A stretch of DNA of 64,000 nt from Bryum argenteum (Eukaryota; Streptophyta; Bryopsida; Bryales; Bryaceae). Position numbers and translations under genes: made by a program. The notes beneath the pieces are model-generated. The model was not told where the DNA came from. It did not search any database and was given only the letters and a program-made list of their open reading frames with translations. The stretch is taken from positions 3,497,263-3,561,262 of the forward strand of contig CM073330.1 in NCBI GenBank assembly GCA_037043015.1, given 5' to 3'. Shown piece by piece: positions 1 to 64,000 of the stretch. Position 1 is the first letter of the stretch. Every line of letters begins with the position of its first letter.

Positions 1-1
1 G

Positions 2-3000
2 GTTTTTGAAGATGGTAGGTGTGAGTTTGGATTTGTTTGGGCAACCTGTAACTGCGCATTTTTGTGTGCCTACTTCGAGTCCTGTCCAGTTACTGAATTT
101 TTCAATTTTGTTCATTTGTATTTGTAGTGCTTGGAGGTTAGCAGTGAGGGCGGCTAAATCGTCAGCGTATGCAGCGGAATTGATAGTTGTTTTTGATGTG
201 CCAAATTTATATCCGTAATTTCCTCTTTGTAACCATCTGAGGAGAGGTTCTAAGAATATGATAAAGAGATATGGGCTTAATGTGTCACCTTGGATGGTGC
301 CTCGTTGGATTGGGATTGGTTTCGTTTGTCCAAAGTGTTCGCCGGTGTATATGGTGGTGGAATGAGAGTAGATATTTCCAATTAGTGCAACAGCATCTTC
401 TGGGAAGCCAAGGTCTTTCATTATTGCTAGAAGTCTTGCGTGGTCCAGAGAACCAAAGGCGTTTTTGAAGTCGATGTACATAATGTAAATGTCTTGGTTT
501 GTGATTGTGGCATCTTCAAGTGCAGCTGTGATAAGTTGGATTTGTCTTGAGGTGCTTCTTTCGGCGCGGAAGCCTTCTTGGGTGTCATGAAGTATTTGGT
601 GATGTTCGCCATAGGCTGATAGAATGAATGTAAGGGTGCTGGTAAAAAGTTTATATATTGTGTTAGCTAAGGCAATGGGTCTGTGGTTCGGGAGAATTGA
701 GGGGTCGCCTTTTTTGTATAGTAATATAGTAAGGCTTGTTTTCCATGATGCGGGTATTTGTTTTTGTTTATAGCAGTGGAAGAAGAAAAGGTATAAAAGT
801 GTGTGAAATGAGTCTGGCATATGTTTGAGGATGGAGTTGGAAATCTTATCTGGGCCGGGGGCTTTGTTTTGTGAAAGATTTTTTAGGCAGATGTTGAAAA
901 TTTCGCGATTGTAGTATGTATGTAAAGGGATTCCTGGGGTACCTCTCTTTTCAAGGATAAAACCATTTAATTCATGCCATGGATATTGGCGTACTGCACA
1001 TGTACAGTTTTGAGAATGTTCCGATTGATAGTAACATGTTGGAATGGTTGGGCGATTAGTGATGGATTGTTGTGAAAATATTTCCTGAGCTATATCTACT
1101 GGGCTAGTAAGGATTTTGTTGTTGTGAGTGGTGATGCAGTTGAGTGGTGGAGTTTCTAGGTTCTTAAAAACTCGATTGTTTATTTTCTTGGGGCTAATGT
1201 TGTAGAGGTGTCTGTATTTGGTTATGGCCTTTTTGATGGATTGACGAGTGTATTTCGTGGTGATGGCACGTGCTTTTTTGTTTGCGGACTTAGCTAAATC
1301 GGCTAGTGTGTTTAGCCAGTCTTGCTTAGTATCATCTGTTTGTGGAGGTGGTGGTATGTTTGTAGTCGTATGTTGTTGTGTAGCTTGTATTATTGGATGT
1401 GTTCTCCAATTTTCATTGTTGTTAGCAATGTAAATTGTTTTACGGGTAAGATGGTAAGTAGAGAGGTGTTTTTTCCATTCTTTTTGTGATTTTCGTGGTA
1501 GGAAGCCACCTTGAAGATTGGTGTTTGGGGTGAGGGTAGGGATGAGAGGGGCGGTACATGTGGTGAGTAATGTTTCTGTGATGTTGTTTATGAGGTGGTC
1601 TAATTCCGCACAGGCATTGGACCATTCTGTGGGGGTGAGTTGATCATGTTGTAGAGTTGTTGAGAGGTTGTTGATGGAGAGTGCGTTTTGTTCGAAGAAT
1701 GTAGTGATGAATGTGTCCAAGTTAGCTTGTGGGATGGGGTTGAGAATCCGCGCGGGTTTTGCAGCAAATATTGGTGGAGGTCGTGCTATAAGTAGTTGTT
1801 GAGGGATATGGAGTGTTACAGGAGAGTGATCTGAGTTTAGTTCTTGAGTGTGATTGGTGGTAGATGTGAAAAGATGGTGATTCGAAGAGTTTATGTAGTA
1901 ACCGTCAATAAGACTTGTTTCGGTATAGTTGTGTCCGCCTTGTCTGGAAAATGGGCTGTTTGTGGGAATATAGGTTAGATTAAGACTATCTGTGAATGCA
2001 CGCCATTGGATGTCTTCTTCTTGTGGTGTTGTATTGGTGTGTGCGTTTTGTTTACCAATGAGGGCGACGTCTCTATTAAAATCGCCGCAAAGAATTTGGA
2101 TATTGTTTTGATGTGTTTGTATGTGTGTAGATATTGATTGTTGAATGAGGGGGATCAAACCTATGTCTGCTGGGTGAGATGGCATATATAAATGAATGAG
2201 TAACCACGGTGTGAGGGGTTTGTTTTCTATGTGAATAATTTGGAGGTAGGGTGAAATGTTTGCCGCGGTTGGAATTTTGGTAATGTTTCCCGGAGAGGCA
2301 TAATTTTGATGTACGAGGGTGAGAAGGCCTCCTCTAGCGGGGGTGTATGGCATTCGTTGTTGTATGCATCGGGTTAGCGCATGCGTGTTATTGAAAATGA
2401 TTTTATATTGTGATAGCAAGCGTTGAATGTATTTTGTGGATTTATTGGCGGTGAGTTTTGTTTCTTGAATAGCTATTATTGCAGGAAAGGTTTGTGTAAG
2501 ATGGTGAAGATTTGGCAAGGCGGTGTTGAGTGAGGCTGCGTTCCAGGTAATGATTTGAGTAGTATATTGGGTGGTAATGTGTGGATGAGGTTGTATGGGG
2601 GGTGCGGGTGGTAGTGGCGGGGGGTGGGAATATTCAGGAAGTTTTTCAGTGCATCTTAGAGCTTCTATTATTAGTGTTTCTGGGAGGTACGGGAAAGTGT
2701 CTTTTATTGTTTGTAGGGTAGCGGTGTTTGCATGTTCCAGGATGTGAGTATAAAGTTGTTTATGGATGGTTTGTGTGGGTTTGATAATGTTTTGTTGAGT
2801 ATCCAGAAAGTGTATGTATGGGTGGGGAGTATTTAGGTGTCTTGATGGGATATTTGGTAGTCGAGAGAGTTTATTGAGGAGAGATGTTGTCCAGTGTGGG
2901 ATAGGATTGGATGTTATATGTTGTTCGCACATGGTAAGTTGTGGTCCGATAGTGGTAATGAGAGCATATAGTACGTTAGGTGGGGGAAATTGAGGGTGGT

Positions 3001-3177
3001 TGTGTATGTATCGTGTGAGGCATGGATATCTCTGTATACTGTTGTGGTGGTCTGAATGTGTGATTTGAATGATGGACGAGAATATTGTTGCTAAATGTTT
3101 ATACTCGGGATGTAGTATTATTGTATTTGGAATAAAATACTTTTTGTTGTGTCTTCTATGTAAAGCGGGGTGGGAGT
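2..3177 (-). CDS. LINE ORF2, second part: APE endonuclease and reverse transcriptase (partial)
   Basis: I translated sample stretches by hand across this region (3177-2530, 1020-961, and the motif regions) and met no stop; the frame exits the left edge. Endonuclease motifs in order: TWNAASL, IQETKL (catalytic Glu), LCGDFNRD, and LNSDHSPV near the domain end. Reverse transcriptase motifs follow: NKAPGPDKIS, the SWKTSLTILLYKKGDP block, QEGFRAERST, YIDFKNAFGSLDH, QRGTIQGDTLSPYLF, and the catalytic YADD box at 158-169. The protein nicks target DNA and primes reverse transcription of its own RNA. The in-frame TAG just above 3187 lies in the inserted element, not in the LINE. Few or no lesions in the LINE frame itself suggest a fairly recent copy disabled mainly by the insertion. 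Confidence 0.9.
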
Positions 3178-3671
3178 TGTCAAACTCCTATTTCTTTGGT
3201 TTTCTGCATTTAGCTTAAATTTTTCGAATTTTTGTGAGCATTAGGAATAAAAGGGAACTTTTCTTTGGGTTTCCTTAGTTTAGAAAGGGTAGAAATAAAT
3301 AAAAAGGTTTAGCCCCGGTTAAAGGGTTTTTGGAGGTTACCGGCTGGGAAGGTCAACCCGGGTATGGTAACCCTGGATCACCGGTGTCCTGGCCGGGCGC
3401 GGGTTGGGGATAATGGGCGGCGGGCCGACCCGGCCTGTCAACCCTAACCCTTTTTCACGGCGGCCCCATTTCGCGCCACCGCTTCTCTTCCCCTCATACG
3501 GCATCGCCCGCTCCACGTTTTGTCGTGTTGCAGCCAGGGGTGTCGTCATCTTGCGAGCGCGGAGTGTGGTGTCGGTAGGCCAGGAGATTGCGCGCCAGGA
3601 GAGTGTACCCGCGTTGCAGAGAAGTGCGTGAGCTGCCTGCAGTCAGGGTGGAAGTGCGGAGAGCGGAAGCT

Positions 3672-5751
3672 ATGGCGCCCAAGGAGAATGCAGCTAAGGG
3701 CAAATCTCGCAAGGAGAAGTCCCTACCCGAAGCCATCCGGGAGAGGGGAGTGCACCCGGAGATCCCTGTCAAGGAAGCTCACCGCAGACAGCTGAAGGAA
3801 GACCTAACGAGGATGGGCTGCATCGAGTTTTACAACCGACCTTGGAACCTGCAGAGGCCCGCGTTTCTGAAGGAGGTCCAGACAGGAGAGCGCACCGCCA
3901 AATTCCAGGAGGACATGGTGCGGGGGCAGCCTGATGTCTGGGAGAGGGGGCTTTGGAGGATCACCTACAGCTTTGCTGAATCCGAGGTGGGGTACATCAC
4001 GGTGCGGGAAGACGAAGAAGTGCAGCGGAGCTTCTCCCAGCCTGCACATGAGCATGACGGATTCAAGGTGGAGCATTGCCTCGATTCCGAGTTGAAGAGG
4101 GTGTGCAGCTCCTCCTCCCCCCATACTTACCCCGGACAGCCTTGAGCGTTGCCAACAAACTCGCCAAGGCTATCCCGAGTCATACGCGGGGAGGCGGTAA
4201 TTGGATGGCACATCATCCTGGAGGACGTAGTAATCCGGCAAAGGTCGAGATAAACAATGGCAAGGGTTGCCCATTAACTCCATTCCTATTCCACCTCTAC
4301 GACGCCTACAACTGCATGGATGATGATGAGGCCGCGCAATACGCCAAGGCCTTGGAAGAGAGGCGAACCAGGATCCCAGGAGAGTTTCCCCCGGAGGAAG
4401 GAGCAGGACAAGCCGGGACATCAAGGCCGGGCCGATCCAAAGAAGATCGGGGATACCAATGAGTCGCAGAAGAGGAAGGGACAGCAGTTATTCCACCCCG
4501 GGCCCCCACCACAACCTCACCAGGAGTACAACAGGAGACTCCAACAGGGGAGTACAACTCCTTCTCCCCCATCACCCAAAGACAGGGAGTGGCTCGGAGA
4601 GAGAGCCACTGCCCGTCGCAGACTGGGCAATGCGCAATGCGCACTGTGCCACGGCAGAGGCAGGCCTCTCAACCAACATCCCGAGGCCCCATTCACCTAG
4701 ACGACTCAGATGAGGAGGACCCTGTGCGGCAAGCAACCCCTCCATGAGAAGGATCTCCTCACGATCCGGACCAGGGGAAGGAGTTAGAGGATCCGCTGGA
4801 AGGAGAGCCCCAGCCAAGGAAGAAGAGGAAGACCACCCCGGAAGTGCATCCGGAGTTGTCAGCAAGCCTCTGGATGGGATCCCCTTCACCCAAGCTGAAG
4901 AAGCCTTCAAAGAGAAGGAAGGTGACCTTTGCATCAGATCGGGGAGTAGGAGAGACGCAACCTCCCAAGAAGGTGGTACCCCTGGCCAAGGGGAAAGTGA
5001 AGAGGAGCATTCCGAAGAGGGGGTACGCGGGTCCAGGACAGGAGAGGGTGCCCAGGGAAGCGACGACTGAGGAGAGCAGCGGGTCCGAAACCGAGTCCAT
5101 GGACATACCCCGGGAGCCTGCAAGACCCCCATCTAACGCAAGAGAGTCCAGCACCCCCGCTCCAAGGAAGGAGACTGTCCCGGAGAGAAGGAGAGGAGCT
5201 ATCCCCGGTGCACCTACTCCCCTGTTCAGGATTACGGAGGAGAATCCCCTGAACCCCATCCAGGAGACCCTGCAAATGTGCATGGAGGAGCACAAGGCGA
5301 TGTATCGATCGCTCAGGGGAGTAGGGGAAGTCCTGAAGACGAATACGGTGGAGCGCTACCCCGAGCTGGTGAGAGCCATGCAAGAGCAAAATGAGATGCC
5401 CTCAACAAGGAGGTGAAGGAGTCATGGGATCGAAGCCATGGATTTCTCCCTCAACGTCCTGACCCAGGATAAGGACATCGAGGCGTTGAAGAAGTATGTC
5501 TCGACTCAGAATGGATGGGCGCGGGCTAACCTATTCGCCTTGCAGAAGACTCTGGTCACGCCAGGGGAGGCTCAGGCCAAGGCGCGGTTATTTGATGCGC
5601 ACCTGCAGGGTGATGGCGCGGATGCCGCGGTGCGCATGGCTGCCTTCTTGAAGAAGTATACGGCGCGGATAGAAGGTGCCCTGGAGGAGATGCGGATCCT
5701 CCTCAAGGAGATGTATGAGCGGTTCCCAGGAGAGGCGGCGGCGAGGTAATA
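3672..5751 (+). pseudogene. gag-like gene of the inserted element, broken
   Basis: The coherent sequence starts at the ATG at 3672 (MAPKENAAKGKSRKEKS) and is basic at its start, then has a folded-looking stretch (FYNRPWNLQRPAFLKEV, GLWRITYSFAE). It passes through several frames to 5751: a stretch ending DDDEAAQYAKALEERRTR, an acidic stretch (IHLDDSDEEDPV), a lysine-rich patch (KLKKPSKRRKVTFASDRG), and a helical C-terminal segment (5438-5749, KKYTARIEGALEEMRILL). Each frame change leaves recognisable sequence on both sides, so this was one gene now carrying several frameshifts. Helical plus basic plus low-complexity content suits a structural gag-type protein. No CCHC knuckle was found, and I do not recognise the family. 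Confidence 0.5.
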
Positions 5752-5931
5752 AAGAACAGAGGCGGAGACAACCTGGGGTGTTACGGTGCGAACAGGGGAA
5801 CAAGAGGACCAGTGGGACTCCTTCGTGTCTCCGCCCCTTAGCCGAAGCTGATCCAGGGAACAGATGGTGAAAGAAGCCCAACCCGATGTTGAGATGGCAT
5901 GGGAAGAGGAAGGCGATCCAGAGAGTAATGG

Positions 5932-6714
5932 ATGAGGCCCACGGCTCGTGCCTGTGGTAGCGACGGAGGTGCCCCCGGAAGAGTCGAGGCCATGAATGTT
6001 GCCCCATCCATTTCTCGCAGAACGCAAGAAGTACAAAAAGCGAATGCCACCACCGAAGCTCAACCCGAACCTGGGGTAGAGGAAGAGGTTCTCCCCGCAC
6101 CAGAGAGGCAAAGCGAGATCCACCCGGGAGGAAGTAGTAGAGGCACCCTCACCGAGGAGGAGAGAGAGCATCCACCCGGACAGGAAGTAGGAGGGGCTGC
6201 TTCACCGATGGAGGAGGAGATAGCTGCTGCCCCACCAACCCTGGAGACAGAGGAGCACGTCGAACCAGGGGAAGGTGTCCCCGTGGTGGTCCCACCCGAG
6301 TCGGCAATGGATGAACAAGCTCCCCCTGGAGAGGAAGCCGTTGTGAGTGCTCCCTCCGAGTTGGGAGCAGAGGAGAAGGTGCCACTTCCGGAGGTGCCAC
6401 TTCCGGAGGTGCCACTCCCGGAGGGGGAGGTGCCACTCACGGGGGAGGTAATCGATTGCTTACCTGGAGCAGGGGTAGCTGCGGGGACTCCACTAGGAGA
6501 GGAGGTAATCAAGGAGATCCAGCCCGAGCCGGAGTTGCCATCAGTCGAGATGCCAGAGGCTGACGAGCCAGGGCAGCAGGATGGTACTCCAGGAGAGGAG
6601 TTCGTCGCAGGAGGGGAAGTCACTCCAGGGAAATCAAGGGGCCCACCCATTGAGGAGCCTGCCCCGGACACTACTGACCCACCTCTAAGCGAAGTCGAGT
6701 CGGGGTACCATTGA
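5932..6714 (+). CDS. acidic, proline-rich low-complexity reading frame
   Basis: A 260-residue open frame inside the inserted element, dominated by Glu, Pro, Gly and Val with very few aromatic residues. Near residues 150-170 a short unit (VPLPE) is repeated three times in a row, at about 6379-6423, from a 15-bp tandem DNA repeat. Acidic clusters alternate with PP and PG steps, so the product would be disordered. It follows the gag-like remnant on the same strand and may be its C-terminal extension or a second product. No enzyme motif is visible, and the frame could be open partly because of its skewed composition. Confidence 0.35.
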   Translation: MRPTARACGSDGGAPGRVEAMNVAPSISRRTQEVQKANATTEAQPEPGVEEEVLPAPERQSEIHPGGSSRGTLTEEEREHPPGQEVGGAASPMEEEIAAAPPTLETEEHVEPGEGVPVVVPPESAMDEQAPPGEEAVVSAPSELGAEEKVPLPEVPLPEVPLPEGEVPLTGEVIDCLPGAGVAAGTPLGEEVIKEIQPEPELPSVEMPEADEPGQQDGTPGEEFVAGGEVTPGKSRGPPIEEPAPDTTDPPLSEVESGYH

Positions 6715-6974
6715 TACCCGAGACCCCCGTGAGTGGTTCCGGAGGAAGTTGTCCCGGATGAGGTTGATGCCCTCTCCCGGGAACGGAACCCTTGGATGTG
6801 GAACCCGAAGGAATCACACCTGTGGGAGGACCGGATCCAAAGGAAGGTGCGGGTGGCCATCCGGAGGAGCGCGAGAACCGGAGGTGACCAAAGATCCTCG
6901 CGCAAGTGGACCAGGGGAGTGAAGACAGGGGGTAGCGGCCAAGAGGCGCAGACCTACCCTGGTTGGGTTTGATG

Positions 6975-8135
6975 GCCAACCTCGCATCAAGTTGACCAGG
7001 CTAGATCTATCTAGCGTTAGGTTAGAAGATAGGCATTTAGTAGTAGAAGGACGGAGGTGTGTTCACACCATTTTGGACTTGTAGTAGTTTTTGTGTGTTT
7101 GACTTATAGGCGGTCCAGAGAGGCCACGTGGGCCTTATCCCGTCCGGGTATTTCGTGATCCACTAAAAGCGGATCCGGAGCATGAAACCCGGAGTAGCAT
7201 GGAAGTACTTAGCCAAGGAATGTTCTCATTCTTTGGGTCTTTGTTTGTATCATCATCATTCTCGAAGTATCTAGGGGTTGCGGCCGCCTTTCCAAGTCTA
7301 AACCGTCTTCCTTGTTGTTTTGTGTGTGTGTGGTGGTGCAACTAAGTCCCTTGCATTGTTTGCTTGAAGATCCGGAGGGAAGGTTAGTGTTGGTGAGATC
7401 TGTACTAGTGTCCGTGGTAAGGAGTTTTGGCGATTAGGCGTCACTACGAGTCGAGATTTTAGGTGAACAGGGGTTCCCTAATATTCCCCGGGGACAGTGG
7501 TCTAGCGCGGGAAGTTGGTCATTTGCTGCGGAGAGTGGATCTTAGTCCTCCTACTATCCCGGATCTCAGATCCAAAGTTGTCCCTTTCTACCTTCTATCC
7601 TGGTCCGGGAATTAACGTGTGAGTAGCCATACCAACAGGGGAAACATTGGCACCCTTATAGTGACTGCATCAAGGGTTAACAATCCTGGTATTGAAGGGG
7701 GCGAGTCTAACCCTGGCGAATTCGACCTAAGAGAAAAGAGCGTTGTGGGTGTGTTTATGTGTTGTGTTGAGTAGTGAGAGAATCGAGGAGAGAGGAAGTC
7801 AAGTGCCCTAAATCAAAGACTCTAAACTAAGGAGAACCCTCGATGGACAAACGAGGTAAAACTAAACCAACTTGGAGATATATTGGTTGACCAGGGTAGG
7901 AGGAGTTAAACTCCCGGAAGGAAACCAGGACAGGAGAAGCGAATTGCTAACCAGAGATCAGCACCATCCTGGTTAAAGGAGAAGTAAGACAGACAAAAGA
8001 TAGAAGCACCGTCACGGGAAGGTTATCCTAGTCACTTTGGAGCTCAGTGAATCCCCGCGGATCGATTAATCCGGATATCACCTCTGAGAGTGTTCTTAAC
8101 ACTTAAAAGAACACTAAAGGGGAATATCGCTATCA
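6975..8135 (+). other. 3' non-coding part of the inserted element
   Basis: No convincing coding sequence. Close to the end there is an 8-bp inverted repeat, GTGTTCTT at 8090-8097 and AAGAACAC at 8107-8114, with a 9-nt loop, 21 bp before the insertion border. It could be a 3' hairpin used by the element or a transcription end signal. The end (CTATCA) is not the CTRR expected of a Helitron. Confidence 0.4.
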
Positions 8136-11100
8136 CGAATTACGACAGGAGTGTAGGACATTTGGCATAGGGCCGGGGTTTGATTCTATGTCTCCACAAA
8201 ATAAGAGAAATAGGTAGTTTGGGACAAAATATTGGGTGAAAGTTATAATTTTTGGTTTGCGGTGGTGAAGTTTGGTATAAATTATGAAGGTAGTGGTGAC
8301 CGTGTTGAACGAGTTTGGTAGTGGACATACTTGTGGTGATATGCATCCTTGTGGCGTTTGTGTGAACATAGTTTGTGAGTGAATATATGAGCATGTAAAT
8401 GTTAAGGTGGGTTGTGAGGATTGTTTATGCATTATATTCCAATAATGTTGTGGTAGTTCATGTATGAGGGTGAGAGTTGTAGAAATGTTGTTGCGGTTCA
8501 TGCCTATTGGAAGTTTGTGGGTTATTGAGATTGTATGTTGCGTATCTCTTAAGAAGTTGGCCAATGTTGGAGTGAGTTTCTTGTATGCTAATGAGCTTTT
8601 CCATGTGGTTTGTTTCAAATTGAGGTGTGTCGTTTGTAGTGGTGTGGTGATGTATAGAGATGCGATTTGTGTGTGCGCATTTATATATTGTTTGGTAGTA
8701 TAAAGTTGTGGTAGGGGAAATTTGTGCAAGGTATAAGGGTGATGTTTTCTTTGTTTGTTGTGTGAAGATTTTTGAATTTTGTTTTTAGGCCGAATGATTA
8801 TGTCTTGGAAATATGGGTGAGTTGTGATGTTGTAGGTTATATGTGTTGATATAACATAAGTATGCATATGAGAAGAGTATGAAAGGTGGTGATAGAAGTT
8901 TGTTGGTGCATGGATATGTCGAATGAAGAGACTAGGTGAATTTGGTGGGTATGAAAGGGAGGTTTGGAAGGGGGTTTTGAGTAGTAAGAGTTTTGTAGGG
9001 AATATCGATGAGAGTATGTACGTATGAGTGTGGAGTTTTGGACGGACGGTCGGCCGGTTTGGTGAAACCGATGGGGAGCTTTGATGTGACGTATGTATTG
9101 TCTCTAGAGGGCATAGAAGTTGAATGAGGATTGATTTTGTGGTGTAGTATGTGTGGTAAAAAGATTTAGGTTTATGTAGATTAGGGAAATTTGTTTTTGA
9201 TGGGGATTGAGAGGCTTGAGGGAAGCCCTGCGTAGTTAGAGACAATGTGGTTTTTCCGTTATATTTAAACAATGCTGGGAGGTGTATAATGTGGTTGTGT
9301 TTGTGTTTAGTGAGGCGGGATATTGTGATTGGGTTTTGAAGATGAATTGAGACTAATAGTATTTGCATGAGAGTGGAGGGTGAGCATGATGTTAATTTGG
9401 TGGTATATGTGGTAGAGAAAGGTTTTTCCATTGGTCCGAGTGGGTGTTGTAACAAATAAAATAGAAATTTGTTGGTAAGTGTGATAGGGAGATGGTCATA
9501 GAGTTTGTGTATTTTGTATGTGAAATTCACATTTTTCTCTTGTCCTTTCATCTCTCTTGTACACTCGGCTCTTCTTATTTTATTACATGAGGAAGAGATA
9601 AGCTTTTGAGGGTGAGTTGGGATTAACAATAATTGTATGGGAGTGGGGGGTGGATGTGATGTGAAATTGGTGGTATATATGGTAGGAAAAGGTTTTTCCA
9701 TTGATCCAAGTGGGTGTTGTGATGGATAAAATAGAGATTTGTTGCTGATGGTGTTGGAGAAACTTTTATGGGTGGAATGGTCATAGAGTTTGTGTAGTTT
9801 GTGTATGCAATTCATATTTTTCTCTTGTCTTTTCATCGTCTTTGTCCTCTCGGTTCCTCTTATTTTATTACATGTAGAGAAAGAGATAAATTTTTGAAGG
9901 TGAGTTGGGACTAATAGTATTTGTATGAGAGTGGGATGTGAACGTGATGCTAATTTGGTGGTATATATAATAGGAAAAGTTTTATCCATCAATGGGAGTG
10001 GGTGTTGTGACAAATAAAATAGATATTTGTTGTTAAGTGTGTTGGAGAAAGTTTTATGGGTGGAATGGCCATAGATTTTGTGTAGTTTGTATGTACAATT
10101 CACATTTCTCTCTTGTCCTTTCATATCCCTTGTCATCTCGGCTTCTTTTATTTTATCATATGCAGAGAAAGAGATAAGCTTCTCTTGTTTGTATAGGAAG
10201 TATGTTATTTTTGTCAAAGACTCATGAATTTGTTGGTTTGGGACTTTGCATGAGTAGGTGGGATGGGTGTTGTGTGTTTGGTATATGGTAGGAAGGGCTT
10301 TGTATAGTTGTGTGGTATCGAAAAGTGAGGACTTAGGGTATGTCGAATGGACACTATATTCACATCTACCCCATTCAAGGTGAATAGGATTTATTTTGTT
10401 ATGATTGTTTTGTCTAAATGATAGAATTGAGGTATGTAGTGTGTGTTTTGAGGGGTACACAAGGTTTAGGGGGTGAAAGGCTAGGTTTAGAGTTATATGT
10501 ATTTGTTTAGTGTGGTAAGTGGGGTGGAAAATATGTATATTGTGTTGGGATGCTAATACATTTTGTTTTGGCAAGGGATTGGTGTGATGTTTAAGTAGTT
10601 TTAATGATAATATTGATTGGAAGTGGATTCTCGCCATCATGTCTGTGGAGGGTGTGGAGGGTGATAGTTCATGCAACGTAGGAGGGCTGGGCTCCCATTT
10701 ACCAAAGGAGTCAGCGGTATGAGGGTTTGGGGCGAAAGTTCTGGCAATGGTGCAAGGTAAGTGAAAGACTTGGTGGGTGTGATCGATACAAGCTGTGGCG
10801 TGAAGAGCAAAGGTTTTCTTGTCGAATGGGTATGTTTTTAAAATTTTATTGTGTTGATGTTTTTGTGGTTGATGCAATGTGCTCTGGTATGCTATTTGTG
10901 TGAGGAGGACGTGGGTAGTGTGGTAAGGCCACGGTGTTACCAGCTTGTTGTGTGGGTTTGCGGCAGCTTGGGTATAGGGCGATATCTGCCGGGTATAGAC
11001 TTTTAAGGGGGGCAGTGAGCTGGTCGGGTAGGGTAAGGAGGCTACTAAGCGGGTAGGGGCGGGTAGGGGGCTCACTGACTGGTTATAAGCAGGTGAGGGG

Positions 11101-11612
11101 TGGTAAGCCCAGGTATCAACCGTTAGTGTGCTGTACTGGGTTGGAGGGGCATATCTATCGGGCGGCAGGGAGGGAGACTCGTGCATGCGCTCACAAACAA
11201 CGGCCGAAGAGGTGATAACTCGTTTATTGTGATGGGGGCTTTTTGTGTGCAGGTTTTTTGTTGTGCTCTTATCACGACTCGTTGTGTGTATTTCATGGGG
11301 TTTCAGCATGCATTGTTGAGAAGTTGGGTCAGAGGTTAAATTAGGGATCGACAAGTTCGAGAAGGGGAGAAAATGAGCAATGTCACAAGCTGAGGTTATA
11401 GAATGATGTTGACCTTGAGAGATGTGATAGCTGGATTGCATAAGTTTAAAGAAAGGTGAATGCGAAATTTCAATGGGCCTGGAATTGAAAAGCCAAGGGT
11501 CATTGCTTTGAAGCAATGACAGAACAGAGAGAAGTAGTTGTATCGCTAAAAAGATACTAAGAAGTGAACAGGCATTTAGAAGCCCTTGACTGTGTATAGT
11601 GTTGCTACTCAT
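8133..11612 (-). CDS. LINE ORF2, first part: long leader ending in a 2A-type motif
   Basis: An 1159-codon frame from the ATG at 11612, which overlaps the ORF1 stop (ATGAGTAG, 8 nt shared). Residues about 11-34 form a hydrophobic segment (ACSLLSIFLAIQLLLSVLSL) that could be a membrane anchor or signal. The rest is rich in His, Thr, Ser, Pro and Asn, matching a sense strand low in G. Residues in the middle form three tandem copies of a roughly 95-residue unit. The frame ends GDIESNPGP (residues 1140-1148), the conserved 2A core at which ribosomes skip a peptide bond between G1147 and P1148. It then hits the insertion and stops at an added TGA. In the intact LINE it continued into the endonuclease. 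The leader resembles no family known to me. Confidence 0.8.
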   Translation of the reverse strand: MSSNTIHSQGLLNACSLLSIFLAIQLLLSVLSLLQSNDPWLFNSRPIEISHSPFFKLMQSSYHISQGQHHSITSACDIAHFLPFSNLSIPNLTSDPTSQQCMLKPHEIHTTSRDKSTTKNLHTKSPHHNKRVITSSAVVCERMHESPSLPPDRYAPPTQYSTLTVDTWAYHPSPAYNQSVSPLPAPTRLVASLPYPTSSLPPLKVYTRQISPYTQAAANPHNKLVTPWPYHTTHVLLTQIAYQSTLHQPQKHQHNKILKTYPFDKKTFALHATACIDHTHQVFHLPCTIARTFAPNPHTADSFGKWEPSPPTLHELSPSTPSTDMMARIHFQSILSLKLLKHHTNPLPKQNVLASQHNIHIFHPTYHTKQIHITLNLAFHPLNLVYPSKHTLHTSILSFRQNNHNKINPIHLEWGRCEYSVHSTYPKSSLFDTTQLYKALPTIYQTHNTHPTYSCKVPNQQIHESLTKITYFLYKQEKLISFSAYDKIKEAEMTRDMKGQERNVNCTYKLHKIYGHSTHKTFSNTLNNKYLFYLSQHPLPLMDKTFPIIYTTKLASRSHPTLIQILLVPTHLQKFISFSTCNKIRGTERTKTMKRQEKNMNCIHKLHKLYDHSTHKSFSNTISNKSLFYPSQHPLGSMEKPFPTIYTTNFTSHPPPTPIQLLLIPTHPQKLISSSCNKIRRAECTREMKGQEKNVNFTYKIHKLYDHLPITLTNKFLFYLLQHPLGPMEKPFSTTYTTKLTSCSPSTLMQILLVSIHLQNPITISRLTKHKHNHIIHLPALFKYNGKTTLSLTTQGFPQASQSPSKTNFPNLHKPKSFYHTYYTTKSILIQLLCPLETIHTSHQSSPSVSPNRPTVRPKLHTHTYILSSIFPTKLLLLKTPFQTSLSYPPNSPSLFIRHIHAPTNFYHHLSYSSHMHTYVISTHITYNITTHPYFQDIIIRPKNKIQKSSHNKQRKHHPYTLHKFPLPQLYTTKQYINAHTQIASLYITTPLQTTHLNLKQTTWKSSLAYKKLTPTLANFLRDTQHTISITHKLPIGMNRNNISTTLTLIHELPQHYWNIMHKQSSQPTLTFTCSYIHSQTMFTQTPQGCISPQVCPLPNSFNTVTTTFIIYTKLHHRKPKIITFTQYFVPNYLFLLFCGDIESNPGPMPNVLHSCRNS
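8169..8192 (-). other. 2A-like ribosome-skipping motif DIESNPGP
   Basis: The codons for D-I-E-S-N-P-G-P sit at 8192-8169 and satisfy the D-x-E-x-N-P-G-P consensus. A hydrophobic run (YLFLLFCG) comes just before it, as in many 2A peptides. The family fact is that this motif makes the ribosome release the chain at Gly and restart at Pro. Here it would separate the 1147-residue leader from the endonuclease/reverse transcriptase. Confidence 0.85.
9310..10190 (-). repeat. three in-frame ~290-bp tandem repeats in LINE ORF2 leader
   Basis: Three copies of about 285-290 bp; each contains a landmark like AGAGATAAGCTT (near 9592, 9882 and 10168) and encodes a unit of roughly 95 residues. Shared residues include KGQE(R/K)N, KLHK(L/I)Y, H(S)THK, SQHPL and FP(I/T)IYTT. 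All copies stay in frame despite many substitutions, which suggests constraint on the encoded unit. Boundaries are approximate. Confidence 0.75.
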
Positions 11613-13683
11613 TTAGATTATTGGTCTCTGGAAGTAAAGAGGGGGCAGGGGCTGGAGGACCTCCTTGAGGTTCACTCAGGGCAGAAAAGATACCGCCAAT
11701 CTGCAAACTATATTCTCGAGACGCCGAGGTCAATAGTTGCAATTGTTGAGTCAAATGGAAGTGTTGTTGCTGTTGAAGTGTAACAACTGTCTCGATCTTC
11801 TCTGTTGTGTGAGAGTTGACGGTGGAGCCCAAGGAGGAGATGTGAGTCTTCAAGCGGTCTTCAACGGCGTGTATGGAGTCGTTGAATTGTGAGAGAGTTG
11901 GAGTAGGTGGTGTCTCATTCTTCATGGCCGTGATGGCTTCGGAAATAACCTCCCTGGTTGGACGTTCATCATGAGATTTGGCAGATAAAGGAGGGTTGGA
12001 CCCTTTCAAGCTCCTAGGATGTGGTGCAAAGTCGATAAATTTGCCGAGACATGGAACTGCCTGTTTCTTGTGCCATTGTGTGTAGACTACCGAATTTAAG
12101 CATCGAACGGTGGCAACGCCGTCGTGACGGTCCATGTGGTCTCCTTCTGCCCGATTGAAAGAAACGGTGTGCACGTTGTTTGGCCCGAGCAACTTGTGTA
12201 ACGCGGCAGTTATGTCTTGTTGTGCTTTATAAACAGGTATTCCACGAACCAACAGAGAGGTAGCAAGTGCATCTGGAGAGTTAGGGTGGGAGTTTCTCAC
12301 AGATGGAAGAGAAATGATTAGTCTCTCATTAGCAAAATGAATAGGAGTGTGGAGGAGGTATTGCCTAGACTTATCCGAGGCAAGGGTAATCTCAGCATAA
12401 TCTAGATCTTTTGTGCGTTTGGTAACGCCAACAAACTCTAAGTTAGTGCCACCAACATATCCTAGGCGTGTGAGCTCACTAAGGAGTTCACGGGAGGTGA
12501 ATTTGGTTAGTGCAGGACTTTTAAAAAGAAGTTTTCTATTGGTGGCTGTTGAAGGAAATTCAAAAGCTTTCTCAACTTTCCCTATAACGTAAGAAAGATC
12601 TTGCAATTGTAAAGTGAATATGCGAGTGCCTTTTAGAAGTGCTATACCATCTACCGAGGGGTTAAGAAGGTCCACCTTGAGGAAGCCCAACCATTTCTTT
12701 GTTTGGGGATGGACCAAGGCAACTATGGGCTCTCTAAATCTATTAGAGAGTTTGATGCCCATGGCCTCAAAACGGGCCAAGGCCGCCTCCTGTACATCCC
12801 CTTTAGTCATTGAATGGTATCCATGATCAAAACGAATTAGAATTTGGTGGGTCTTAGAGAGACCCGTGTTAGTATCGATTTCAACGCCAAAGGGGATTTG
12901 GGTTAGATGAAGGAATTGCCCAGACAATCCATCTGGACGAGTAGAAGGGTACAATAACTGCGGTACATGGGGGAAGGAGTGGCGGCAGGAGTGAAACTCA
13001 CTCACCTCTGAGTCAGGCATCCCGCAGGATCCATTTGCGATTGCTGCATAGAAAGTGTATTCTTGGACTCCTCGTTCAACATTCAAGTTTTCATGTACCG
13101 AAAATGAAAGCCAGAGGTGCTGGACATAATCAGCAAAGGTAGGTGAGGCAGTGATGGACTGGTTACGAGTTTGAGCAGGAGGAGGTAGCGTTTCCTTGAT
13201 GACGTGCTGGTCAGGGGGTGCCAATTGGACGTCGGTGGAGGTGGCCATCTCAAGTGCGCCATTATGTTGAGCTCCATCATCTGGGGCAACAGGTCCATTG
13301 GTAGGGACTGCCTTGCTGTGAGCCGAAGAGTCAACATGTTGGATGGTGGCAGCCGGAGCTGCTGATCGGGAGTTCGATGCGGTTGGTGACAAGAGTTTGT
13401 TAGCTGAAGCAGCAGGAGTACGAAATGCTACCGAGGAGTGCGATGCACGATCAGCTTCGAGATCTCCATCCAGTGAACGCTTTCTAATGCGTGAGAGGGA
13501 GTTGTTTGATGCAAGCGGGTCTTGTTCCATTGGCTGGTTAGGCCCACATCCTTTAGGCCAGTCCCTGTCTGCAACTTGTTCAGTCGACAGAGCGAGGTCG
13601 CTGAGCTTCGCCGTCATTTGCTTTTTCTTCATGGATCCGGATCTTGTCGATCGGACACCCTTGATAGACTTGGATGGTGCCAT
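11605..13683 (-). CDS. LINE ORF1 protein
   Basis: A 692-residue protein starting MAPSKSIKGVRSTRSG, with a basic, disordered N-terminal quarter typical of nucleic-acid-binding ORF1 proteins. The centre (about residues 190-530) looks folded, with two stretches that could be RRM-like (for example ATSLLVRGIPVYKAQQD followed by HDGVATVRCLNS). The C-terminal 100 residues contain a likely coiled coil with a QQQQ run (TVVTLQQQQHFHLTQQLQ). No CCHC zinc knuckle is seen. It lies directly 5' of ORF2 on the same strand, and its stop overlaps the ORF2 start, so the two are probably read from one RNA by termination and re-initiation. Base composition is balanced, unlike ORF2. The RRM reading is an inference. 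Confidence 0.8.
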   Translation of the reverse strand: MAPSKSIKGVRSTRSGSMKKKQMTAKLSDLALSTEQVADRDWPKGCGPNQPMEQDPLASNNSLSRIRKRSLDGDLEADRASHSSVAFRTPAASANKLLSPTASNSRSAAPAATIQHVDSSAHSKAVPTNGPVAPDDGAQHNGALEMATSTDVQLAPPDQHVIKETLPPPAQTRNQSITASPTFADYVQHLWLSFSVHENLNVERGVQEYTFYAAIANGSCGMPDSEVSEFHSCRHSFPHVPQLLYPSTRPDGLSGQFLHLTQIPFGVEIDTNTGLSKTHQILIRFDHGYHSMTKGDVQEAALARFEAMGIKLSNRFREPIVALVHPQTKKWLGFLKVDLLNPSVDGIALLKGTRIFTLQLQDLSYVIGKVEKAFEFPSTATNRKLLFKSPALTKFTSRELLSELTRLGYVGGTNLEFVGVTKRTKDLDYAEITLASDKSRQYLLHTPIHFANERLIISLPSVRNSHPNSPDALATSLLVRGIPVYKAQQDITAALHKLLGPNNVHTVSFNRAEGDHMDRHDGVATVRCLNSVVYTQWHKKQAVPCLGKFIDFAPHPRSLKGSNPPLSAKSHDERPTREVISEAITAMKNETPPTPTLSQFNDSIHAVEDRLKTHISSLGSTVNSHTTEKIETVVTLQQQQHFHLTQQLQLLTSASREYSLQIGGIFSALSEPQGGPPAPAPSLLPETNNLNE

Positions 13684-13790
13684 GTTGTCAAACGGTGGCG
13701 GAGTATATGCGGTTCGATGTGTAGTGAGAGCTCAATCCCAATGGATCAATATGAAGGACAACGTCACGTCTTGGAGTGCAAAAATTGAAA

Positions 13791-14270
13791 TTTAAAGAAT
13801 TTCAAAGATTCAATTTTGTCCTTGAACTTCCTATAGTGTTTCTTTTTAGATTCAATGCAATTTTGATTATGAACTTCTACGTTGTACATTGCTATATGAC
13901 ATTTATATACTATTTTTGGCATTTATACAATAGACATACTTTATAAGAGATAAAAGGCCAACATGTGCTATTCAACAAGAAAATATGTAGCATCTCGCTC
14001 TATATTATATGAAAATCCATACATAAAATTCATAAACGTACTTTAGAAACTGATAGTAAATACTATAATATAACATGCATAATACTATAACCAAACATCT
14101 CATACTTTACTCAAACATATCAATCAAACCTAACATGCCACCTAAACATCATATTGACTTGCTACTTATAAATCTCTGATGCTCTAATCATCCTCCTCCA
14201 TTGTCCTACCGGTACTGCCTTCATAGGCCTCATGTACCATACGATCCACTGCCGCCAGCGACACTGGGGG
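13791..14270. other. AT-rich spacer
   Basis: AT-rich sequence between the LINE 5' end and the next relic gene. No gene, terminal repeat or tandem array is visible. Confidence 0.5.
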
Positions 14271-14271
14271 A

Positions 14272-17227
14272 TCAATAGAATCTTGAAGACTGATGGACGC
14301 ACTCTCGTGACGCCAGAATCGCCGCCTCACCGTGGCGAGTGTACCTTATGCCATCGGTGTTATAGTAGAAGCCGTCTCTAAATGTCATCATTGGTGCAAA
14401 GGCCTCGTTGAAAGCTATGGTGTCCGCTGATTCCGTAGATTGTGGAATGGATGGCACCATTGGTCTCGTTTGAATTGGAGTATCTAGAACCACCTCTGGT
14501 ATCTCTGATCCTTCCTCAAAGCCATTAGGTTCCACAGACGAATGAAGCCCGTCGTCACATGAGTTATGATCGAAGCGGGGTACATCGTCGCCATACTCAC
14601 GCGCGTCGTCGTGACGTTTGCCAATGTGTATGGTGCTGGAATAGAAGTATCCGCTTCATCTCCAAGCTCGTCCTCGTCACTACCGCCTTCCTCTGAACCT
14701 ATGTTCATCGGATCTTCACCCTCGGAAATGCCAACGCTGGTGCTCCTTGTTGCACCTGTCATCTCAGGGATCTGAAATTGTCCTTGGAAGTTGTCAAACA
14801 ACTTTGTATACAAGAAGTTTAGCCTTTCCAGGCTATCGTCAATGACAATGATCTCCGATCCATGGAAACCTCCATGAAGGATTGTCGGAATGGCCGTTGT
14901 AATGTTATACGCAGCCAAACCCCAACCAATTGGCAAATACGCATCCACCAGTCTAGAGAGCTCGGATGGCGATCGCTCGAGTCTATCACCCTCCGACGGT
15001 TGATGTGTCTCACTCCATTGATCGTGAAATACAAGTGGTAGTGGACGGTCCCTTAAACATAATTCCTGCTTGGGGAAGTATCAACAGGGTGTTGCATATG
15101 AACAACAACACCTCCAAATGGTTGCACCGCTTGTCAGAATCGACCACACCCCGTAAAGTTGAGGGCATACCGATCAACCGAGTTTGCGCCAAATGCCCAA
15201 CATCCATGTCGTTGAGTGCCACCTCGGGAAGTTTGAGCTTCGCGAACAACTCGGCATTAGCAAACACGGCCGTGGTGGTAATGAGAGAATACGTTCCATC
15301 GTTCAACGCCCGTCATCCACGCCGACAATTGTGCAATAACTTTGGTGAATCGCTTCTTCTTCCTGGGACCGTCTCCATGCCTTCCCCACCACGCCGACAA
15401 TCAACAACCCACAAGTACGATTGTGTCAACTGCTGGACATCAAGATGAAATAATCCTTCCCAAGCTCGAACCATAAGATGATCTGGTGTACTGGTCTGAG
15501 TTGGCCTTCGAACTTGTAACACCCACTTCCATGTGACGGTAGTGGCACCACCTTCATCTGCTGATGCTTCCACTTCTCCATGTGTTCTTGTTGCAATGTC
15601 CTGATAGTGAACCTTGATGGAGGTGGGAATAAGTTCACTTATGTCTGCCAACTTGGACACCTTCTCTCGTGTAGGTTTAGCCCATGCGGCTTTTGTGTCT
15701 TTGGCCAAGTCCTTGCCAAATGCATCAATTTGCTCCTTGCCCCCGGGAAAATAATTCCGTACAGATATGTGGAAGAACTCTTCCATGGAATTAGGTGAGC
15801 ACTCTTTGTTGGACACCATTAACCAACGAGTGATATTAGCGACCGCTTCTTGTCTCATGATCCGGTCAACTGCACCTGCAATAGTACGGGGATCCCTAGA
15901 CGCATCCTTGATGGCGTGAAAGTAATATGATTGTCGAGGTCTGCGGTTGTCCTCCCCCACTGGCTTAGCTGCACAAGACTTGACTAGCCGTAGATAAGCA
16001 GACTCGGGAACCACATTGAGCGGCCTCAACCAATTCATGGTCATTCGCTTCCGATGCTCCCGTACATCCACAGTAGGATCTAGGTTGTTCTTGTCTGCAA
16101 ACGCCTTCCACTTCTTCTCCTCTTCCTTGCTATAAAAGAGATAGCCATCTTCGTAGTCTTTGCACACTTGAAGGATAGCTTCGTAACACTCGCGCCGAGG
16201 ATTCCACGCATGAATGGTCAAGTCATGCATCTGCTTTGCCAACCTCTTGATTGTTATATCTTTGTTGCCCTCAACAAGGTTCTTCTGCACTGCATTAGCC
16301 GCACACACCAGAGCTTTAGCCCTGCGTTCATCGTCTGCGCGAAACCAAGCTATCAGGCTTCCCATACAACTCCCAAATCTCGCGTAGCTTTCTCAAGTCC
16401 TCATCCATGGTGGAATATTTTGTCCTATTCCATTCCTTCTTGTTGACCCGCGCGGACTTCGCTAGGTACAATGCAGGATCATCGTATACGACAAATGTTG
16501 CCTCCCGCATTTCAAAGATGTTAACAAACTCAGCATGTGAGAGTTTGTGTTGGGCAACCTCTTCCTTCGCAAAATTGCAGTCGCAACTATGTGTTGTCCA
16601 TCCACCGCTCCCAAATGATCCTCCTCAAGCCAACACAACCGAGAGTGTGTTGTACCGTGAATAGACGCTAATCCGTGTGTATCAAATATGCGTTGGAACT
16701 CGTTGTGCTCTTTTCGAGGGGAATGACACCTCTTCTCGCCGAACCAACCACACCATCGCCGGTAGTGACATCCACAATGTACTTGATCGGACGAAGAACC
16801 AACTTGCTCACACAAGTCTTGTTCTCTGGATGTCTCATAAAGTCATAAACCTCTCTAACTCTCTTTGCAGAGAGTACCCGATGGTTTGTCAAAGGACTCT
16901 CCACTTGGATAATCTTGTCGATCTTCACCTCGAATACAATGTCCCCCCATAGTGATCCTTTCGCAATTTCTCCTTCAGTAGGTATCGGTGCTAGGAACTT
17001 ACTTGACGTTGAGGCCTCCAACGCCATCCTCGGTTCCGACTCTGAATCCTCTTCGTCCTGGTCCGATACTTTTGAAACTCGTCCTCCACTGCCGATACAT
17101 TCAATGAAGAACTCGGTACATAAGCGCATGCTCCATCTTTGGCCGGAAACCTCATGGTTGTAGACCCACTACCCCTACCACGCGCCCTCGATCCTCGTCC
17201 GCTTGACCTCGCACCACTTGTAGCCAC
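14272..17227 (-). pseudogene. decayed gene with possible ParB/sulfiredoxin-like segment
   Basis: Minus-strand coding runs through at least five frames, so the gene is broken. It may begin at MATSGARSSGRGSRARG (17227), an Arg/Gly-rich start. A segment follows (AKRVREVYDFMRHPENKT, SKLVLRPI) and then, after a frame change, LGAVDGQHIVATAI. Spacing of RPI and a VDGQH(I) motif recalls the ParB/sulfiredoxin fold, in which this motif binds nucleotide. The longest piece (16365-15313) is rich in helices and Trp (WLRPLNVVPESAYLRL, ITRWLMVSNKE). The C-terminal part (14948-14484) has ILHGGFHGSEIIVIDD and an acidic SEEGGSDEDELGDEAD patch. A related fragment lies at 21.2-22.0 kb. The ParB assignment is inference; the family is otherwise unknown to me. 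Confidence 0.45.
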
Positions 17228-17654
17228 ATTCGACGATCGTCCACCGAACCGATACTATGTCGCTCTCTCACGTCGTGGCCGCTTTGAAGGACGTCCTCTT
17301 CCACATAGAGAACACTTCCTACAAAGCGGCTCGATGAGTCGCGATATCGCTGGACGGGCACATTGATTAATCGCTGAAGTGGCCGGGTAATCCAACTCAC
17401 TTCCAATAACATAACTACGGTGAATTGGATCCGTCTCTTCCTGTTCACCGGTGGACCTTGTGATGTTGCATGTGTTGGATCCGCCTCTAGTAATGCTTCG
17501 TCTTAATATGGGCATCCATAAGAACCATTGCGCGCGCCACATCCTCCCGTGATAACCCTAGACAATGTGACATATGCTCCCGCCTCGCCGCACGTATCAT
17601 CTGCGGGCGATATTCACCAAAATTTCTGCAAGGTATTGAGAAATTTCACGGACC

Positions 17655-17960
17655 TTAACTTGCAAGCAAAGATTCTGGAATGGATGCAAGAAGAAGTCGT
17701 CTCGACAGAGAAGTCTTCCGCATTGCTTCATCAAAGATCGTGACACACATCACATATATCATGTCGACGATGGGCGGGTAGTAATTGCTTGAATCTCGCC
17801 AAAACGCTTGCTTAACGCCGACGTCACGGTCCCTTATTTTAAAAGGTTGGTGCGTCATCCACAAATAAGGCTTTGAGGGGTCCTCTTCTACAATCCACCA
17901 TCCGCTTCTCCCATGTCTTGTCGATTTTGCGGTTGGTTCCGACGTTGCGAGGCATGGCAA
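17655..17960 (-). pseudogene. fragment of a second relic gene, minus strand
   Basis: Coding-like sequence upstream of the previous relic. It reads MPRNVGTNRKIDKTWEK in one frame and then KIRDRDVGVKQAFWRDSSN in another, ending SIPESLLAS. The motif TWEKRMVD near the start suggests a DNA-binding N-terminus of a transposon protein, but too little is left to name a family. It may be the 5' exon of the gene at 14.3-17.2 kb or a separate unit. Confidence 0.25.
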
Positions 17961-19190
17961 CCTCGATCATCATTGGAACACAATATCATAATGGTTAATA
18001 TGGTGTACTTTAGAAGTCTATTTGACAATTGTTTTGATTTCTATTCAATAAAATATTGATAACTTATACCAAAATTCACCATCCGACCACATGGTTCATG
18101 TGAATATAGACAAACATAGGCCATTTTGTTTGTTTTGATTCTAATATGACTCCATGTGGAAGTTGTTTTATGATTGACGACTCTTTAGCCCCGAAAAGCC
18201 TAGGCCATTATTCTTCAAGAAACACTTCAAATCATCACTATCAAAAAGTGGCTTCAAAATCTAGTTTTAGAGTGAAATTTAAGACTTCTAATCCTAGAAT
18301 CTTAAAATAAACATTGATATAAAGCCACCAAATTTTTTAGGCTACTATGCATCGGAAGGATTAAAATATTATAGCATTTGAAATCATAAGAATAATTCAT
18401 TTGCTTAATTGTATTTAGTGGTCTAGCACACTTTAATTTCACTTGGCTTAAAAAAAATTCACTATACAAGGTCTAACTTCTTTAAAATCATGATTGGCAT
18501 GATCATGTTGGTTACCTTAAAACCAATTTCTAGACATGGAAAAGGTGTGTAGCATATTCAAAACAAATATACAAAGGATCGAGATTGAAATTATTTGACA
18601 AAATTTTATGCCACATTTTAATCTTTTGTGAACTCAACATGCTTTAGAATGAAAATCCAAAATGATTGATAAGAATTTATTTATCACATAAAATTTTCGC
18701 TAGAAAAAAAAATAAATTTAAATGAAGATCTATAGGTTTTATGTAGAAAATAGTATTTTTTTTCTTTCCCTTGACCAAAATGTGTGAACACGTTTGATCA
18801 AGTTAAATGCTCTTTTTTACAAATGAAGACAATTTTAGAAATTTGGAATCGTAAAAGAAGGTAATATTTTTAGTCTCAAACGATTTGTATGTGAAAGATG
18901 TTAGTTCTACAATATCTACATTAATATTTTTACTATCATGTGTTGCTAAATGTTTTCATTTTTCTTGTTTTTAAGCAAGTAACTATAATGTATGACGGGT
19001 ATCAATATGGGCGGGTATCCGTCATAGGCGGGTATCAGACGTTTGAAATGGCTTTAATATAGTAAATGGGATGTTTATTGGAGTTCACTTGGTTGATTGT
19101 TTCAAGGGTGTCTTGCGCACACACACCCCTTGCAATCTCTGCTAATTTTTTTATTATTTTTATTTTTAAAAGATTTTTAAATTTTTTTAG
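17961..19190. other. AT-rich region without genes
   Basis: Strongly AT-rich, with many short A and T runs. The only structure noticed is a short GCGGGTATC-type repetition at about 19000-19040. No coding sequence supported. Confidence 0.5.
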
Positions 19191-19620
19191 GGTTTAAGGT
19201 TTTAAGATTAGGATTTTGGTGGCTTTGGTGGCGGCTGCATGGCTGCAACAAAGACCACAAAGAGGATGAAGGGAGGAAGACGAAGATTTTAACATATCGA
19301 GTACAAAGTGGACAACTTGAATAGTAGCGTCACTGCATGCAAGAGCGAACAAGAACCCAAAATGCACGCCGCAACAAGAGCAACAATACCAAAGATAGCA
19401 ATGAGGAATAGCAACAAGATCGCAAAGTAGCAAGCATCGATTCGATAGCAACAGCAGGCGGCGATCTGGTACAATAGCAGCAGCGATTCGGTACTAGACC
19501 AAGCAGCGATTTGGTACAACAGCAGCAAGCGATAAGGAGAATCGGCAAAAAGATTTTTGGTTGCAACAAGTCACGAAACTCTCCTAGTGCTCTACAGATC
19601 GTCCTAGCAGCGTTCTTGAG

Positions 19621-19767
19621 AAACACGAGCAAGAGCGGAGGAGGAAGAAAAGGCAATAGCAACCTGCAGAAACACGAGCAAGAGCGGAGGAGGAAGAAAC
19701 GGCAACAACGACCTTCAAAAACACGAGCAAGGGCGGAGGAGGAAGAAACGGCAAGTGTGCGAGAAGA
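19621..19767 (+). repeat. three 49-bp tandem repeats
   Basis: Copies start at 19621, 19670 and 19719. Each contains AAACACGAGCAAGAGCGGAG (third copy has GGGCGG) followed by AGGAAGAAA. Being 49 bp long, the unit shifts reading frame from copy to copy and is not a protein repeat. Confidence 0.85.
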
Positions 19768-19790
19768 TCAGAAGCGGGGAGGTCAGATGG

Positions 19791-20004
19791 AAAAAAAGAG
19801 AGGAGGTGGTAGAGGTGTTCGCCGGCACCCCTCGCCCCCCGCTTTGTCGGGGGGGTGACCTGCGGTCGAGAGCGTGTGAGCGCCCGCGCGCACACCGTCT
19901 GTCACAAACGCTGCCCGGCCTTGCGCAGCGCCGCACTCGATCATGAGGCCACCCGCCAAAGAAGCGCAGGGGCTGTGGGTGCCCGGGCGAACACCTCTAC
20001 CACC

Positions 20005-20045
<41 letters not shown>
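19791..20045. mobile_element. small GC-rich foldback element with A/T-tailed ends
   Basis: Inverted arms: GAGGAGGTGGTAGAGGTG... at about 19799-19822 and its reverse complement at 19986-20010. Outside the arms are an A run (19791-19797) on the left and a long T run (20011-20045) on the right, so the inverted symmetry extends into the homopolymers. The core of about 160 bp is very GC-rich in an otherwise AT-rich tract. No open target duplication can be read through the homopolymers. Class unknown. Confidence 0.6.
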
Positions 20046-20048
<3 letters not shown>

Positions 20049-21234
20049 GAAATAATGTCATTTTTTAGTTGAGGGATGTCTAATCAAAGGTATTTTTATT
20101 GCTGTATTATAGCAATTTTGTTGTATGTTAAGTTTTTTAAAAAACTTTCTATAATTATGAAAACAATTGAATGATTTTAGTAGAAGGCTAAATAATGTAA
20201 TCTACAAGTTATTGTTTCACTAAATTCTTGAAATTTTGTTGTATGTTGTGAATCATTTTTTTAATTCTTAAAATTGACTGAAAATTAATTTTTTTTTTTT
20301 TTTTTTTCTCTTTCAAATTCCAAGATGACTCAAAATGTAAGTTACTAGTTGAATAATCTCTAACGCACAAGTGTTTGCATTGCTAAATTCCGGTTTATTT
20401 GTTGTATGTTTCCAGGTCTATATATTTTACATCTATTGAAGAGCATGTCTAAGAATGGACATGTGGTGTGAACACCACTTGGTTCTAAGCCCTATAAAGC
20501 TAACTCATTGAGGTGGGAATAATTTAGTTCCAATTTGATTTAATATTTTTGTTCTTCTATAAAACTTTGTTCCTACTTGAGTGCAATTGAATCATTGATT
20601 GCAAGTTTTATTCAACTTTCAATTTTATAATGTAGTAGAAGTTAAAGTTAAAGTTTAAAATTACCATATTTTCCAAACAATAATATATTGCATTCATACA
20701 AGAACACATGATAATTCTATCCATCGCTATGATAATAGATCATACAATGAATATTGCAAATATTATTTTTCTTGCAAATTTAATTGAACCTATAAGTAAG
20801 TTGTAACTTTCTATAATCATTGTCATTGCAATAATTATTCCTTTATCCTAAACAATACCACCATCTTTGTGGTTTTATGCACGCTCAAAGCATGATGTAG
20901 GATTTATAATAGAAATTGCCATATGTACAAAGTAAATTGACGCCATTTCATGTTGTCATTGTCTTTTTTTATTTCAATCAACGATTTTTAGCAATGTATT
21001 ATGAAACGCAAACAATCCAATTCCTAAGGTGTAACATAGTCTTGGACAAGGTATCAAACATGATTATTGTTATTTCCATGTCATCAAAACTTAGCATTGT
21101 ATTATTTTATCCAACACAGGTTTGTAGAGGTAGATAAACCGTTAATTTATATATAAATAAAGTACACAAGATAATCCTAAGTAATTTAACAACTTTAAAC
21201 AATCTTAACAATTATATACAATATCATTACGAAC
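20046..21234. other. AT-rich region without genes
   Basis: AT-rich with a second T run at 20291-20307. No coding, repeat arms or RNA gene recognised. Confidence 0.5.
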
Positions 21235-21999
21235 TTAGTAACCAACATTAACAATCATGTTTGGAAGCAAAAATTTATGTCCTAGAATATATGTTCGTTT
21301 GAATGAATGATATTTTCTATTGCTTACACACATATTTTCACATGTTTGCAATGTATAGGTTCCTATTAGTTCAACAACGACAATGGATGTACTCCAATTT
21401 CCAAATCCCTTTAGTACATCAAAACACCCAATCTGAAGCGATGTCATTAATCCAAACGTTTCATGGGAGGCGCGATTAATCTGAGCACTCGTCTGCGTAA
21501 GCGCGGATGGAGATGGTATTACTCGCGTCATTTCATCTCAATTGGGAAGGACATTTGAATTGTTATCGAAAGAAAGAGAAGTTGTCGGCTTGGCAACTAG
21601 GGAGTATACATTTGAAACTCGGGCGCGCAATTGCATGGATCGGGTTATTCCCGTCCGAGGTGGCAAAGACGCATCACTAGGGTAGACGATGCATTGCATT
21701 GGACCGAGAGATTGTGGGAGAGCGTCTTGGAATGTGTGTTGGATTGATCATCCGTTGGCACAAGTCTTATCTACGTCAAGATAGCCATGGAACCCACCAT
21801 TCAAAATGGCGAGGACGTATTGAATGGGTCTCAAACGCCACCGCATGCGGAGGTTGGCACAAGAATTTGATTTCCATGACAACTTCAACACACCTGATCC
21901 ACCGATAGGTCTCGGCGCAGAGTATAGCTTCAAACCCCGTAGATGAGAACTCTCCATTCTCTCAAAGTACTCTTCCAACATCCGAGATTTGCCCCATGT
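21235..21999 (-). pseudogene. second fragment of the 14-17 kb relic family
   Basis: Minus-strand pieces include LEEYFERMESSHLRGLKLYS, then IQYVLAILNGGFHGYLDVD, which parallels AIPTILHGGFHGSEIIVIDD in the relic at 14.5-14.9 kb. A further piece down to 21235 starts MTRVIPSPSALTQTSAQ. Several stops and frame changes separate them. The shared GGFHG block suggests two members of one dispersed family, 7 kb apart and on the same strand. Function unknown. Confidence 0.35.
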
Positions 22000-22099
22000 A
22001 GATGGGCTTATTCATGTCGAGCGGCCCGACGTCCATATTCTATGCAAAATAGAAGAAGCGATTCCAGGAGACATCTTCTAGAGAAGGTATAACTACAAA

Positions 22100-24590
22100 G
22101 GTATCTCTTCTAAGCGTCTGCAAAGGGCAATAGGGCGAGGAGGAGGATGCAAACAAAATTGTTTGAGAGACATTCAAGAACGGTATCTATTGGACATGCG
22201 TTATAATGCGTGGGCTTCTACTTATGCATTCAAGTCTTGGATGAGACAAATCTTTCTTTTTTTTTATACACGGACGGAACGTTTCCAACGAGATAAATTT
22301 GTCACAAAAGTTAGATGGCAAACAAGTTTGCAATGCTTGTTATGCTTTCTGGGCATTGGATATTCACAAAGACGGTTTAAACAATCAAGAAGGAGTGTTT
22401 AATATATGGAAGAGTGGCAGCGATTCACGGTAACAGCCTTTCAAACCCGCTTCGGGAGAACACTAGAATGTCAGCGGCAGAGGCCTCATTTAAATCATTT
22501 GTGGACGAAGCTGGTTGTCCTCAACCTCATCGTTCAATTTTTCGTAAGGATGACAACGAAGTGGTGCCTCTTATTCTCCTGCCCACGAATACTCAGAAGT
22601 CTGATATATTCAATTACGTGAACGAGGAGGTGAAGAGAGTTTGTAACGGAGAAACCATTTCAATTAGCTCGTTCCGGAGGATGTGGCGCATCGATATCCT
22701 CATGTCCAGTACCCCATTCTCGAGGTTTTCAAAGTGTTATCACCTCTTTGGGAGTATAAATGTGCCATGGAGGGAACCACGAATGCGGATGCTCGGATCA
22801 AAATAAAAGAGTTGTTTATGATGCATCCGCGTATTCGATGGAGGAACGGAGGGATTATTGGATATTTAAGAGGTCGTGCTATATCAGCCCGGAGTTGTAC
22901 ATGCGCATCATCGTTGATGGCATGGATCAAAACACTACCATGGTACCGAGAATCGTCAAACCGTGAAGAACATCGAGTATCGGTTTGTGAAGACCCATTT
23001 GTGTGGAGCCCTCGTATACATGGGATTGGTTTATATTTGCGATGTGTAGTTCGGCGCGCACCACAAACAAATAGCAACAACCAGGTGGTGAGCGCATTGT
23101 TGCACGTGATAGGAGATGTGAAGAGGAGAAAACGCTTTTTGCTCCAACATTACGTATCAAGCGGATAATCGCACACGAGAGAATAAAAACATTTACATGT
23201 TTGCTCTATGTGTTTCATTGGTGGGATTGGGTTTTTTCAAGAGGTGGAGCTCTTTTTCCTTATAGTGGGCCATACACACGAAGATATCGACCAACGCTTT
23301 AGTTGTATATCTAATGTGTTGAAGAGGTCGGACATCGACTCATTGAAAGAAATGCTTAGTCTAATAGAACAAGGTACATCCATAACAGAGGCGTTTGTTA
23401 GCGCCTGGACTCTTAGAAAATGTGTGGGGCCGAAGTCCTTCATAACCCCTCACTTACTGACGGGTGGGGACTCTTTGGTTGGCATAACCTTTCCGCACCA
23501 CATGCGATTCTATATGGACAATCGAGAGGGGGTCGGTAAGGTTCGAGTACAACACAAACATTATAGCAAGGATAAATGGGGACCTGAGTTAGGGACAAAG
23601 ACGTTGCAATCGCTACCAAATAAAGAAGAACGACCATCGTTTGCAAAGGTGTTTGCAGTGATGAAAAGGGAGTTGAAGGCATTGGATGACTTTATTGCAT
23701 ACAAAGAAAGGTGCATTCAAAGATTCCAACATCCGGAAAAAAATGGTGAAGCGAAAAGAGAGGCCGAACATTTGAAACTATACCTAGCCGAATTTCCAAG
23801 CAAAGATCGTAGCAACGAGCATAGTTCTTCACAGCTTTGGCCTTCAGAGGTATTAGAGACATCACCTACTATAGATGCATCAATAGATGTTATTGACGAT
23901 CGAAATGAATCAAACCACGAGATTATTATTGTGGACCAAATAGTGGCGATGCTTCCAAATTCTGAGGCTAGAGGATACTTTGGTCATCGAAGAGAGAGGC
24001 CACCTAACCAAGCAGTGCGTAGGGCACAAAGAACGGCTCGCAGTCACATCTTTGATGGAACCGAAGAAAGAGCGGTATCAGAAGGTACTGACGATCCTTT
24101 TTCCCCAATTTGATCCTCAATCCGATATCCTTTCTGGACAATTTGTAGCCCTCAGTGTTGATCGTGCGTAAGAGACGAGGTGTTCCATTTTATTTAGGGA
24201 AGGTGATTGAAGACGGAAAAGGCCGAATAAAATCAAGATGAAAGTTTGTTGGTATTGGCCAATCATACGAGGGGAGTTGTTGACGGACCGAGATCCTCTT
24301 TACAACGGTATGCAAACTGTTTGGATTCATTGTGGGAGCCATCCGGGAGAATCACGATTGGATAGAGAAAGAGGCATGTATTTTTCATGGGCGGACGAAC
24401 CGTAAAGAATCATGTCCGCCATAGTCGGGGAGAAACCGCAATGTCTTTGGAGTGCGGGTTCCAAGCAACATTTGCATTATCCAATCTGCGAAGGCCCACA
24501 TATTATAATATATCGCAATGCAAACCCAAGCTATCGACGATGACCGGTTGCAAGCCGCATTAGATATTAGTACGTAGTCCATGTGTTTTG
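22100..24590 (+). pseudogene. decayed dispersed gene with VGHTHEDIDQ motif (DUF7869-like)
   Basis: Plus-strand relic spread over all three frames. Order of recognisable parts: GGGCKQNCLRDIQERYLLDM; VCNACYAF and LDIHKDGLNNQEGVFNIW in broken frames; SFVDEAGCPQPHRSIFRKDD; DARIKIKELFMMHPRIRWRN; ELYMRIIVDGMDQNTTMVPR; VKRRKRFLLQ; then a 301-residue open block (23208-24113) with VELFFLIVGHTHEDIDQRFS and KHYSKDKWGPEL. The His/Asp pattern VGHTHEDID belongs to a widely dispersed eukaryotic gene family annotated, as I recall, as DUF7869, usually thought to be transposon-linked. The tail beyond 24114 is also broken. Clear pseudogene; the family name is from memory. Confidence 0.6.
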
Positions 24591-25298
24591 TGTACACATG
24601 GTGTTTCTAAGTGTATATACGTACTAGATAGTACAAGATTGCAAGGATTATTTTCAGACGTGTTGTTGCGATGGACATATGGGTTGAATTTAGTTGTATT
24701 ATCAGTTATATACATAACTTGGTATACGTTTAGAATCTGTGTATTTAGATACTTTTCTACCACATATATACAAAGCACAATATAGAGTATATTTTTATTA
24801 AATGTCCATTGGAACAATTTGGTGCCTACTTTTATTAACAGTTTGGTGCTCGCGTCATTTTGCTCACCAAAAATATATTAACTATAATCTACACAATTTG
24901 TAGCATATACTAAGCATTTCAAATATCCCTGGACAAAAATATTTGTATTATTCACATGGATTTATACCAAAAATATGTTCACAATGCCATTAGAAGTCTT
25001 TTTATATTACCACTTCTGACAATACACAATATTCTTTGCAAAACACCTTTTTTTCCAGAAAAAATCAAGTTTAAAAATAAAAAATTCCATTTTTGCAAGC
25101 AATAGCCATCGTAGTACCGAAGTGCACTTTTAAATAGCCGGGTGCATAATTGCTTAATTGCGTGTTTAGGGGGTTAGGAACTCAAATTACTTTTTAAGTT
25201 TCTTCACATCCAAATTTTGCAAGATTTGGTCATAAAGGTGTTTGTTTTTTTTTTGGTTTTTGGCTCTTCTAATCACATCTATTTTTTGTACAATTCTT
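24591..25298. other. AT-rich region without genes
   Basis: No coding sequence or element ends recognised. Confidence 0.45.
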
Positions 25299-25500
25299 TT
25301 AAAAGAATATAAAATAGATATTTTTTGTTAAAAGAGCTGCTCCCATTTGGAGAAACCCACTATTTGCAACAGTTCCGTGCCTGACGTTTTTTGAATCTAA
25401 CAATAAGATTGATCCTGTTTTGGGTTTGATGTAGTAGCCATAATCTTGTAAACAAAATTCTCCACCTCGTTTAGGTATTCCATATATGGATATTCTGCAT

Positions 25501-25501
25501 G

Positions 25502-25531
<30 letters not shown>
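25501..25531. repeat. poly-A/T homopolymer
   Basis: A run of about 29 A on the plus strand. Read on the minus strand it is a T tract just before the CATGCAG acceptor of the last dioxygenase-like exon. Confidence 0.9.
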
Positions 25532-25535
<4 letters not shown>

Positions 25536-28093
25536 TATATCGGGAATAATAATAAGCATGTCTATCAATAATGAAGTTATGTGTTGAAAAAATACACGTG
25601 ATGTCATTATTGAAATTTTAGAGCACTGAAAGTTAATACTTAATTCATTACCTTTGGTGATAAATCCCATGTGATTGTCATCCCTATCCGTATGTGGTGG
25701 AACCCAATAATTCTTAGTAATCCGGAGATGAGAGAATGGGGTGTCGCAAAGTCTTCCATATTGTTTTGGAATAGAAAGGGGATATAAGTTTTATAACGTT
25801 TGTATCCAAGATGCAAACGATGGCTGTTAAAACTTATAAACCTCCGTCGCAAATAGTTCCGCAAGTTTATGTATTTCCTCGCCCTTGGGTTTTATATTAT
25901 TCTTTTCCCTCAAAGATGGTGCATACCTATTAACAATGTTATCAAAAAAGAATCATGTTAGACAATTAAAGGAATTTCTTCAAATTCAAATAACATAATT
26001 ATACCTTTAAAGTAACCCTTAAACGCCCAAGGGGGATCCCAAGCCTAGAAACAAAATTTTTGAAAAAGGTGTCATAGATGAAAATGAAGGCAAGCTATTT
26101 AGATCTCAACTGTACGATCTTACAGTAGACTTATTGTAGGTCATGTGAACCAAAATTTTAGTCATGAAGCCTTGTAGATTGCGAGATCATAACGTATTGG
26201 TCCACAAACCTGACAACAAATATTCATGTTTTTCACTTAAGAGTGGAAATGCTACAAATAGACCTATTGCAATGAACAAATCTCCAACTAGAAAGTTGTT
26301 CACCTTCATTTCAATAATATCCTCGAACCAAAAAAAATTCATCAAAATTATTATTCTCTCAAATAATAGCCTTGCAATAGTGAATACTCCTACAATGTTT
26401 ACAAAGGAAAAATTAGTTCAAAACTAGACCCTTTGCACTCAAATCTATGCCATATCTTCAAACAAATTCGATTTAGTCAAGGTTTCAACCACTAAAACTA
26501 GACTCTAGTTGGAATCCATCTCAAAAAATAAAGTCAATTCCAATAGTGGATGAAGGAGATATAACAGAAAGAAGTGCCGAAGTAATTCAAAATTTGGGCT
26601 AATTTCTTGTATAAACGAGGAAGCAATCCAATAGTGTAGTTTGAATAGAAGAAATGCACATTGCAATGGAAGATAGATTTGTAAGAAGTTGTACTTACAT
26701 GACGGGTTTGTCAAGAAAGGTGTCATGTCTCCATCCCGCCATCACCATTTCTCCCCCGTTTTCCCCCTCTCCTCGTTCAACTACACCTCCGTGCTCATAA
26801 ATAAACTCTCGGAGATCATAGAATTGCTGACACTTGTGACTCGAAAAAAAACTTTCAACGTAAATAGCAAGTATTTTTTCCCCTTCTTTAAGAACACAAG
26901 ACTCTGATAACTCCGACATGTGAGATGTATCAAATCGAAGACCTTGATCTCCAAGTTTTTTGCACTTTATAACTTTGTTGACGGTCTTAGGAATAGATAT
27001 TCCATGTGCTCTCATTTTTTGTATATCTTCATCAATGCTATCAATATTATTATAGTTTTCCTTGTTTTTACAATTATGCTTAAGTTTTTTCCCGACCTTG
27101 TGAGCTTCCCATTGTTGTTCGGAATTAAAAACTTTGTCACAAGGGCGACACATGTGTGTCACACGATGCATTTTCTTTATTGTATATATAAATATACAAT
27201 AAAAAAATGCTATGACTAAAAAATAGTTCAATATATCAATATATAACTATGAAAGTAAAAAAACTAGAAAAAATGATAAGTTTGATTCTAAGCCTCTCTT
27301 AAACAAGACCACAAGGTAGTATAGTGAATTAGACTTTATGCAAGAAAATAAAATATGAAACTAATGTTCATTGTGAAATTTTGCATTCAATCATTGAAGC
27401 AAATCTTGTCTTGGCAAATAAAACAATGTTATGTACATCACTCACCTAACCAACTTTATAGTCCTAGCACTCTCTCTTTTAAAACCAAGAATATGTACAA
27501 ACTATTTAAAATACCTCTATGGTGTTCTAACTTTAAGGTAGTTAGTAATCAATAACATGAGATGTTAGTGATCAATAACATTCAATAACATCAACGTAGA
27601 CAATGCAATTGGCTTCGCAATTGGCATTGACATTGTCATTGCATTTGGTTCACTAACAATTCACTAACATTCACATTAATATTTTACAAACATTCACATT
27701 AACCCTGCAACGCCTAAGGTGACCCAAGGGGTCATTTTCCAAGAGAATCTGCTTTATAGCTCTCAATGTACTCAACTTTTCACTTATATTTTGATGTCAA
27801 ACTGGTCACCTTCTTGTGATGCATTATTAAACGATGGATTTGTTTGACACATCAATATAGAGTGCAATTGTTCATGAGACATCCTTTTTGGGTACCCAAA
27901 GCATGCCATAACCCAATCACTATAAAACATGTTATTGCTGTCAACTCAAGAATTAGTGGAAAAGTAAATCACGGACATTACACGTGATATTTTAAGAGGG
28001 AACTCCAGTAATTGTTGTAGATGGAAAATAAAATTAATTGCCCCATGTACGTACTTAGAATTCTTTCTTCTTTTGAACCAGTATATGCTTTAC

Positions 28094-28361
28094 TTAACCC
28101 CTAAAGATCCTTGATACAAAATTGTCTAAAATATCACAAAGGACCCTCTTCTACTTCAGGCCCGAAAAAACTCAATCTAAGCATTAATTAGAAGATCCAA
28201 CCGTAGGATCTTGAAGTGAACTTGACCCTATACTCATATATCAAATTTGAACCGTTAATTTTTTTCCGATTTTGAGATTATAATGGTCAAAGTTGGCTGA
28301 CTTTTTTTCCTGCGGGAACCCCAAAAAGCCATTTCGGCTTTCTTGGATCTTTAGGGGTTAA
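28094..28361. mobile_element. 268-bp MITE with TTAACCCCTAAAGATCC termini
   Basis: Perfect 17-bp inverted termini: TTAACCCCTAAAGATCC at 28094-28110 and its reverse complement at 28345-28361. The palindromic TTAA at both extremes may include a TTAA target duplication. It sits in the first intron of the dioxygenase-like relic. It shares the CCCCTAA end and an inner CCC(A/G)AAA-type stretch with the element at 38743-39322. Confidence 0.75.
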
Positions 28362-28911
28362 GATCGAACACATTGAGAGAAGCCAAAGCCATAAGCTCGG
28401 CAGAATCACATGTATGTACTTACAATTTATAGAAGTTAAGGAACAGGAATGACTATCTTTACCTTATGACGCTCTCCCATTAAATATTGCCTAAGGTGTT
28501 TTTGAATTGTCGACATCAGCCTCGAAGACGGCTTCAAACTTTTTTCGCAGCTCTTGCAAGGGCAAACTAGCCAAGAATTTCGAACACTAGAAGTCGTAGG
28601 TTCCAGACTGCGTTTAGCTTCAATGGCTCTCCTCCTCATGTACCGTGGATCATCGGAATCTTGGTGGATGGTTGGACTATCCCGAGTTGCAGCCTCCACA
28701 TCGATGCTTCTATACCTAGGAGGGTCAAATCCCCATCTCCTCCTTTTGCCCATGCTCTTGTCATCATTCACAGAGCTCCATGTTAAAAATATTAATTTGG
28801 AACATACCAAGAAGTGTTCTGTAATAACCACCGTCACTCTTGTCACCATGAAAAGCAAGAGAAGTCAACAGGTGTTGTAGTATGTGTTCTTGCAAGGTGT
28901 TGTAATTGCCT

Positions 28912-31181
28912 TATGGTAGAACGTCCAATAATGGCGCAAATTTCAGCCTGGAGAATCTAAAGGAAGTTTAGGAGTGAGAGAAATTTTAGTCGATGAGCAA
29001 AGTAGCAAGGAATCAAGTGGTTCAAGAATCATAATTTTTAGACAAACAAGGAATTATTTACAATTAAAAGATGGAAAGGTAGTAGACTCCCCCATGTGGC
29101 GCATAGGGTTCATGCATAAGCATTAAGGGAGAGCCCAAGTACAAGACAAAAGTAGCTCCAAAATGGAGCAAATGACAAACTGTAAAAGGACAAATGAGAT
29201 CCGAAAACGAAGGGAAGTGAGCTACTTGTGTGCTAAAAAAGAGTCTTAAAGTGAGCACTTCGTTCCCATGTAGAGAACACCATTGTCCTATTCGAACTCT
29301 TTCTTGCTTCTATTTGGTTCATCAAGTCATATTTAGTAGCACGGTCTGTTGACTTTAATCGTGCAGCTGTATTCTTGGATTCACCTGTTGACAACCACCA
29401 TTGGCGCAATTTTTCTAGCTTGTGTTACCGTTGCCTTCACTCGCACTAAAACTTGGTCTTGAAGGAGGAACAAATGGCATAACCATTGGATTAAAGAACA
29501 TCGGTTGTGGTGATTGCCACAGACGTGAATCGATGTGATGAAAAGCTGATGTCGATGCTGGCATGTGTAGTTGTGGGTTGATCAAAGGAGCGAAGCCCTG
29601 ATGGGGAAGGACTTGCGCTCCCGAAGGCCCTGATCTTTCTGTGCAGAAGGCGCCTTGCGATGAAGTTCGGAGGCTGTGTAATGCAGTTGATGTTGTTGCC
29701 CTACGGTTCGCCCCTGATTTGTCAACCGCGTTGCTCACAAGCGCGGCGTCGATGCTGTAAAGCCATGCTGCTGCGTTTCTTGTAACCGCTCCGCCGTTAA
29801 CCTCCGCCGCGATTGCTGCGGTGCCCTCCCAAGCTGTCCGTTGTTGCCGATTACCTGCTCCATACCTGCTGCGACGGGGTGCATCCAGCCCACCGATGCT
29901 CTCCTCCATGACCGTATTGCCCTCCGCTGGTGAAAGCGCGCTCCGCCTGTGCACCGCTGCAGTGTCGTCCCCTCCGCCGAAGCCCTCATATACTGCTGCT
30001 GTCGGAAGCCCTCCACTGAAGTTCACGAAGGCTCGTCGCGCCGTCGACGCTGCAGTGCCGTCCCCTCCAGGAGCCTCTCCGCCGAAGCCCTGCTGTAGTG
30101 ACGTTGTCAGAAGCCCTCCACCGAAGTTGACGAAGGCTCGTCGACGCTCTTGCTGGAGCGCATCCTCTGAGGCAGTGTTGCCCTCCACACCATCAATTTC
30201 GTGCAGGTATCCGTTGTCTTGCAATTCGGAGTCGCTCATCGGAGGAGGCTCGAGTCTGCCTCGTCGACCACGACTAGCTCTCTTCTCTGCCTGTAAGCGC
30301 TCTTTTTCCAGACGCTTTGCTTGTCGTTCAGCCTTTCTTTGGTTAACAGCAGCAATGCGCTCTTCCTTCTCTCTCCGTCTCGTCTCCTTGTTTGCAGCTC
30401 TGTCCTCAGCTCTTCGCTGAGCAGCTGCTTCATTCTCCTGTCGTTTCGCTAAGAGTTGTTCATATGCATTGATATACTCATTTGATGTCAAGATCTTAGA
30501 TTTCACGAAATCCAATAGTGGTTGCTGCAGTTTCCTCTTCCGAGCTGGAATGACCTCCGGCATTGCAAGAAAGGAGCTAAAATTTTCTCTTTGTTGTTGT
30601 TCCTGCAGGGTCATCTCAAAATCAGGGTCTATGTTAATTGCCCTATCCTCCAACCCGCAAGTACTCTCATTTGCATTAGGGACATTCACATAGTATTGTG
30701 GTTCAGGATACTGCTGATGTTCATCTCCTTGAGGGCAGAATTGTTCGTTGTAGTACACTAAACTCCTGAACTGAAGCATCTGCGAGTAAATTGAGAACAA
30801 GAAAGAACTGAATGTGGCTGCAGATCGATTGCAAAGTGTCCACTACAATTTGAATTAATGTGCAAGCCGTATATTGGGTACTGAGCACGCTGCCACTATT
30901 AACCAACTAATCGATGTAATAATCCAACCGCCAGTAAGTAATAAAGGAAACTCTTTTGTTTTATAATTACTCCATCCACCATCCTAAAACCAACTTACTG
31001 GTTTCGTAAAAGCGCCCATTCTCATCCAATAATTGTTATTTTTCATTTAGAAATCGTGCAATTTTCATCCACGTTTGCAAGCCGTCGGTTTCTGCCCATT
31101 TACTGTGCGCTTTTTGGATACCCTACCCAACTTCTAGAGCTCCATTTTCGGCACTGCGCCATTATTGGACGTTCTACCATA
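28912..31181. mobile_element. 2.27-kb DNA element with 27-bp inverted termini
   Basis: A 27-bp sequence beginning TATGGTAGAACGTCC at 28912-28938 is repeated as a perfect inverted copy at 31155-31181. If the outer TA is the target duplication, the termini begin TGGTAGAACG and the element is a TA-inserting type (mariner-like or similar). It encloses one minus-strand gene without transposase features, so it is probably non-autonomous or has captured a gene. Confidence 0.7.
29415..30779 (-). CDS. coiled-coil protein gene inside the inverted-repeat element
   Basis: From the ATG at 30779 (MLQFRSLVYYNEQF) it encodes 454 residues. The bases just before the ATG (TACTCGCAG) look like a splice acceptor, so an upstream exon is possible. 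Residues about 115-190 are a strongly charged coiled coil (RRAEDRAANKETRRREKEER) ending in a basic RGRRGR patch. Next come two tandem copies of a unit with RRAFVNF(G/S)GGL and EGFGG, then Ala/Gly/Ser-rich sequence ending in Pro/Phe. The coiled coil plus basic patch suggests a nucleic-acid or protein scaffold. I do not recognise the family, and it lacks a DDE-type catalytic triad. Its GC content is well above the surroundings. Confidence 0.55.
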   Translation of the reverse strand: MLQFRSLVYYNEQFCPQGDEHQQYPEPQYYVNVPNANESTCGLEDRAINIDPDFEMTLQEQQQRENFSSFLAMPEVIPARKRKLQQPLLDFVKSKILTSNEYINAYEQLLAKRQENEAAAQRRAEDRAANKETRRREKEERIAAVNQRKAERQAKRLEKERLQAEKRASRGRRGRLEPPPMSDSELQDNGYLHEIDGVEGNTASEDALQQERRRAFVNFGGGLLTTSLQQGFGGEAPGGDGTAASTARRAFVNFSGGLPTAAVYEGFGGGDDTAAVHRRSALSPAEGNTVMEESIGGLDAPRRSRYGAGNRQQRTAWEGTAAIAAEVNGGAVTRNAAAWLYSIDAALVSNAVDKSGANRRATTSTALHSLRTSSQGAFCTERSGPSGAQVLPHQGFAPLINPQLHMPASTSAFHHIDSRLWQSPQPMFFNPMVMPFVPPSRPSFSASEGNGNTS

Positions 31182-31707
31182 CAACTCTGCCAGAGTCACT
31201 CGCAAGTATTGTAAGTAGAGCTAGGCTAGATATTGTAAGTACAAGGGTTGTGCATTGTAAATAGATAATGTCGAATTCTCTGGTGGAGAAGGCTTACTCT
31301 TCAATCTCTACCTCCAACTCTCTAGAGATAGTAAAGAGGAGGACGCGATATATAATCCGCCGGCTAGTGCATAGTCTAAGTTGAGACCAGGGTGGAAGGG
31401 CCGCGGTGGTTAGTTTTTCCCCATCCACACTACTCCCACACCTTTCATCATTGTGCGACTAGCATGTGGTTAGAAGATGTTCAGCTAACGGAATGCAGAA
31501 TGCTCTCTAAGTATTGTAGTTGTCATTTAATAAAGTAGTTGTTGTGCTTAGACTGTAAAATCTCCAAAGATGGGCTTGGGAAATTGTACAGGACGTCACA
31601 AGAAACGCAATGACAAGAGCAAAGGCAAGAATACAAGGGATAGGAACAACGACATCGCAAGGGTGCAGCAGAAGTAACTCCAACGTGGGGGGAAGGAGGG
31701 CTATTCT
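31182..31707. other. spacer without genes
   Basis: Moderate AT content, with repeats of GTATTGTAAGTA near 31206-31250. No gene supported. Confidence 0.4.
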
Positions 31708-33652
31708 ATGAGAAGGAAAGAAAGAAAATGCACAAATGATCCACCGCTTACCCAACAACAATACTTCAACTCAGACTCGGAGTTCAACAAAGAAAGAAGC
31801 AGGGCACATCCACCAACCGCAGTAATTGGGGAGGATACAAGCGATTTTCTCGGCGAGCCAACCCGCAACAGGATAAGGGTGTCCACTGCCACCGAAACTT
31901 TGTTTCCAACAGTGCTAGTGTCTCCCGTGGGTGTAGCTACTGGGACACCCTCTTAGACGATAGGACACAACCTTTTCCAAAGTCCTGCAGGAGGAGGCAA
32001 TAACATTGTTGCATACGAGTGCCAAGGATTGTCTCCGTTGTCTCTTGAGTACAATCGAGGTCAGACTTTCAAGGGGGACAACACAACAATCTTGGAGGGA
32101 ACTAATTCACCTATTCGGACGCACACACTAACGCGTAACGTTCTATTAGAGTCAACAACTATGTCAGGATTACAGGTGAATGTTAGTGATACTCAACACC
32201 CCAATGCAGTTTTGCCAAGACAAGTGTGTGCCCAGACGACCTCACCAATTGGAAAAGAATCCGCAATTTGTGAAATACAAAGAGCATGGACTTTACTAGC
32301 ATCACTCTCGCAACATGAGCGTAAGGCATTTCTAGAGCACCACAACTTGCTAGAACGACAAGAGATAACCATGCAACTAAAGCGGCAGGGGATTGAATCG
32401 AAAGGGAGGGGCAAAGAGGGCATGAGGACGAGGGCTTTGTAGCCGTTGCGGGAGTTGATAACGTGGAATTCAGTAGACCTCCTAGCATGTCAACAGATTC
32501 AGGAGCAAAGTATTTCAAATCTCGGGAATCATGGCCTGAAGCCTCGGTTCGGAAAACGAGAGGGAAGAAACCCAAATCAGGTGCTACAAAGTCTCTTAGG
32601 AAGTATCGGCAGTCGTCCTTTAAAGACACGTTGAAGAAGTCAAGGCAAAGCATTTTGAATCTTGGCAAGGTTAGCGGAAAGAGACACGCTGAGGAGACCA
32701 TGTCATCATCCGAGTCTGAGTCAGAAGCACAAGTACTTGGCACTTGGGGATCTGTGCGAGACATTCCCAAAGTCAAAATAAACAGGTACTGTTTTCCCAG
32801 TAGTGTGTTCTGGGATCATATGAGGCCATACGTGTTTGATCGTGGCGCCTATGTTTTTCCAAGGCACATTGACTGGAACAAGCAGAGTGACACTCTGAAA
32901 ACCCGGTTTATATTACGTACGAGAGAAATATATGTTGGACCATGGGAGGCAAAGGGAGTAATGGCTGCATTAGGAAATAATCTAAGGGAGCGTAGAACTC
33001 AATTGAAGAAGCCCTTTAGGGTCTATAGGGATCCAATTAAACAATGTCAATCGACCTCGAGGATGCTCAGTAGAGTTGTGGAAGCGAATTCTTGAGGATT
33101 TGGACGAACAAAAAAAAAAAAAAAAAAAGCGAAGTTTGCCAAGTGCAAGGTGGCCGCTGACAAACGGGTGGCAAAGGTGGGATACTTACATCGATGTGGT
33201 CGAGGAGGGTATCGAGAAATAGTTGAAAAATTTGTAAGTGAATCTATAGGGTTGTTCATAATCGGTCACGTACTTTTTTTACATACTTTCTACAAATTTG
33301 CTATGAGTGATTTGTAAACTTCCTGTATATTTTCATTGATGTATTTATTGTCGATTGGTTTGTATTGAGTCTGCACGAGGACTAATTTGGTAGATCACTG
33401 ACTCGCACTCAAATTGAGTATGCCAGGACCTATGCTTGTGTAGGGTTGGAAAAGAAGACATTGCGTGACGAGAGGAGGAGCGAGTATAGCAAGGGGAAGA
33501 AAAAGCAAGTTTCAGAAAAAGACTCAGCGGAGGCATTTTTGGACACTTTGAATTCTGATACTGCAGGCTCACAGGAGGGGACTCATACCACATCCTCAGG
33601 CGCGGAATGTAGTGATGATGGCAGTTCATCCAATGCAACGGAAAATGAATGA
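31708..33652 (+). pseudogene. transposon-protein relic, Transposase_24-like
   Basis: Plus-strand coding in several frames: MRRKERKCTNDPPLTQQQYF at 31708; IQRAWTLLASLSQHERKAFL near 32270; a Ser/Lys-rich stretch with SSSESESEAQ near 32705; and a folded block (YVFDRGAYVFPRHIDWNKQ, LKTRFILRTREIYVGPWE). After a frame change at the A run (33110-33128) comes KCKVAADKRVAKVGYLHRCG, followed by LTRTQIEYARTYACVG and a Ser/Glu-rich end at 33652. Lys-rich sequence before a GxxGYxEIVEKF block resembles the plant Transposase_24 (En/Spm-associated) proteins. The frame breaks make it a pseudogene. The family link is by pattern only. Confidence 0.4.
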
Positions 33653-34585
33653 GAGCTTTAGTTAAAACGTCCGGAGATTGAACTACGCCTCCAACGTTGT
33701 ATTGGCCGAACCTCCTTGGATGTCTTGTGTGAGTCTTTACTCTTATCAATCATTAAAACCAATGTCGTAATAACAACCATGATTCTGCCATAGAGGGATC
33801 GATTATTTGAAAGTTCATTTGAGGAGAAATGCCTATCCAAATGAATGTGATGCCGAGTTGAACTGCTGCTACTTATTTACTTACTTCGTGGCTCTTTGTT
33901 TGCAGTTGCCATGGGCGGCAATGACTATATCAGAAATTATCTTCTCACAAGTGACAATACTACCAGGACCATTTACACCCATTTCCAGTTTCTTCAGCTT
34001 CTCATGTCAACTTACACTGCCCTACTCACACTATGTACTTATCACATACTTCTCACTTCAATATTCTAGCCCTTGAATCTTGTCGTCACAACATAACTCC
34101 TCTAACTTGTTTATGATATGGTGCACATGATACTAATCAATCCACCACGAGAAGATAGGCTTCCTAATTTGGACGAGATCATACGAGGTCTTTCTTTCTG
34201 CAAATCTCCTACATGTATCTACCAACACGAGAGAAGATGTTTCATCAATTGGTGCTTTACTATTATTTTTATCTATAGAAATAATCGTTTATATTTCAAT
34301 CACTGAATCCCTAACGTCAATGGACAGGTATAATCAGGCCTCGGCATGAGAAGAGTTACTTAACAATACTAATCTAATGTTGTTGCTTGCCTATGTAGAC
34401 AATGTACTATTGGGGTGCCAGGAAGTTCTTGATTTTGAATACTGGTCCTCTGGGGTGCACTCCATCTCGCCTTGCATTGGCCAACAGTGACGGCACTTGC
34501 GTGTCATGTGACAATGAGATGACAAACAGTTTCATTGGCTAGCTGAGGCCCCTCTCCGAGAATTGACAAAGTGACTCCAAGGCTC
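33653..34585. other. spacer without genes
   Basis: No coding sequence, repeat arms or RNA gene recognised. Confidence 0.45.
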
Positions 34586-34588
34586 CAT

Positions 34589-37201
34589 CACTAGAGGAAA
34601 ACAGTGATTTGTCCCGTGTTATTTCGCGTCAAAAGTGACGTTTACCCAGACTAGTCAAAATTAGTGTGGGTAACTTGACCACAATGACTTTTTGCATGTT
34701 AATCGGTTTAACATACTTCCGTCACTATTGACTATGGTTTAACAGCGAGTGTCATAGTAACACTCATGGATTTTGGAAGAACAGAACCGCGTTAAAACGA
34801 ACGGAACCACGTCAATGTTGACATGTACGCCCCCAGGAGGGGTAACTTTAGCACTTCATTTTTTACCCTCTAGTAATATTTAAATGATTAAATATACTCA
34901 TGATCCACGTAAAGCACCTTTCTTTTAACATTGATGACGTTTAAAGTGACATGGGCGACATTCAGTGTGTTACTTTTGACATATTCATAAATCCTACGTG
35001 GAATGCCCTGGTGATGTGGAAGGCTTATCTGGAGGATAGGGGTGATTAGGACAAGTTGGTTTTTGTCCCACGTGGATGTCAATAGTGACGTTGGCGTTTA
35101 TTTTGACGCACAATTGTGTCACCGTATGTTTAAGGAAACGTAATGACATAGCTGACGTGTCAAGTGCATTTATGATAGGGTGACGTGGCAGTTCGGGTTT
35201 GACTTGGTCAATGATCCTAGAGAGTGTCAATGGTGACGTAAATGTCAAAAGTAACATATATAATTTTAAACTGTGCTTTCGGGTTAGGGTTTGACATGCG
35301 GTGGCTAGGATTTGACCTGCGTCAAAATTGACGCACGTGTCTAAAAAGACATAGGATGTGTTAAACACTGATCCTAAAGATGTCATCTTGCATGCGTTTC
35401 TATTGACGCATGGTTAACGCCATCGAGTCATTACTGACGTCATGTTACTTGTATAACGTGAACGTGTCACTAGTGACATGATCACATCAACACAAGCATG
35501 TGAAGAAAGACGTCCACTATGACGTCTAGAATAACGTACTTTAGTCCGTTCAGAGGGATGACTTTCATCGGGGTGATGAACAGAGGCGGCTAGGGTTAGC
35601 CGCCATAGTTAGGTCATGGTACTTTTAGGGAAAATATAAGCTAGAATCTCACTCTTGCTTTCATTTCTACACATTTTGTGTTAGAGTTCTACAGTTTTAG
35701 AGATTAACGTGTTAGATTGTTAAAGTATGAGTTGTAGAGGTGTTGGAGTTTTACAAGTTTTTATTCTTTCTTTGCAATTTCTCTTCTTCACATTTTGTGT
35801 TAGAGTTCTACAGTTTTAGAAAGTAACATGTTAGATTGTTAAAGTATGAGTTGTAAAGGTGTTGGAGTTTTACAAGTTTGTCTTCTTTTTTTGCAATTCT
35901 TAGGTTGTTCAAGAGTTGCATTGGGATGATCTCCATCACAGTTTGATTGCATGATGTGCCTTATTAAACTCAGCGTGTCCGTGGTAATGTGTGTTGTGCA
36001 GATCAAAAAAAATCGAGCATGAGGAAACCCAGAAAGTCACTCTACGGCGGCTAGGGTTTTTGCATCAAAAGTGACGCGCCCGTCAAAAGTGACATAGGTT
36101 GTGTTAAACACTGTTTTTAGAGACGTCATCATATAGAGTACTTGAATGCGTCACTATTGACGCAGGTTTAACGCTAGCGCGTCACTTTTGACGTAGTGTA
36201 ACGCAAGGAGTACCCTAGCACATAGCACATATATGTAATCTTTATGCTTTATGCTACTCAATACTTGCAACTTTGTACCAGTGGCTAATTTTCCATCTAA
36301 TATAGCGAAAGCAATGACCAGGTTTATCTTGCACTCCATTTCGTGTATGTTTCTGTCAGAGTGTGTTATGTTTGACTTTGCATTTACGTTATCAAATGTG
36401 TCATGTAACGTCACTTTTAACGTTTTCATTTCCGTCATATTGTGTCATGTTGTGATTCTTTTGACACACATCTGCCATCGAGTTGCGTCGAATGGATGAC
36501 GTGGCGAACGTCATCCTACATCTTGTCTCTTTACTTGAAACACGCTAAAACACGTGACATTCGTGTTTAAGTGCGTCAACTTTGACACAAGGCCGTGTTT
36601 CTTTTCACACATAACTTGATAACGTGAATGTCACCCTACGTCTAAAGACACATCCAAAACGCATTAAAACAAACGACATTTGTGTTTAACAATATTAAAC
36701 AACGTCTAAGGATGTTTTGGAAATCGCGTTAAAACAGAGGACACAAGTGTTCCTCAACGTCAATGTGGACACTATTTCATGTTTCTTTTGACACAAACTC
36801 TGAACCTCTTTCACATTTTAGGATGTGGCCACGTGTCACGATCTCAGCCACCGAAATTTAAATGCCACATCAGATTTCCGATGCCACATCAGATCAGATT
36901 TCATCCATCACAAGGATGAAAAGTTGTCCCACGTGGCATGTACAAACGCGGGGAAACTGACATGGAAAGTAATTTACTTACCAAGTTACTGACCCTCGAT
37001 AACTTACCCAACTGGAAAAATGTCATTTTAACACTGCGTCATAAATCATTTGTCCCCGTTAACATTTTTTAACACTACACGTTAAACTCAAAAGACGTCC
37101 GTGACATTTTTGATTTATTTGCGTCACTTTTTTTGTCCGCGTTAAACCGCGTTAAAAACAGCGTTAAAAATAGTGTCCGAGGACCCTGTTTTCCTCTAGT
37201 G
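34589..37201. mobile_element. non-autonomous CACTA (En/Spm) transposon, 2613 bp
   Basis: Perfect 16-bp inverted termini CACTAGAGGAAAACAG at 34589-34604 and 37186-37201, flanked by an exact 3-bp target duplication CAT (34586-34588 and 37202-37204). CACTA ends with 3-bp duplications define this superfamily. The interior has no transposase. It is packed with short copies, in both orientations, of CGTCAAAAGTGACG-like and GTTAAA-like motifs (for example 34628-34641, 36062-36094, 36150-36200, 37110-37175), which match the subterminal transposase-binding repeats of CACTA elements but extend through nearly the whole body. Confidence 0.92.
35672..35900. repeat. 119-bp direct duplication inside the CACTA element
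   Basis: Two copies beginning CATTTTGTGTTAGAGTTCTA at 35672 and 35791, each ending in TTTGCAATT. They differ at a few bases. A looser duplication of about 100 bp joins the regions 35330-35440 and 36070-36200 around TGTTAAACACTG. Confidence 0.85.
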
Positions 37202-37480
37202 CATGTTCTTGTATGGAATCTTATATGATGTGGTTAATGACCTCTTCCAGGATCCACTCCCTTCTGGTAAGATCCATTCCTTACATGTGTGACTCAGATG
37301 TAAAAATTTGAAGCCATCAATGACTGAAATCGCATGCTTACATGCATGCAGGATTCAATGCGGAGAATGAGGGCTACTCTGGTGCAACTGTGCAAGGACG
37401 TTCAACGGCCAGCTCCCCCCTTTGCCGGTGATAGACAGCCTCTGCACATATCGATGCGAGTATATTTTCTGGGACCCTTA

Positions 37481-37878
37481 GAGCATCCTCAATGGACTCG
37501 GTAACAGGTCCCGCCAACGGCTCTAATCGTGAGTTCACCAAAAAGTCGACCCAATGGTGACGCTACAGCTCCCTTCACCCTGACGAGTCCGCTATTGGAG
37601 CTCCCCCTCTCCCCATATTTTCCAGTTTTGCAGGGAGACGCAGTACTCAGGCCAAGAGGAGTCAAAGGGCCATGATGGAGCATCTAATCATTTATCTATT
37701 GTTCCAAATCTTGATTGCCCTCACAGCTGGTGCCAAGTGGCGAGCCAAAGCAAATGGCGGGCGCAGCTGCCAGACACACCATTGAGGGCGCCTCCGCACT
37801 GCCTGCCCCACCAGCAGAGCGGGGCCCTGCGAAATGGCGTTGGCGGTCCTTTGTTCAGAGCATCCATTGAGGATGCCC
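37481..37878. mobile_element. Tourist-like (PIF/Harbinger) MITE, 398 bp
   Basis: Inverted termini GAGCATCCTCAATGG (37481-37495) and CCATTGAGGATGCCC (37864-37878) match at 14 of 15 positions. They are flanked by TTA on both sides (37478-37480 and 37879-37881). A TTA duplication with GRGC-type ends is the PIF/Harbinger signature. A second inner copy of CCATTGAGG is present at about 37780. No transposase, so non-autonomous. Confidence 0.85.
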
Positions 37879-37904
37879 TTACCACTCCACTCAGGCAGTC
37901 AATG

Positions 37905-38742
37905 TGCTCCTGGATACTCGAGCTTTCAACAGATCCCTGACTGGTCACCATATCCCCACGAACGTCCAGCAACTCTCCACTGTGATTCTTTGAAGAGGCC
38001 TCTAGATATTGCTTCATTGCTCGGTGAAGCGAGTAGCATAGAGTAGGGTATGAAGATATACAACGATTTCAGTCATTAATATTTTGATAGCACTTCAAAT
38101 GTGAAAAAATCAATTTGCTCTGAAAGTGTCATTCATGTTTTTTATCTACCTTAAGGGAATTCTGAAATTACTAAATTATATTACAATGGTCGGAAGAAGT
38201 GAGCATAGAATCAAATTACCAATGCAGATTATATATTTAATTTAATATTTTTAAAATAGAACTTCAAAATGGAAAACCCGTCATTCAAGTTAATTTGTGG
38301 TGACCGAAATAGTAGGAAATGGTTGATATAGGGTGGGTAAATATAGTAAATTAATTTTACTACAAGATTATTAGCATGGAGCGGCAGTGGTACAAGTAAA
38401 TCAACGTGGTTAATCCATCCATTGTTTAATAAGGATTTACATCTACTGTGTAACTAAATTATAAAAAAACGTTGAAGTAAAAAATATATTTACATTGAGT
38501 GGCAAATATTTAGGAATGTGAATTGTTGACATGAATATTAAAGTATATTAGAATATTGATTATTTACTATAAAGAATTCTTGCCAGGTAATATCCTTGGT
38601 AAAATTGAATTCTACTACATTGTAGAAACTTGCTGGACACGTAAAATTAAAACCTTGTAAAGGTAATCTAAAAAAAATAAAATTAATGTTGAATGTGGAA
38701 TTGGGTAAGGGGGGGTGTGAAAAACGCATCGAAGTCAATCTT
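37905..38742. other. AT-rich spacer
   Basis: No gene recognised; increasingly AT-rich to the right. Confidence 0.4.
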
Positions 38743-39322
38743 AACCCCTAACCGTCCGTGTGTGTTTTTGGAGCTCAAAACCTCAAAACTGCGATTTTCT
38801 ACCTCTATGCACTCCCGGAGATGTGAACAAATTTGTTTCCGCCTTTTAATATTTCCAACCGTAAGATTTTGTACCTAAGACTATTTTTAGTTACTGTTCC
38901 AAAAATTGACCGTTGGATGTTTACCATTTGAGAGATCATAACATTTAAAGTTTGTCTCCCAAGTTTTTTGGGCATTTTGAAGATTGTTTCTGGAAGTTTT
39001 GGAGGCTACCCTTGTAAAATTGGTAAATGTTTTGACTTGTGTCACTTTGGAACTCAAGTAGTGATTTTTTTATGAACATATTTCAAAAAAAAAAATTCAA
39101 AAAAAGACTAAATTTAAGCTGCCCTTTTTGGACTTCAAACCTAAAATTTCTAGATGAAGGTTTTAAAATTGGAATTTGGCTTTGCAAATTTTACCACATA
39201 CTTTTTGGAGTATGAGGAACACCGAGTAAAAATTTAGGCAAAAAATATTACTTTTAACACCTTTATCTAGGCTGCCCGAAATTGCAAAAACCCGTTTCGG
39301 GTTTTAAGGACGGTTAGGGGTT
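38743..39322. mobile_element. 580-bp MITE with AACCCCTAACCGTCC termini
   Basis: Perfect 15-bp inverted termini at 38743-38757 and 39308-39322. The CCCCTAA end is shared with the MITE at 28094-28361. A single end-like sequence (GACCCCTAAAGTTC, about 40948) marks a possible third, truncated member. Confidence 0.75.
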
Positions 39323-41855
39323 GAAAGAAGATGTGGGACCCCTGTACAACCTAGGTAGGGCCAGGGTTCCCAATCCCATGGCGTTCCCAATAGTGGCGTT
39401 ACAATTGCACCTCCCTTAACGTCATACCTTCATACTACCGTATTTACCGTATGCTAAGCAACGTTTGGAGGATGAACAAAATGTCTAAGTCTAATGTATT
39501 TAGCAACACCTGAGACGTTGTTATAGGCCCCAAATTCTAGTAGTGTCTGGTGAGGATTATCGTTTCTGATATTTTTTATGACACTTATGATGATTCCATT
39601 CTGACTGAATCGTCCATATTGACAAGTTTCGTGCAGCTCTTACTTGTGTTGATTGTCTTAACTTGTGATGTTCAAGGACTAGCAGATTTGAAAGAGCGAT
39701 TAGATTCCTGGTTGGGTGTATGGAATTGCTCATCCGTTTGTGCAGCTCTTACACTCATCAAAAATGAAAGAACAAGCATTGGCAGTTTTCTTCATAGAAA
39801 AGTATCAACTTACATCATAATTTAAAATGAGAAGTATACTGTGATTTTGTTGATTATTGAAGCCAGGGTTGGAAAAGATTGCAAATGAAACTCCTGTATC
39901 TACGAGTTGTTCAAAGGACAAAGAGCTTCAGCTTTTCACGTATAGGGTTAAGCTCTGGCCTGAGTGCATCACACTCTATTACATGCCCGAGGGCGAAGCC
40001 CGAGAGCGTGTAATAGCACGTGGCGCGCGAGGGCTGGGGCTTAATCCGGCGTTAAGCAGTGCGTTAACGGTGCATCCCACCATTAAAAAATTTAACAGTG
40101 CGCAATGCACGATTAAATCTGCCCGTGGAGAGCCCCATGAATTTTGTGGTTGATTACAAGCATCGAATAGGTAAGGGACAAAGCCTGGCAGTGCTTAACG
40201 ATGATTGTTTTGTTTGATTACGTTGTGTTGTTTTAGTTTACGACGGAGAAAATTATTGTGTAACCATTTATCATGATCTCGATCAAAACAATTCTGCTAA
40301 GATGAAGCTCGTTTTTGACAAAATTTTTTTTTATGGTTCCCAAATAAAACTTTATTTTGTGTAATAAAATTATGATTTTGTTGAACCCTAAAGGTGAGCA
40401 GCCTCAAAACTACCAAAAACTCTCAAATTTGTTCCAGAGCTACCAAAAACTGTCAAATATGTTCTCTTTTGATGCAAGATGGAAATTTTGAAGTTTGACA
40501 AGTTTTGGAATATGTAACCCAAGGATCTTGAACCTCGCTTGCACATGTACTTGCATATTGAATCTTAGATTCAAATTCCTTACAATTTGTGAGATCGTAA
40601 TTTTCAAAGCTGGAAAAGAAGTTTATTTCCATGTTTTAAAATGGCAAAGTAGTGTTTTGGCGGCCAAAAAAACCCATTTTTGGTACAAAATTTTGTATGA
40701 GGCTCTCCTTGTTCCTAGGTGAGTTAGGAACATGTCTATGGAATTTTTACCCTCATACGATCTATAGAAATGCTTGATTATGCACATGGAGGTATTTTGA
40801 AATCAAATAGAAAGGCATGTTTTCAACACTTAAAAAGGCAAGTAAAAAAATATTGGATTAAAAATCCAAATCATGCCTTACTACCTTCTCTACAAGCAAA
40901 AAAAAAGAACGAAACTTGAAAAAACTCAAATATCTACACCTTGACCCCTAAAGTTCTTTGATATACATACTTTCTTTTAAACTTTGAGAATTTTGAATAC
41001 CTCCGATAAAGTATCATAGATCTTATTTTCTACTTTTCCAAATAGATGTAGAGAAATCAAAGAGTTTCAAAGAGACTAGTTTTTCACACTAAAAGGACCC
41101 ATTTTGCAATTTAGGAATTATGAAACAATCAATATTGACACCCTAAGTGGAGGAGCTAAAAAAGAAATTTATTCAGGGTAATTGTAAGAATTTAATTTTG
41201 ACTTTTTTTTGTGTTATAATTGACTACAAATTTTCTACTCAACTTTCAACTAACCAAATTGTAAAAGCGGTAATAAAGTTTGAAAAAAATTTTGACTTTA
41301 TTCCAATCTCATATACTAAGATTTTAATGTTAGGCTTCCTTTAATTATGAGATCATAGTCTCTAAAGTGAGTTGTAATTTGTGGTCTATTGTCAACTACT
41401 TTTAAACACACGAAAATCATCCAAGTGCATGACCCTATATATATTAAAATCAACTTGGATGTTTCAATTGCAATAGAATTTATTGGTTTTGAAAATTGTG
41501 GGTTGAAAAATGTTGTACAACGAATGTAGAAATAATCAAACTAACAAGCTTGTAAGACCTAATCACAATCAAACTTTCAAACTTACTACTAAGTTATTTT
41601 ATTTCAAGTTTATTGTGTCATGAGCTCACCCATTATGTGGTTAAGAGAATTTGTAAAATAGGAGAGAAAACTCAGATATTTCCTTGACCTATAATTTATG
41701 TATGCAATAGAATCTTCGTATAGCTCTCTTGTAGGTGATGATAGATTTTGAATACATCTCAAAACTTGACAGATATTTGTATATTTTACTTGAATGATGA
41801 AACCTATGTTACCTTTGATGTTTGATAGAACTTTGATTTTGACCAATTAAAGATA
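39323..41855. other. long AT-rich region with one GC-rich island
   Basis: No gene supported. At 39970-40140 lies a GC-rich island: CTATTACA and TGTAATAG form an inverted pair around a GC-rich loop, followed by GCGTTAAGCAGTGCGTTAACG-type repetition. It may be a small unnamed repeat. The rest is AT-rich, with a possible MITE end near 40948. Confidence 0.4.
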
Positions 41856-44800
41856 ATGGATGAAGTAGATTATCTACCAATAGATGATGATCCGTATTCT
41901 TTAGACGATGAACCTAAGATTACAGCTTCAGACAAAGTAGATGCGGATGCAGAAGAAATTACTATTGTCAACATTAATTTTGAAAGTGTCGATTATGAAA
42001 TTGGTACAAAGTTTCTCAGCTTTAATATACATATAGACTAAAAAAATCACATTATACAAAAATATACCTATAATTGTAAAGAGGATATTGATCAAATTGG
42101 TGATAAAATTGTGACAAATGTTATATACCACTTACTTTGCTCAAAATTTCATAACCGTATTTTGATTGATATGATAGAGAAAAATGAGGCATTCTTGCAT
42201 AATGTTCCAACAAACAAAGAAACATCTTTATCATATGATACTTTGGACGATATAACTAAAGATGTTGTTACAAAGAAACCTAAAAAGAGGACAAATGTTT
42301 GGACTAAAACCAACGCACGAAAAGGAAGTAAAAAACCAAGGGCCTTGAAGTTTCCACATGAAGATAAAATTGAAAAAGCATATGATACAGATCTCAATGA
42401 TCCATATTTATTAGAAGAAAAAGATGGGATTCACTTATCAAAGGTGATTCTTCTTATGCAATATACATATTTTAATGTAACTATCACTACATATGTACAG
42501 TCGGGTACAGAAATAATTCGAACTGCATTTGAAGGCAGTTTTTGAAAAAACTTTGAAATGTGCCTGTATACTCAAAAATGATTGGAATTGCAATCCGTAA
42601 AAGGCGTTGGAACCACGTCAGAATGTTTTACACTATCATTGCAAAAAATTGCTTCTTTTTTGTAAAATTTCTCAAAGAACTAAAACTCTACATGTTCTAT
42701 CCACAATTGACCACTGTCGCTTTGTGCTTCAATTACAATGTTCATTTTCACTTGCAAAATTGATATGGGTGCCATAAGTTGTTCTTTAGATACTTGAGCT
42801 CATGCTTATTGGATCATTGATATGTTCCTTGTTTGTTTCTTGGGTAGGAGGAATGTCTTAGAATGTGCTTGTGACTAGTCAATTTTTCTCAAAACTTTGT
42901 GAAGCCATTCACACCACTAGAAATGTCCTACAAGAACTTAAAAGATGGTTTGATAAAGTTAGGGTGATTACTTTCATAAGCTCATTGCCAAACTCAAATT
43001 CTTTTAGCATTCTTGCCGAGTTTAAATCAAAGTTCAATTTCACACCTTAAGTGTTGATTGGAAACTTATCACAAAACTACTCCAACTCAAAAGTTTAGAG
43101 GGAGCAAGTATTTTTGAACATTCAACAATGAGCTCAAGTAGCTAAAGAACAACTTATGGCACCCATATCAATTTTGCAAGTGAAAATGAACATTGTAATT
43201 GAAGCACAAAGCGACAGTGGTCAATTGTGGATAGAACATGTAGAGTTTTAGTTTTTTGAGAAATTTTACAAAAAAGAAGCAATTTTTTGCAATGATAGTG
43301 TAAAACACTCTGACGTGGTTCCAACGCCTTTTACGGATTGCAATTCCGATCATTTTTGAGTATACAGGCACATTTCAAAGTTTTTTCAAAAACTGCCTTC
43401 AAATGCAGTTCGAATTATTTCTGTACCCGACTGTAGTTTCTTATAAAGCCACAACTTGTATATTGAATCTTAAACTCGGCATTATTCTGATAATTAAGAA
43501 GTATTTCAATGTAGGATCAAAAAGCTGAGAAAGTAGAGTTATCATCAGACAAGTTACAAGCAAGTAGTGAAAAAGGTTACCGAATGGTACGCGCCACTCG
43601 TGGCGTTTTGGAAGGTGCTTGGTATTATGAAATTGTTGTAAAAACATTGGGGAAAACAGGACATACTCGCCTCGGATGGAGTACATGGAAAGGCGACTTA
43701 CAAGCTCCAGTTGGATTCGATTGCAATAGCTATGCATATAGGTATACATTCATCAAATGTAATGCATTGAAAAAATTAATTTGTGTACATGCCAAAAAAT
43801 TTATGAAATAGTTTCTTATATAATTTTTTTAATAGAGATGTTGATGGGAGTAAGGTACATAAAGCCCTTCGAGAACCGTATGGCAATGCTTATTTTGAAG
43901 GTGATATCATTGGATTTTATATAAATCTACCAAATGGAGCTGATTATATTCCAAACTACAATCACTATGCTCACAAAGCAAGTAAATGTTCGTTAGCGAC
44001 GTCATTAGAGAAAAAAGAATGCTTCTTGAAGCGCGTCCCAGGTGACATTTATTCCTTTTCTAATACATGACACTATAGTTATATAAAATGGTTACATTGA
44101 TGTAGTATCAATAGAAATATTAAGTTCACATAAAGTTACAAATTTCCTTGTTTTAAACCTAAACACAATATCCAAAATAGGCAAATCCTCTAAGATTACA
44201 TGGCTCATCCAGTAGAACTTTTGTAAGTACGATAAGATATCTAAGCGCCTATTTAAGTGAATTCATTTTCTCACGACAATTTTGAAATGTCTTTTGGAAA
44301 AATTAGGTAGTGAGATTTCATTTTACAAGAATGGCGAGTGGCAAGGTGTTGCCTTTAGAGACATATTAGGTGGCGAATATTTCCCTGCAGCTTCTATGTA
44401 TACACTTCCATCACCAGAAAAGAAATGTTGTGTCCAATTTAACTTTGGTCCGGATTTTATATGTCCTCCAAAAGATTGGAATGGTTGTCCTATTCCACTG
44501 CCCATGTCAAAAGCTCTACCTCCTAAGAATATAATGTCAACACCTCTTGAACCATCTCCAAGAAACAATCGTGGTGAAAGCAAAAAATGGATTTCTAGAA
44601 CCAAAACCAATGGCATGCAGCGAATGACCGCAAAGTGTGGCTCACAATCTATTGTTGAAGGTAAATCGCTGAGTGGAAATGAAAGTGTGTGTCGAACCAA
44701 AAGAACTGGTGAAGAACAAGATAAAGGAAAACGGATAAGAGTCTATGGGAAGAAAGGATACTTTGGACGAGGCAGAAAAACAATTGGATTATTCCCATGT

Positions 44801-44935
44801 CCAGTTATCACAAAACCTCGGATTTATAATGCTTCACAACCTAGAAAACTCATTAAGAAAAGTTGTGAGAATATTGTCAAAGTTCCTATTGCTGTAAACA
44901 TGAGTGTAGATAGCTCTGATGAAGATACTGTGTAG
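41856..44935 (+). CDS. ASH2/TRAUCO-like SPRY-domain protein
   Basis: Five exons join in phase: 41856-42003, 42178-42443, 43515-43741, 43836-44041, 44307-44935, giving 491 residues. The N-terminus is acidic ([20 protein letters not shown]); residues about 80-110 are basic ([20 protein letters not shown]). The SPRY domain, about 150-350, shows [67 protein letters not shown] and VQFNFGPDF, all diagnostic of ASH2L. ASH2 is a core subunit of COMPASS-type histone H3K4 methyltransferases and binds RBBP5 through SPRY; Arabidopsis TRAUCO is the plant form. No PHD finger is present, as in plant members. The basic C-terminal tail of about 130 residues is less familiar. The third intron carries a transposon, and the gene converges with the Mpv17-type gene. 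Confidence 0.9.
42498..43433. mobile_element. mariner-type foldback element in ASH2 intron 3, 936 bp
   Basis: Two inverted arms of about 306 bp (42498-42803 and 43128-43433) with very high identity surround a spacer of about 324 bp. The ends are CAGTCGGGTACAG...CTGTACCCGACTG, flanked by TA on both sides (42496-42497 and 43434-43435), the Tc1/mariner target. Both arms contain the same 67-codon open stretch ([17 protein letters not shown]), differing by two residues, which is a by-product of the inverted duplication. No transposase. The element lies entirely within the intron 42444-43514, which would be about 135 bp without it. Confidence 0.92.
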
Positions 44936-45800
44936 TATTCATGATTGTTTTTTATACCAATCTATGTTATTTCAGGTATACTTAGAGAAATTTTTGATAA
45001 TGCGAGAACATGAATGTAAAAAAAAGTGAGACTATATGATTCTATTGAAATTTTAAACATTGATCCTTTTATTCTTCATTGATGTTATTCATCTTCTTGT
45101 ATCACACTCAAGTGATGTTGTACAATACATTTAAACTAACTGATATCTATACATCATAAATTGCATCAACTTAAATAACTTACAAAAAGTTACTAGATGG
45201 ACATAAGACAGACAAATAGAAGTATACATGACAAAAACAAGTTCAACATTACAATCATATCATAGACAGATTCTAAAATACATGTGTTTTGGCATCTCAA
45301 AATACAAGATAAATTGCAACATAAACAGATATCGAAAACTCAAATTCAAAATGCATATTGATTGGTTCTAAAATAGTCCAAAATATCACATCCTCCGCAC
45401 AAAAATGCTTCAAAGTCCTATGATTTTGTGTGCTTGAATTCAAATTCAGATACTTTACCCAATATGATTGCCTTTCATTGTTCAAAGACCATCATATACA
45501 AGAATGTAAAAATCTAAAAATACCTCTACATACTACAGTAATGCACACAAGAGTACCCTCATCGTTTTCAAAAACAAGTAGAATGACTCTCACCAAAATT
45601 ATGAAGGTCACAATTGTAATTTCAACCGATTTATGGCTATAATACACAAGGCAGAAGTGCTAAAACTGCCTCTCATGTCGTCTTCAAAAAACGACCTGCA
45701 CTCATTCGGTATACTGATATCCCTGTTCAGGAGATCAAAAATTGAATCAACTTTCTATACCAATGTTTAATTTCCCGCAAAAAGGCAAGGCCAACCTTCA
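44936..45800. other. convergent intergenic region
   Basis: AT-rich space of 865 bp between the stops of the ASH2-like gene (+) and the Mpv17-type gene (-). It must hold both 3' UTRs and polyadenylation sites. No other gene seen. Confidence 0.6.
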
Positions 45801-47391
45801 TCATGGGCTATCCTTAGAATCTGTATCCAAATCGGTCTTCGCAGCTTTCTTACTCGCCATGAAAGTCAGGTAGATGGTCCACAAGAATGAGAATGAGTTG
45901 CTTACGAGTGGCTGCACACAAGGAAACAATGCACATCGAACTTAAGGTAAGTTCTTGACAAGGGAGTTGAGAATAATGTAAGGCAGGACTTGTAAAAAGT
46001 GAATATACAACAATCTCAAGGGTAATTTGTGCTGCAGAGATGCACACCTGGAGAGGAATAGAAACGTAGCGGTATGTGATAAAATCACACGCAGGCCAGT
46101 ACATGAGGCCATTGATCAGAGTGGGTATCAAATCTCGCTTTAATCTCGTGGTGATCTGATCACCTCTTTCTCCTGCACAGCAACCAACAAGTATTCATTT
46201 TGATATCAAGCTATCCACGATCCCAGGCATGTGTGTGTGATCACCCCGATAGGTAAATGAGTATTCAACTCTCACACTGGCTAATAGGTAGGACATCACT
46301 GACACGATCCGCAATATTGAAAGGCCAGTGAGCATTATATTGCTGTGAGAATCACTATAGTAAAAAGAGTAGAATGGATTGATAGGAAACGGGTGTAACG
46401 TTTAAGGGTTAAGTTGTCGGTTTAAGGGTCAGGTTGAAGGTTTATGGTTTAAGGTAATTGTAGTCTAGACTGGAAAGAAAAGGAAATGCTGAAGTTAGGA
46501 ATAGTGACTTTACCTAGTGCATAGGCGTTGATGGCAAAGAAGGCAGCACAGAAAGCAGGGCCAAAGAGCAACTGTCCAAGCACAAGCTTCTTCAGAGTAC
46601 TAGCGATGTCACGACCAGGAATGAGCTTGCCTACACGACCGAACCACAGGTGTAACAACGGCCCCGACATGAACAAGCCCACGGCCAGCATTCTTGCGCT
46701 TCTGAATGAATCCCACGCCACTGGCTCGCCATCGCTCGCTGTGTATGCAGACAAACCCTGCCCATACAATACCCCGTATCAGAATAAAAGCACAAAACAT
46801 GGGGGGTCCACACCAGAATATCATCACAAACTATGATAGATCCATATCACAAACGATAATGGATCCATATCAAAACACGAGCAGAAAAGAATGAGGATCC
46901 ATATCAGAGCACAATCACGAAAGAATTATTCCATATCAGGACACATCAATGATGGATCCAAGGGGATTATGATTCGAGGGTCAGACCTGTGAGCAAAGAT
47001 CAGAGCTAGTGTAAATGGATCCAGCAGTCAAGCTCTTAGTAAGAAGTGGTCGCTGGTCAAGCTTCCGGAGATACCAAGCCACAAAATTCAGCTTCGAAGC
47101 TGTGCCAGGAGGGGCACCTGCCGTCGCAGCCTCCACTCCGACATCGACCTTGCGTGAATTCGTGATAGTTCGCTTGCTCCCATCACGAAGTGCGTTGCCT
47201 AACCCTGATCCTCCTCTCACCTTCACAGCCTCATACAAATTTGCAAAACTTGTCCAGTTCCGAGTAGGAGTTGCCAGAACGTCTTCCAAAGGTTTTGACA
47301 CCAGCCGTGGCGCTCCACTAGTGTGTTCGATCAACGCTCGTGCTAATGTGGAGGATTGTTGGCGGCCTCTCCGCGCTGCCAACCCTAGCAT
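45801..47391 (-). CDS. Mpv17/PMP22-family membrane protein
   Basis: Four exons join in phase: 47391-46987, 46757-46514, 46172-46048, 45911-45801, giving 294 residues. The first 95 residues are Arg/Ser-rich with few acidic residues and look like an organelle-targeting extension. The Mpv17 domain then runs from WYLRKLDQRPLLTKSLTAG through DLCSQG, SGPLLHLWFGRV, FGPAFCAAFFAINA, a WP block (NGLMYWPACDFITYRYV) and the C-terminal LVSNSFSFLWTIYLTFMAS. Four hydrophobic segments are visible, as is usual. Family members sit in the inner mitochondrial or peroxisomal membrane and are thought to form small channels; the substrate is not known. The gene is head-to-head with UPF1, 2.1 kb apart. Confidence 0.9.
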
Positions 47392-49536
47392 CGCTACCTA
47401 CAGCCCAAGAAAAGTCAGATACATGCAAAGTCTTATACCTTACATATCAACCTCACGATCTCTTAAAGGCGCACGGTATCAGACAGAGTTCGCCGTTCAA
47501 CAAGACTCAGGATCATTTTCTCTTCATTTGACCCAGATCATACAAAATGCAGCAATTAACCGCGGTGACTGACTACAGGTCCGAGTTGCGGAAGAAAACA
47601 AAGTCGCTGCTAAACCCTAGGCGCCATTACAACAATCGCAGTCACGAAGAGTGTCAGAAAATGTCGAAATTCCGCAACAGATTCAACAGTGCGAATGAAG
47701 AACACTACTCTAAAAATCAAAATCTAAAACTACAGGGTTCAAAACTTGTTTTCTGAAAGTAAAGAACGTAAAATTTCTATTCAACTAGGCTTCTGATCAC
47801 TCAAACCAGCAACGATGCTCACTCCAATTCTTCAAAACTACAGTGCCTGATCATTCCTCGATTGCCATCGTGAGTGGAGAAATTGATTAAACAAGCTACT
47901 CTGTTTTTCCGGCCCCGTCAAAAAAAAGAAAAAGGCGACACAAGATTTCATGCAAGCCTTGCAAGTACCTGCAAAATGATCTAAAGAGCGCAGTAGTTGC
48001 GAAAGTACAATTCTGTCTCCTTTTCAGTGATTCAAATCGAGCATGGTGAGGTCAATTCTGATGAGAAACCCGAGTGCTTCATCGAGCACTGCGAGCGATG
48101 TTGGTTCTTTCTTTCTTTCCTCGTGAGCTTGAAACTGGAGGCCTGGAATGAGGCCCCAAATCATGCTAGGGTTTCAGCCGTCATGGGGAAGGGGCTTGTG
48201 GACCTCTCATGTAAAGTAGTAGCCCCTTTTACTGCTCTTTGTGCTTGTGAGAATGTTCCGAGGTTCTAGTGGTCAATGACCCAAATAGAAATCTTACATA
48301 ACATATTATAACAAATTCATATATTAGTGGACTCTTCAACTATTGTTTGGTGTTTTTCAAAATGCATGATATTTCTTGGACCCAGAAGTCATTTTAATTT
48401 AATTCTCAAGAAACAAACATTATACAAAACTAATCTTACACTCTAACCCCTTATTGAAACACGTTGTCTTCAATATCATGATTTTGGAAATGTGACATGT
48501 CCACCTCGCTCTTAATTCAAGAAATGAGCATTAACGTGGAAATATATGAAATGTAACATAAATGGATTTTGAGTGTATCTTGAAATTTTGTATAGTAGAG
48601 TGGTCTAAAATAGAGCAAGTCCCACAATGAAGCTCTAGTAAGCATGAATTAGAGGTACATAATAGTTTCACCAAACAACAATATAATGTACTCTCTGATA
48701 ACCTTATAGGGTGTTACTTTGGGGCACCATTTTAGAAACACCTATACTTTCAACTTCAGAAATTCATAACTCATTATAGAAAAGTCGCAAAAATGATGAT
48801 TCTACTTACTCTATCTTTCTACTAATTTCCCTGTAAATCAAAATTGCTCCCAATGGTTATATCTAGATAAATTGAGCCAAATAAAGAGAAACTCCAACCT
48901 ATCCTTGAACTACTTAGCCACTAGTGATAACCAATATCTGACATGGTATCCTGTCAAAGGGTTTCAAGGTACCCAAACAACAAGGTTCAAGAATCCTTCA
49001 CCATGATTGAATGGACTATGGTGGTGAGCACCTCGCCGACATGGGGAATCGAACCCATGACCTTTTCATGAAAGGCTAACCACCAAGCCAAAGCTTACAT
49101 TCAAATAAGTAGAAACAGAAGAAGAGAAACTCCAACCTATTTAGAAAACAACATGGATAGAATGTTTGTTCGACCTATACTAGAATGTATGCTCAAAAGT
49201 CATCACACCAATGATGAGACTACTAACCAATAAATTGAGCCATTATTGAGCACCTTACCACAACACATTCGTTGACATACGTCAATCATCATAAGAAACG
49301 CATTTCGAAAGACATAAGAAGGTTCGCAGCGAGCAAAACCGAAAAGGTGACGTAAACAACAAGCAAAACGCCACAAAATAATAAAAGCAACAACAAAGAA
49401 AAACAACCCAAACTCATACAATTTTCATTCAGGCCCTGTTTCCAGAGCCATATCGGATTCCATTGCAGAGAAAGGGAAGGCAACGAACGCCATAGCCATA
49501 GCATGAGCTTCCAACCCTAGCAAAGACCATTGGACG
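47392..49536. promoter_or_regulatory. divergent intergenic region between Mpv17-type gene and UPF1
   Basis: 2145 bp between two start codons on opposite strands, so it should contain both promoters and 5' UTRs. Near 47391-48270 the sequence is richer in GC than further right. No clear TATA box is placed. A SINE occupies 48903-49132, between the two promoter zones. Confidence 0.5.
48903..49132 (-). mobile_element. tRNA-derived SINE with 18-bp target duplication
   Basis: On the minus strand the head has a Pol III A-box-like TGGCTTGGTGGTTAG (49076-49090) and a perfect B box GGTTCGATTCC (49045-49055), with a T-arm that still pairs (ATGGG/CCCAT). A body of about 120 bp follows. The element is flanked by identical 18-bp copies of AGAGAAACTCCAACCTAT at 48885-48902 and 49133-49150. 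Long, exact target duplications are typical of LINE-mobilised SINEs. About 40 bp upstream of the A box lie inside the duplication and are unexplained. Confidence 0.85.
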
Positions 49537-52500
49537 ATGGCCGGCACGGCGACCTCGCTCTTCGAGGCGGCCTTACAACAATCGCAACAGAGAACATCAC
49601 AAGACGCATACACATTTTTGGAATTGAACACACAGGGGGACGATTACGAGTACCCGGGGTTCACCGCCGAGCCAGGGCCACCACGGGGGGCGTCAGTATG
49701 GACGGAGCCCGAAGGCGGCAGTCCCATTAGTGTTGGCGATGCAGGGGATGGGATGAGCCAGGATGGGAAGAGTGGTAATGCTGGTCTGCCGATTGCTGGA
49801 TTGACCGCGGGCATTAGTGAGCTTACGTTCGAAGACCCTGGCGATGAAGATAATCTTGAGTATTGGAAGCGTCACCTTCCTGAACATGCTTGCAAGTACT
49901 GTGGGATTCATAATCCCGCTTGTATCATGCGTTGTAATGTACCGACTTGCCGGAAATGGTTCTGTAATTCCCGTGGCAATACCTCCGGCTCGCATATCGT
50001 TAATCATCTGGTGATTGTTTCAACCTTTTTGCTGAATTAGGGTTTTGGTTCGGGAATTAGCTTTTGTTCAACGTGAATTCGTTGTCTTCTGCCGGTGTAG
50101 AAACTCCCGGGCAAGCAAGTAATCAATTACCTGGTGATTGTTTTTGTGCTTTCTTTTGAATTAGGGTTCAGGATCTTGATTTTGTTCAGGATGAGAGGCA
50201 CCGTGACAAGATTATGGTCACTCAGTTAATTTTGGGCCTGAAATCGGAAAGTGATTCGATTTTCTGGTCGGTGTACTGTTGGAACTGATTTTGGACCAAT
50301 TCTGTGGCGAGTTATTGGTGAAATTATGAGTTAGGGCTTAATATCAGGATTTCAAGGTTCGTTGTATTCAGGTCTGCGCGGTTAGTATATATGCATGAAT
50401 ATAGAGTCGTAATTTTGATCTGGCATCGGACTTCACTGAGATCAAATGAGGAACTTGCGGGATAAATTTAGCAGTTGGAGAGCTATCAGTTTTTATCTAG
50501 CACTTTCTGATAGAAGGGCTGCATCTCGTTCTGATAGAAGGGCTGCATCACGTTCTGATATAAGAGCTGTATCTCGTTTTCTTATATCAGAAAGTGCTAG
50601 ATAAAAACGGCCTTTTGTTCAAATATTTCTCGTTCGGAACCTCTTTGTTTTGTGGTCGCGTACTGGGCCATGATCGCTTTCGTATTGATGTGGTGGGATG
50701 AGATGGGATGGTGGTTTTTTCATCAGGTGGATCCTTTACAGCACTTCATAATTAACTTGATGCATGTTTTCTTTCAGGTGCGGGCCAAACATAAAGAGGT
50801 CTGTCTACACAAGGACAGTCCGCTGGGAGAGACAATCCTGGAGTGTTACAACTGCGGGTGTCGTAATGTGTTCTTGTTAGGGTTCATTCCAGCGAAATCT
50901 GAAAGCGTTGTGGTACTCCTTTGCCGCGAGCCTTGTTTGAGCGTTAATGGTTTGAAGGACATGAACTGGGACCTCAGTCAATGGCTGCCCTTGATCGACG
51001 ACCGTTGTTTCTTGGATTGGTTGGTTAAGGTGTGACAACTAGGCAACCTGATAGATTCATCAAAAAGTTGGGTCTTGTTACATGAATTTTTGGGGCATTG
51101 TTAAAGTTTAATGCGATACCTTCCTTGTTTCATGACAGTTTTGTTTAGCCACTTACATCTATATTCGGGTCACAGGTTCCTTCTGAGCAAGAGCAGCTGA
51201 GGGCACGCCAAATAAGTGCTCAGCAAATAAACAAGGTGGAGGAGCTCTGGAAGACGAATCCAGAGGCCACTTTGGAGGATCTTGAGAAGCCTGGTGTGGA
51301 TGATGAACCACAGCCTGTGGCACTCAAGTACGAAGATGCTTACCAGGTCAGTGGTCATGAATTCGTTATTTCTCTTTCCTGTCCCTTCTGATGATCCATC
51401 CACTTTCAAATCGATCATGTTATTTAAATAAGGGTTGCATCTGTCGCTTTCATCAAGAAGTACCAGGCAAGGCCTTATACTCTTATACGGCATAAATATT
51501 TGGTAACAATGTTAACATCTTGATTAATTTTGGCAGTATCAAAACGTTTTTGGCCCATTGGTGAAACTGGAGGCCGACTATGACAAGGTACTGCAGAACT
51601 TTCTAACACGAATGTCGACTCCGATATTACTCTTGGAAGAGATCATATGATGGCATATCACTGCAGTTCTCGCATTGCATATAGCACAAATGATGCTTAT
51701 CATTTCTATCTTTTGAACTGTGGAGTTATTTCACTGTAGAGGCCCTAAGGTCAACCATGATGCCTTTATTCTGTAGGTTGTTAAGATTAGCAGGCCGCAC
51801 CGTTTCAACTTTCAAGCGCAGTATTGAGGAATACTGAGACTTCTCATGTTTTGGCTGCAGATGATGAAGGAGTCTCAAAGTAAGGACAGCATAACTGTGC
51901 GGTGGGATGTTGGTCTCAACAAGAAGAGAGTTGCATATTTCGTCTTTCCTAAGGTTTGTTTACAATTTGTTGAAGACTTTTATCCTGTTTAGCTCTTTCT
52001 TCTGTTTGCGATATGAGGATATTTAAGTGATGGGCATTGGATTTTGTGCAGGAGGATAATGAACTACGGTTGGTTCCTGGAGATGAGTTGCGTCTGCGTT
52101 ATCCTGGTGATGGCACACACTCCGTGTGGCAGTCCGTGGGTCATGTGGTATGTCATCTTGTGGACCTTCTACAGCTAGCTTCGACGTTGACATATATGGT
52201 TGATGGTCCTTCGTTCACTAATAAAGTGTAGTACTTCGATTACTCTGCAAATTCTTCATGCTTCTATTGCTTAGACTTATTTATTCTTTCTGCTGTGCAG
52301 ATCAAGCTTACTGCTCAAGAGGAGGTCGCCCTTGAGTTGCGCGCCAGCCAGGTAGGTACCATTTTATAAATTCGAATCATGACTTGAATGATTGTGATTA
52401 TGTGGATAGACCTGTGACAAAGTGCGGAGGTCCATGGCTGCTTGCCTTTTTTGCCTAGGGTTGGTGACTTGACATCTACACAATGCAGGGCGTACCTATC

Positions 52501-55500
52501 GATGTGAATCACAATTTTAGCGTGGACTTTGTATGGAAAAGTACAAGTTTTGATCGCATGCAAGTAGCGATGAAGACATTTGCTGTTGATGAGACTAGTG
52601 TTAGTGGGTAAGCAGCTTCAAGCCTTACTTTGAGTTTTTTGGGTTTGTAGTGCGAACTTGTAATACTTAATGGAGTCTTGTAACGCTCCTTTTATTCTTT
52701 TGCTCTTAGTCATGTGATGTCTTGGACTAATTTTATCTTGTTATATAGATATATCTATCATCGTCTGCTCGGACACGAGGTCGAAATGCAGACTGTACGG
52801 AACACACTACCACGGCGGTTCGGAGCTCCTGGATTACCCGAGCTTAATGCCTCACAGGTTTGACTTGGCCACTTTATTCTCAGTAAATTATCATTTCATC
52901 TAGATTATTAAGAATTTAGCACCTCTGTTATCACAATGAAGTCAACTATATAATGGTTAGGTAACGATCATTTATACCTCTGCATGTTTTCAAGCAAACC
53001 ATGGGCAGACGTTTTGGTTTACTTGTCAGGCTTGTGAAACATATAACTCACCTGATTCATGAAACATATAACTCACCTGATTCATGAGTTATATGTAGAT
53101 TGAGGCTTAGGATTGTGGGGAGTACCACATGTATCGGTGGTTTCTGTCTTTTGACCTTGAGTTTGATCACAGTTTTGGATGTTGATGCACAGGTCTATGC
53201 GGTGAAGAGCGTGCTACAGAAGCCTGTTAGTTTGATCCAGGGTCCACCAGGCACCGGAAAAACGGTGACATCAGCAGCTATTGTGTACCATTTAGCGAAA
53301 CAGGGTCAAGGACAGGTGATCATAATAATCCCCTTTTTCAATGTTCAATTTTTGTTCTATTCATGAGCTGCATCTAGGGTAACGGGCATTTTTGTATGTC
53401 ACATAGAAATTCAGAAGTAGAGGTACTCTCAGCAAGTGATTTGTATCATTCTCAGTTGATTTAACAGGTACTAATTGTATACTGCATTTCGTTCAGGTTC
53501 TGGTTTGTGCTCCCAGTAATGTTGCAGTGGATCAACTTGCGGAAAAGATTAGTGCGACAGGGCTTAAGGTAATTCAAACTAAAATTGTTGGTTGAAGCTT
53601 ATTCTTAATTCAGCTGAACCTGATATGATCAACTCTGTAAGATTCCCTTTGTAACGCTTCGAAACTTTTAGCCAAATAAAATGAGACATAAGCAGCTGCA
53701 ATGACATTCTGTAAATAGACGTGGTCAGATTGCTTCGCTTGCAGTTATAGCTTTTCATAATCGCATGTAACAGCAATCTTGTTCTGTGCTGTTTTTCCCG
53801 TACTTTTCAGGTTGTAAGGTTGTGTGCAAAATCAAGAGAAGCTGTCAGCTCCCCTGTAGAGCACTTAACCCTTCATTACCAGGTACGATCTACATTTGTC
53901 TTCATGAATTGCTCCTTCAGGATTTACTGCCATATGATACTTCTTGATTTCATACAGATTGCTTTCATACATTCATTTAGTGTCAGGCTGCAGTGGCCAG
54001 TTTCTGATAAATAAACAATTTCACAGGTTCGACATCTGGACACTACGGACAAAAGTGAGCTACATAAGTTGCAGCTGCTGAAGGATGAACTTGGTGAGTA
54101 CGATTTTCACTTCACATATGTGGGCTCTTGTGCTGTTTATTGCGCTCACTGGAACTAACCAGATTCTTTCTGTCACGCAGGTGAGTTGTCAAGTGCTGAT
54201 GAGAAGAAGTATAAATCTCTCAAGAGGGCAACTGAAAGAGAGATATCGCAAAGTGCTGATGTGATCTGCTGCACCTGTGTGGGAGCGGGTGATCCCCGTC
54301 TTGCAAACTTCCGTTTCCGTCAGGTGTGCATATCTTATATCTGCAAACCTATTTACACTTATATGCTACATGATTGTTGGAAGTATCCGACACGTTTTCT
54401 GGTCCGAATCATCTGCTTCTGGTTCTTGTCTTCAAACTTGTCCAAGCCGGCTTCACTCGATGTTTCTAACCAATTTGACACATGTGCAGGTACTAGTAGA
54501 TGAATCGACCCAGGCAACAGAACCAGAGTGCTTGATTCCGCTAGTACTTGGAGCGAAACAGGTATACCCTGCTGGTCCTTTCGTTGTCTCAGTTTCTCTA
54601 CTTAGTGGTCGAGTTCAGTGAATGATAGTTTGTTTCAGCGCGTGAGTATCAGAGAAGAGAAGTTGGACAACTTCGTAGTGATTTCCTGATAAGCGAGATG
54701 CAAGTGCTGATACTGTGCCGGGATGTTGGCAGTTGGTTTTGGTTGGAGATCATTGTCAGTTAGGCCCCGTTATCATGTGCAAGAAGGCTGCCCGTGCTGG
54801 GCTTGCTCAATCTTTATTTGAGCGTCTTGTTCTACTCGGGGTGAAGCCCATTCGTCTCCAGGTACTTTACTTTCTCCACATCAAGAGTCTTCCGTCTTTT
54901 GCCCAAATCTTTCTGGTCGCATATGATTTTCTATATAAGTTTTCTTTGCCATGTTGTACTTGCGGGCTGGAAGCGGGATCCAGTAAGCTGTCAATTTTCT
55001 TAGCATAAATTATTATTCTGATATCCTTGGGGCTAACTGATCCAACTCCTCATACAGGTTCAATATCGTATGCATCCAAGTCTGTCCGAGTTCCCATCGA
55101 ACAGTTTCTACGAAGGAACTCTTCAGAATGGAGTTACTACGAGCGACAGGATGTTAACTCAAATCGATTTTCCCTGGCCTGTTCCTAATCGACCAATGTT
55201 CTTCTATGTCCAGGTAATGGGCAGTATTATTGCTAACTTGCTTGTTAAGGCGAAGTCCACTCATTTTCAGTCACTTAATCGTTGAGATAAATCAATGATC
55301 ACTAGAATCTGATTCTGTCAAATGTCCTGTTTGTCACTCTTTCTACTCAGATGGGACAAGAAGAGATTAGTGCAAGTGGTACTTCATATCTGAACAGAGG
55401 AGAAGCTGGAAACGTTGAGAAGATTGTTACCACCTTTCTAAAAAGTGGAGTTGTTCCAGCTCAGGTGTGTCTCAGTCTATTGCTTATCATTGACAAGCAA

Positions 55501-58296
55501 ATCACCTCTCAGAACAAGTCTTTAAATTTAGTGAATCGCTCGTTAGTGCTTGGACTCTTCTGTTTTGCTTATAGCGAAGAGCTTCTGTATATCTTATTTG
55601 TAAACTCTTGAAGCATTTTAATATCCAATCATCATATGGGGTTCGTTCGATCATTGGGTTTGGATCGCTGACTAAACGAGTGTCTATTCTCCCTTTCCAT
55701 GAATTGGCAGATTGGTGTGATCACTCCTTACGAAGGGCAGCGTGCGTTCATTGTCAATAACATGGCTAGAAATGGCTCTCTGCGTCAACAGTTGTACAAG
55801 GAGATAGAGGTACTTGAAAGCCTCTCTTTTCCCCTCAAGAATCCGGCCACAATTTCCTTGGTCAGAAGCTAACGTGCATCATGGTGTCCAGGTCGCCAGT
55901 GTGGATTCCTTTCAGGGGCGTGAGAAGGACTTCATCATTCTTTCTTGTGTGAGGAGTAACGAGCATCAGGTAATTAAGCAAAATATACCAGCTATACGTT
56001 CAGTTCAGTTATCGGGTTAAGATTGTAATACTTAGTCGTATCTCAGTATAGGTGTAGGTGATTGAATGGGATTGTGTAATATTCAGCTTACGCTTGTCGT
56101 GCTATGCTACAGGGAATCGGGTTTCTGAATGATCCACGGCGCCTTAATGTCGCTCTTACACGAGCGCGCTTTGGAATCGTGATTTTGGGCAATCCAAAGG
56201 TCCTCAGCAAGCAGCCTTTATGGAACACGTTGTTGACTCATTATAAGGTACGGGACTACTCCTATTATTCAGATTTATTTGAAAAATTGTAACGCGCCTC
56301 TGGTGTGGCGTGCATGTTCCAATCGTGCCTCGTTTCGGGGTCTTCGTTGTTATTTAGTTAGTATAGGTATCCAACTTCTTATACTCATTTCTTCAAAATA
56401 CTGAGATGTATGAGTCTTTCATTAGCACTTGACACGGATTTGGGTTATGGGTTCAACTTCTTGGACCTGTGGGACATTAGGATCATTTGGAGATCAATGC
56501 CAAGGATGTGTTCAATGCACGTATTACCTGAAGCAAGGTGGCATGTGCCTGCCTTGATTTGTAGAAAGTTCAATCATACTGAGGCATTGATGTGCAGATG
56601 AAGGTCGAGGGGTGTAAGGTTAAGGATTTTAGGTTTAGGATGTTAACTCTGGAGGCGCTATACCATGTAGACTTCGATCTCTTTTGAACTGAACTGAGAA
56701 AAAATTTAAGATATCAAACTTGGAAGACGAACTCTGATCTGTAAATTTCTTATTGCTGGAAACAGGAGCATGAGGTATTGGTGGAGGGCTCATTGAACAA
56801 CTTGAAGCAGAGCATGGTTCAATTTCAGAAGCCTAAGAAGGTGTACAATGACCGTCGCGTGTATCCTGGAGGTGGACCTGCTTTGGGCCCTGGAGAGGGT
56901 TTTGTTCCAGCAGCTACTGCAAGTGCAGCAGCTGGGGCTCCTGTCAATGACCGTCGAAACGGACGAGCCCGGTCGGTCGATGGGCGAAATGGTGAATACT
57001 TTTCTGCAACCTTCTCAAGTTGCTATAATCAAGTCATTGTTGAATGCATCATGGCATGATAGCTTTAGTTGCTCTTGTCGACTAATACAGAAAGGATCAT
57101 GACATCTTTCGCTAATTAAACTGACATGTGATTGCAAAGTCAAGCTTTACTCTGAACTTCTGTAGCTCGGTATGTTGCATATCCTGTTATGAACCTAGCA
57201 AAAGCTTCATTTCTGAAATTTTACCCGCTGTATCAATGCAGGTGGGTATATGCCATTTGGTGCATTAAGCAATGGTGGAGTTCAGAAAGGAGGAGTTCCT
57301 CCCCATGCGGGCCTAACACCATCTCGAGGTGTACCACTGACTGGATTTCCGAACAGCCCTCTCACGCAGCCTTATGCAATTCCTTCCAGGGGAGGCATGC
57401 ATGGCCCGATTGGAGCAATACCGCAAGTGCCACAAGCAGGCCAACGCGGCTTTGGAACAGGCAGGGGGAGCACCAGCGGTCCTATTGGTGGTCATTTGCC
57501 TCATCACCAGGCCTCACAGCAACAAACTGCATTTGGATTTGGTGGGCTTGACAGTCCGGCTACTCAGCCCTCTCTCGGTGGTCCCATGACGCAACAGGGA
57601 CTCCTGACCCAGAACATTCCATCCTTGAGTCAGAACATTCGAGATGGATTCAACCTCGGAGGCATGTCCCAGGACTTCTTCGGAGAGGATTTTAAGTCTC
57701 AGGGATCACATGTTGGATACGGCGGGCAGGACTTTGCGACACAGGCTGGATTTGGCATGGATTATAGCACTCAGTCAAACCAAGGCGGATACGGTGGTGA
57801 TTTCATAACGCAGAACTCACAACCAGGTTACTCACATCAGTCAGTCAGCAATGACTTTATCTCGCAGGTGAGCAACACGAACCTTGAGGACTTGGCTTCT
57901 CGTACTGTAGTTATCTCCACGTCGGTATATATTAACTCAAGTATGTTGTTTTTGTCACGAACATGTTTTGACTTTGCTCTTTGATAAGCAGGACTTTTTG
58001 AGTCATGCTACCGATGGACTGTTCACTCAAGGGGGATTTAACGATCGGACTCAAGACCTTCCATCTACACAGAATCATTACGGTCTTGGAGGTCTTCAAT
58101 CTCAGGTGAGTGGAAGCTGTTGACATTGTCTATGTAATTACGAGACTCACCGTGGCTTTCTGGTATCTAAATATGGGTTGCTTTATTGCAGAATTCATTG
58201 GGTCCTATGTACACCCAGCCTTTCACGCAGTATAATCAGCCTCTGAATACCCAACCTCAGCAGCAGCAGGCTGGGCAGCGCCGCTTCAATGGCTAA
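49537..58296 (+). CDS. UPF1: UPF1 RNA helicase
   Basis: Twenty-five exons join in phase to 1248 residues, the usual plant length. Exons: 49537-50010, 50778-51029, 51176-51346, 51537-51587, 51861-51953, 52052-52147, 52301-52351, 52489-52607, 52749-52857, 53193-53315, 53497-53568, 53811-53882, 54027-54093, 54181-54323, 54490-54561, 54733-54861, 55058-55213, 55351-55464, 55711-55809, 55892-55969, 56113-56247, 56766-56991, 57242-57867, 57992-58105, 58192-58296. The Cys/His domain (about 115-275) has [15 protein letters not shown]. Superfamily 1 helicase motifs: GPPGTGKT 489-496, DESTQ 635-639, GDHCQLGP at 660, YRMHP at 701, [10 protein letters not shown] at 825, and LNVALTRAR at 858. The C-terminal 250 residues are Gly/Gln-rich with many SQ and TQ sites, the usual phosphorylation targets. 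UPF1 unwinds RNA with ATP and triggers nonsense-mediated decay, binding UPF2 through the Cys/His domain. Confidence 0.97.
50489..50608. repeat. hairpin with inner tandem repeats in UPF1 intron 1
   Basis: Perfect 24-bp inverted arms (50489-50512 and 50585-50608, containing TCTAGCACTTTCTGATA). Between them are three copies of a unit of about 24-26 bp of the type TCTGATAGAAGGGCTGCATC. In the pre-mRNA this would fold as a stem. Confidence 0.85.
53035..53096. repeat. short tandem and inverted repeat in UPF1 intron 9
   Basis: GAAACATATAACTCACCTGA is present twice in a row with a 25-bp period and is followed by ATGAGTTATATGT, its partial inverted copy. Confidence 0.8.
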
Positions 58297-59507
58297 CGAA
58301 CAGGGGCAAGGGACTCGCTTGGTTCCTATAGTCTAAACACCCTCAAATTAAGGATATAAAAAAGGGCTTCAATGAGCACCCTGTCTCCATTCTGGATGTA
58401 TCCTTTGATCATACACAGATCATCCCCAGAGACTACTGAAGATACACGAGAGCTGAGACTATTAATAGAGACGGACCTGGGTGTTCGAGCCAGATGATGA
58501 CTCAGTCCATTGCTATTGGATCAAGAAAGTTCGACATCTCAAGAAAGTGAAGCTGTTTGGGTGGAAATGCCATTTACTTGCAGTGCTGGCAGTTTCCCAT
58601 CTCCCGAAGCATCACTGATGGGCTCAACCGAGTTTCTGCTATTCCTGAAATGCCTCGACTAGAGCAACTAAATTTTACGGAAGTGTCCATAAGTTTATCA
58701 AGCTCCTCCAGCAACAGGAGGTTCGAGTTGGTGTTACGTCAGTTTACATGGAACCGGCGACAACGGACTGAAAATGGCTCAGTGCAATACCCTGCAAACT
58801 GGCAAGGTGCCAAAGTTTTTGGAACACGATTCTGCTCCTGGGATCGAGTGCGAGAAGTGCAATACTACGTGTGAATAAGGATGGTGTTCTCAAGGGAGAT
58901 ATGTTCCGACAATGAGATCTGTTGAACAAAGTGCGAGGTAGCCCATTCAACTTTGGCTGGCTTATTGTATACCGATAGTTTCGATATTTCTTACCTGAGA
59001 GCGTATATGTGTATGTTCACATTCTGAGATACATTGGACAAATCAGCATGTATGTGATGATGATTGAGGATGCAGCTATAGTAATCTGAATCAACTCCTT
59101 CATTGCTTTGATGATAATATCATACCAGTCATTTCGTTGCTGTATAGAACTGCAAGGGCTACTTGCCAGTTCTCCATATATACAAGCATTACAAAATGCC
59201 CCTGTATACTTCTTCGGAATGCCAATGCAAAATCGAGAGCCACGGAATGCTAATACAAAGAGATGCGTACACATCCAGATATAATGCAGGGCAGATGTAA
59301 TGTAGGGGAACATATTGACGGCTAAAATCTAGGGACTCCAGAGAGGTGCAGCAGCAACATCTAGGAAAAAGGCGTAAGAATATAAATTACAACAAAAGTG
59401 GGTCACCTAACTTTCCTATACCATTATCAAACCAGCTACATCTAAAGACGTAAGACCTCAAAAAGACCCCAAAATAAACAATAATCAATAAATATATATC
59501 CAAACAA
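58297..59507. other. UPF1 3' region and spacer
   Basis: No second gene supported. The first several hundred bases after the stop are not AT-rich and are probably UPF1 3' UTR. The rest is repetitive-looking AT-rich sequence. Confidence 0.5.
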
Positions 59508-59586
59508 ATCCGGGAACACTCCCACATTTAAAGATTTATTGGAGCCCTATCATCAAAGCCTCATGGTGCATTGCTCTTGTAGAATA

Positions 59587-59983
59587 AGGTATAGGGACCC
59601 ATTCCCGACCGGGGACCAACAACCGATCTGTAGGTTATACAAATTTTGCAAGCCAGGAGACTCATTGCTGCCAGTTCTATTCTGAACGGCCAAAATAAAA
59701 ATTTCTTAGGGAGGCTGATGGTGCATTGACACGTCTCACTAGAACGATGATTATAAACCACTCTTGCTGTGATCCGTTACTAGAGACTCTCTATAAAAGT
59801 TATAAGAGGTTTTCAACTTTTCACTTAAAATTTTTGTAACTATTTCAATATTGGAAAGAAAATTCAAATTTTTGCATTCAAATATAACATTATAGTTGTA
59901 CAGCGGAAAAATCCACTTCAAATTATTAGCCTCAAATACATATGCTAATAACCTTGACTACTAAGTTATAGGTCCTTCTACCT
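59587..59983. mobile_element. 397-bp MITE inserted in the left direct repeat
   Basis: The left direct repeat is interrupted relative to the right one at exactly this place. The ends AGGTATAGGGACC and GGTCCTTCTACCT are inverted copies with 11 of 13 matches, flanked by TA on both sides (59585-59586 and 59984-59985), indicating a TA-inserting element. Confidence 0.7.
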
Positions 59984-60337
59984 TACACATGACAAAGTAG
60001 AAATGTTTGGATACATGAATGGGGATTTGGGAGTCCCACAAAGAGTTCCTACGCCACCTCTATTCCGACAATGAAGCTTGCCAAGTACCTTGCCGCATGC
60101 CTCGGTAGTCCGGATACGTGCAACTTTGACCACAAATTGTCATACACTATCCGGCCTTCGGTATCGGCTTATACCACCAACCGAGTCGAGACTCCATCCG
60201 CCATGTCACCAAGGCTCCCTTGATCAACCTCCGTTGGCCATGAGCGGGGAGCCGGGGCCGCGGGAGTGGATTGCAATGGCCTCGGGCGTGAGGAAATTTG
60301 TACCCCGTCGTCTCAACAGGAGGGTCGGAAGGTGGGA

Positions 60338-60350
60338 GCCTATATAAGCG
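60338..60350 (+). promoter_or_regulatory. TATA box
   Basis: CCTATATAAGCG sits about 140 bp before the ATG at 60483 in GC-rich sequence, a good TATA consensus for the 134-residue reading frame. Confidence 0.6.
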
Positions 60351-60482
60351 AGGGTCCACACGCTCTTTTGTCATTCAACCACACGCTCTAGTTTTGATTG
60401 GCATCTCCGTCGAGCTTGTGTTAGACGTTCGATCCTTGCTATTTGCTTTTTGAGTGTGTTAGGCGAGACGTTAGTCCGAGCA

Positions 60483-60884
60483 ATGGAGGCCGTTACAAGC
60501 ACGGAGCCGAGCTTGAGGAATGAGAAGGTGCGCAACCAGAAGAAATTCAAGATGGTGAGGAAGGCCACCGCTCCGAAATGCCACCGCTACTCCGTTAGAA
60601 ACACCCACGATTACATTGAGCCGCAAAGGAGGGAGAAGTTGTGTAAGGTGGACGTCTCATCCGCACCCATGGCGACGTTGTTGCAACTGGCAAAGGCTGC
60701 CAAGGCTGCTAAGGCGGCCTTGGCGCATGCAAACCAAGCCGACACGGTCGTAGCGCCCAAGATTGACAACTTCGAAGAATATAGTCTTCGGAAAGAGGTA
60801 CAATGGTGGTTTGATGGCTTCAAGAGAAGTAAGAAAACCAACGATGCGTTGGGCCTCGAGCAACCCTCGGTTGCGGAGGCGTGA
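60483..60884 (+). CDS. small basic protein of the direct-repeat element
   Basis: From the ATG at 60483 (context CGAGCAATGG, good at +4) it encodes 133 residues: basic start (SLRNEKVRNQKKFKMVRK), an Ala/Lys repeat (LAKAAKAAKAALAHA), then WWFDGFKRSKK near the end. A TATA box lies 140 bp upstream, so the gene may be expressed. It could be a gag-like remnant or a captured gene. I do not recognise the family. Confidence 0.4.
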   Translation: MEAVTSTEPSLRNEKVRNQKKFKMVRKATAPKCHRYSVRNTHDYIEPQRREKLCKVDVSSAPMATLLQLAKAAKAAKAALAHANQADTVVAPKIDNFEEYSLRKEVQWWFDGFKRSKKTNDALGLEQPSVAEA

Positions 60885-61447
60885 TGTGTGGCCACTCATA
60901 GTAGTTTCCAGGCACATCATTAGCGGGCCTTCGTAAGGCCAAGTAGAAGCCCATCTTCAACTATAACGTTTAGCGTTGGGACCATCACATAATCATGTTC
61001 AATGTCAATCTTTTTGATATAAAAATGAATAAAAATCAAAATAAGTATTAAAAATAAGAAAAACCGCCACGTTCAAAATTACCCCAAGTTGTAGTATCTC
61101 ATTGTATGACTAATATTGAGGCCGTCTAAAATAAAACCCTTTGGGAGATAAATTATCCGATCAGATCCGGGAACACTCACACATTCGAAGATTTTATGGG
61201 AGCCCTGTCATCAAAGCCTCATCGTGCATGGCTCTTGTAGAATGGCCACGACAAGAGAGAAATGTTTGGACACATGAATGGGGGTTTGGGAGTCCCACAA
61301 AGAGTTCCTACGCCACCTCTATTCCGACAATGAAGCTTGCCAAGTACCTTGCCGCATGCCTCGGTAGTCCGGATACGTGCAACTTTGACCACAAATTGTC
61401 ATACACTATCCGGCCTTCGGTATCGGCTTATATCATCAACCGAGTTT

Positions 61448-62270
61448 TGATTGGGCCTGAATTTTGCTCGATGATTGGAATCTGGAGCTCTCTTCCGTTA
61501 GATTGGAGCAAGTAATAGAGACTAGCATTCTGTTGTAGGGCCGTTGCTAATATATTTGGGCTTAATATTACTCCTCAGAGTAGACGTATGGATTAAATTG
61601 TCAGATTTAGAGCTTGTTTGCAGTGATGCGCTTCGGGTCAGGAACCGCTGGCTACGAATTGCTCGCCAGTGATTTTCATGTAAGTAACGGAACTTTCTCT
61701 TATAAATTTTCGCTTGTGAGTTCGTGATTATATTTTTATTGATCTTCAAATGTGGATCAACAGAAGAGGAGAAACTACTCTGTTTTTTGTACATTGCTCC
61801 GAGATGAGTTGGTATTGATAACGAAATTATAATATTTTAGAGAAGTAAGCCATTTTACATCCATTCTAAGGCATTGACAAAGGTTAAGGGCAGAAAACAT
61901 ATTTCAGGTAATCGACGAGGGTTTTGATAAGAATCGATTTTTAGTTGTTCAATGAGTTGGATGCCAATACTGACTTTTGCAAACTCTGGTGAGGTTGTAA
62001 CCTGATCACATTATCGTAGAGTTCTGCTCTTTTGCGAGGGTGGCGAAAATTGAGTAGATTCAATCAGGGTTTAGGGATCATTATGCATATTACTGGCGAC
62101 TATTTTGACCGTTGAGCACTGAATTTTTTTGGATAGAAATGCATGATCTCTTTTGGGTAGAAGTGGTTAGAAGTTGTGAGCCCTAATCCCGGTTGCCCGG
62201 TTTTAAGGTCACAAGTTGGGTCGAGATGGTGGGGTGCAACCTATGTAGTAGCCTTCCAAGCAACGGACTC
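61448..62270. other. spacer without genes
   Basis: No coding sequence or element end recognised. Confidence 0.4.
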
Positions 62271-62273
62271 CAA

Positions 62274-62343
62274 TTTCATTCAATCAATCAAGCAATCAAT
62301 TTCATTCAATCAATCAAGCAATCAATTTCATTCAATCAAGCAA
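62274..62343 (+). repeat. tandem repeat of CAATCAATCAAG type
   Basis: Two and a half copies of a 29-bp unit built from TTCATTCAATCAATCAAG and CAATCAA; a minisatellite. Confidence 0.85.
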
Positions 62344-62548
62344 AAGAGCACCATTCATGCAATGAACTCACCACAATCATCACCACATCAAACAAAGCAA
62401 CCACACATGTTTTTGGGCAATTAAGTTGCCATTTCCAAGATAATGTTATGTCTAGTATCTAAGATACTACAAATCTCCATTGCATAAAATAAAACACACA
62501 AGGAAAAAATATAACAAGGAAGGAGGAGCATCTCCCTCCTTAAAAGCA

Positions 62549-63095
62549 CTGTCGTCACCAGGAGGGTCTCCTTGGTAGAATAGTGATTTCTCCTCGTCCT
62601 TGCTCCAATGAGAGTGAGCTTGGTCTCGTTGGAAAGGAGACTCGACAACGCTTCTGGATCTCTAAGGCACGCCTCCCAATTCTTTGTCAATCGTGAGATC
62701 TCGTCCTTCAAAGTCGGCCCTCCAACTCTGCCGTCGCCAGTAGGGTTTCCTTGGTAGAATCGCGATTTCTCCCTCGTCCTTGCTTCAATGAGAGCGCGCC
62801 TAGTCTTGTTGGAAAGGAGACTCGACGACGCTTCCAGATCTCTAAGTCACGCCTCCCAATTCTTTGTAAATCGTGAGATCTCGTCCTTCAAAGTCGGCCC
62901 TCCAACTCTGCCGTCGCCAGTAGGGTCTCCTTGGTAGAATCACGATTTCTCCCTTGTCCTTGCTTCAATGAGGGCGCGCCTAGTCTTGTTGGAAAGGAGA
63001 CTCGACGACGCTTCCAGATCTCTAAGGCTCGCCTTCCAATTCTTTGTAAATCGTGAGATCTTGTCCTTCAAAGTCGACTCTCCAACTGCTGCCCT
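62549..63095 (-). pseudogene. three 180-bp tandem repeats, decayed 60-residue coding repeat
   Basis: Copies start near 62551, 62731 and 62911 (period 180-181). 180 bp equals 60 codons, and the minus strand of each copy reads a charged helical unit: LKDEISRFTKNWEACLRDLE, then ASSSLLSNKTRRALIEART. In the rightmost copies single changes create TGA codons (TCG CGA to TCG TGA; GCG TGC or CGA to GCG TGA), so the array is no longer a gene. It may be the coiled-coil gag part of the gypsy-type element at the right edge. Confidence 0.65.
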
Positions 63096-63859
63096 CCTAC
63101 CTTGTCACAACTCACGCCAAATCTCTCAAATCTTCAACAACAACATTCTAACAACAATCAATCACCAAACTAAACCTAGATTGAACATTTTTTCTCTACA
63201 CCTCCTTCCTCACTTTCTTCCTCTCTCACCCACACACACCTAGACTCCCCTCTAACCGTTTGCTGTAGGTGATGGAAACCTCTAAAAGCCTTCATTCATC
63301 GCAGGATGATTTTTCATCCGTTAGTTTCCATCCATCCAGCCTTTCTAGCCCCTTTCACACTCCTAACTCCCTAGAACCTAAACCACGCCAATTACTACTC
63401 CTACAAGTCTCAGATTAGCGAATGGGGACTCTAAGGAGATCCACTACCACCGCATTTGAATAGGTCCAAATACTGCCTCACAAATACATAAAACTTAGGA
63501 TAACCGAATACGGAATAAGAGAAATTGGAATTTACCCAACTCTCCTAAACACCCCCAATTCTAACTATGAATTATTAACTACTTCAATTATTCAAGACCT
63601 AAAGAATACACACAGAATCCCAAAACACTCTAATCCCAACTAACATATGTTGGGTTTTTAGACTAAATGGGTAATACGCATGTTTAATCACTACATAATA
63701 TGTATATTTGGTCAAAACCTCGCGATAAGGTTTTTCCCGGAGTGTGAACCATCTCGAGGTTCACGGTGTCGGCCATCTCATGCGGGCGTTTTCCCAAAAT
63801 GCAACGGACTCGGTCTCGAAGGTGGTAGAGGCAAATGCTCCCATTGGGCTCGCACGGTC
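63096..63859. other. spacer, possible LTR of the right-edge element
   Basis: No gene. It lies downstream of the minus-strand integrase end, so an LTR could be here, but no repeat partner is inside the window. Confidence 0.3.
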
Positions 63860-64000
63860 ACATGCGTAGATACTTACACCGCTCGGCATTTGTGCGGCGG
63901 GAAAAGAGCGCCATCTAATGTCGCGAGTTGGACGGTGTTGTTTGGACGGACATCCCTTACTTCAAATGGGCCTAGCCATATGGCATCAAATTTGCCCGAA
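63860..64000 (-). pseudogene. C-terminal end of a Ty3/gypsy-type integrase (partial)
   Basis: The minus strand enters from the right edge with SGKFDAIWLGPFEVRDVR, then NNTVQLATLDGALFP and, after a one-base frame change, TNAERCKYL. The pattern K(F)xxxWxGPFxV...N.V.L..LDG..FP..(T)N..RCK is the usual integrase C-terminal block just before the end of gypsy polyproteins. The frameshift suggests decay. The rest lies outside the window. Confidence 0.6.

What the first reader, a model, noticed from the sequence alone, without database searches (positions are those of the whole stretch)
8133..13683. LINE whose ORF2 carries a ~1147-residue leader cut off by a 2A motif
ORF2 opens with 1147 codons before GDIESNPG|P, and only then the endonuclease and reverse transcriptase begin. 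If the motif works, one RNA gives three proteins: ORF1, a large leader and EN-RT. The 2A motifs I know of in non-LTR elements sit near a protein end; a leader this large, free of stops for more than 1100 codons and with in-frame repeats, is unusual and its role is unknown.
Basis: partly seen in the sequence, partly recalled or inferred. Interest (0 to 1): 0.8.

Follow-up and report, generated by a model that had tools for sequence, protein, structure and literature searches.

The report
Moss retrotransposon with neutral 2A leader
A jumping gene, probably of a moss, makes its enzyme only after reading through hundreds to over a thousand codons that seem to mean little as protein but must contain no stop signal, and a short 'skip' peptide then appears to cut that stretch off.

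Summary
On the minus strand ORF2 opens with 1147 codons before GDIESNPG|P; the endonuclease-RT frame follows, interrupted in this copy by a 4,970-bp insertion. The host is a 258.8-Mb plant genome, probably a moss. Related copies share ORF1, an overlapping ATGNNTAR stop/start, leader, 2A and EN-RT, so the leader is a family trait. Its length varies: 199-1147 codons in the 11 of 26 copies open to the 2A, and about 2,025 codons before the last 2A in one further copy. Nine non-twin open leaders have 0 stops in 4159 codons, against 180 and 176 in the other frames. Yet the leader body shows no codon-position signal, has random-translation composition, and in most pairs has near-neutral dN/dS, while the endonuclease is constrained in the pairs able to show it. 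Only the ends look kept: a hydrophobic N-terminus (moderate evidence) and the 2A module. A few leaders hold older, partly dead 2A-endonuclease pieces. Best reading: an obligatory, stop-free, otherwise dispensable read-through segment that the 2A keeps off the enzyme, so it can grow and drift. 2A activity was not tested.

The parts
11605..13683 (-). ORF1, 692 aa; predicted RRM-like folds and a C-terminal coiled coil
   Evidence: Open frame from ATG 13683 to TAG 11605. 64 listed homologous places at 34-100% identity, itself included. AlphaFold model mean pLDDT 46, blocks up to 81 in the C-terminal half; Foldseek top hits are RRM proteins at E 1e-8 to 1e-7 but low TM-scores. Pfam matches below cut-off.
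11605..11612 (-). ATGAGTAG: ORF2 start overlapping ORF1 stop
   Evidence: ATG five bases before the ORF1 stop. ATGNNTA[AG] within the first 12 bases of 27 of 29 leader pieces; the 2 misses were cut without an ORF1-stop anchor.
11508..11585 (-). N-terminal hydrophobic, signal-like segment of the leader
   Evidence: Most hydrophobic 17-mer of the leader (2.49 against a body maximum of 1.36); 5 of 300 composition shuffles reach it.
8172..11612 (-). ORF2 leader, 1147 codons up to NPG
   Evidence: 0 stops against 56/53 in the other frames; no Pfam family; body without codon-position signal.
9333..10181 (-). Three in-frame tandem repeats of about 96 codons in the leader
   Evidence: dN/dS between copies 0.88, 0.95, 0.76 and roughly flat codon-position differences; spacings are multiples of three.
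8169..8339 (-). Conserved C-terminal leader module ending in the 2A
   Evidence: Shared with other copies; last-70-codon dN/dS 0.20-0.49 in four window-clade pairs, but 0.99 and 1.00 in two other pairs.
8169..8195 (-). 2A (StopGo) motif GDIESNPG|P with L-rich upstream context FLLFCG
   Evidence: Exact D[VI]ExNPGP in 30 of 36 pieces with a hit to this region, last 2A of each piece counted.
3178..8147 (-). 4,970-bp inserted repeat, TG...CA ends, breaking ORF2 just after the 2A
   Evidence: TSD ACTCC at 8148-8152 and 3173-3177. Seven other places match it end to end at 92-93%, an eighth over 156-4970 at 93%, three more end to end at 84-87%.
2..3177 (-). ORF2 after the 2A: APE endonuclease and reverse transcriptase, continuing outside the window
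   Evidence: Pfam Exo_endo_phos (residues 213-383 of the frame from 3187) and RVT_1 (828-1047). In the flank (L001): PCIF1_WW and RNase_H; stop at C10:3493445.

Best explanation
This is one copy of a multi-subfamily APE-type LINE in a plant, probably a moss. Proposed mode: (1) ribosomes finishing ORF1 reinitiate at the AUG overlapping its stop (ATGNNTAR) [anatomy shown, mechanism inferred from SART1]. (2) They translate a leader that starts with a hydrophobic signal-like stretch, possibly sending the leader to the ER membrane [hydrophobicity shown with moderate statistics, targeting inferred]. (3) They traverse a body whose only visible requirement is to contain no stop in this frame [shown for most leaders compared]. 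(4) At the 2A the leader is released and translation resumes at Pro to make EN-RT-RNase H [motif conserved, activity inferred]. Because the 2A, not the leader, fixes the enzyme's N-terminus, the leader can lengthen by in-frame duplication, by exchange between subfamilies and by taking in older 2A-endonuclease pieces, and can then drift. The leader is a tolerated, neutrally evolving read-through segment, not a conserved third protein.
For: Openness: 9 non-twin open leaders have 0 stops in 4159 codons against 180 and 176 in the other frames. They come from 11 of 26 fully open copies, 3 of which are about 99% alike. The window and C2_19443352 leaders share about 1.1 kb; without the latter the count is 0 in 3724 against 160 and 161. 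No coding texture: codon-position information of the body lies below the maximum of 300 shuffles in 9 of 9 (close to the shuffle mean in 8, about twice it in C7_17084695); pooled MI is 0.0012 against 0.0152 in EN and 0.0285 in ORF1. Amino-acid composition matches shuffled nucleotides, r 0.986 (EN 0.925, ORF1 0.839), and hardly differs between frames (JS 0.003-0.004 against 0.018-0.041 in EN). Neutral substitution: window v C2_19443352 body dN/dS 0.70 (null mean 0.79, 82/200 null values at or below it) against EN 0.21 (0/200); C2_19443352 v C4_13372432 body 0.86 (152/200) against EN 0.25 (0/200); window v C10_2892404 body 0.63 (77/200) against EN 0.23 (0/200). Fewer nonsense changes than the null in the first two pairs: 0 against 2.3 (11/200) and 3.1 (5/200). 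Turnover: lengths 1147, 468 and 434 codons within one EN clade; 231 and 200 beside a 1029-class leader in another. The offset between the window and C2_19443352 leaders is 2163 nt = 721 codons. Accretion: the C5 copy has about 2,025 open codons before its last 2A, holding two dead 2A sites (NTGP, NLGP), a live-looking 2A and two EN pieces; C1_8423600 (NRDP) and C9_4508500 carry an extra upstream 2A. 2A: exact motif in 30 of 36, with an L-rich upstream hexapeptide like the LLLLSG class of PMC12846837.
Against: One pair (C6_4525488 v C2_33768466) has leader-body dN/dS 0.43, low against its null (9/200), and C2_19443352 v C7_17270847 has 0.50 (32/200), so weak constraint in some leaders is possible. 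EN is not constrained in every pair: C2_19443352 v C3_27923240 EN 1.05 (138/200) and C7_17084695 v C4_1341588 EN 0.89 (79/200), as after loss of function. The nonsense deficit is not seen in the other pairs (for example 1 against 2.4, 3 against 2.2, 2 against 3.4). The three contrasting pairs share lineages. Trp is in excess in the body (22 seen, 6 expected). The hydrophobic N-terminus is partly a T-rich tract: T is raised at all codon positions (0.30, 0.41, 0.37 against 0.22, 0.25, 0.26 in the body), and only 7 of 20 leaders pass 0.05 singly. 15 of 26 copies have broken leaders. The last 70 codons are not low in dN/dS in every pair. No translation data exist here.
Confidence: 0.62

Rival explanations
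1. The leader is a functional, fast-evolving secreted or membrane protein of the element (a third protein), with a signal peptide and a diverse body under relaxed or host-driven selection.
For: A signal-like hydrophobic segment opens the leaders: most hydrophobic 17-mer in 12 of 14, combined p 2.3e-6 given composition. One pair shows low body dN/dS (0.43, 9/200). The frame is strictly kept in open copies.
Against: No Pfam domain in 6 leaders scanned, amino-acid composition as random translation, no codon-position signal, body dN/dS inside the null in most pairs and never clearly above it.
Confidence: 0.2
2. The leader matters as RNA (a low-G stretch for reinitiation, packaging or spacing), and its open frame merely lets ribosomes pass.
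For: The leader is only 9% G and a T-rich tract follows the AUG. A 210-nt module recurs near four other copies, and variants of short words recur (AATAGAGTGTTTGTTCGACC-like in 6 leaders, an RPPGLA-coding GC-rich word in 2).
Against: EN-RT has the same base bias (10% G). Folding z-scores of the body average between -0.44 and 1.05 in 9 leaders. Length varies from 199 to 1147 codons in open leaders.
Confidence: 0.13
3. The 2A is not active, or EN-RT is started elsewhere, and the open leader is a by-product.
Against: The core octapeptide is kept down to copies of about 63% EN identity, the L-rich context is kept in the 30 exact motifs though not in the 63% group, and stops are avoided only in the ORF2 frame.
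Confidence: 0.05

Closest known systems
APE-type non-LTR retrotransposons with 2A (L1Tc of Trypanosoma cruzi; sea urchin elements; Heras 2006, Odon 2013)
   Same: APE endonuclease, RT, and a D(V/I)ExNPGP motif in frame with the enzyme. Passages in PMC4981915 and PMC5972666 report such elements; Odon 2013 was not held and Heras 2006 was not looked up.
   Different: Here a long, length-variable, apparently neutral leader precedes the 2A and ORF2 overlaps the ORF1 stop.
SART1 stop-start coupled ORF1/ORF2 translation
   Same: ORF2 AUG overlaps the ORF1 stop (PMC5972666 passage).
   Different: Overlap is ATGNNTAR rather than UAAUG; no consistent RNA structure found downstream.
Sea urchin NLR 2A signal sequences (PMC4981915, passages)
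   Same: N-terminal hydrophobic signal plus 2A on one chain.
   Different: There the 2A itself is the N-terminal signal; here the hydrophobic stretch and the 2A are hundreds of codons apart in most leaders.
Paavivirinae picornaviruses with multiple 2A sequences (PMC11512398, start of abstract in listings only)
   Same: More than one 2A in one frame, as in the C5 and C9 copies.
   Different: In the LINE some of the extra 2As are dead and sit in decaying duplicates.

Membership tests
APE-type LINE (non-LTR retrotransposon) | Apurinic-like endonuclease and reverse transcriptase in one frame | tested here: met
   Pfam Exo_endo_phos 25.5 bits (cut-off 24.5) and RVT_1 100.5 bits
APE-type LINE (non-LTR retrotransposon) | No LTRs; dispersed multi-copy family | tested here: inconclusive
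   44 listed EN-RT matches and 64 ORF1 matches on many contigs; termini and target duplications of the LINE itself were not mapped
APE-type LINE (non-LTR retrotransposon) | Placement of the RT in a named clade | not tested
   No reference RT set at hand; RNase H follows the RT
2A-bearing LINE | Exact D(V/I)ExNPGP in frame with EN-RT | tested here: met
   8195-8169; 30 of 36 pieces
2A-bearing LINE | Demonstrated StopGo activity | not testable with these tools
   Needs in-vitro translation
2A-bearing LINE | 2A close to a protein end (recalled, not a formal requirement) | tested here: not met
   1147 residues precede it here; 199 or more in the 9 open leaders measured
SART1-type stop-start coupling | Overlapping stop and start codons | tested here: met
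   27 of 29 leader pieces, the 2 misses being unanchored
SART1-type stop-start coupling | RNA structure downstream of the overlap | tested here: inconclusive
   z -2.37 in the window copy, between -0.98 and +0.99 in the 8 others
Signal sequence plus 2A proteins | N-terminal signal sequence | tested here: inconclusive
   Hydrophobic N-terminus beyond composition, combined p 2.3e-6, but 7 of 20 singly; no signal-peptide predictor available

The most novel reading that the evidence does not exclude
A family of LINEs carries an obligatory open frame of hundreds to about two thousand codons whose protein body has no sequence requirement at all. The 2A decouples it from the enzyme, so the region acts as a one-way trap: duplicated 2A-endonuclease modules and other in-frame DNA enter, lose their own 2A and decay while staying stop-free. 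It would be a natural case of long translated sequence evolving under selection against stop codons only.
Probability: 0.5. Interest if true: 0.75.

Novelty: new variant of a known kind. Interest (0 to 1): 0.62.

Why it matters
Long open frames are usually read as evidence of a conserved protein. Here an open frame of more than 1100 codons appears to be kept only because a downstream enzyme needs ribosomes to pass. If so, 2A can free sequence from protein constraint, which gives a testable natural system for translated-but-unconstrained sequence, for how reading frames grow, and for annotation pitfalls. The abstract of PMC12846837 reports no evidence of natural StopGo use by plant viruses; a plant retrotransposon family using it would be a plant-nuclear case.

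Tried and rejected
Rejected: chance open frame (0 stops against 50 or more per other frame in the window leader). Leader as captured host gene: a 1,661-base piece of it matched almost only LINE neighbourhoods (14 rows, self included; 2 matches of about 62 bases were not placed), and no Pfam domain was found in 6 leaders. EN or ORF1 remnants in the window leader: none beyond the final 2A module. Four other leaders have an extra upstream 2A, with or without EN (C5, C1, C9, C10_2892404; the last may be a nested insertion). RNA structure: no consistent signal.

Led nowhere: AlphaFold of the PCIF1-like domain (pLDDT 36.6; no fold search made on it); ORF1 profile against PDB sequences (0 hits); Odon 2013 and Luke 2014 not held and Rao 2025 not held. 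Limits (11 pairs): 'body' means the aligned part before the last 70 codons, so it includes the N-terminus where the pair aligns from the start. EN rows of C6_4525488 v C2_33768466 and C10_390008 v C3_18593558 look misaligned or frameshifted; two EN rows had 58 and 36 codons only. In C9_2076217 v C10_14222600 and C8_15941600 v C10_8530800 the reference leader itself is broken (6 and 30 stop codons), so those body values say little. The body row of C10_390008 v C3_18593558 had 3 changes. Dropped before counts: two near-identical twins of C10_390008 and the 15 broken leaders; leaders were picked by hand, roughly one per subfamily (14 and 20). The gaps seen between leader repeats come from a protein alignment and are whole codons by construction.
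Full report
OBSERVATION. On the minus strand an ORF1 (ATG 13683, stop 11605, 692 aa) overlaps ORF2 by ATGAGTAG. ORF2 is open from 11612; GDIESNPG|P lies at 8195-8169, after 1147 residues. The other two forward frames of the leader carry 56 and 53 stops. In this copy ORF2 breaks 12 codons after the 2A glycine: a 4,970-bp repeat (8147..3178) with TG...CA ends and an ACTCC target duplication sits at LHS|HPALHRRH. The repeat is multi-copy. Other copies show the motif PMPNVLHSHPAxHRRH uninterrupted. The LINE resumes at 3177; the open frame listed from 3187 runs through the window start, 2334 codons in all, with APE endonuclease and RT, then a PCIF1_WW match and RNase H.

HOST. The window is C10:3497263-3561262 of a 258.8-Mb genome in 25 contigs. 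90 matches to the chlorophyll-binding family were listed. One such protein matches chloroplast chlorophyll a-b proteins; after two long multi-domain LHC chains (9vfj), the best hits are 7xqp and 8htu, moss photosystem entries by my recall. A passage in PMC11704416 gives 259 Mb for Bryum argenteum. A moss is likely; the species is a guess.

FAMILY. EN-RT has 44 listed matches at 63-100% identity, ORF1 64, leader 40, self included; these are lower bounds. From the fetched loci, 26 copies hold both an ORF1 end and a downstream 2A region; 11 of 26 are open from the ORF2 AUG to the 2A. Of 36 pieces with a hit to the 2A region, 30 have an exact D[VI]ExNPGP; the other 6 have a changed or cut motif. 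ATGNNTA[AG] lies within the first 12 bases of 27 of 29 leader pieces; the two misses were cut without an ORF1-stop anchor.

THE LEADER IS OPEN BUT LOOKS RANDOM. The nine non-twin open leaders measure 199 to 1147 codons to NPG and contain 0 stops in 4159 codons, against 180 and 176 in the other frames. The window and C2_19443352 leaders share about 1.1 kb; without the latter the counts are 0 in 3724 against 160 and 161. These nine were chosen for being open, but a 4% stop rate per codon makes even 200 open codons improbable. The body (without the first 50 and last 70 codons) has pooled codon-position information of 0.0012 bits, against 0.0152 in EN and 0.0285 in ORF1. Its amino-acid composition correlates 0.986 with shuffled nucleotides and hardly differs between frames; EN and ORF1 differ more. 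The low G behind this bias is shared by EN-RT. One departure is Trp, 22 against 6 expected.

SELECTION (11 pairs). In three pairs the same copies show constrained EN (dN/dS 0.21, 0.25, 0.23; 0 of 200 null sets as low) and a leader body inside its null (0.70, 0.86, 0.63; 82, 152 and 77 of 200). These pairs share lineages. The other body values are 0.50 (32/200), 1.21 (176/200), 0.60 (85/200), 0.94 (156/200), 0.67 (90/200), 0.71 (84/200) and 0.43 (9/200), the last hinting at constraint; one pair had 3 changes only. Two of these (0.94, 0.71) use a reference leader that is itself broken. EN in other pairs: 0.47 (9/200), 0.57 (7/200), but 1.05 (138/200) and 0.89 (79/200), as after loss of function; the rest are unusable. 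Nonsense changes were fewer than the null in two pairs (0 against 2.3 and 3.1; 11/200 and 5/200), not in the others. The last 70 codons give 0.49, 0.38, 0.20 and 0.34 in four window-clade pairs (29, 8, 2 and 7 of 200), but 0.99 and 1.00 in two others. The three in-frame repeats of the window leader give 0.88, 0.95 and 0.76, with spacings that are multiples of three.

ENDS. 13 of 26 leaders listed begin M-x-S-T-P. A hydrophobic stretch follows: it is the top 17-mer of the leader in 12 of 14. Against shuffles of the same composition the combined p is 2.3e-6, with 7 of 20 at 0.05 or below, and the ORF2 frame is the most hydrophobic of three in 14 of 20. Part of this is a T-rich tract, so ER targeting is a hypothesis.

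TURNOVER AND GROWTH. Between the window and other subfamilies leaders align over their last tens of codons and one 210-nt module. Within the EN clade of the window, leaders are 1147, 468 and 434 codons; the window and C2_19443352 leaders are offset by 2163 nt, 721 codons. The 210-nt module recurs near four other copies. The C5 copy (L074 plus L062) has about 2,025 open codons before its last 2A: 617 residues, a dead 2A (NTGP), EN residues 5-501, a dead 2A (NLGP), a live-looking 2A, EN residues 5-298 with a TH run nearby, then the final 2A and EN. Its EN-RT has one TGA. PMC5972666 states that this Pro and Gly are conserved and essential in active 2As (passage). Two other leaders keep an extra upstream 2A (C9_4508500; C1_8423600 with NRDP), and C10_2892404 has an upstream 2A-EN piece that may be a nested insertion.

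MECHANISM. I favour: coupled reinitiation, translation of a leader whose only visible requirement is openness, StopGo release, then EN-RT. The upstream hexapeptide FLLFCG resembles the L-rich class that goes with Asp at position 12 in PMC12846837 (abstract, sections 9 and 14 and passages seen). The 2A makes the enzyme indifferent to what precedes it, which explains length, drift and accretion. Shown: anatomy, openness, near-neutrality in most usable pairs, remnants. Inferred: reinitiation, 2A activity, ER targeting, order of events.

NOVELTY. 2A in LINEs is known (PMC4981915 and PMC5972666, passages; Odon 2013 not held). In the paper searches I saw no listing about a plant LINE with 2A or a long variable leader; these cover only the held open library. 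I file it as a new variant of a known kind.

On rereading the calls I added the EN rows that are not constrained, the broken-reference pairs, the shared 1.1 kb, and corrected the insert-copy counts and the repeat-gap statement.

Noticed in passing
L001:5318-5707 minus (ORF2 beyond the window start): Between RT and RNase H lies a PCIF1_WW match (51 bits, cut-off 31.1), with PDB sequence hits to two PCIF1 proteins, 6irx and 6irv (E 1.4e-5, 3.6e-4). The NPPF of PCIF1 (catalytic by recall) aligns with AHPH, kept as AHPH/AHPY/AHTH in 6 copies, so the usual motif is absent. 150 places were listed (scoring limit): a LINE-borne relative of a cap methyltransferase.
   Followed up: partly
window 3178-8147: 4,970-bp repeat with TG...CA ends and 5-bp target duplication; no direct repeat of 40 bases or more at its ends was found; seven end-to-end copies at 92-93%: perhaps a solo LTR of unusual length or a non-autonomous LTR-like element.
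   Followed up: partly
C5:2171300-2178700 (L074, L062): PPGLA-coding GC-rich word four times in the leader (once more in C4_23570485), and variants of AATAGAGTGTTTGTTCGACC in six leaders; origin unknown.
   Followed up: no
L075 (C1:8423600-8425800): A leader made largely of a tandem repeat (NTDIVKQKNTNI...) read open in the ORF2 frame.
   Followed up: no
window 57217-57984: Open frame resembling the C-terminus of plant UPF1 (recalled, not searched).
   Followed up: no
window 14272-16842: Adjacent minus-strand open frames that may be a broken transposase or host gene; not identified.
   Followed up: no
G000 C5:8.16-8.41 Mb and 14.73-14.76 Mb, C2:25.06-25.09 Mb: Clusters of weak chlorophyll-binding matches, as expected of expanded ELIP genes (label recalled).
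   Followed up: no
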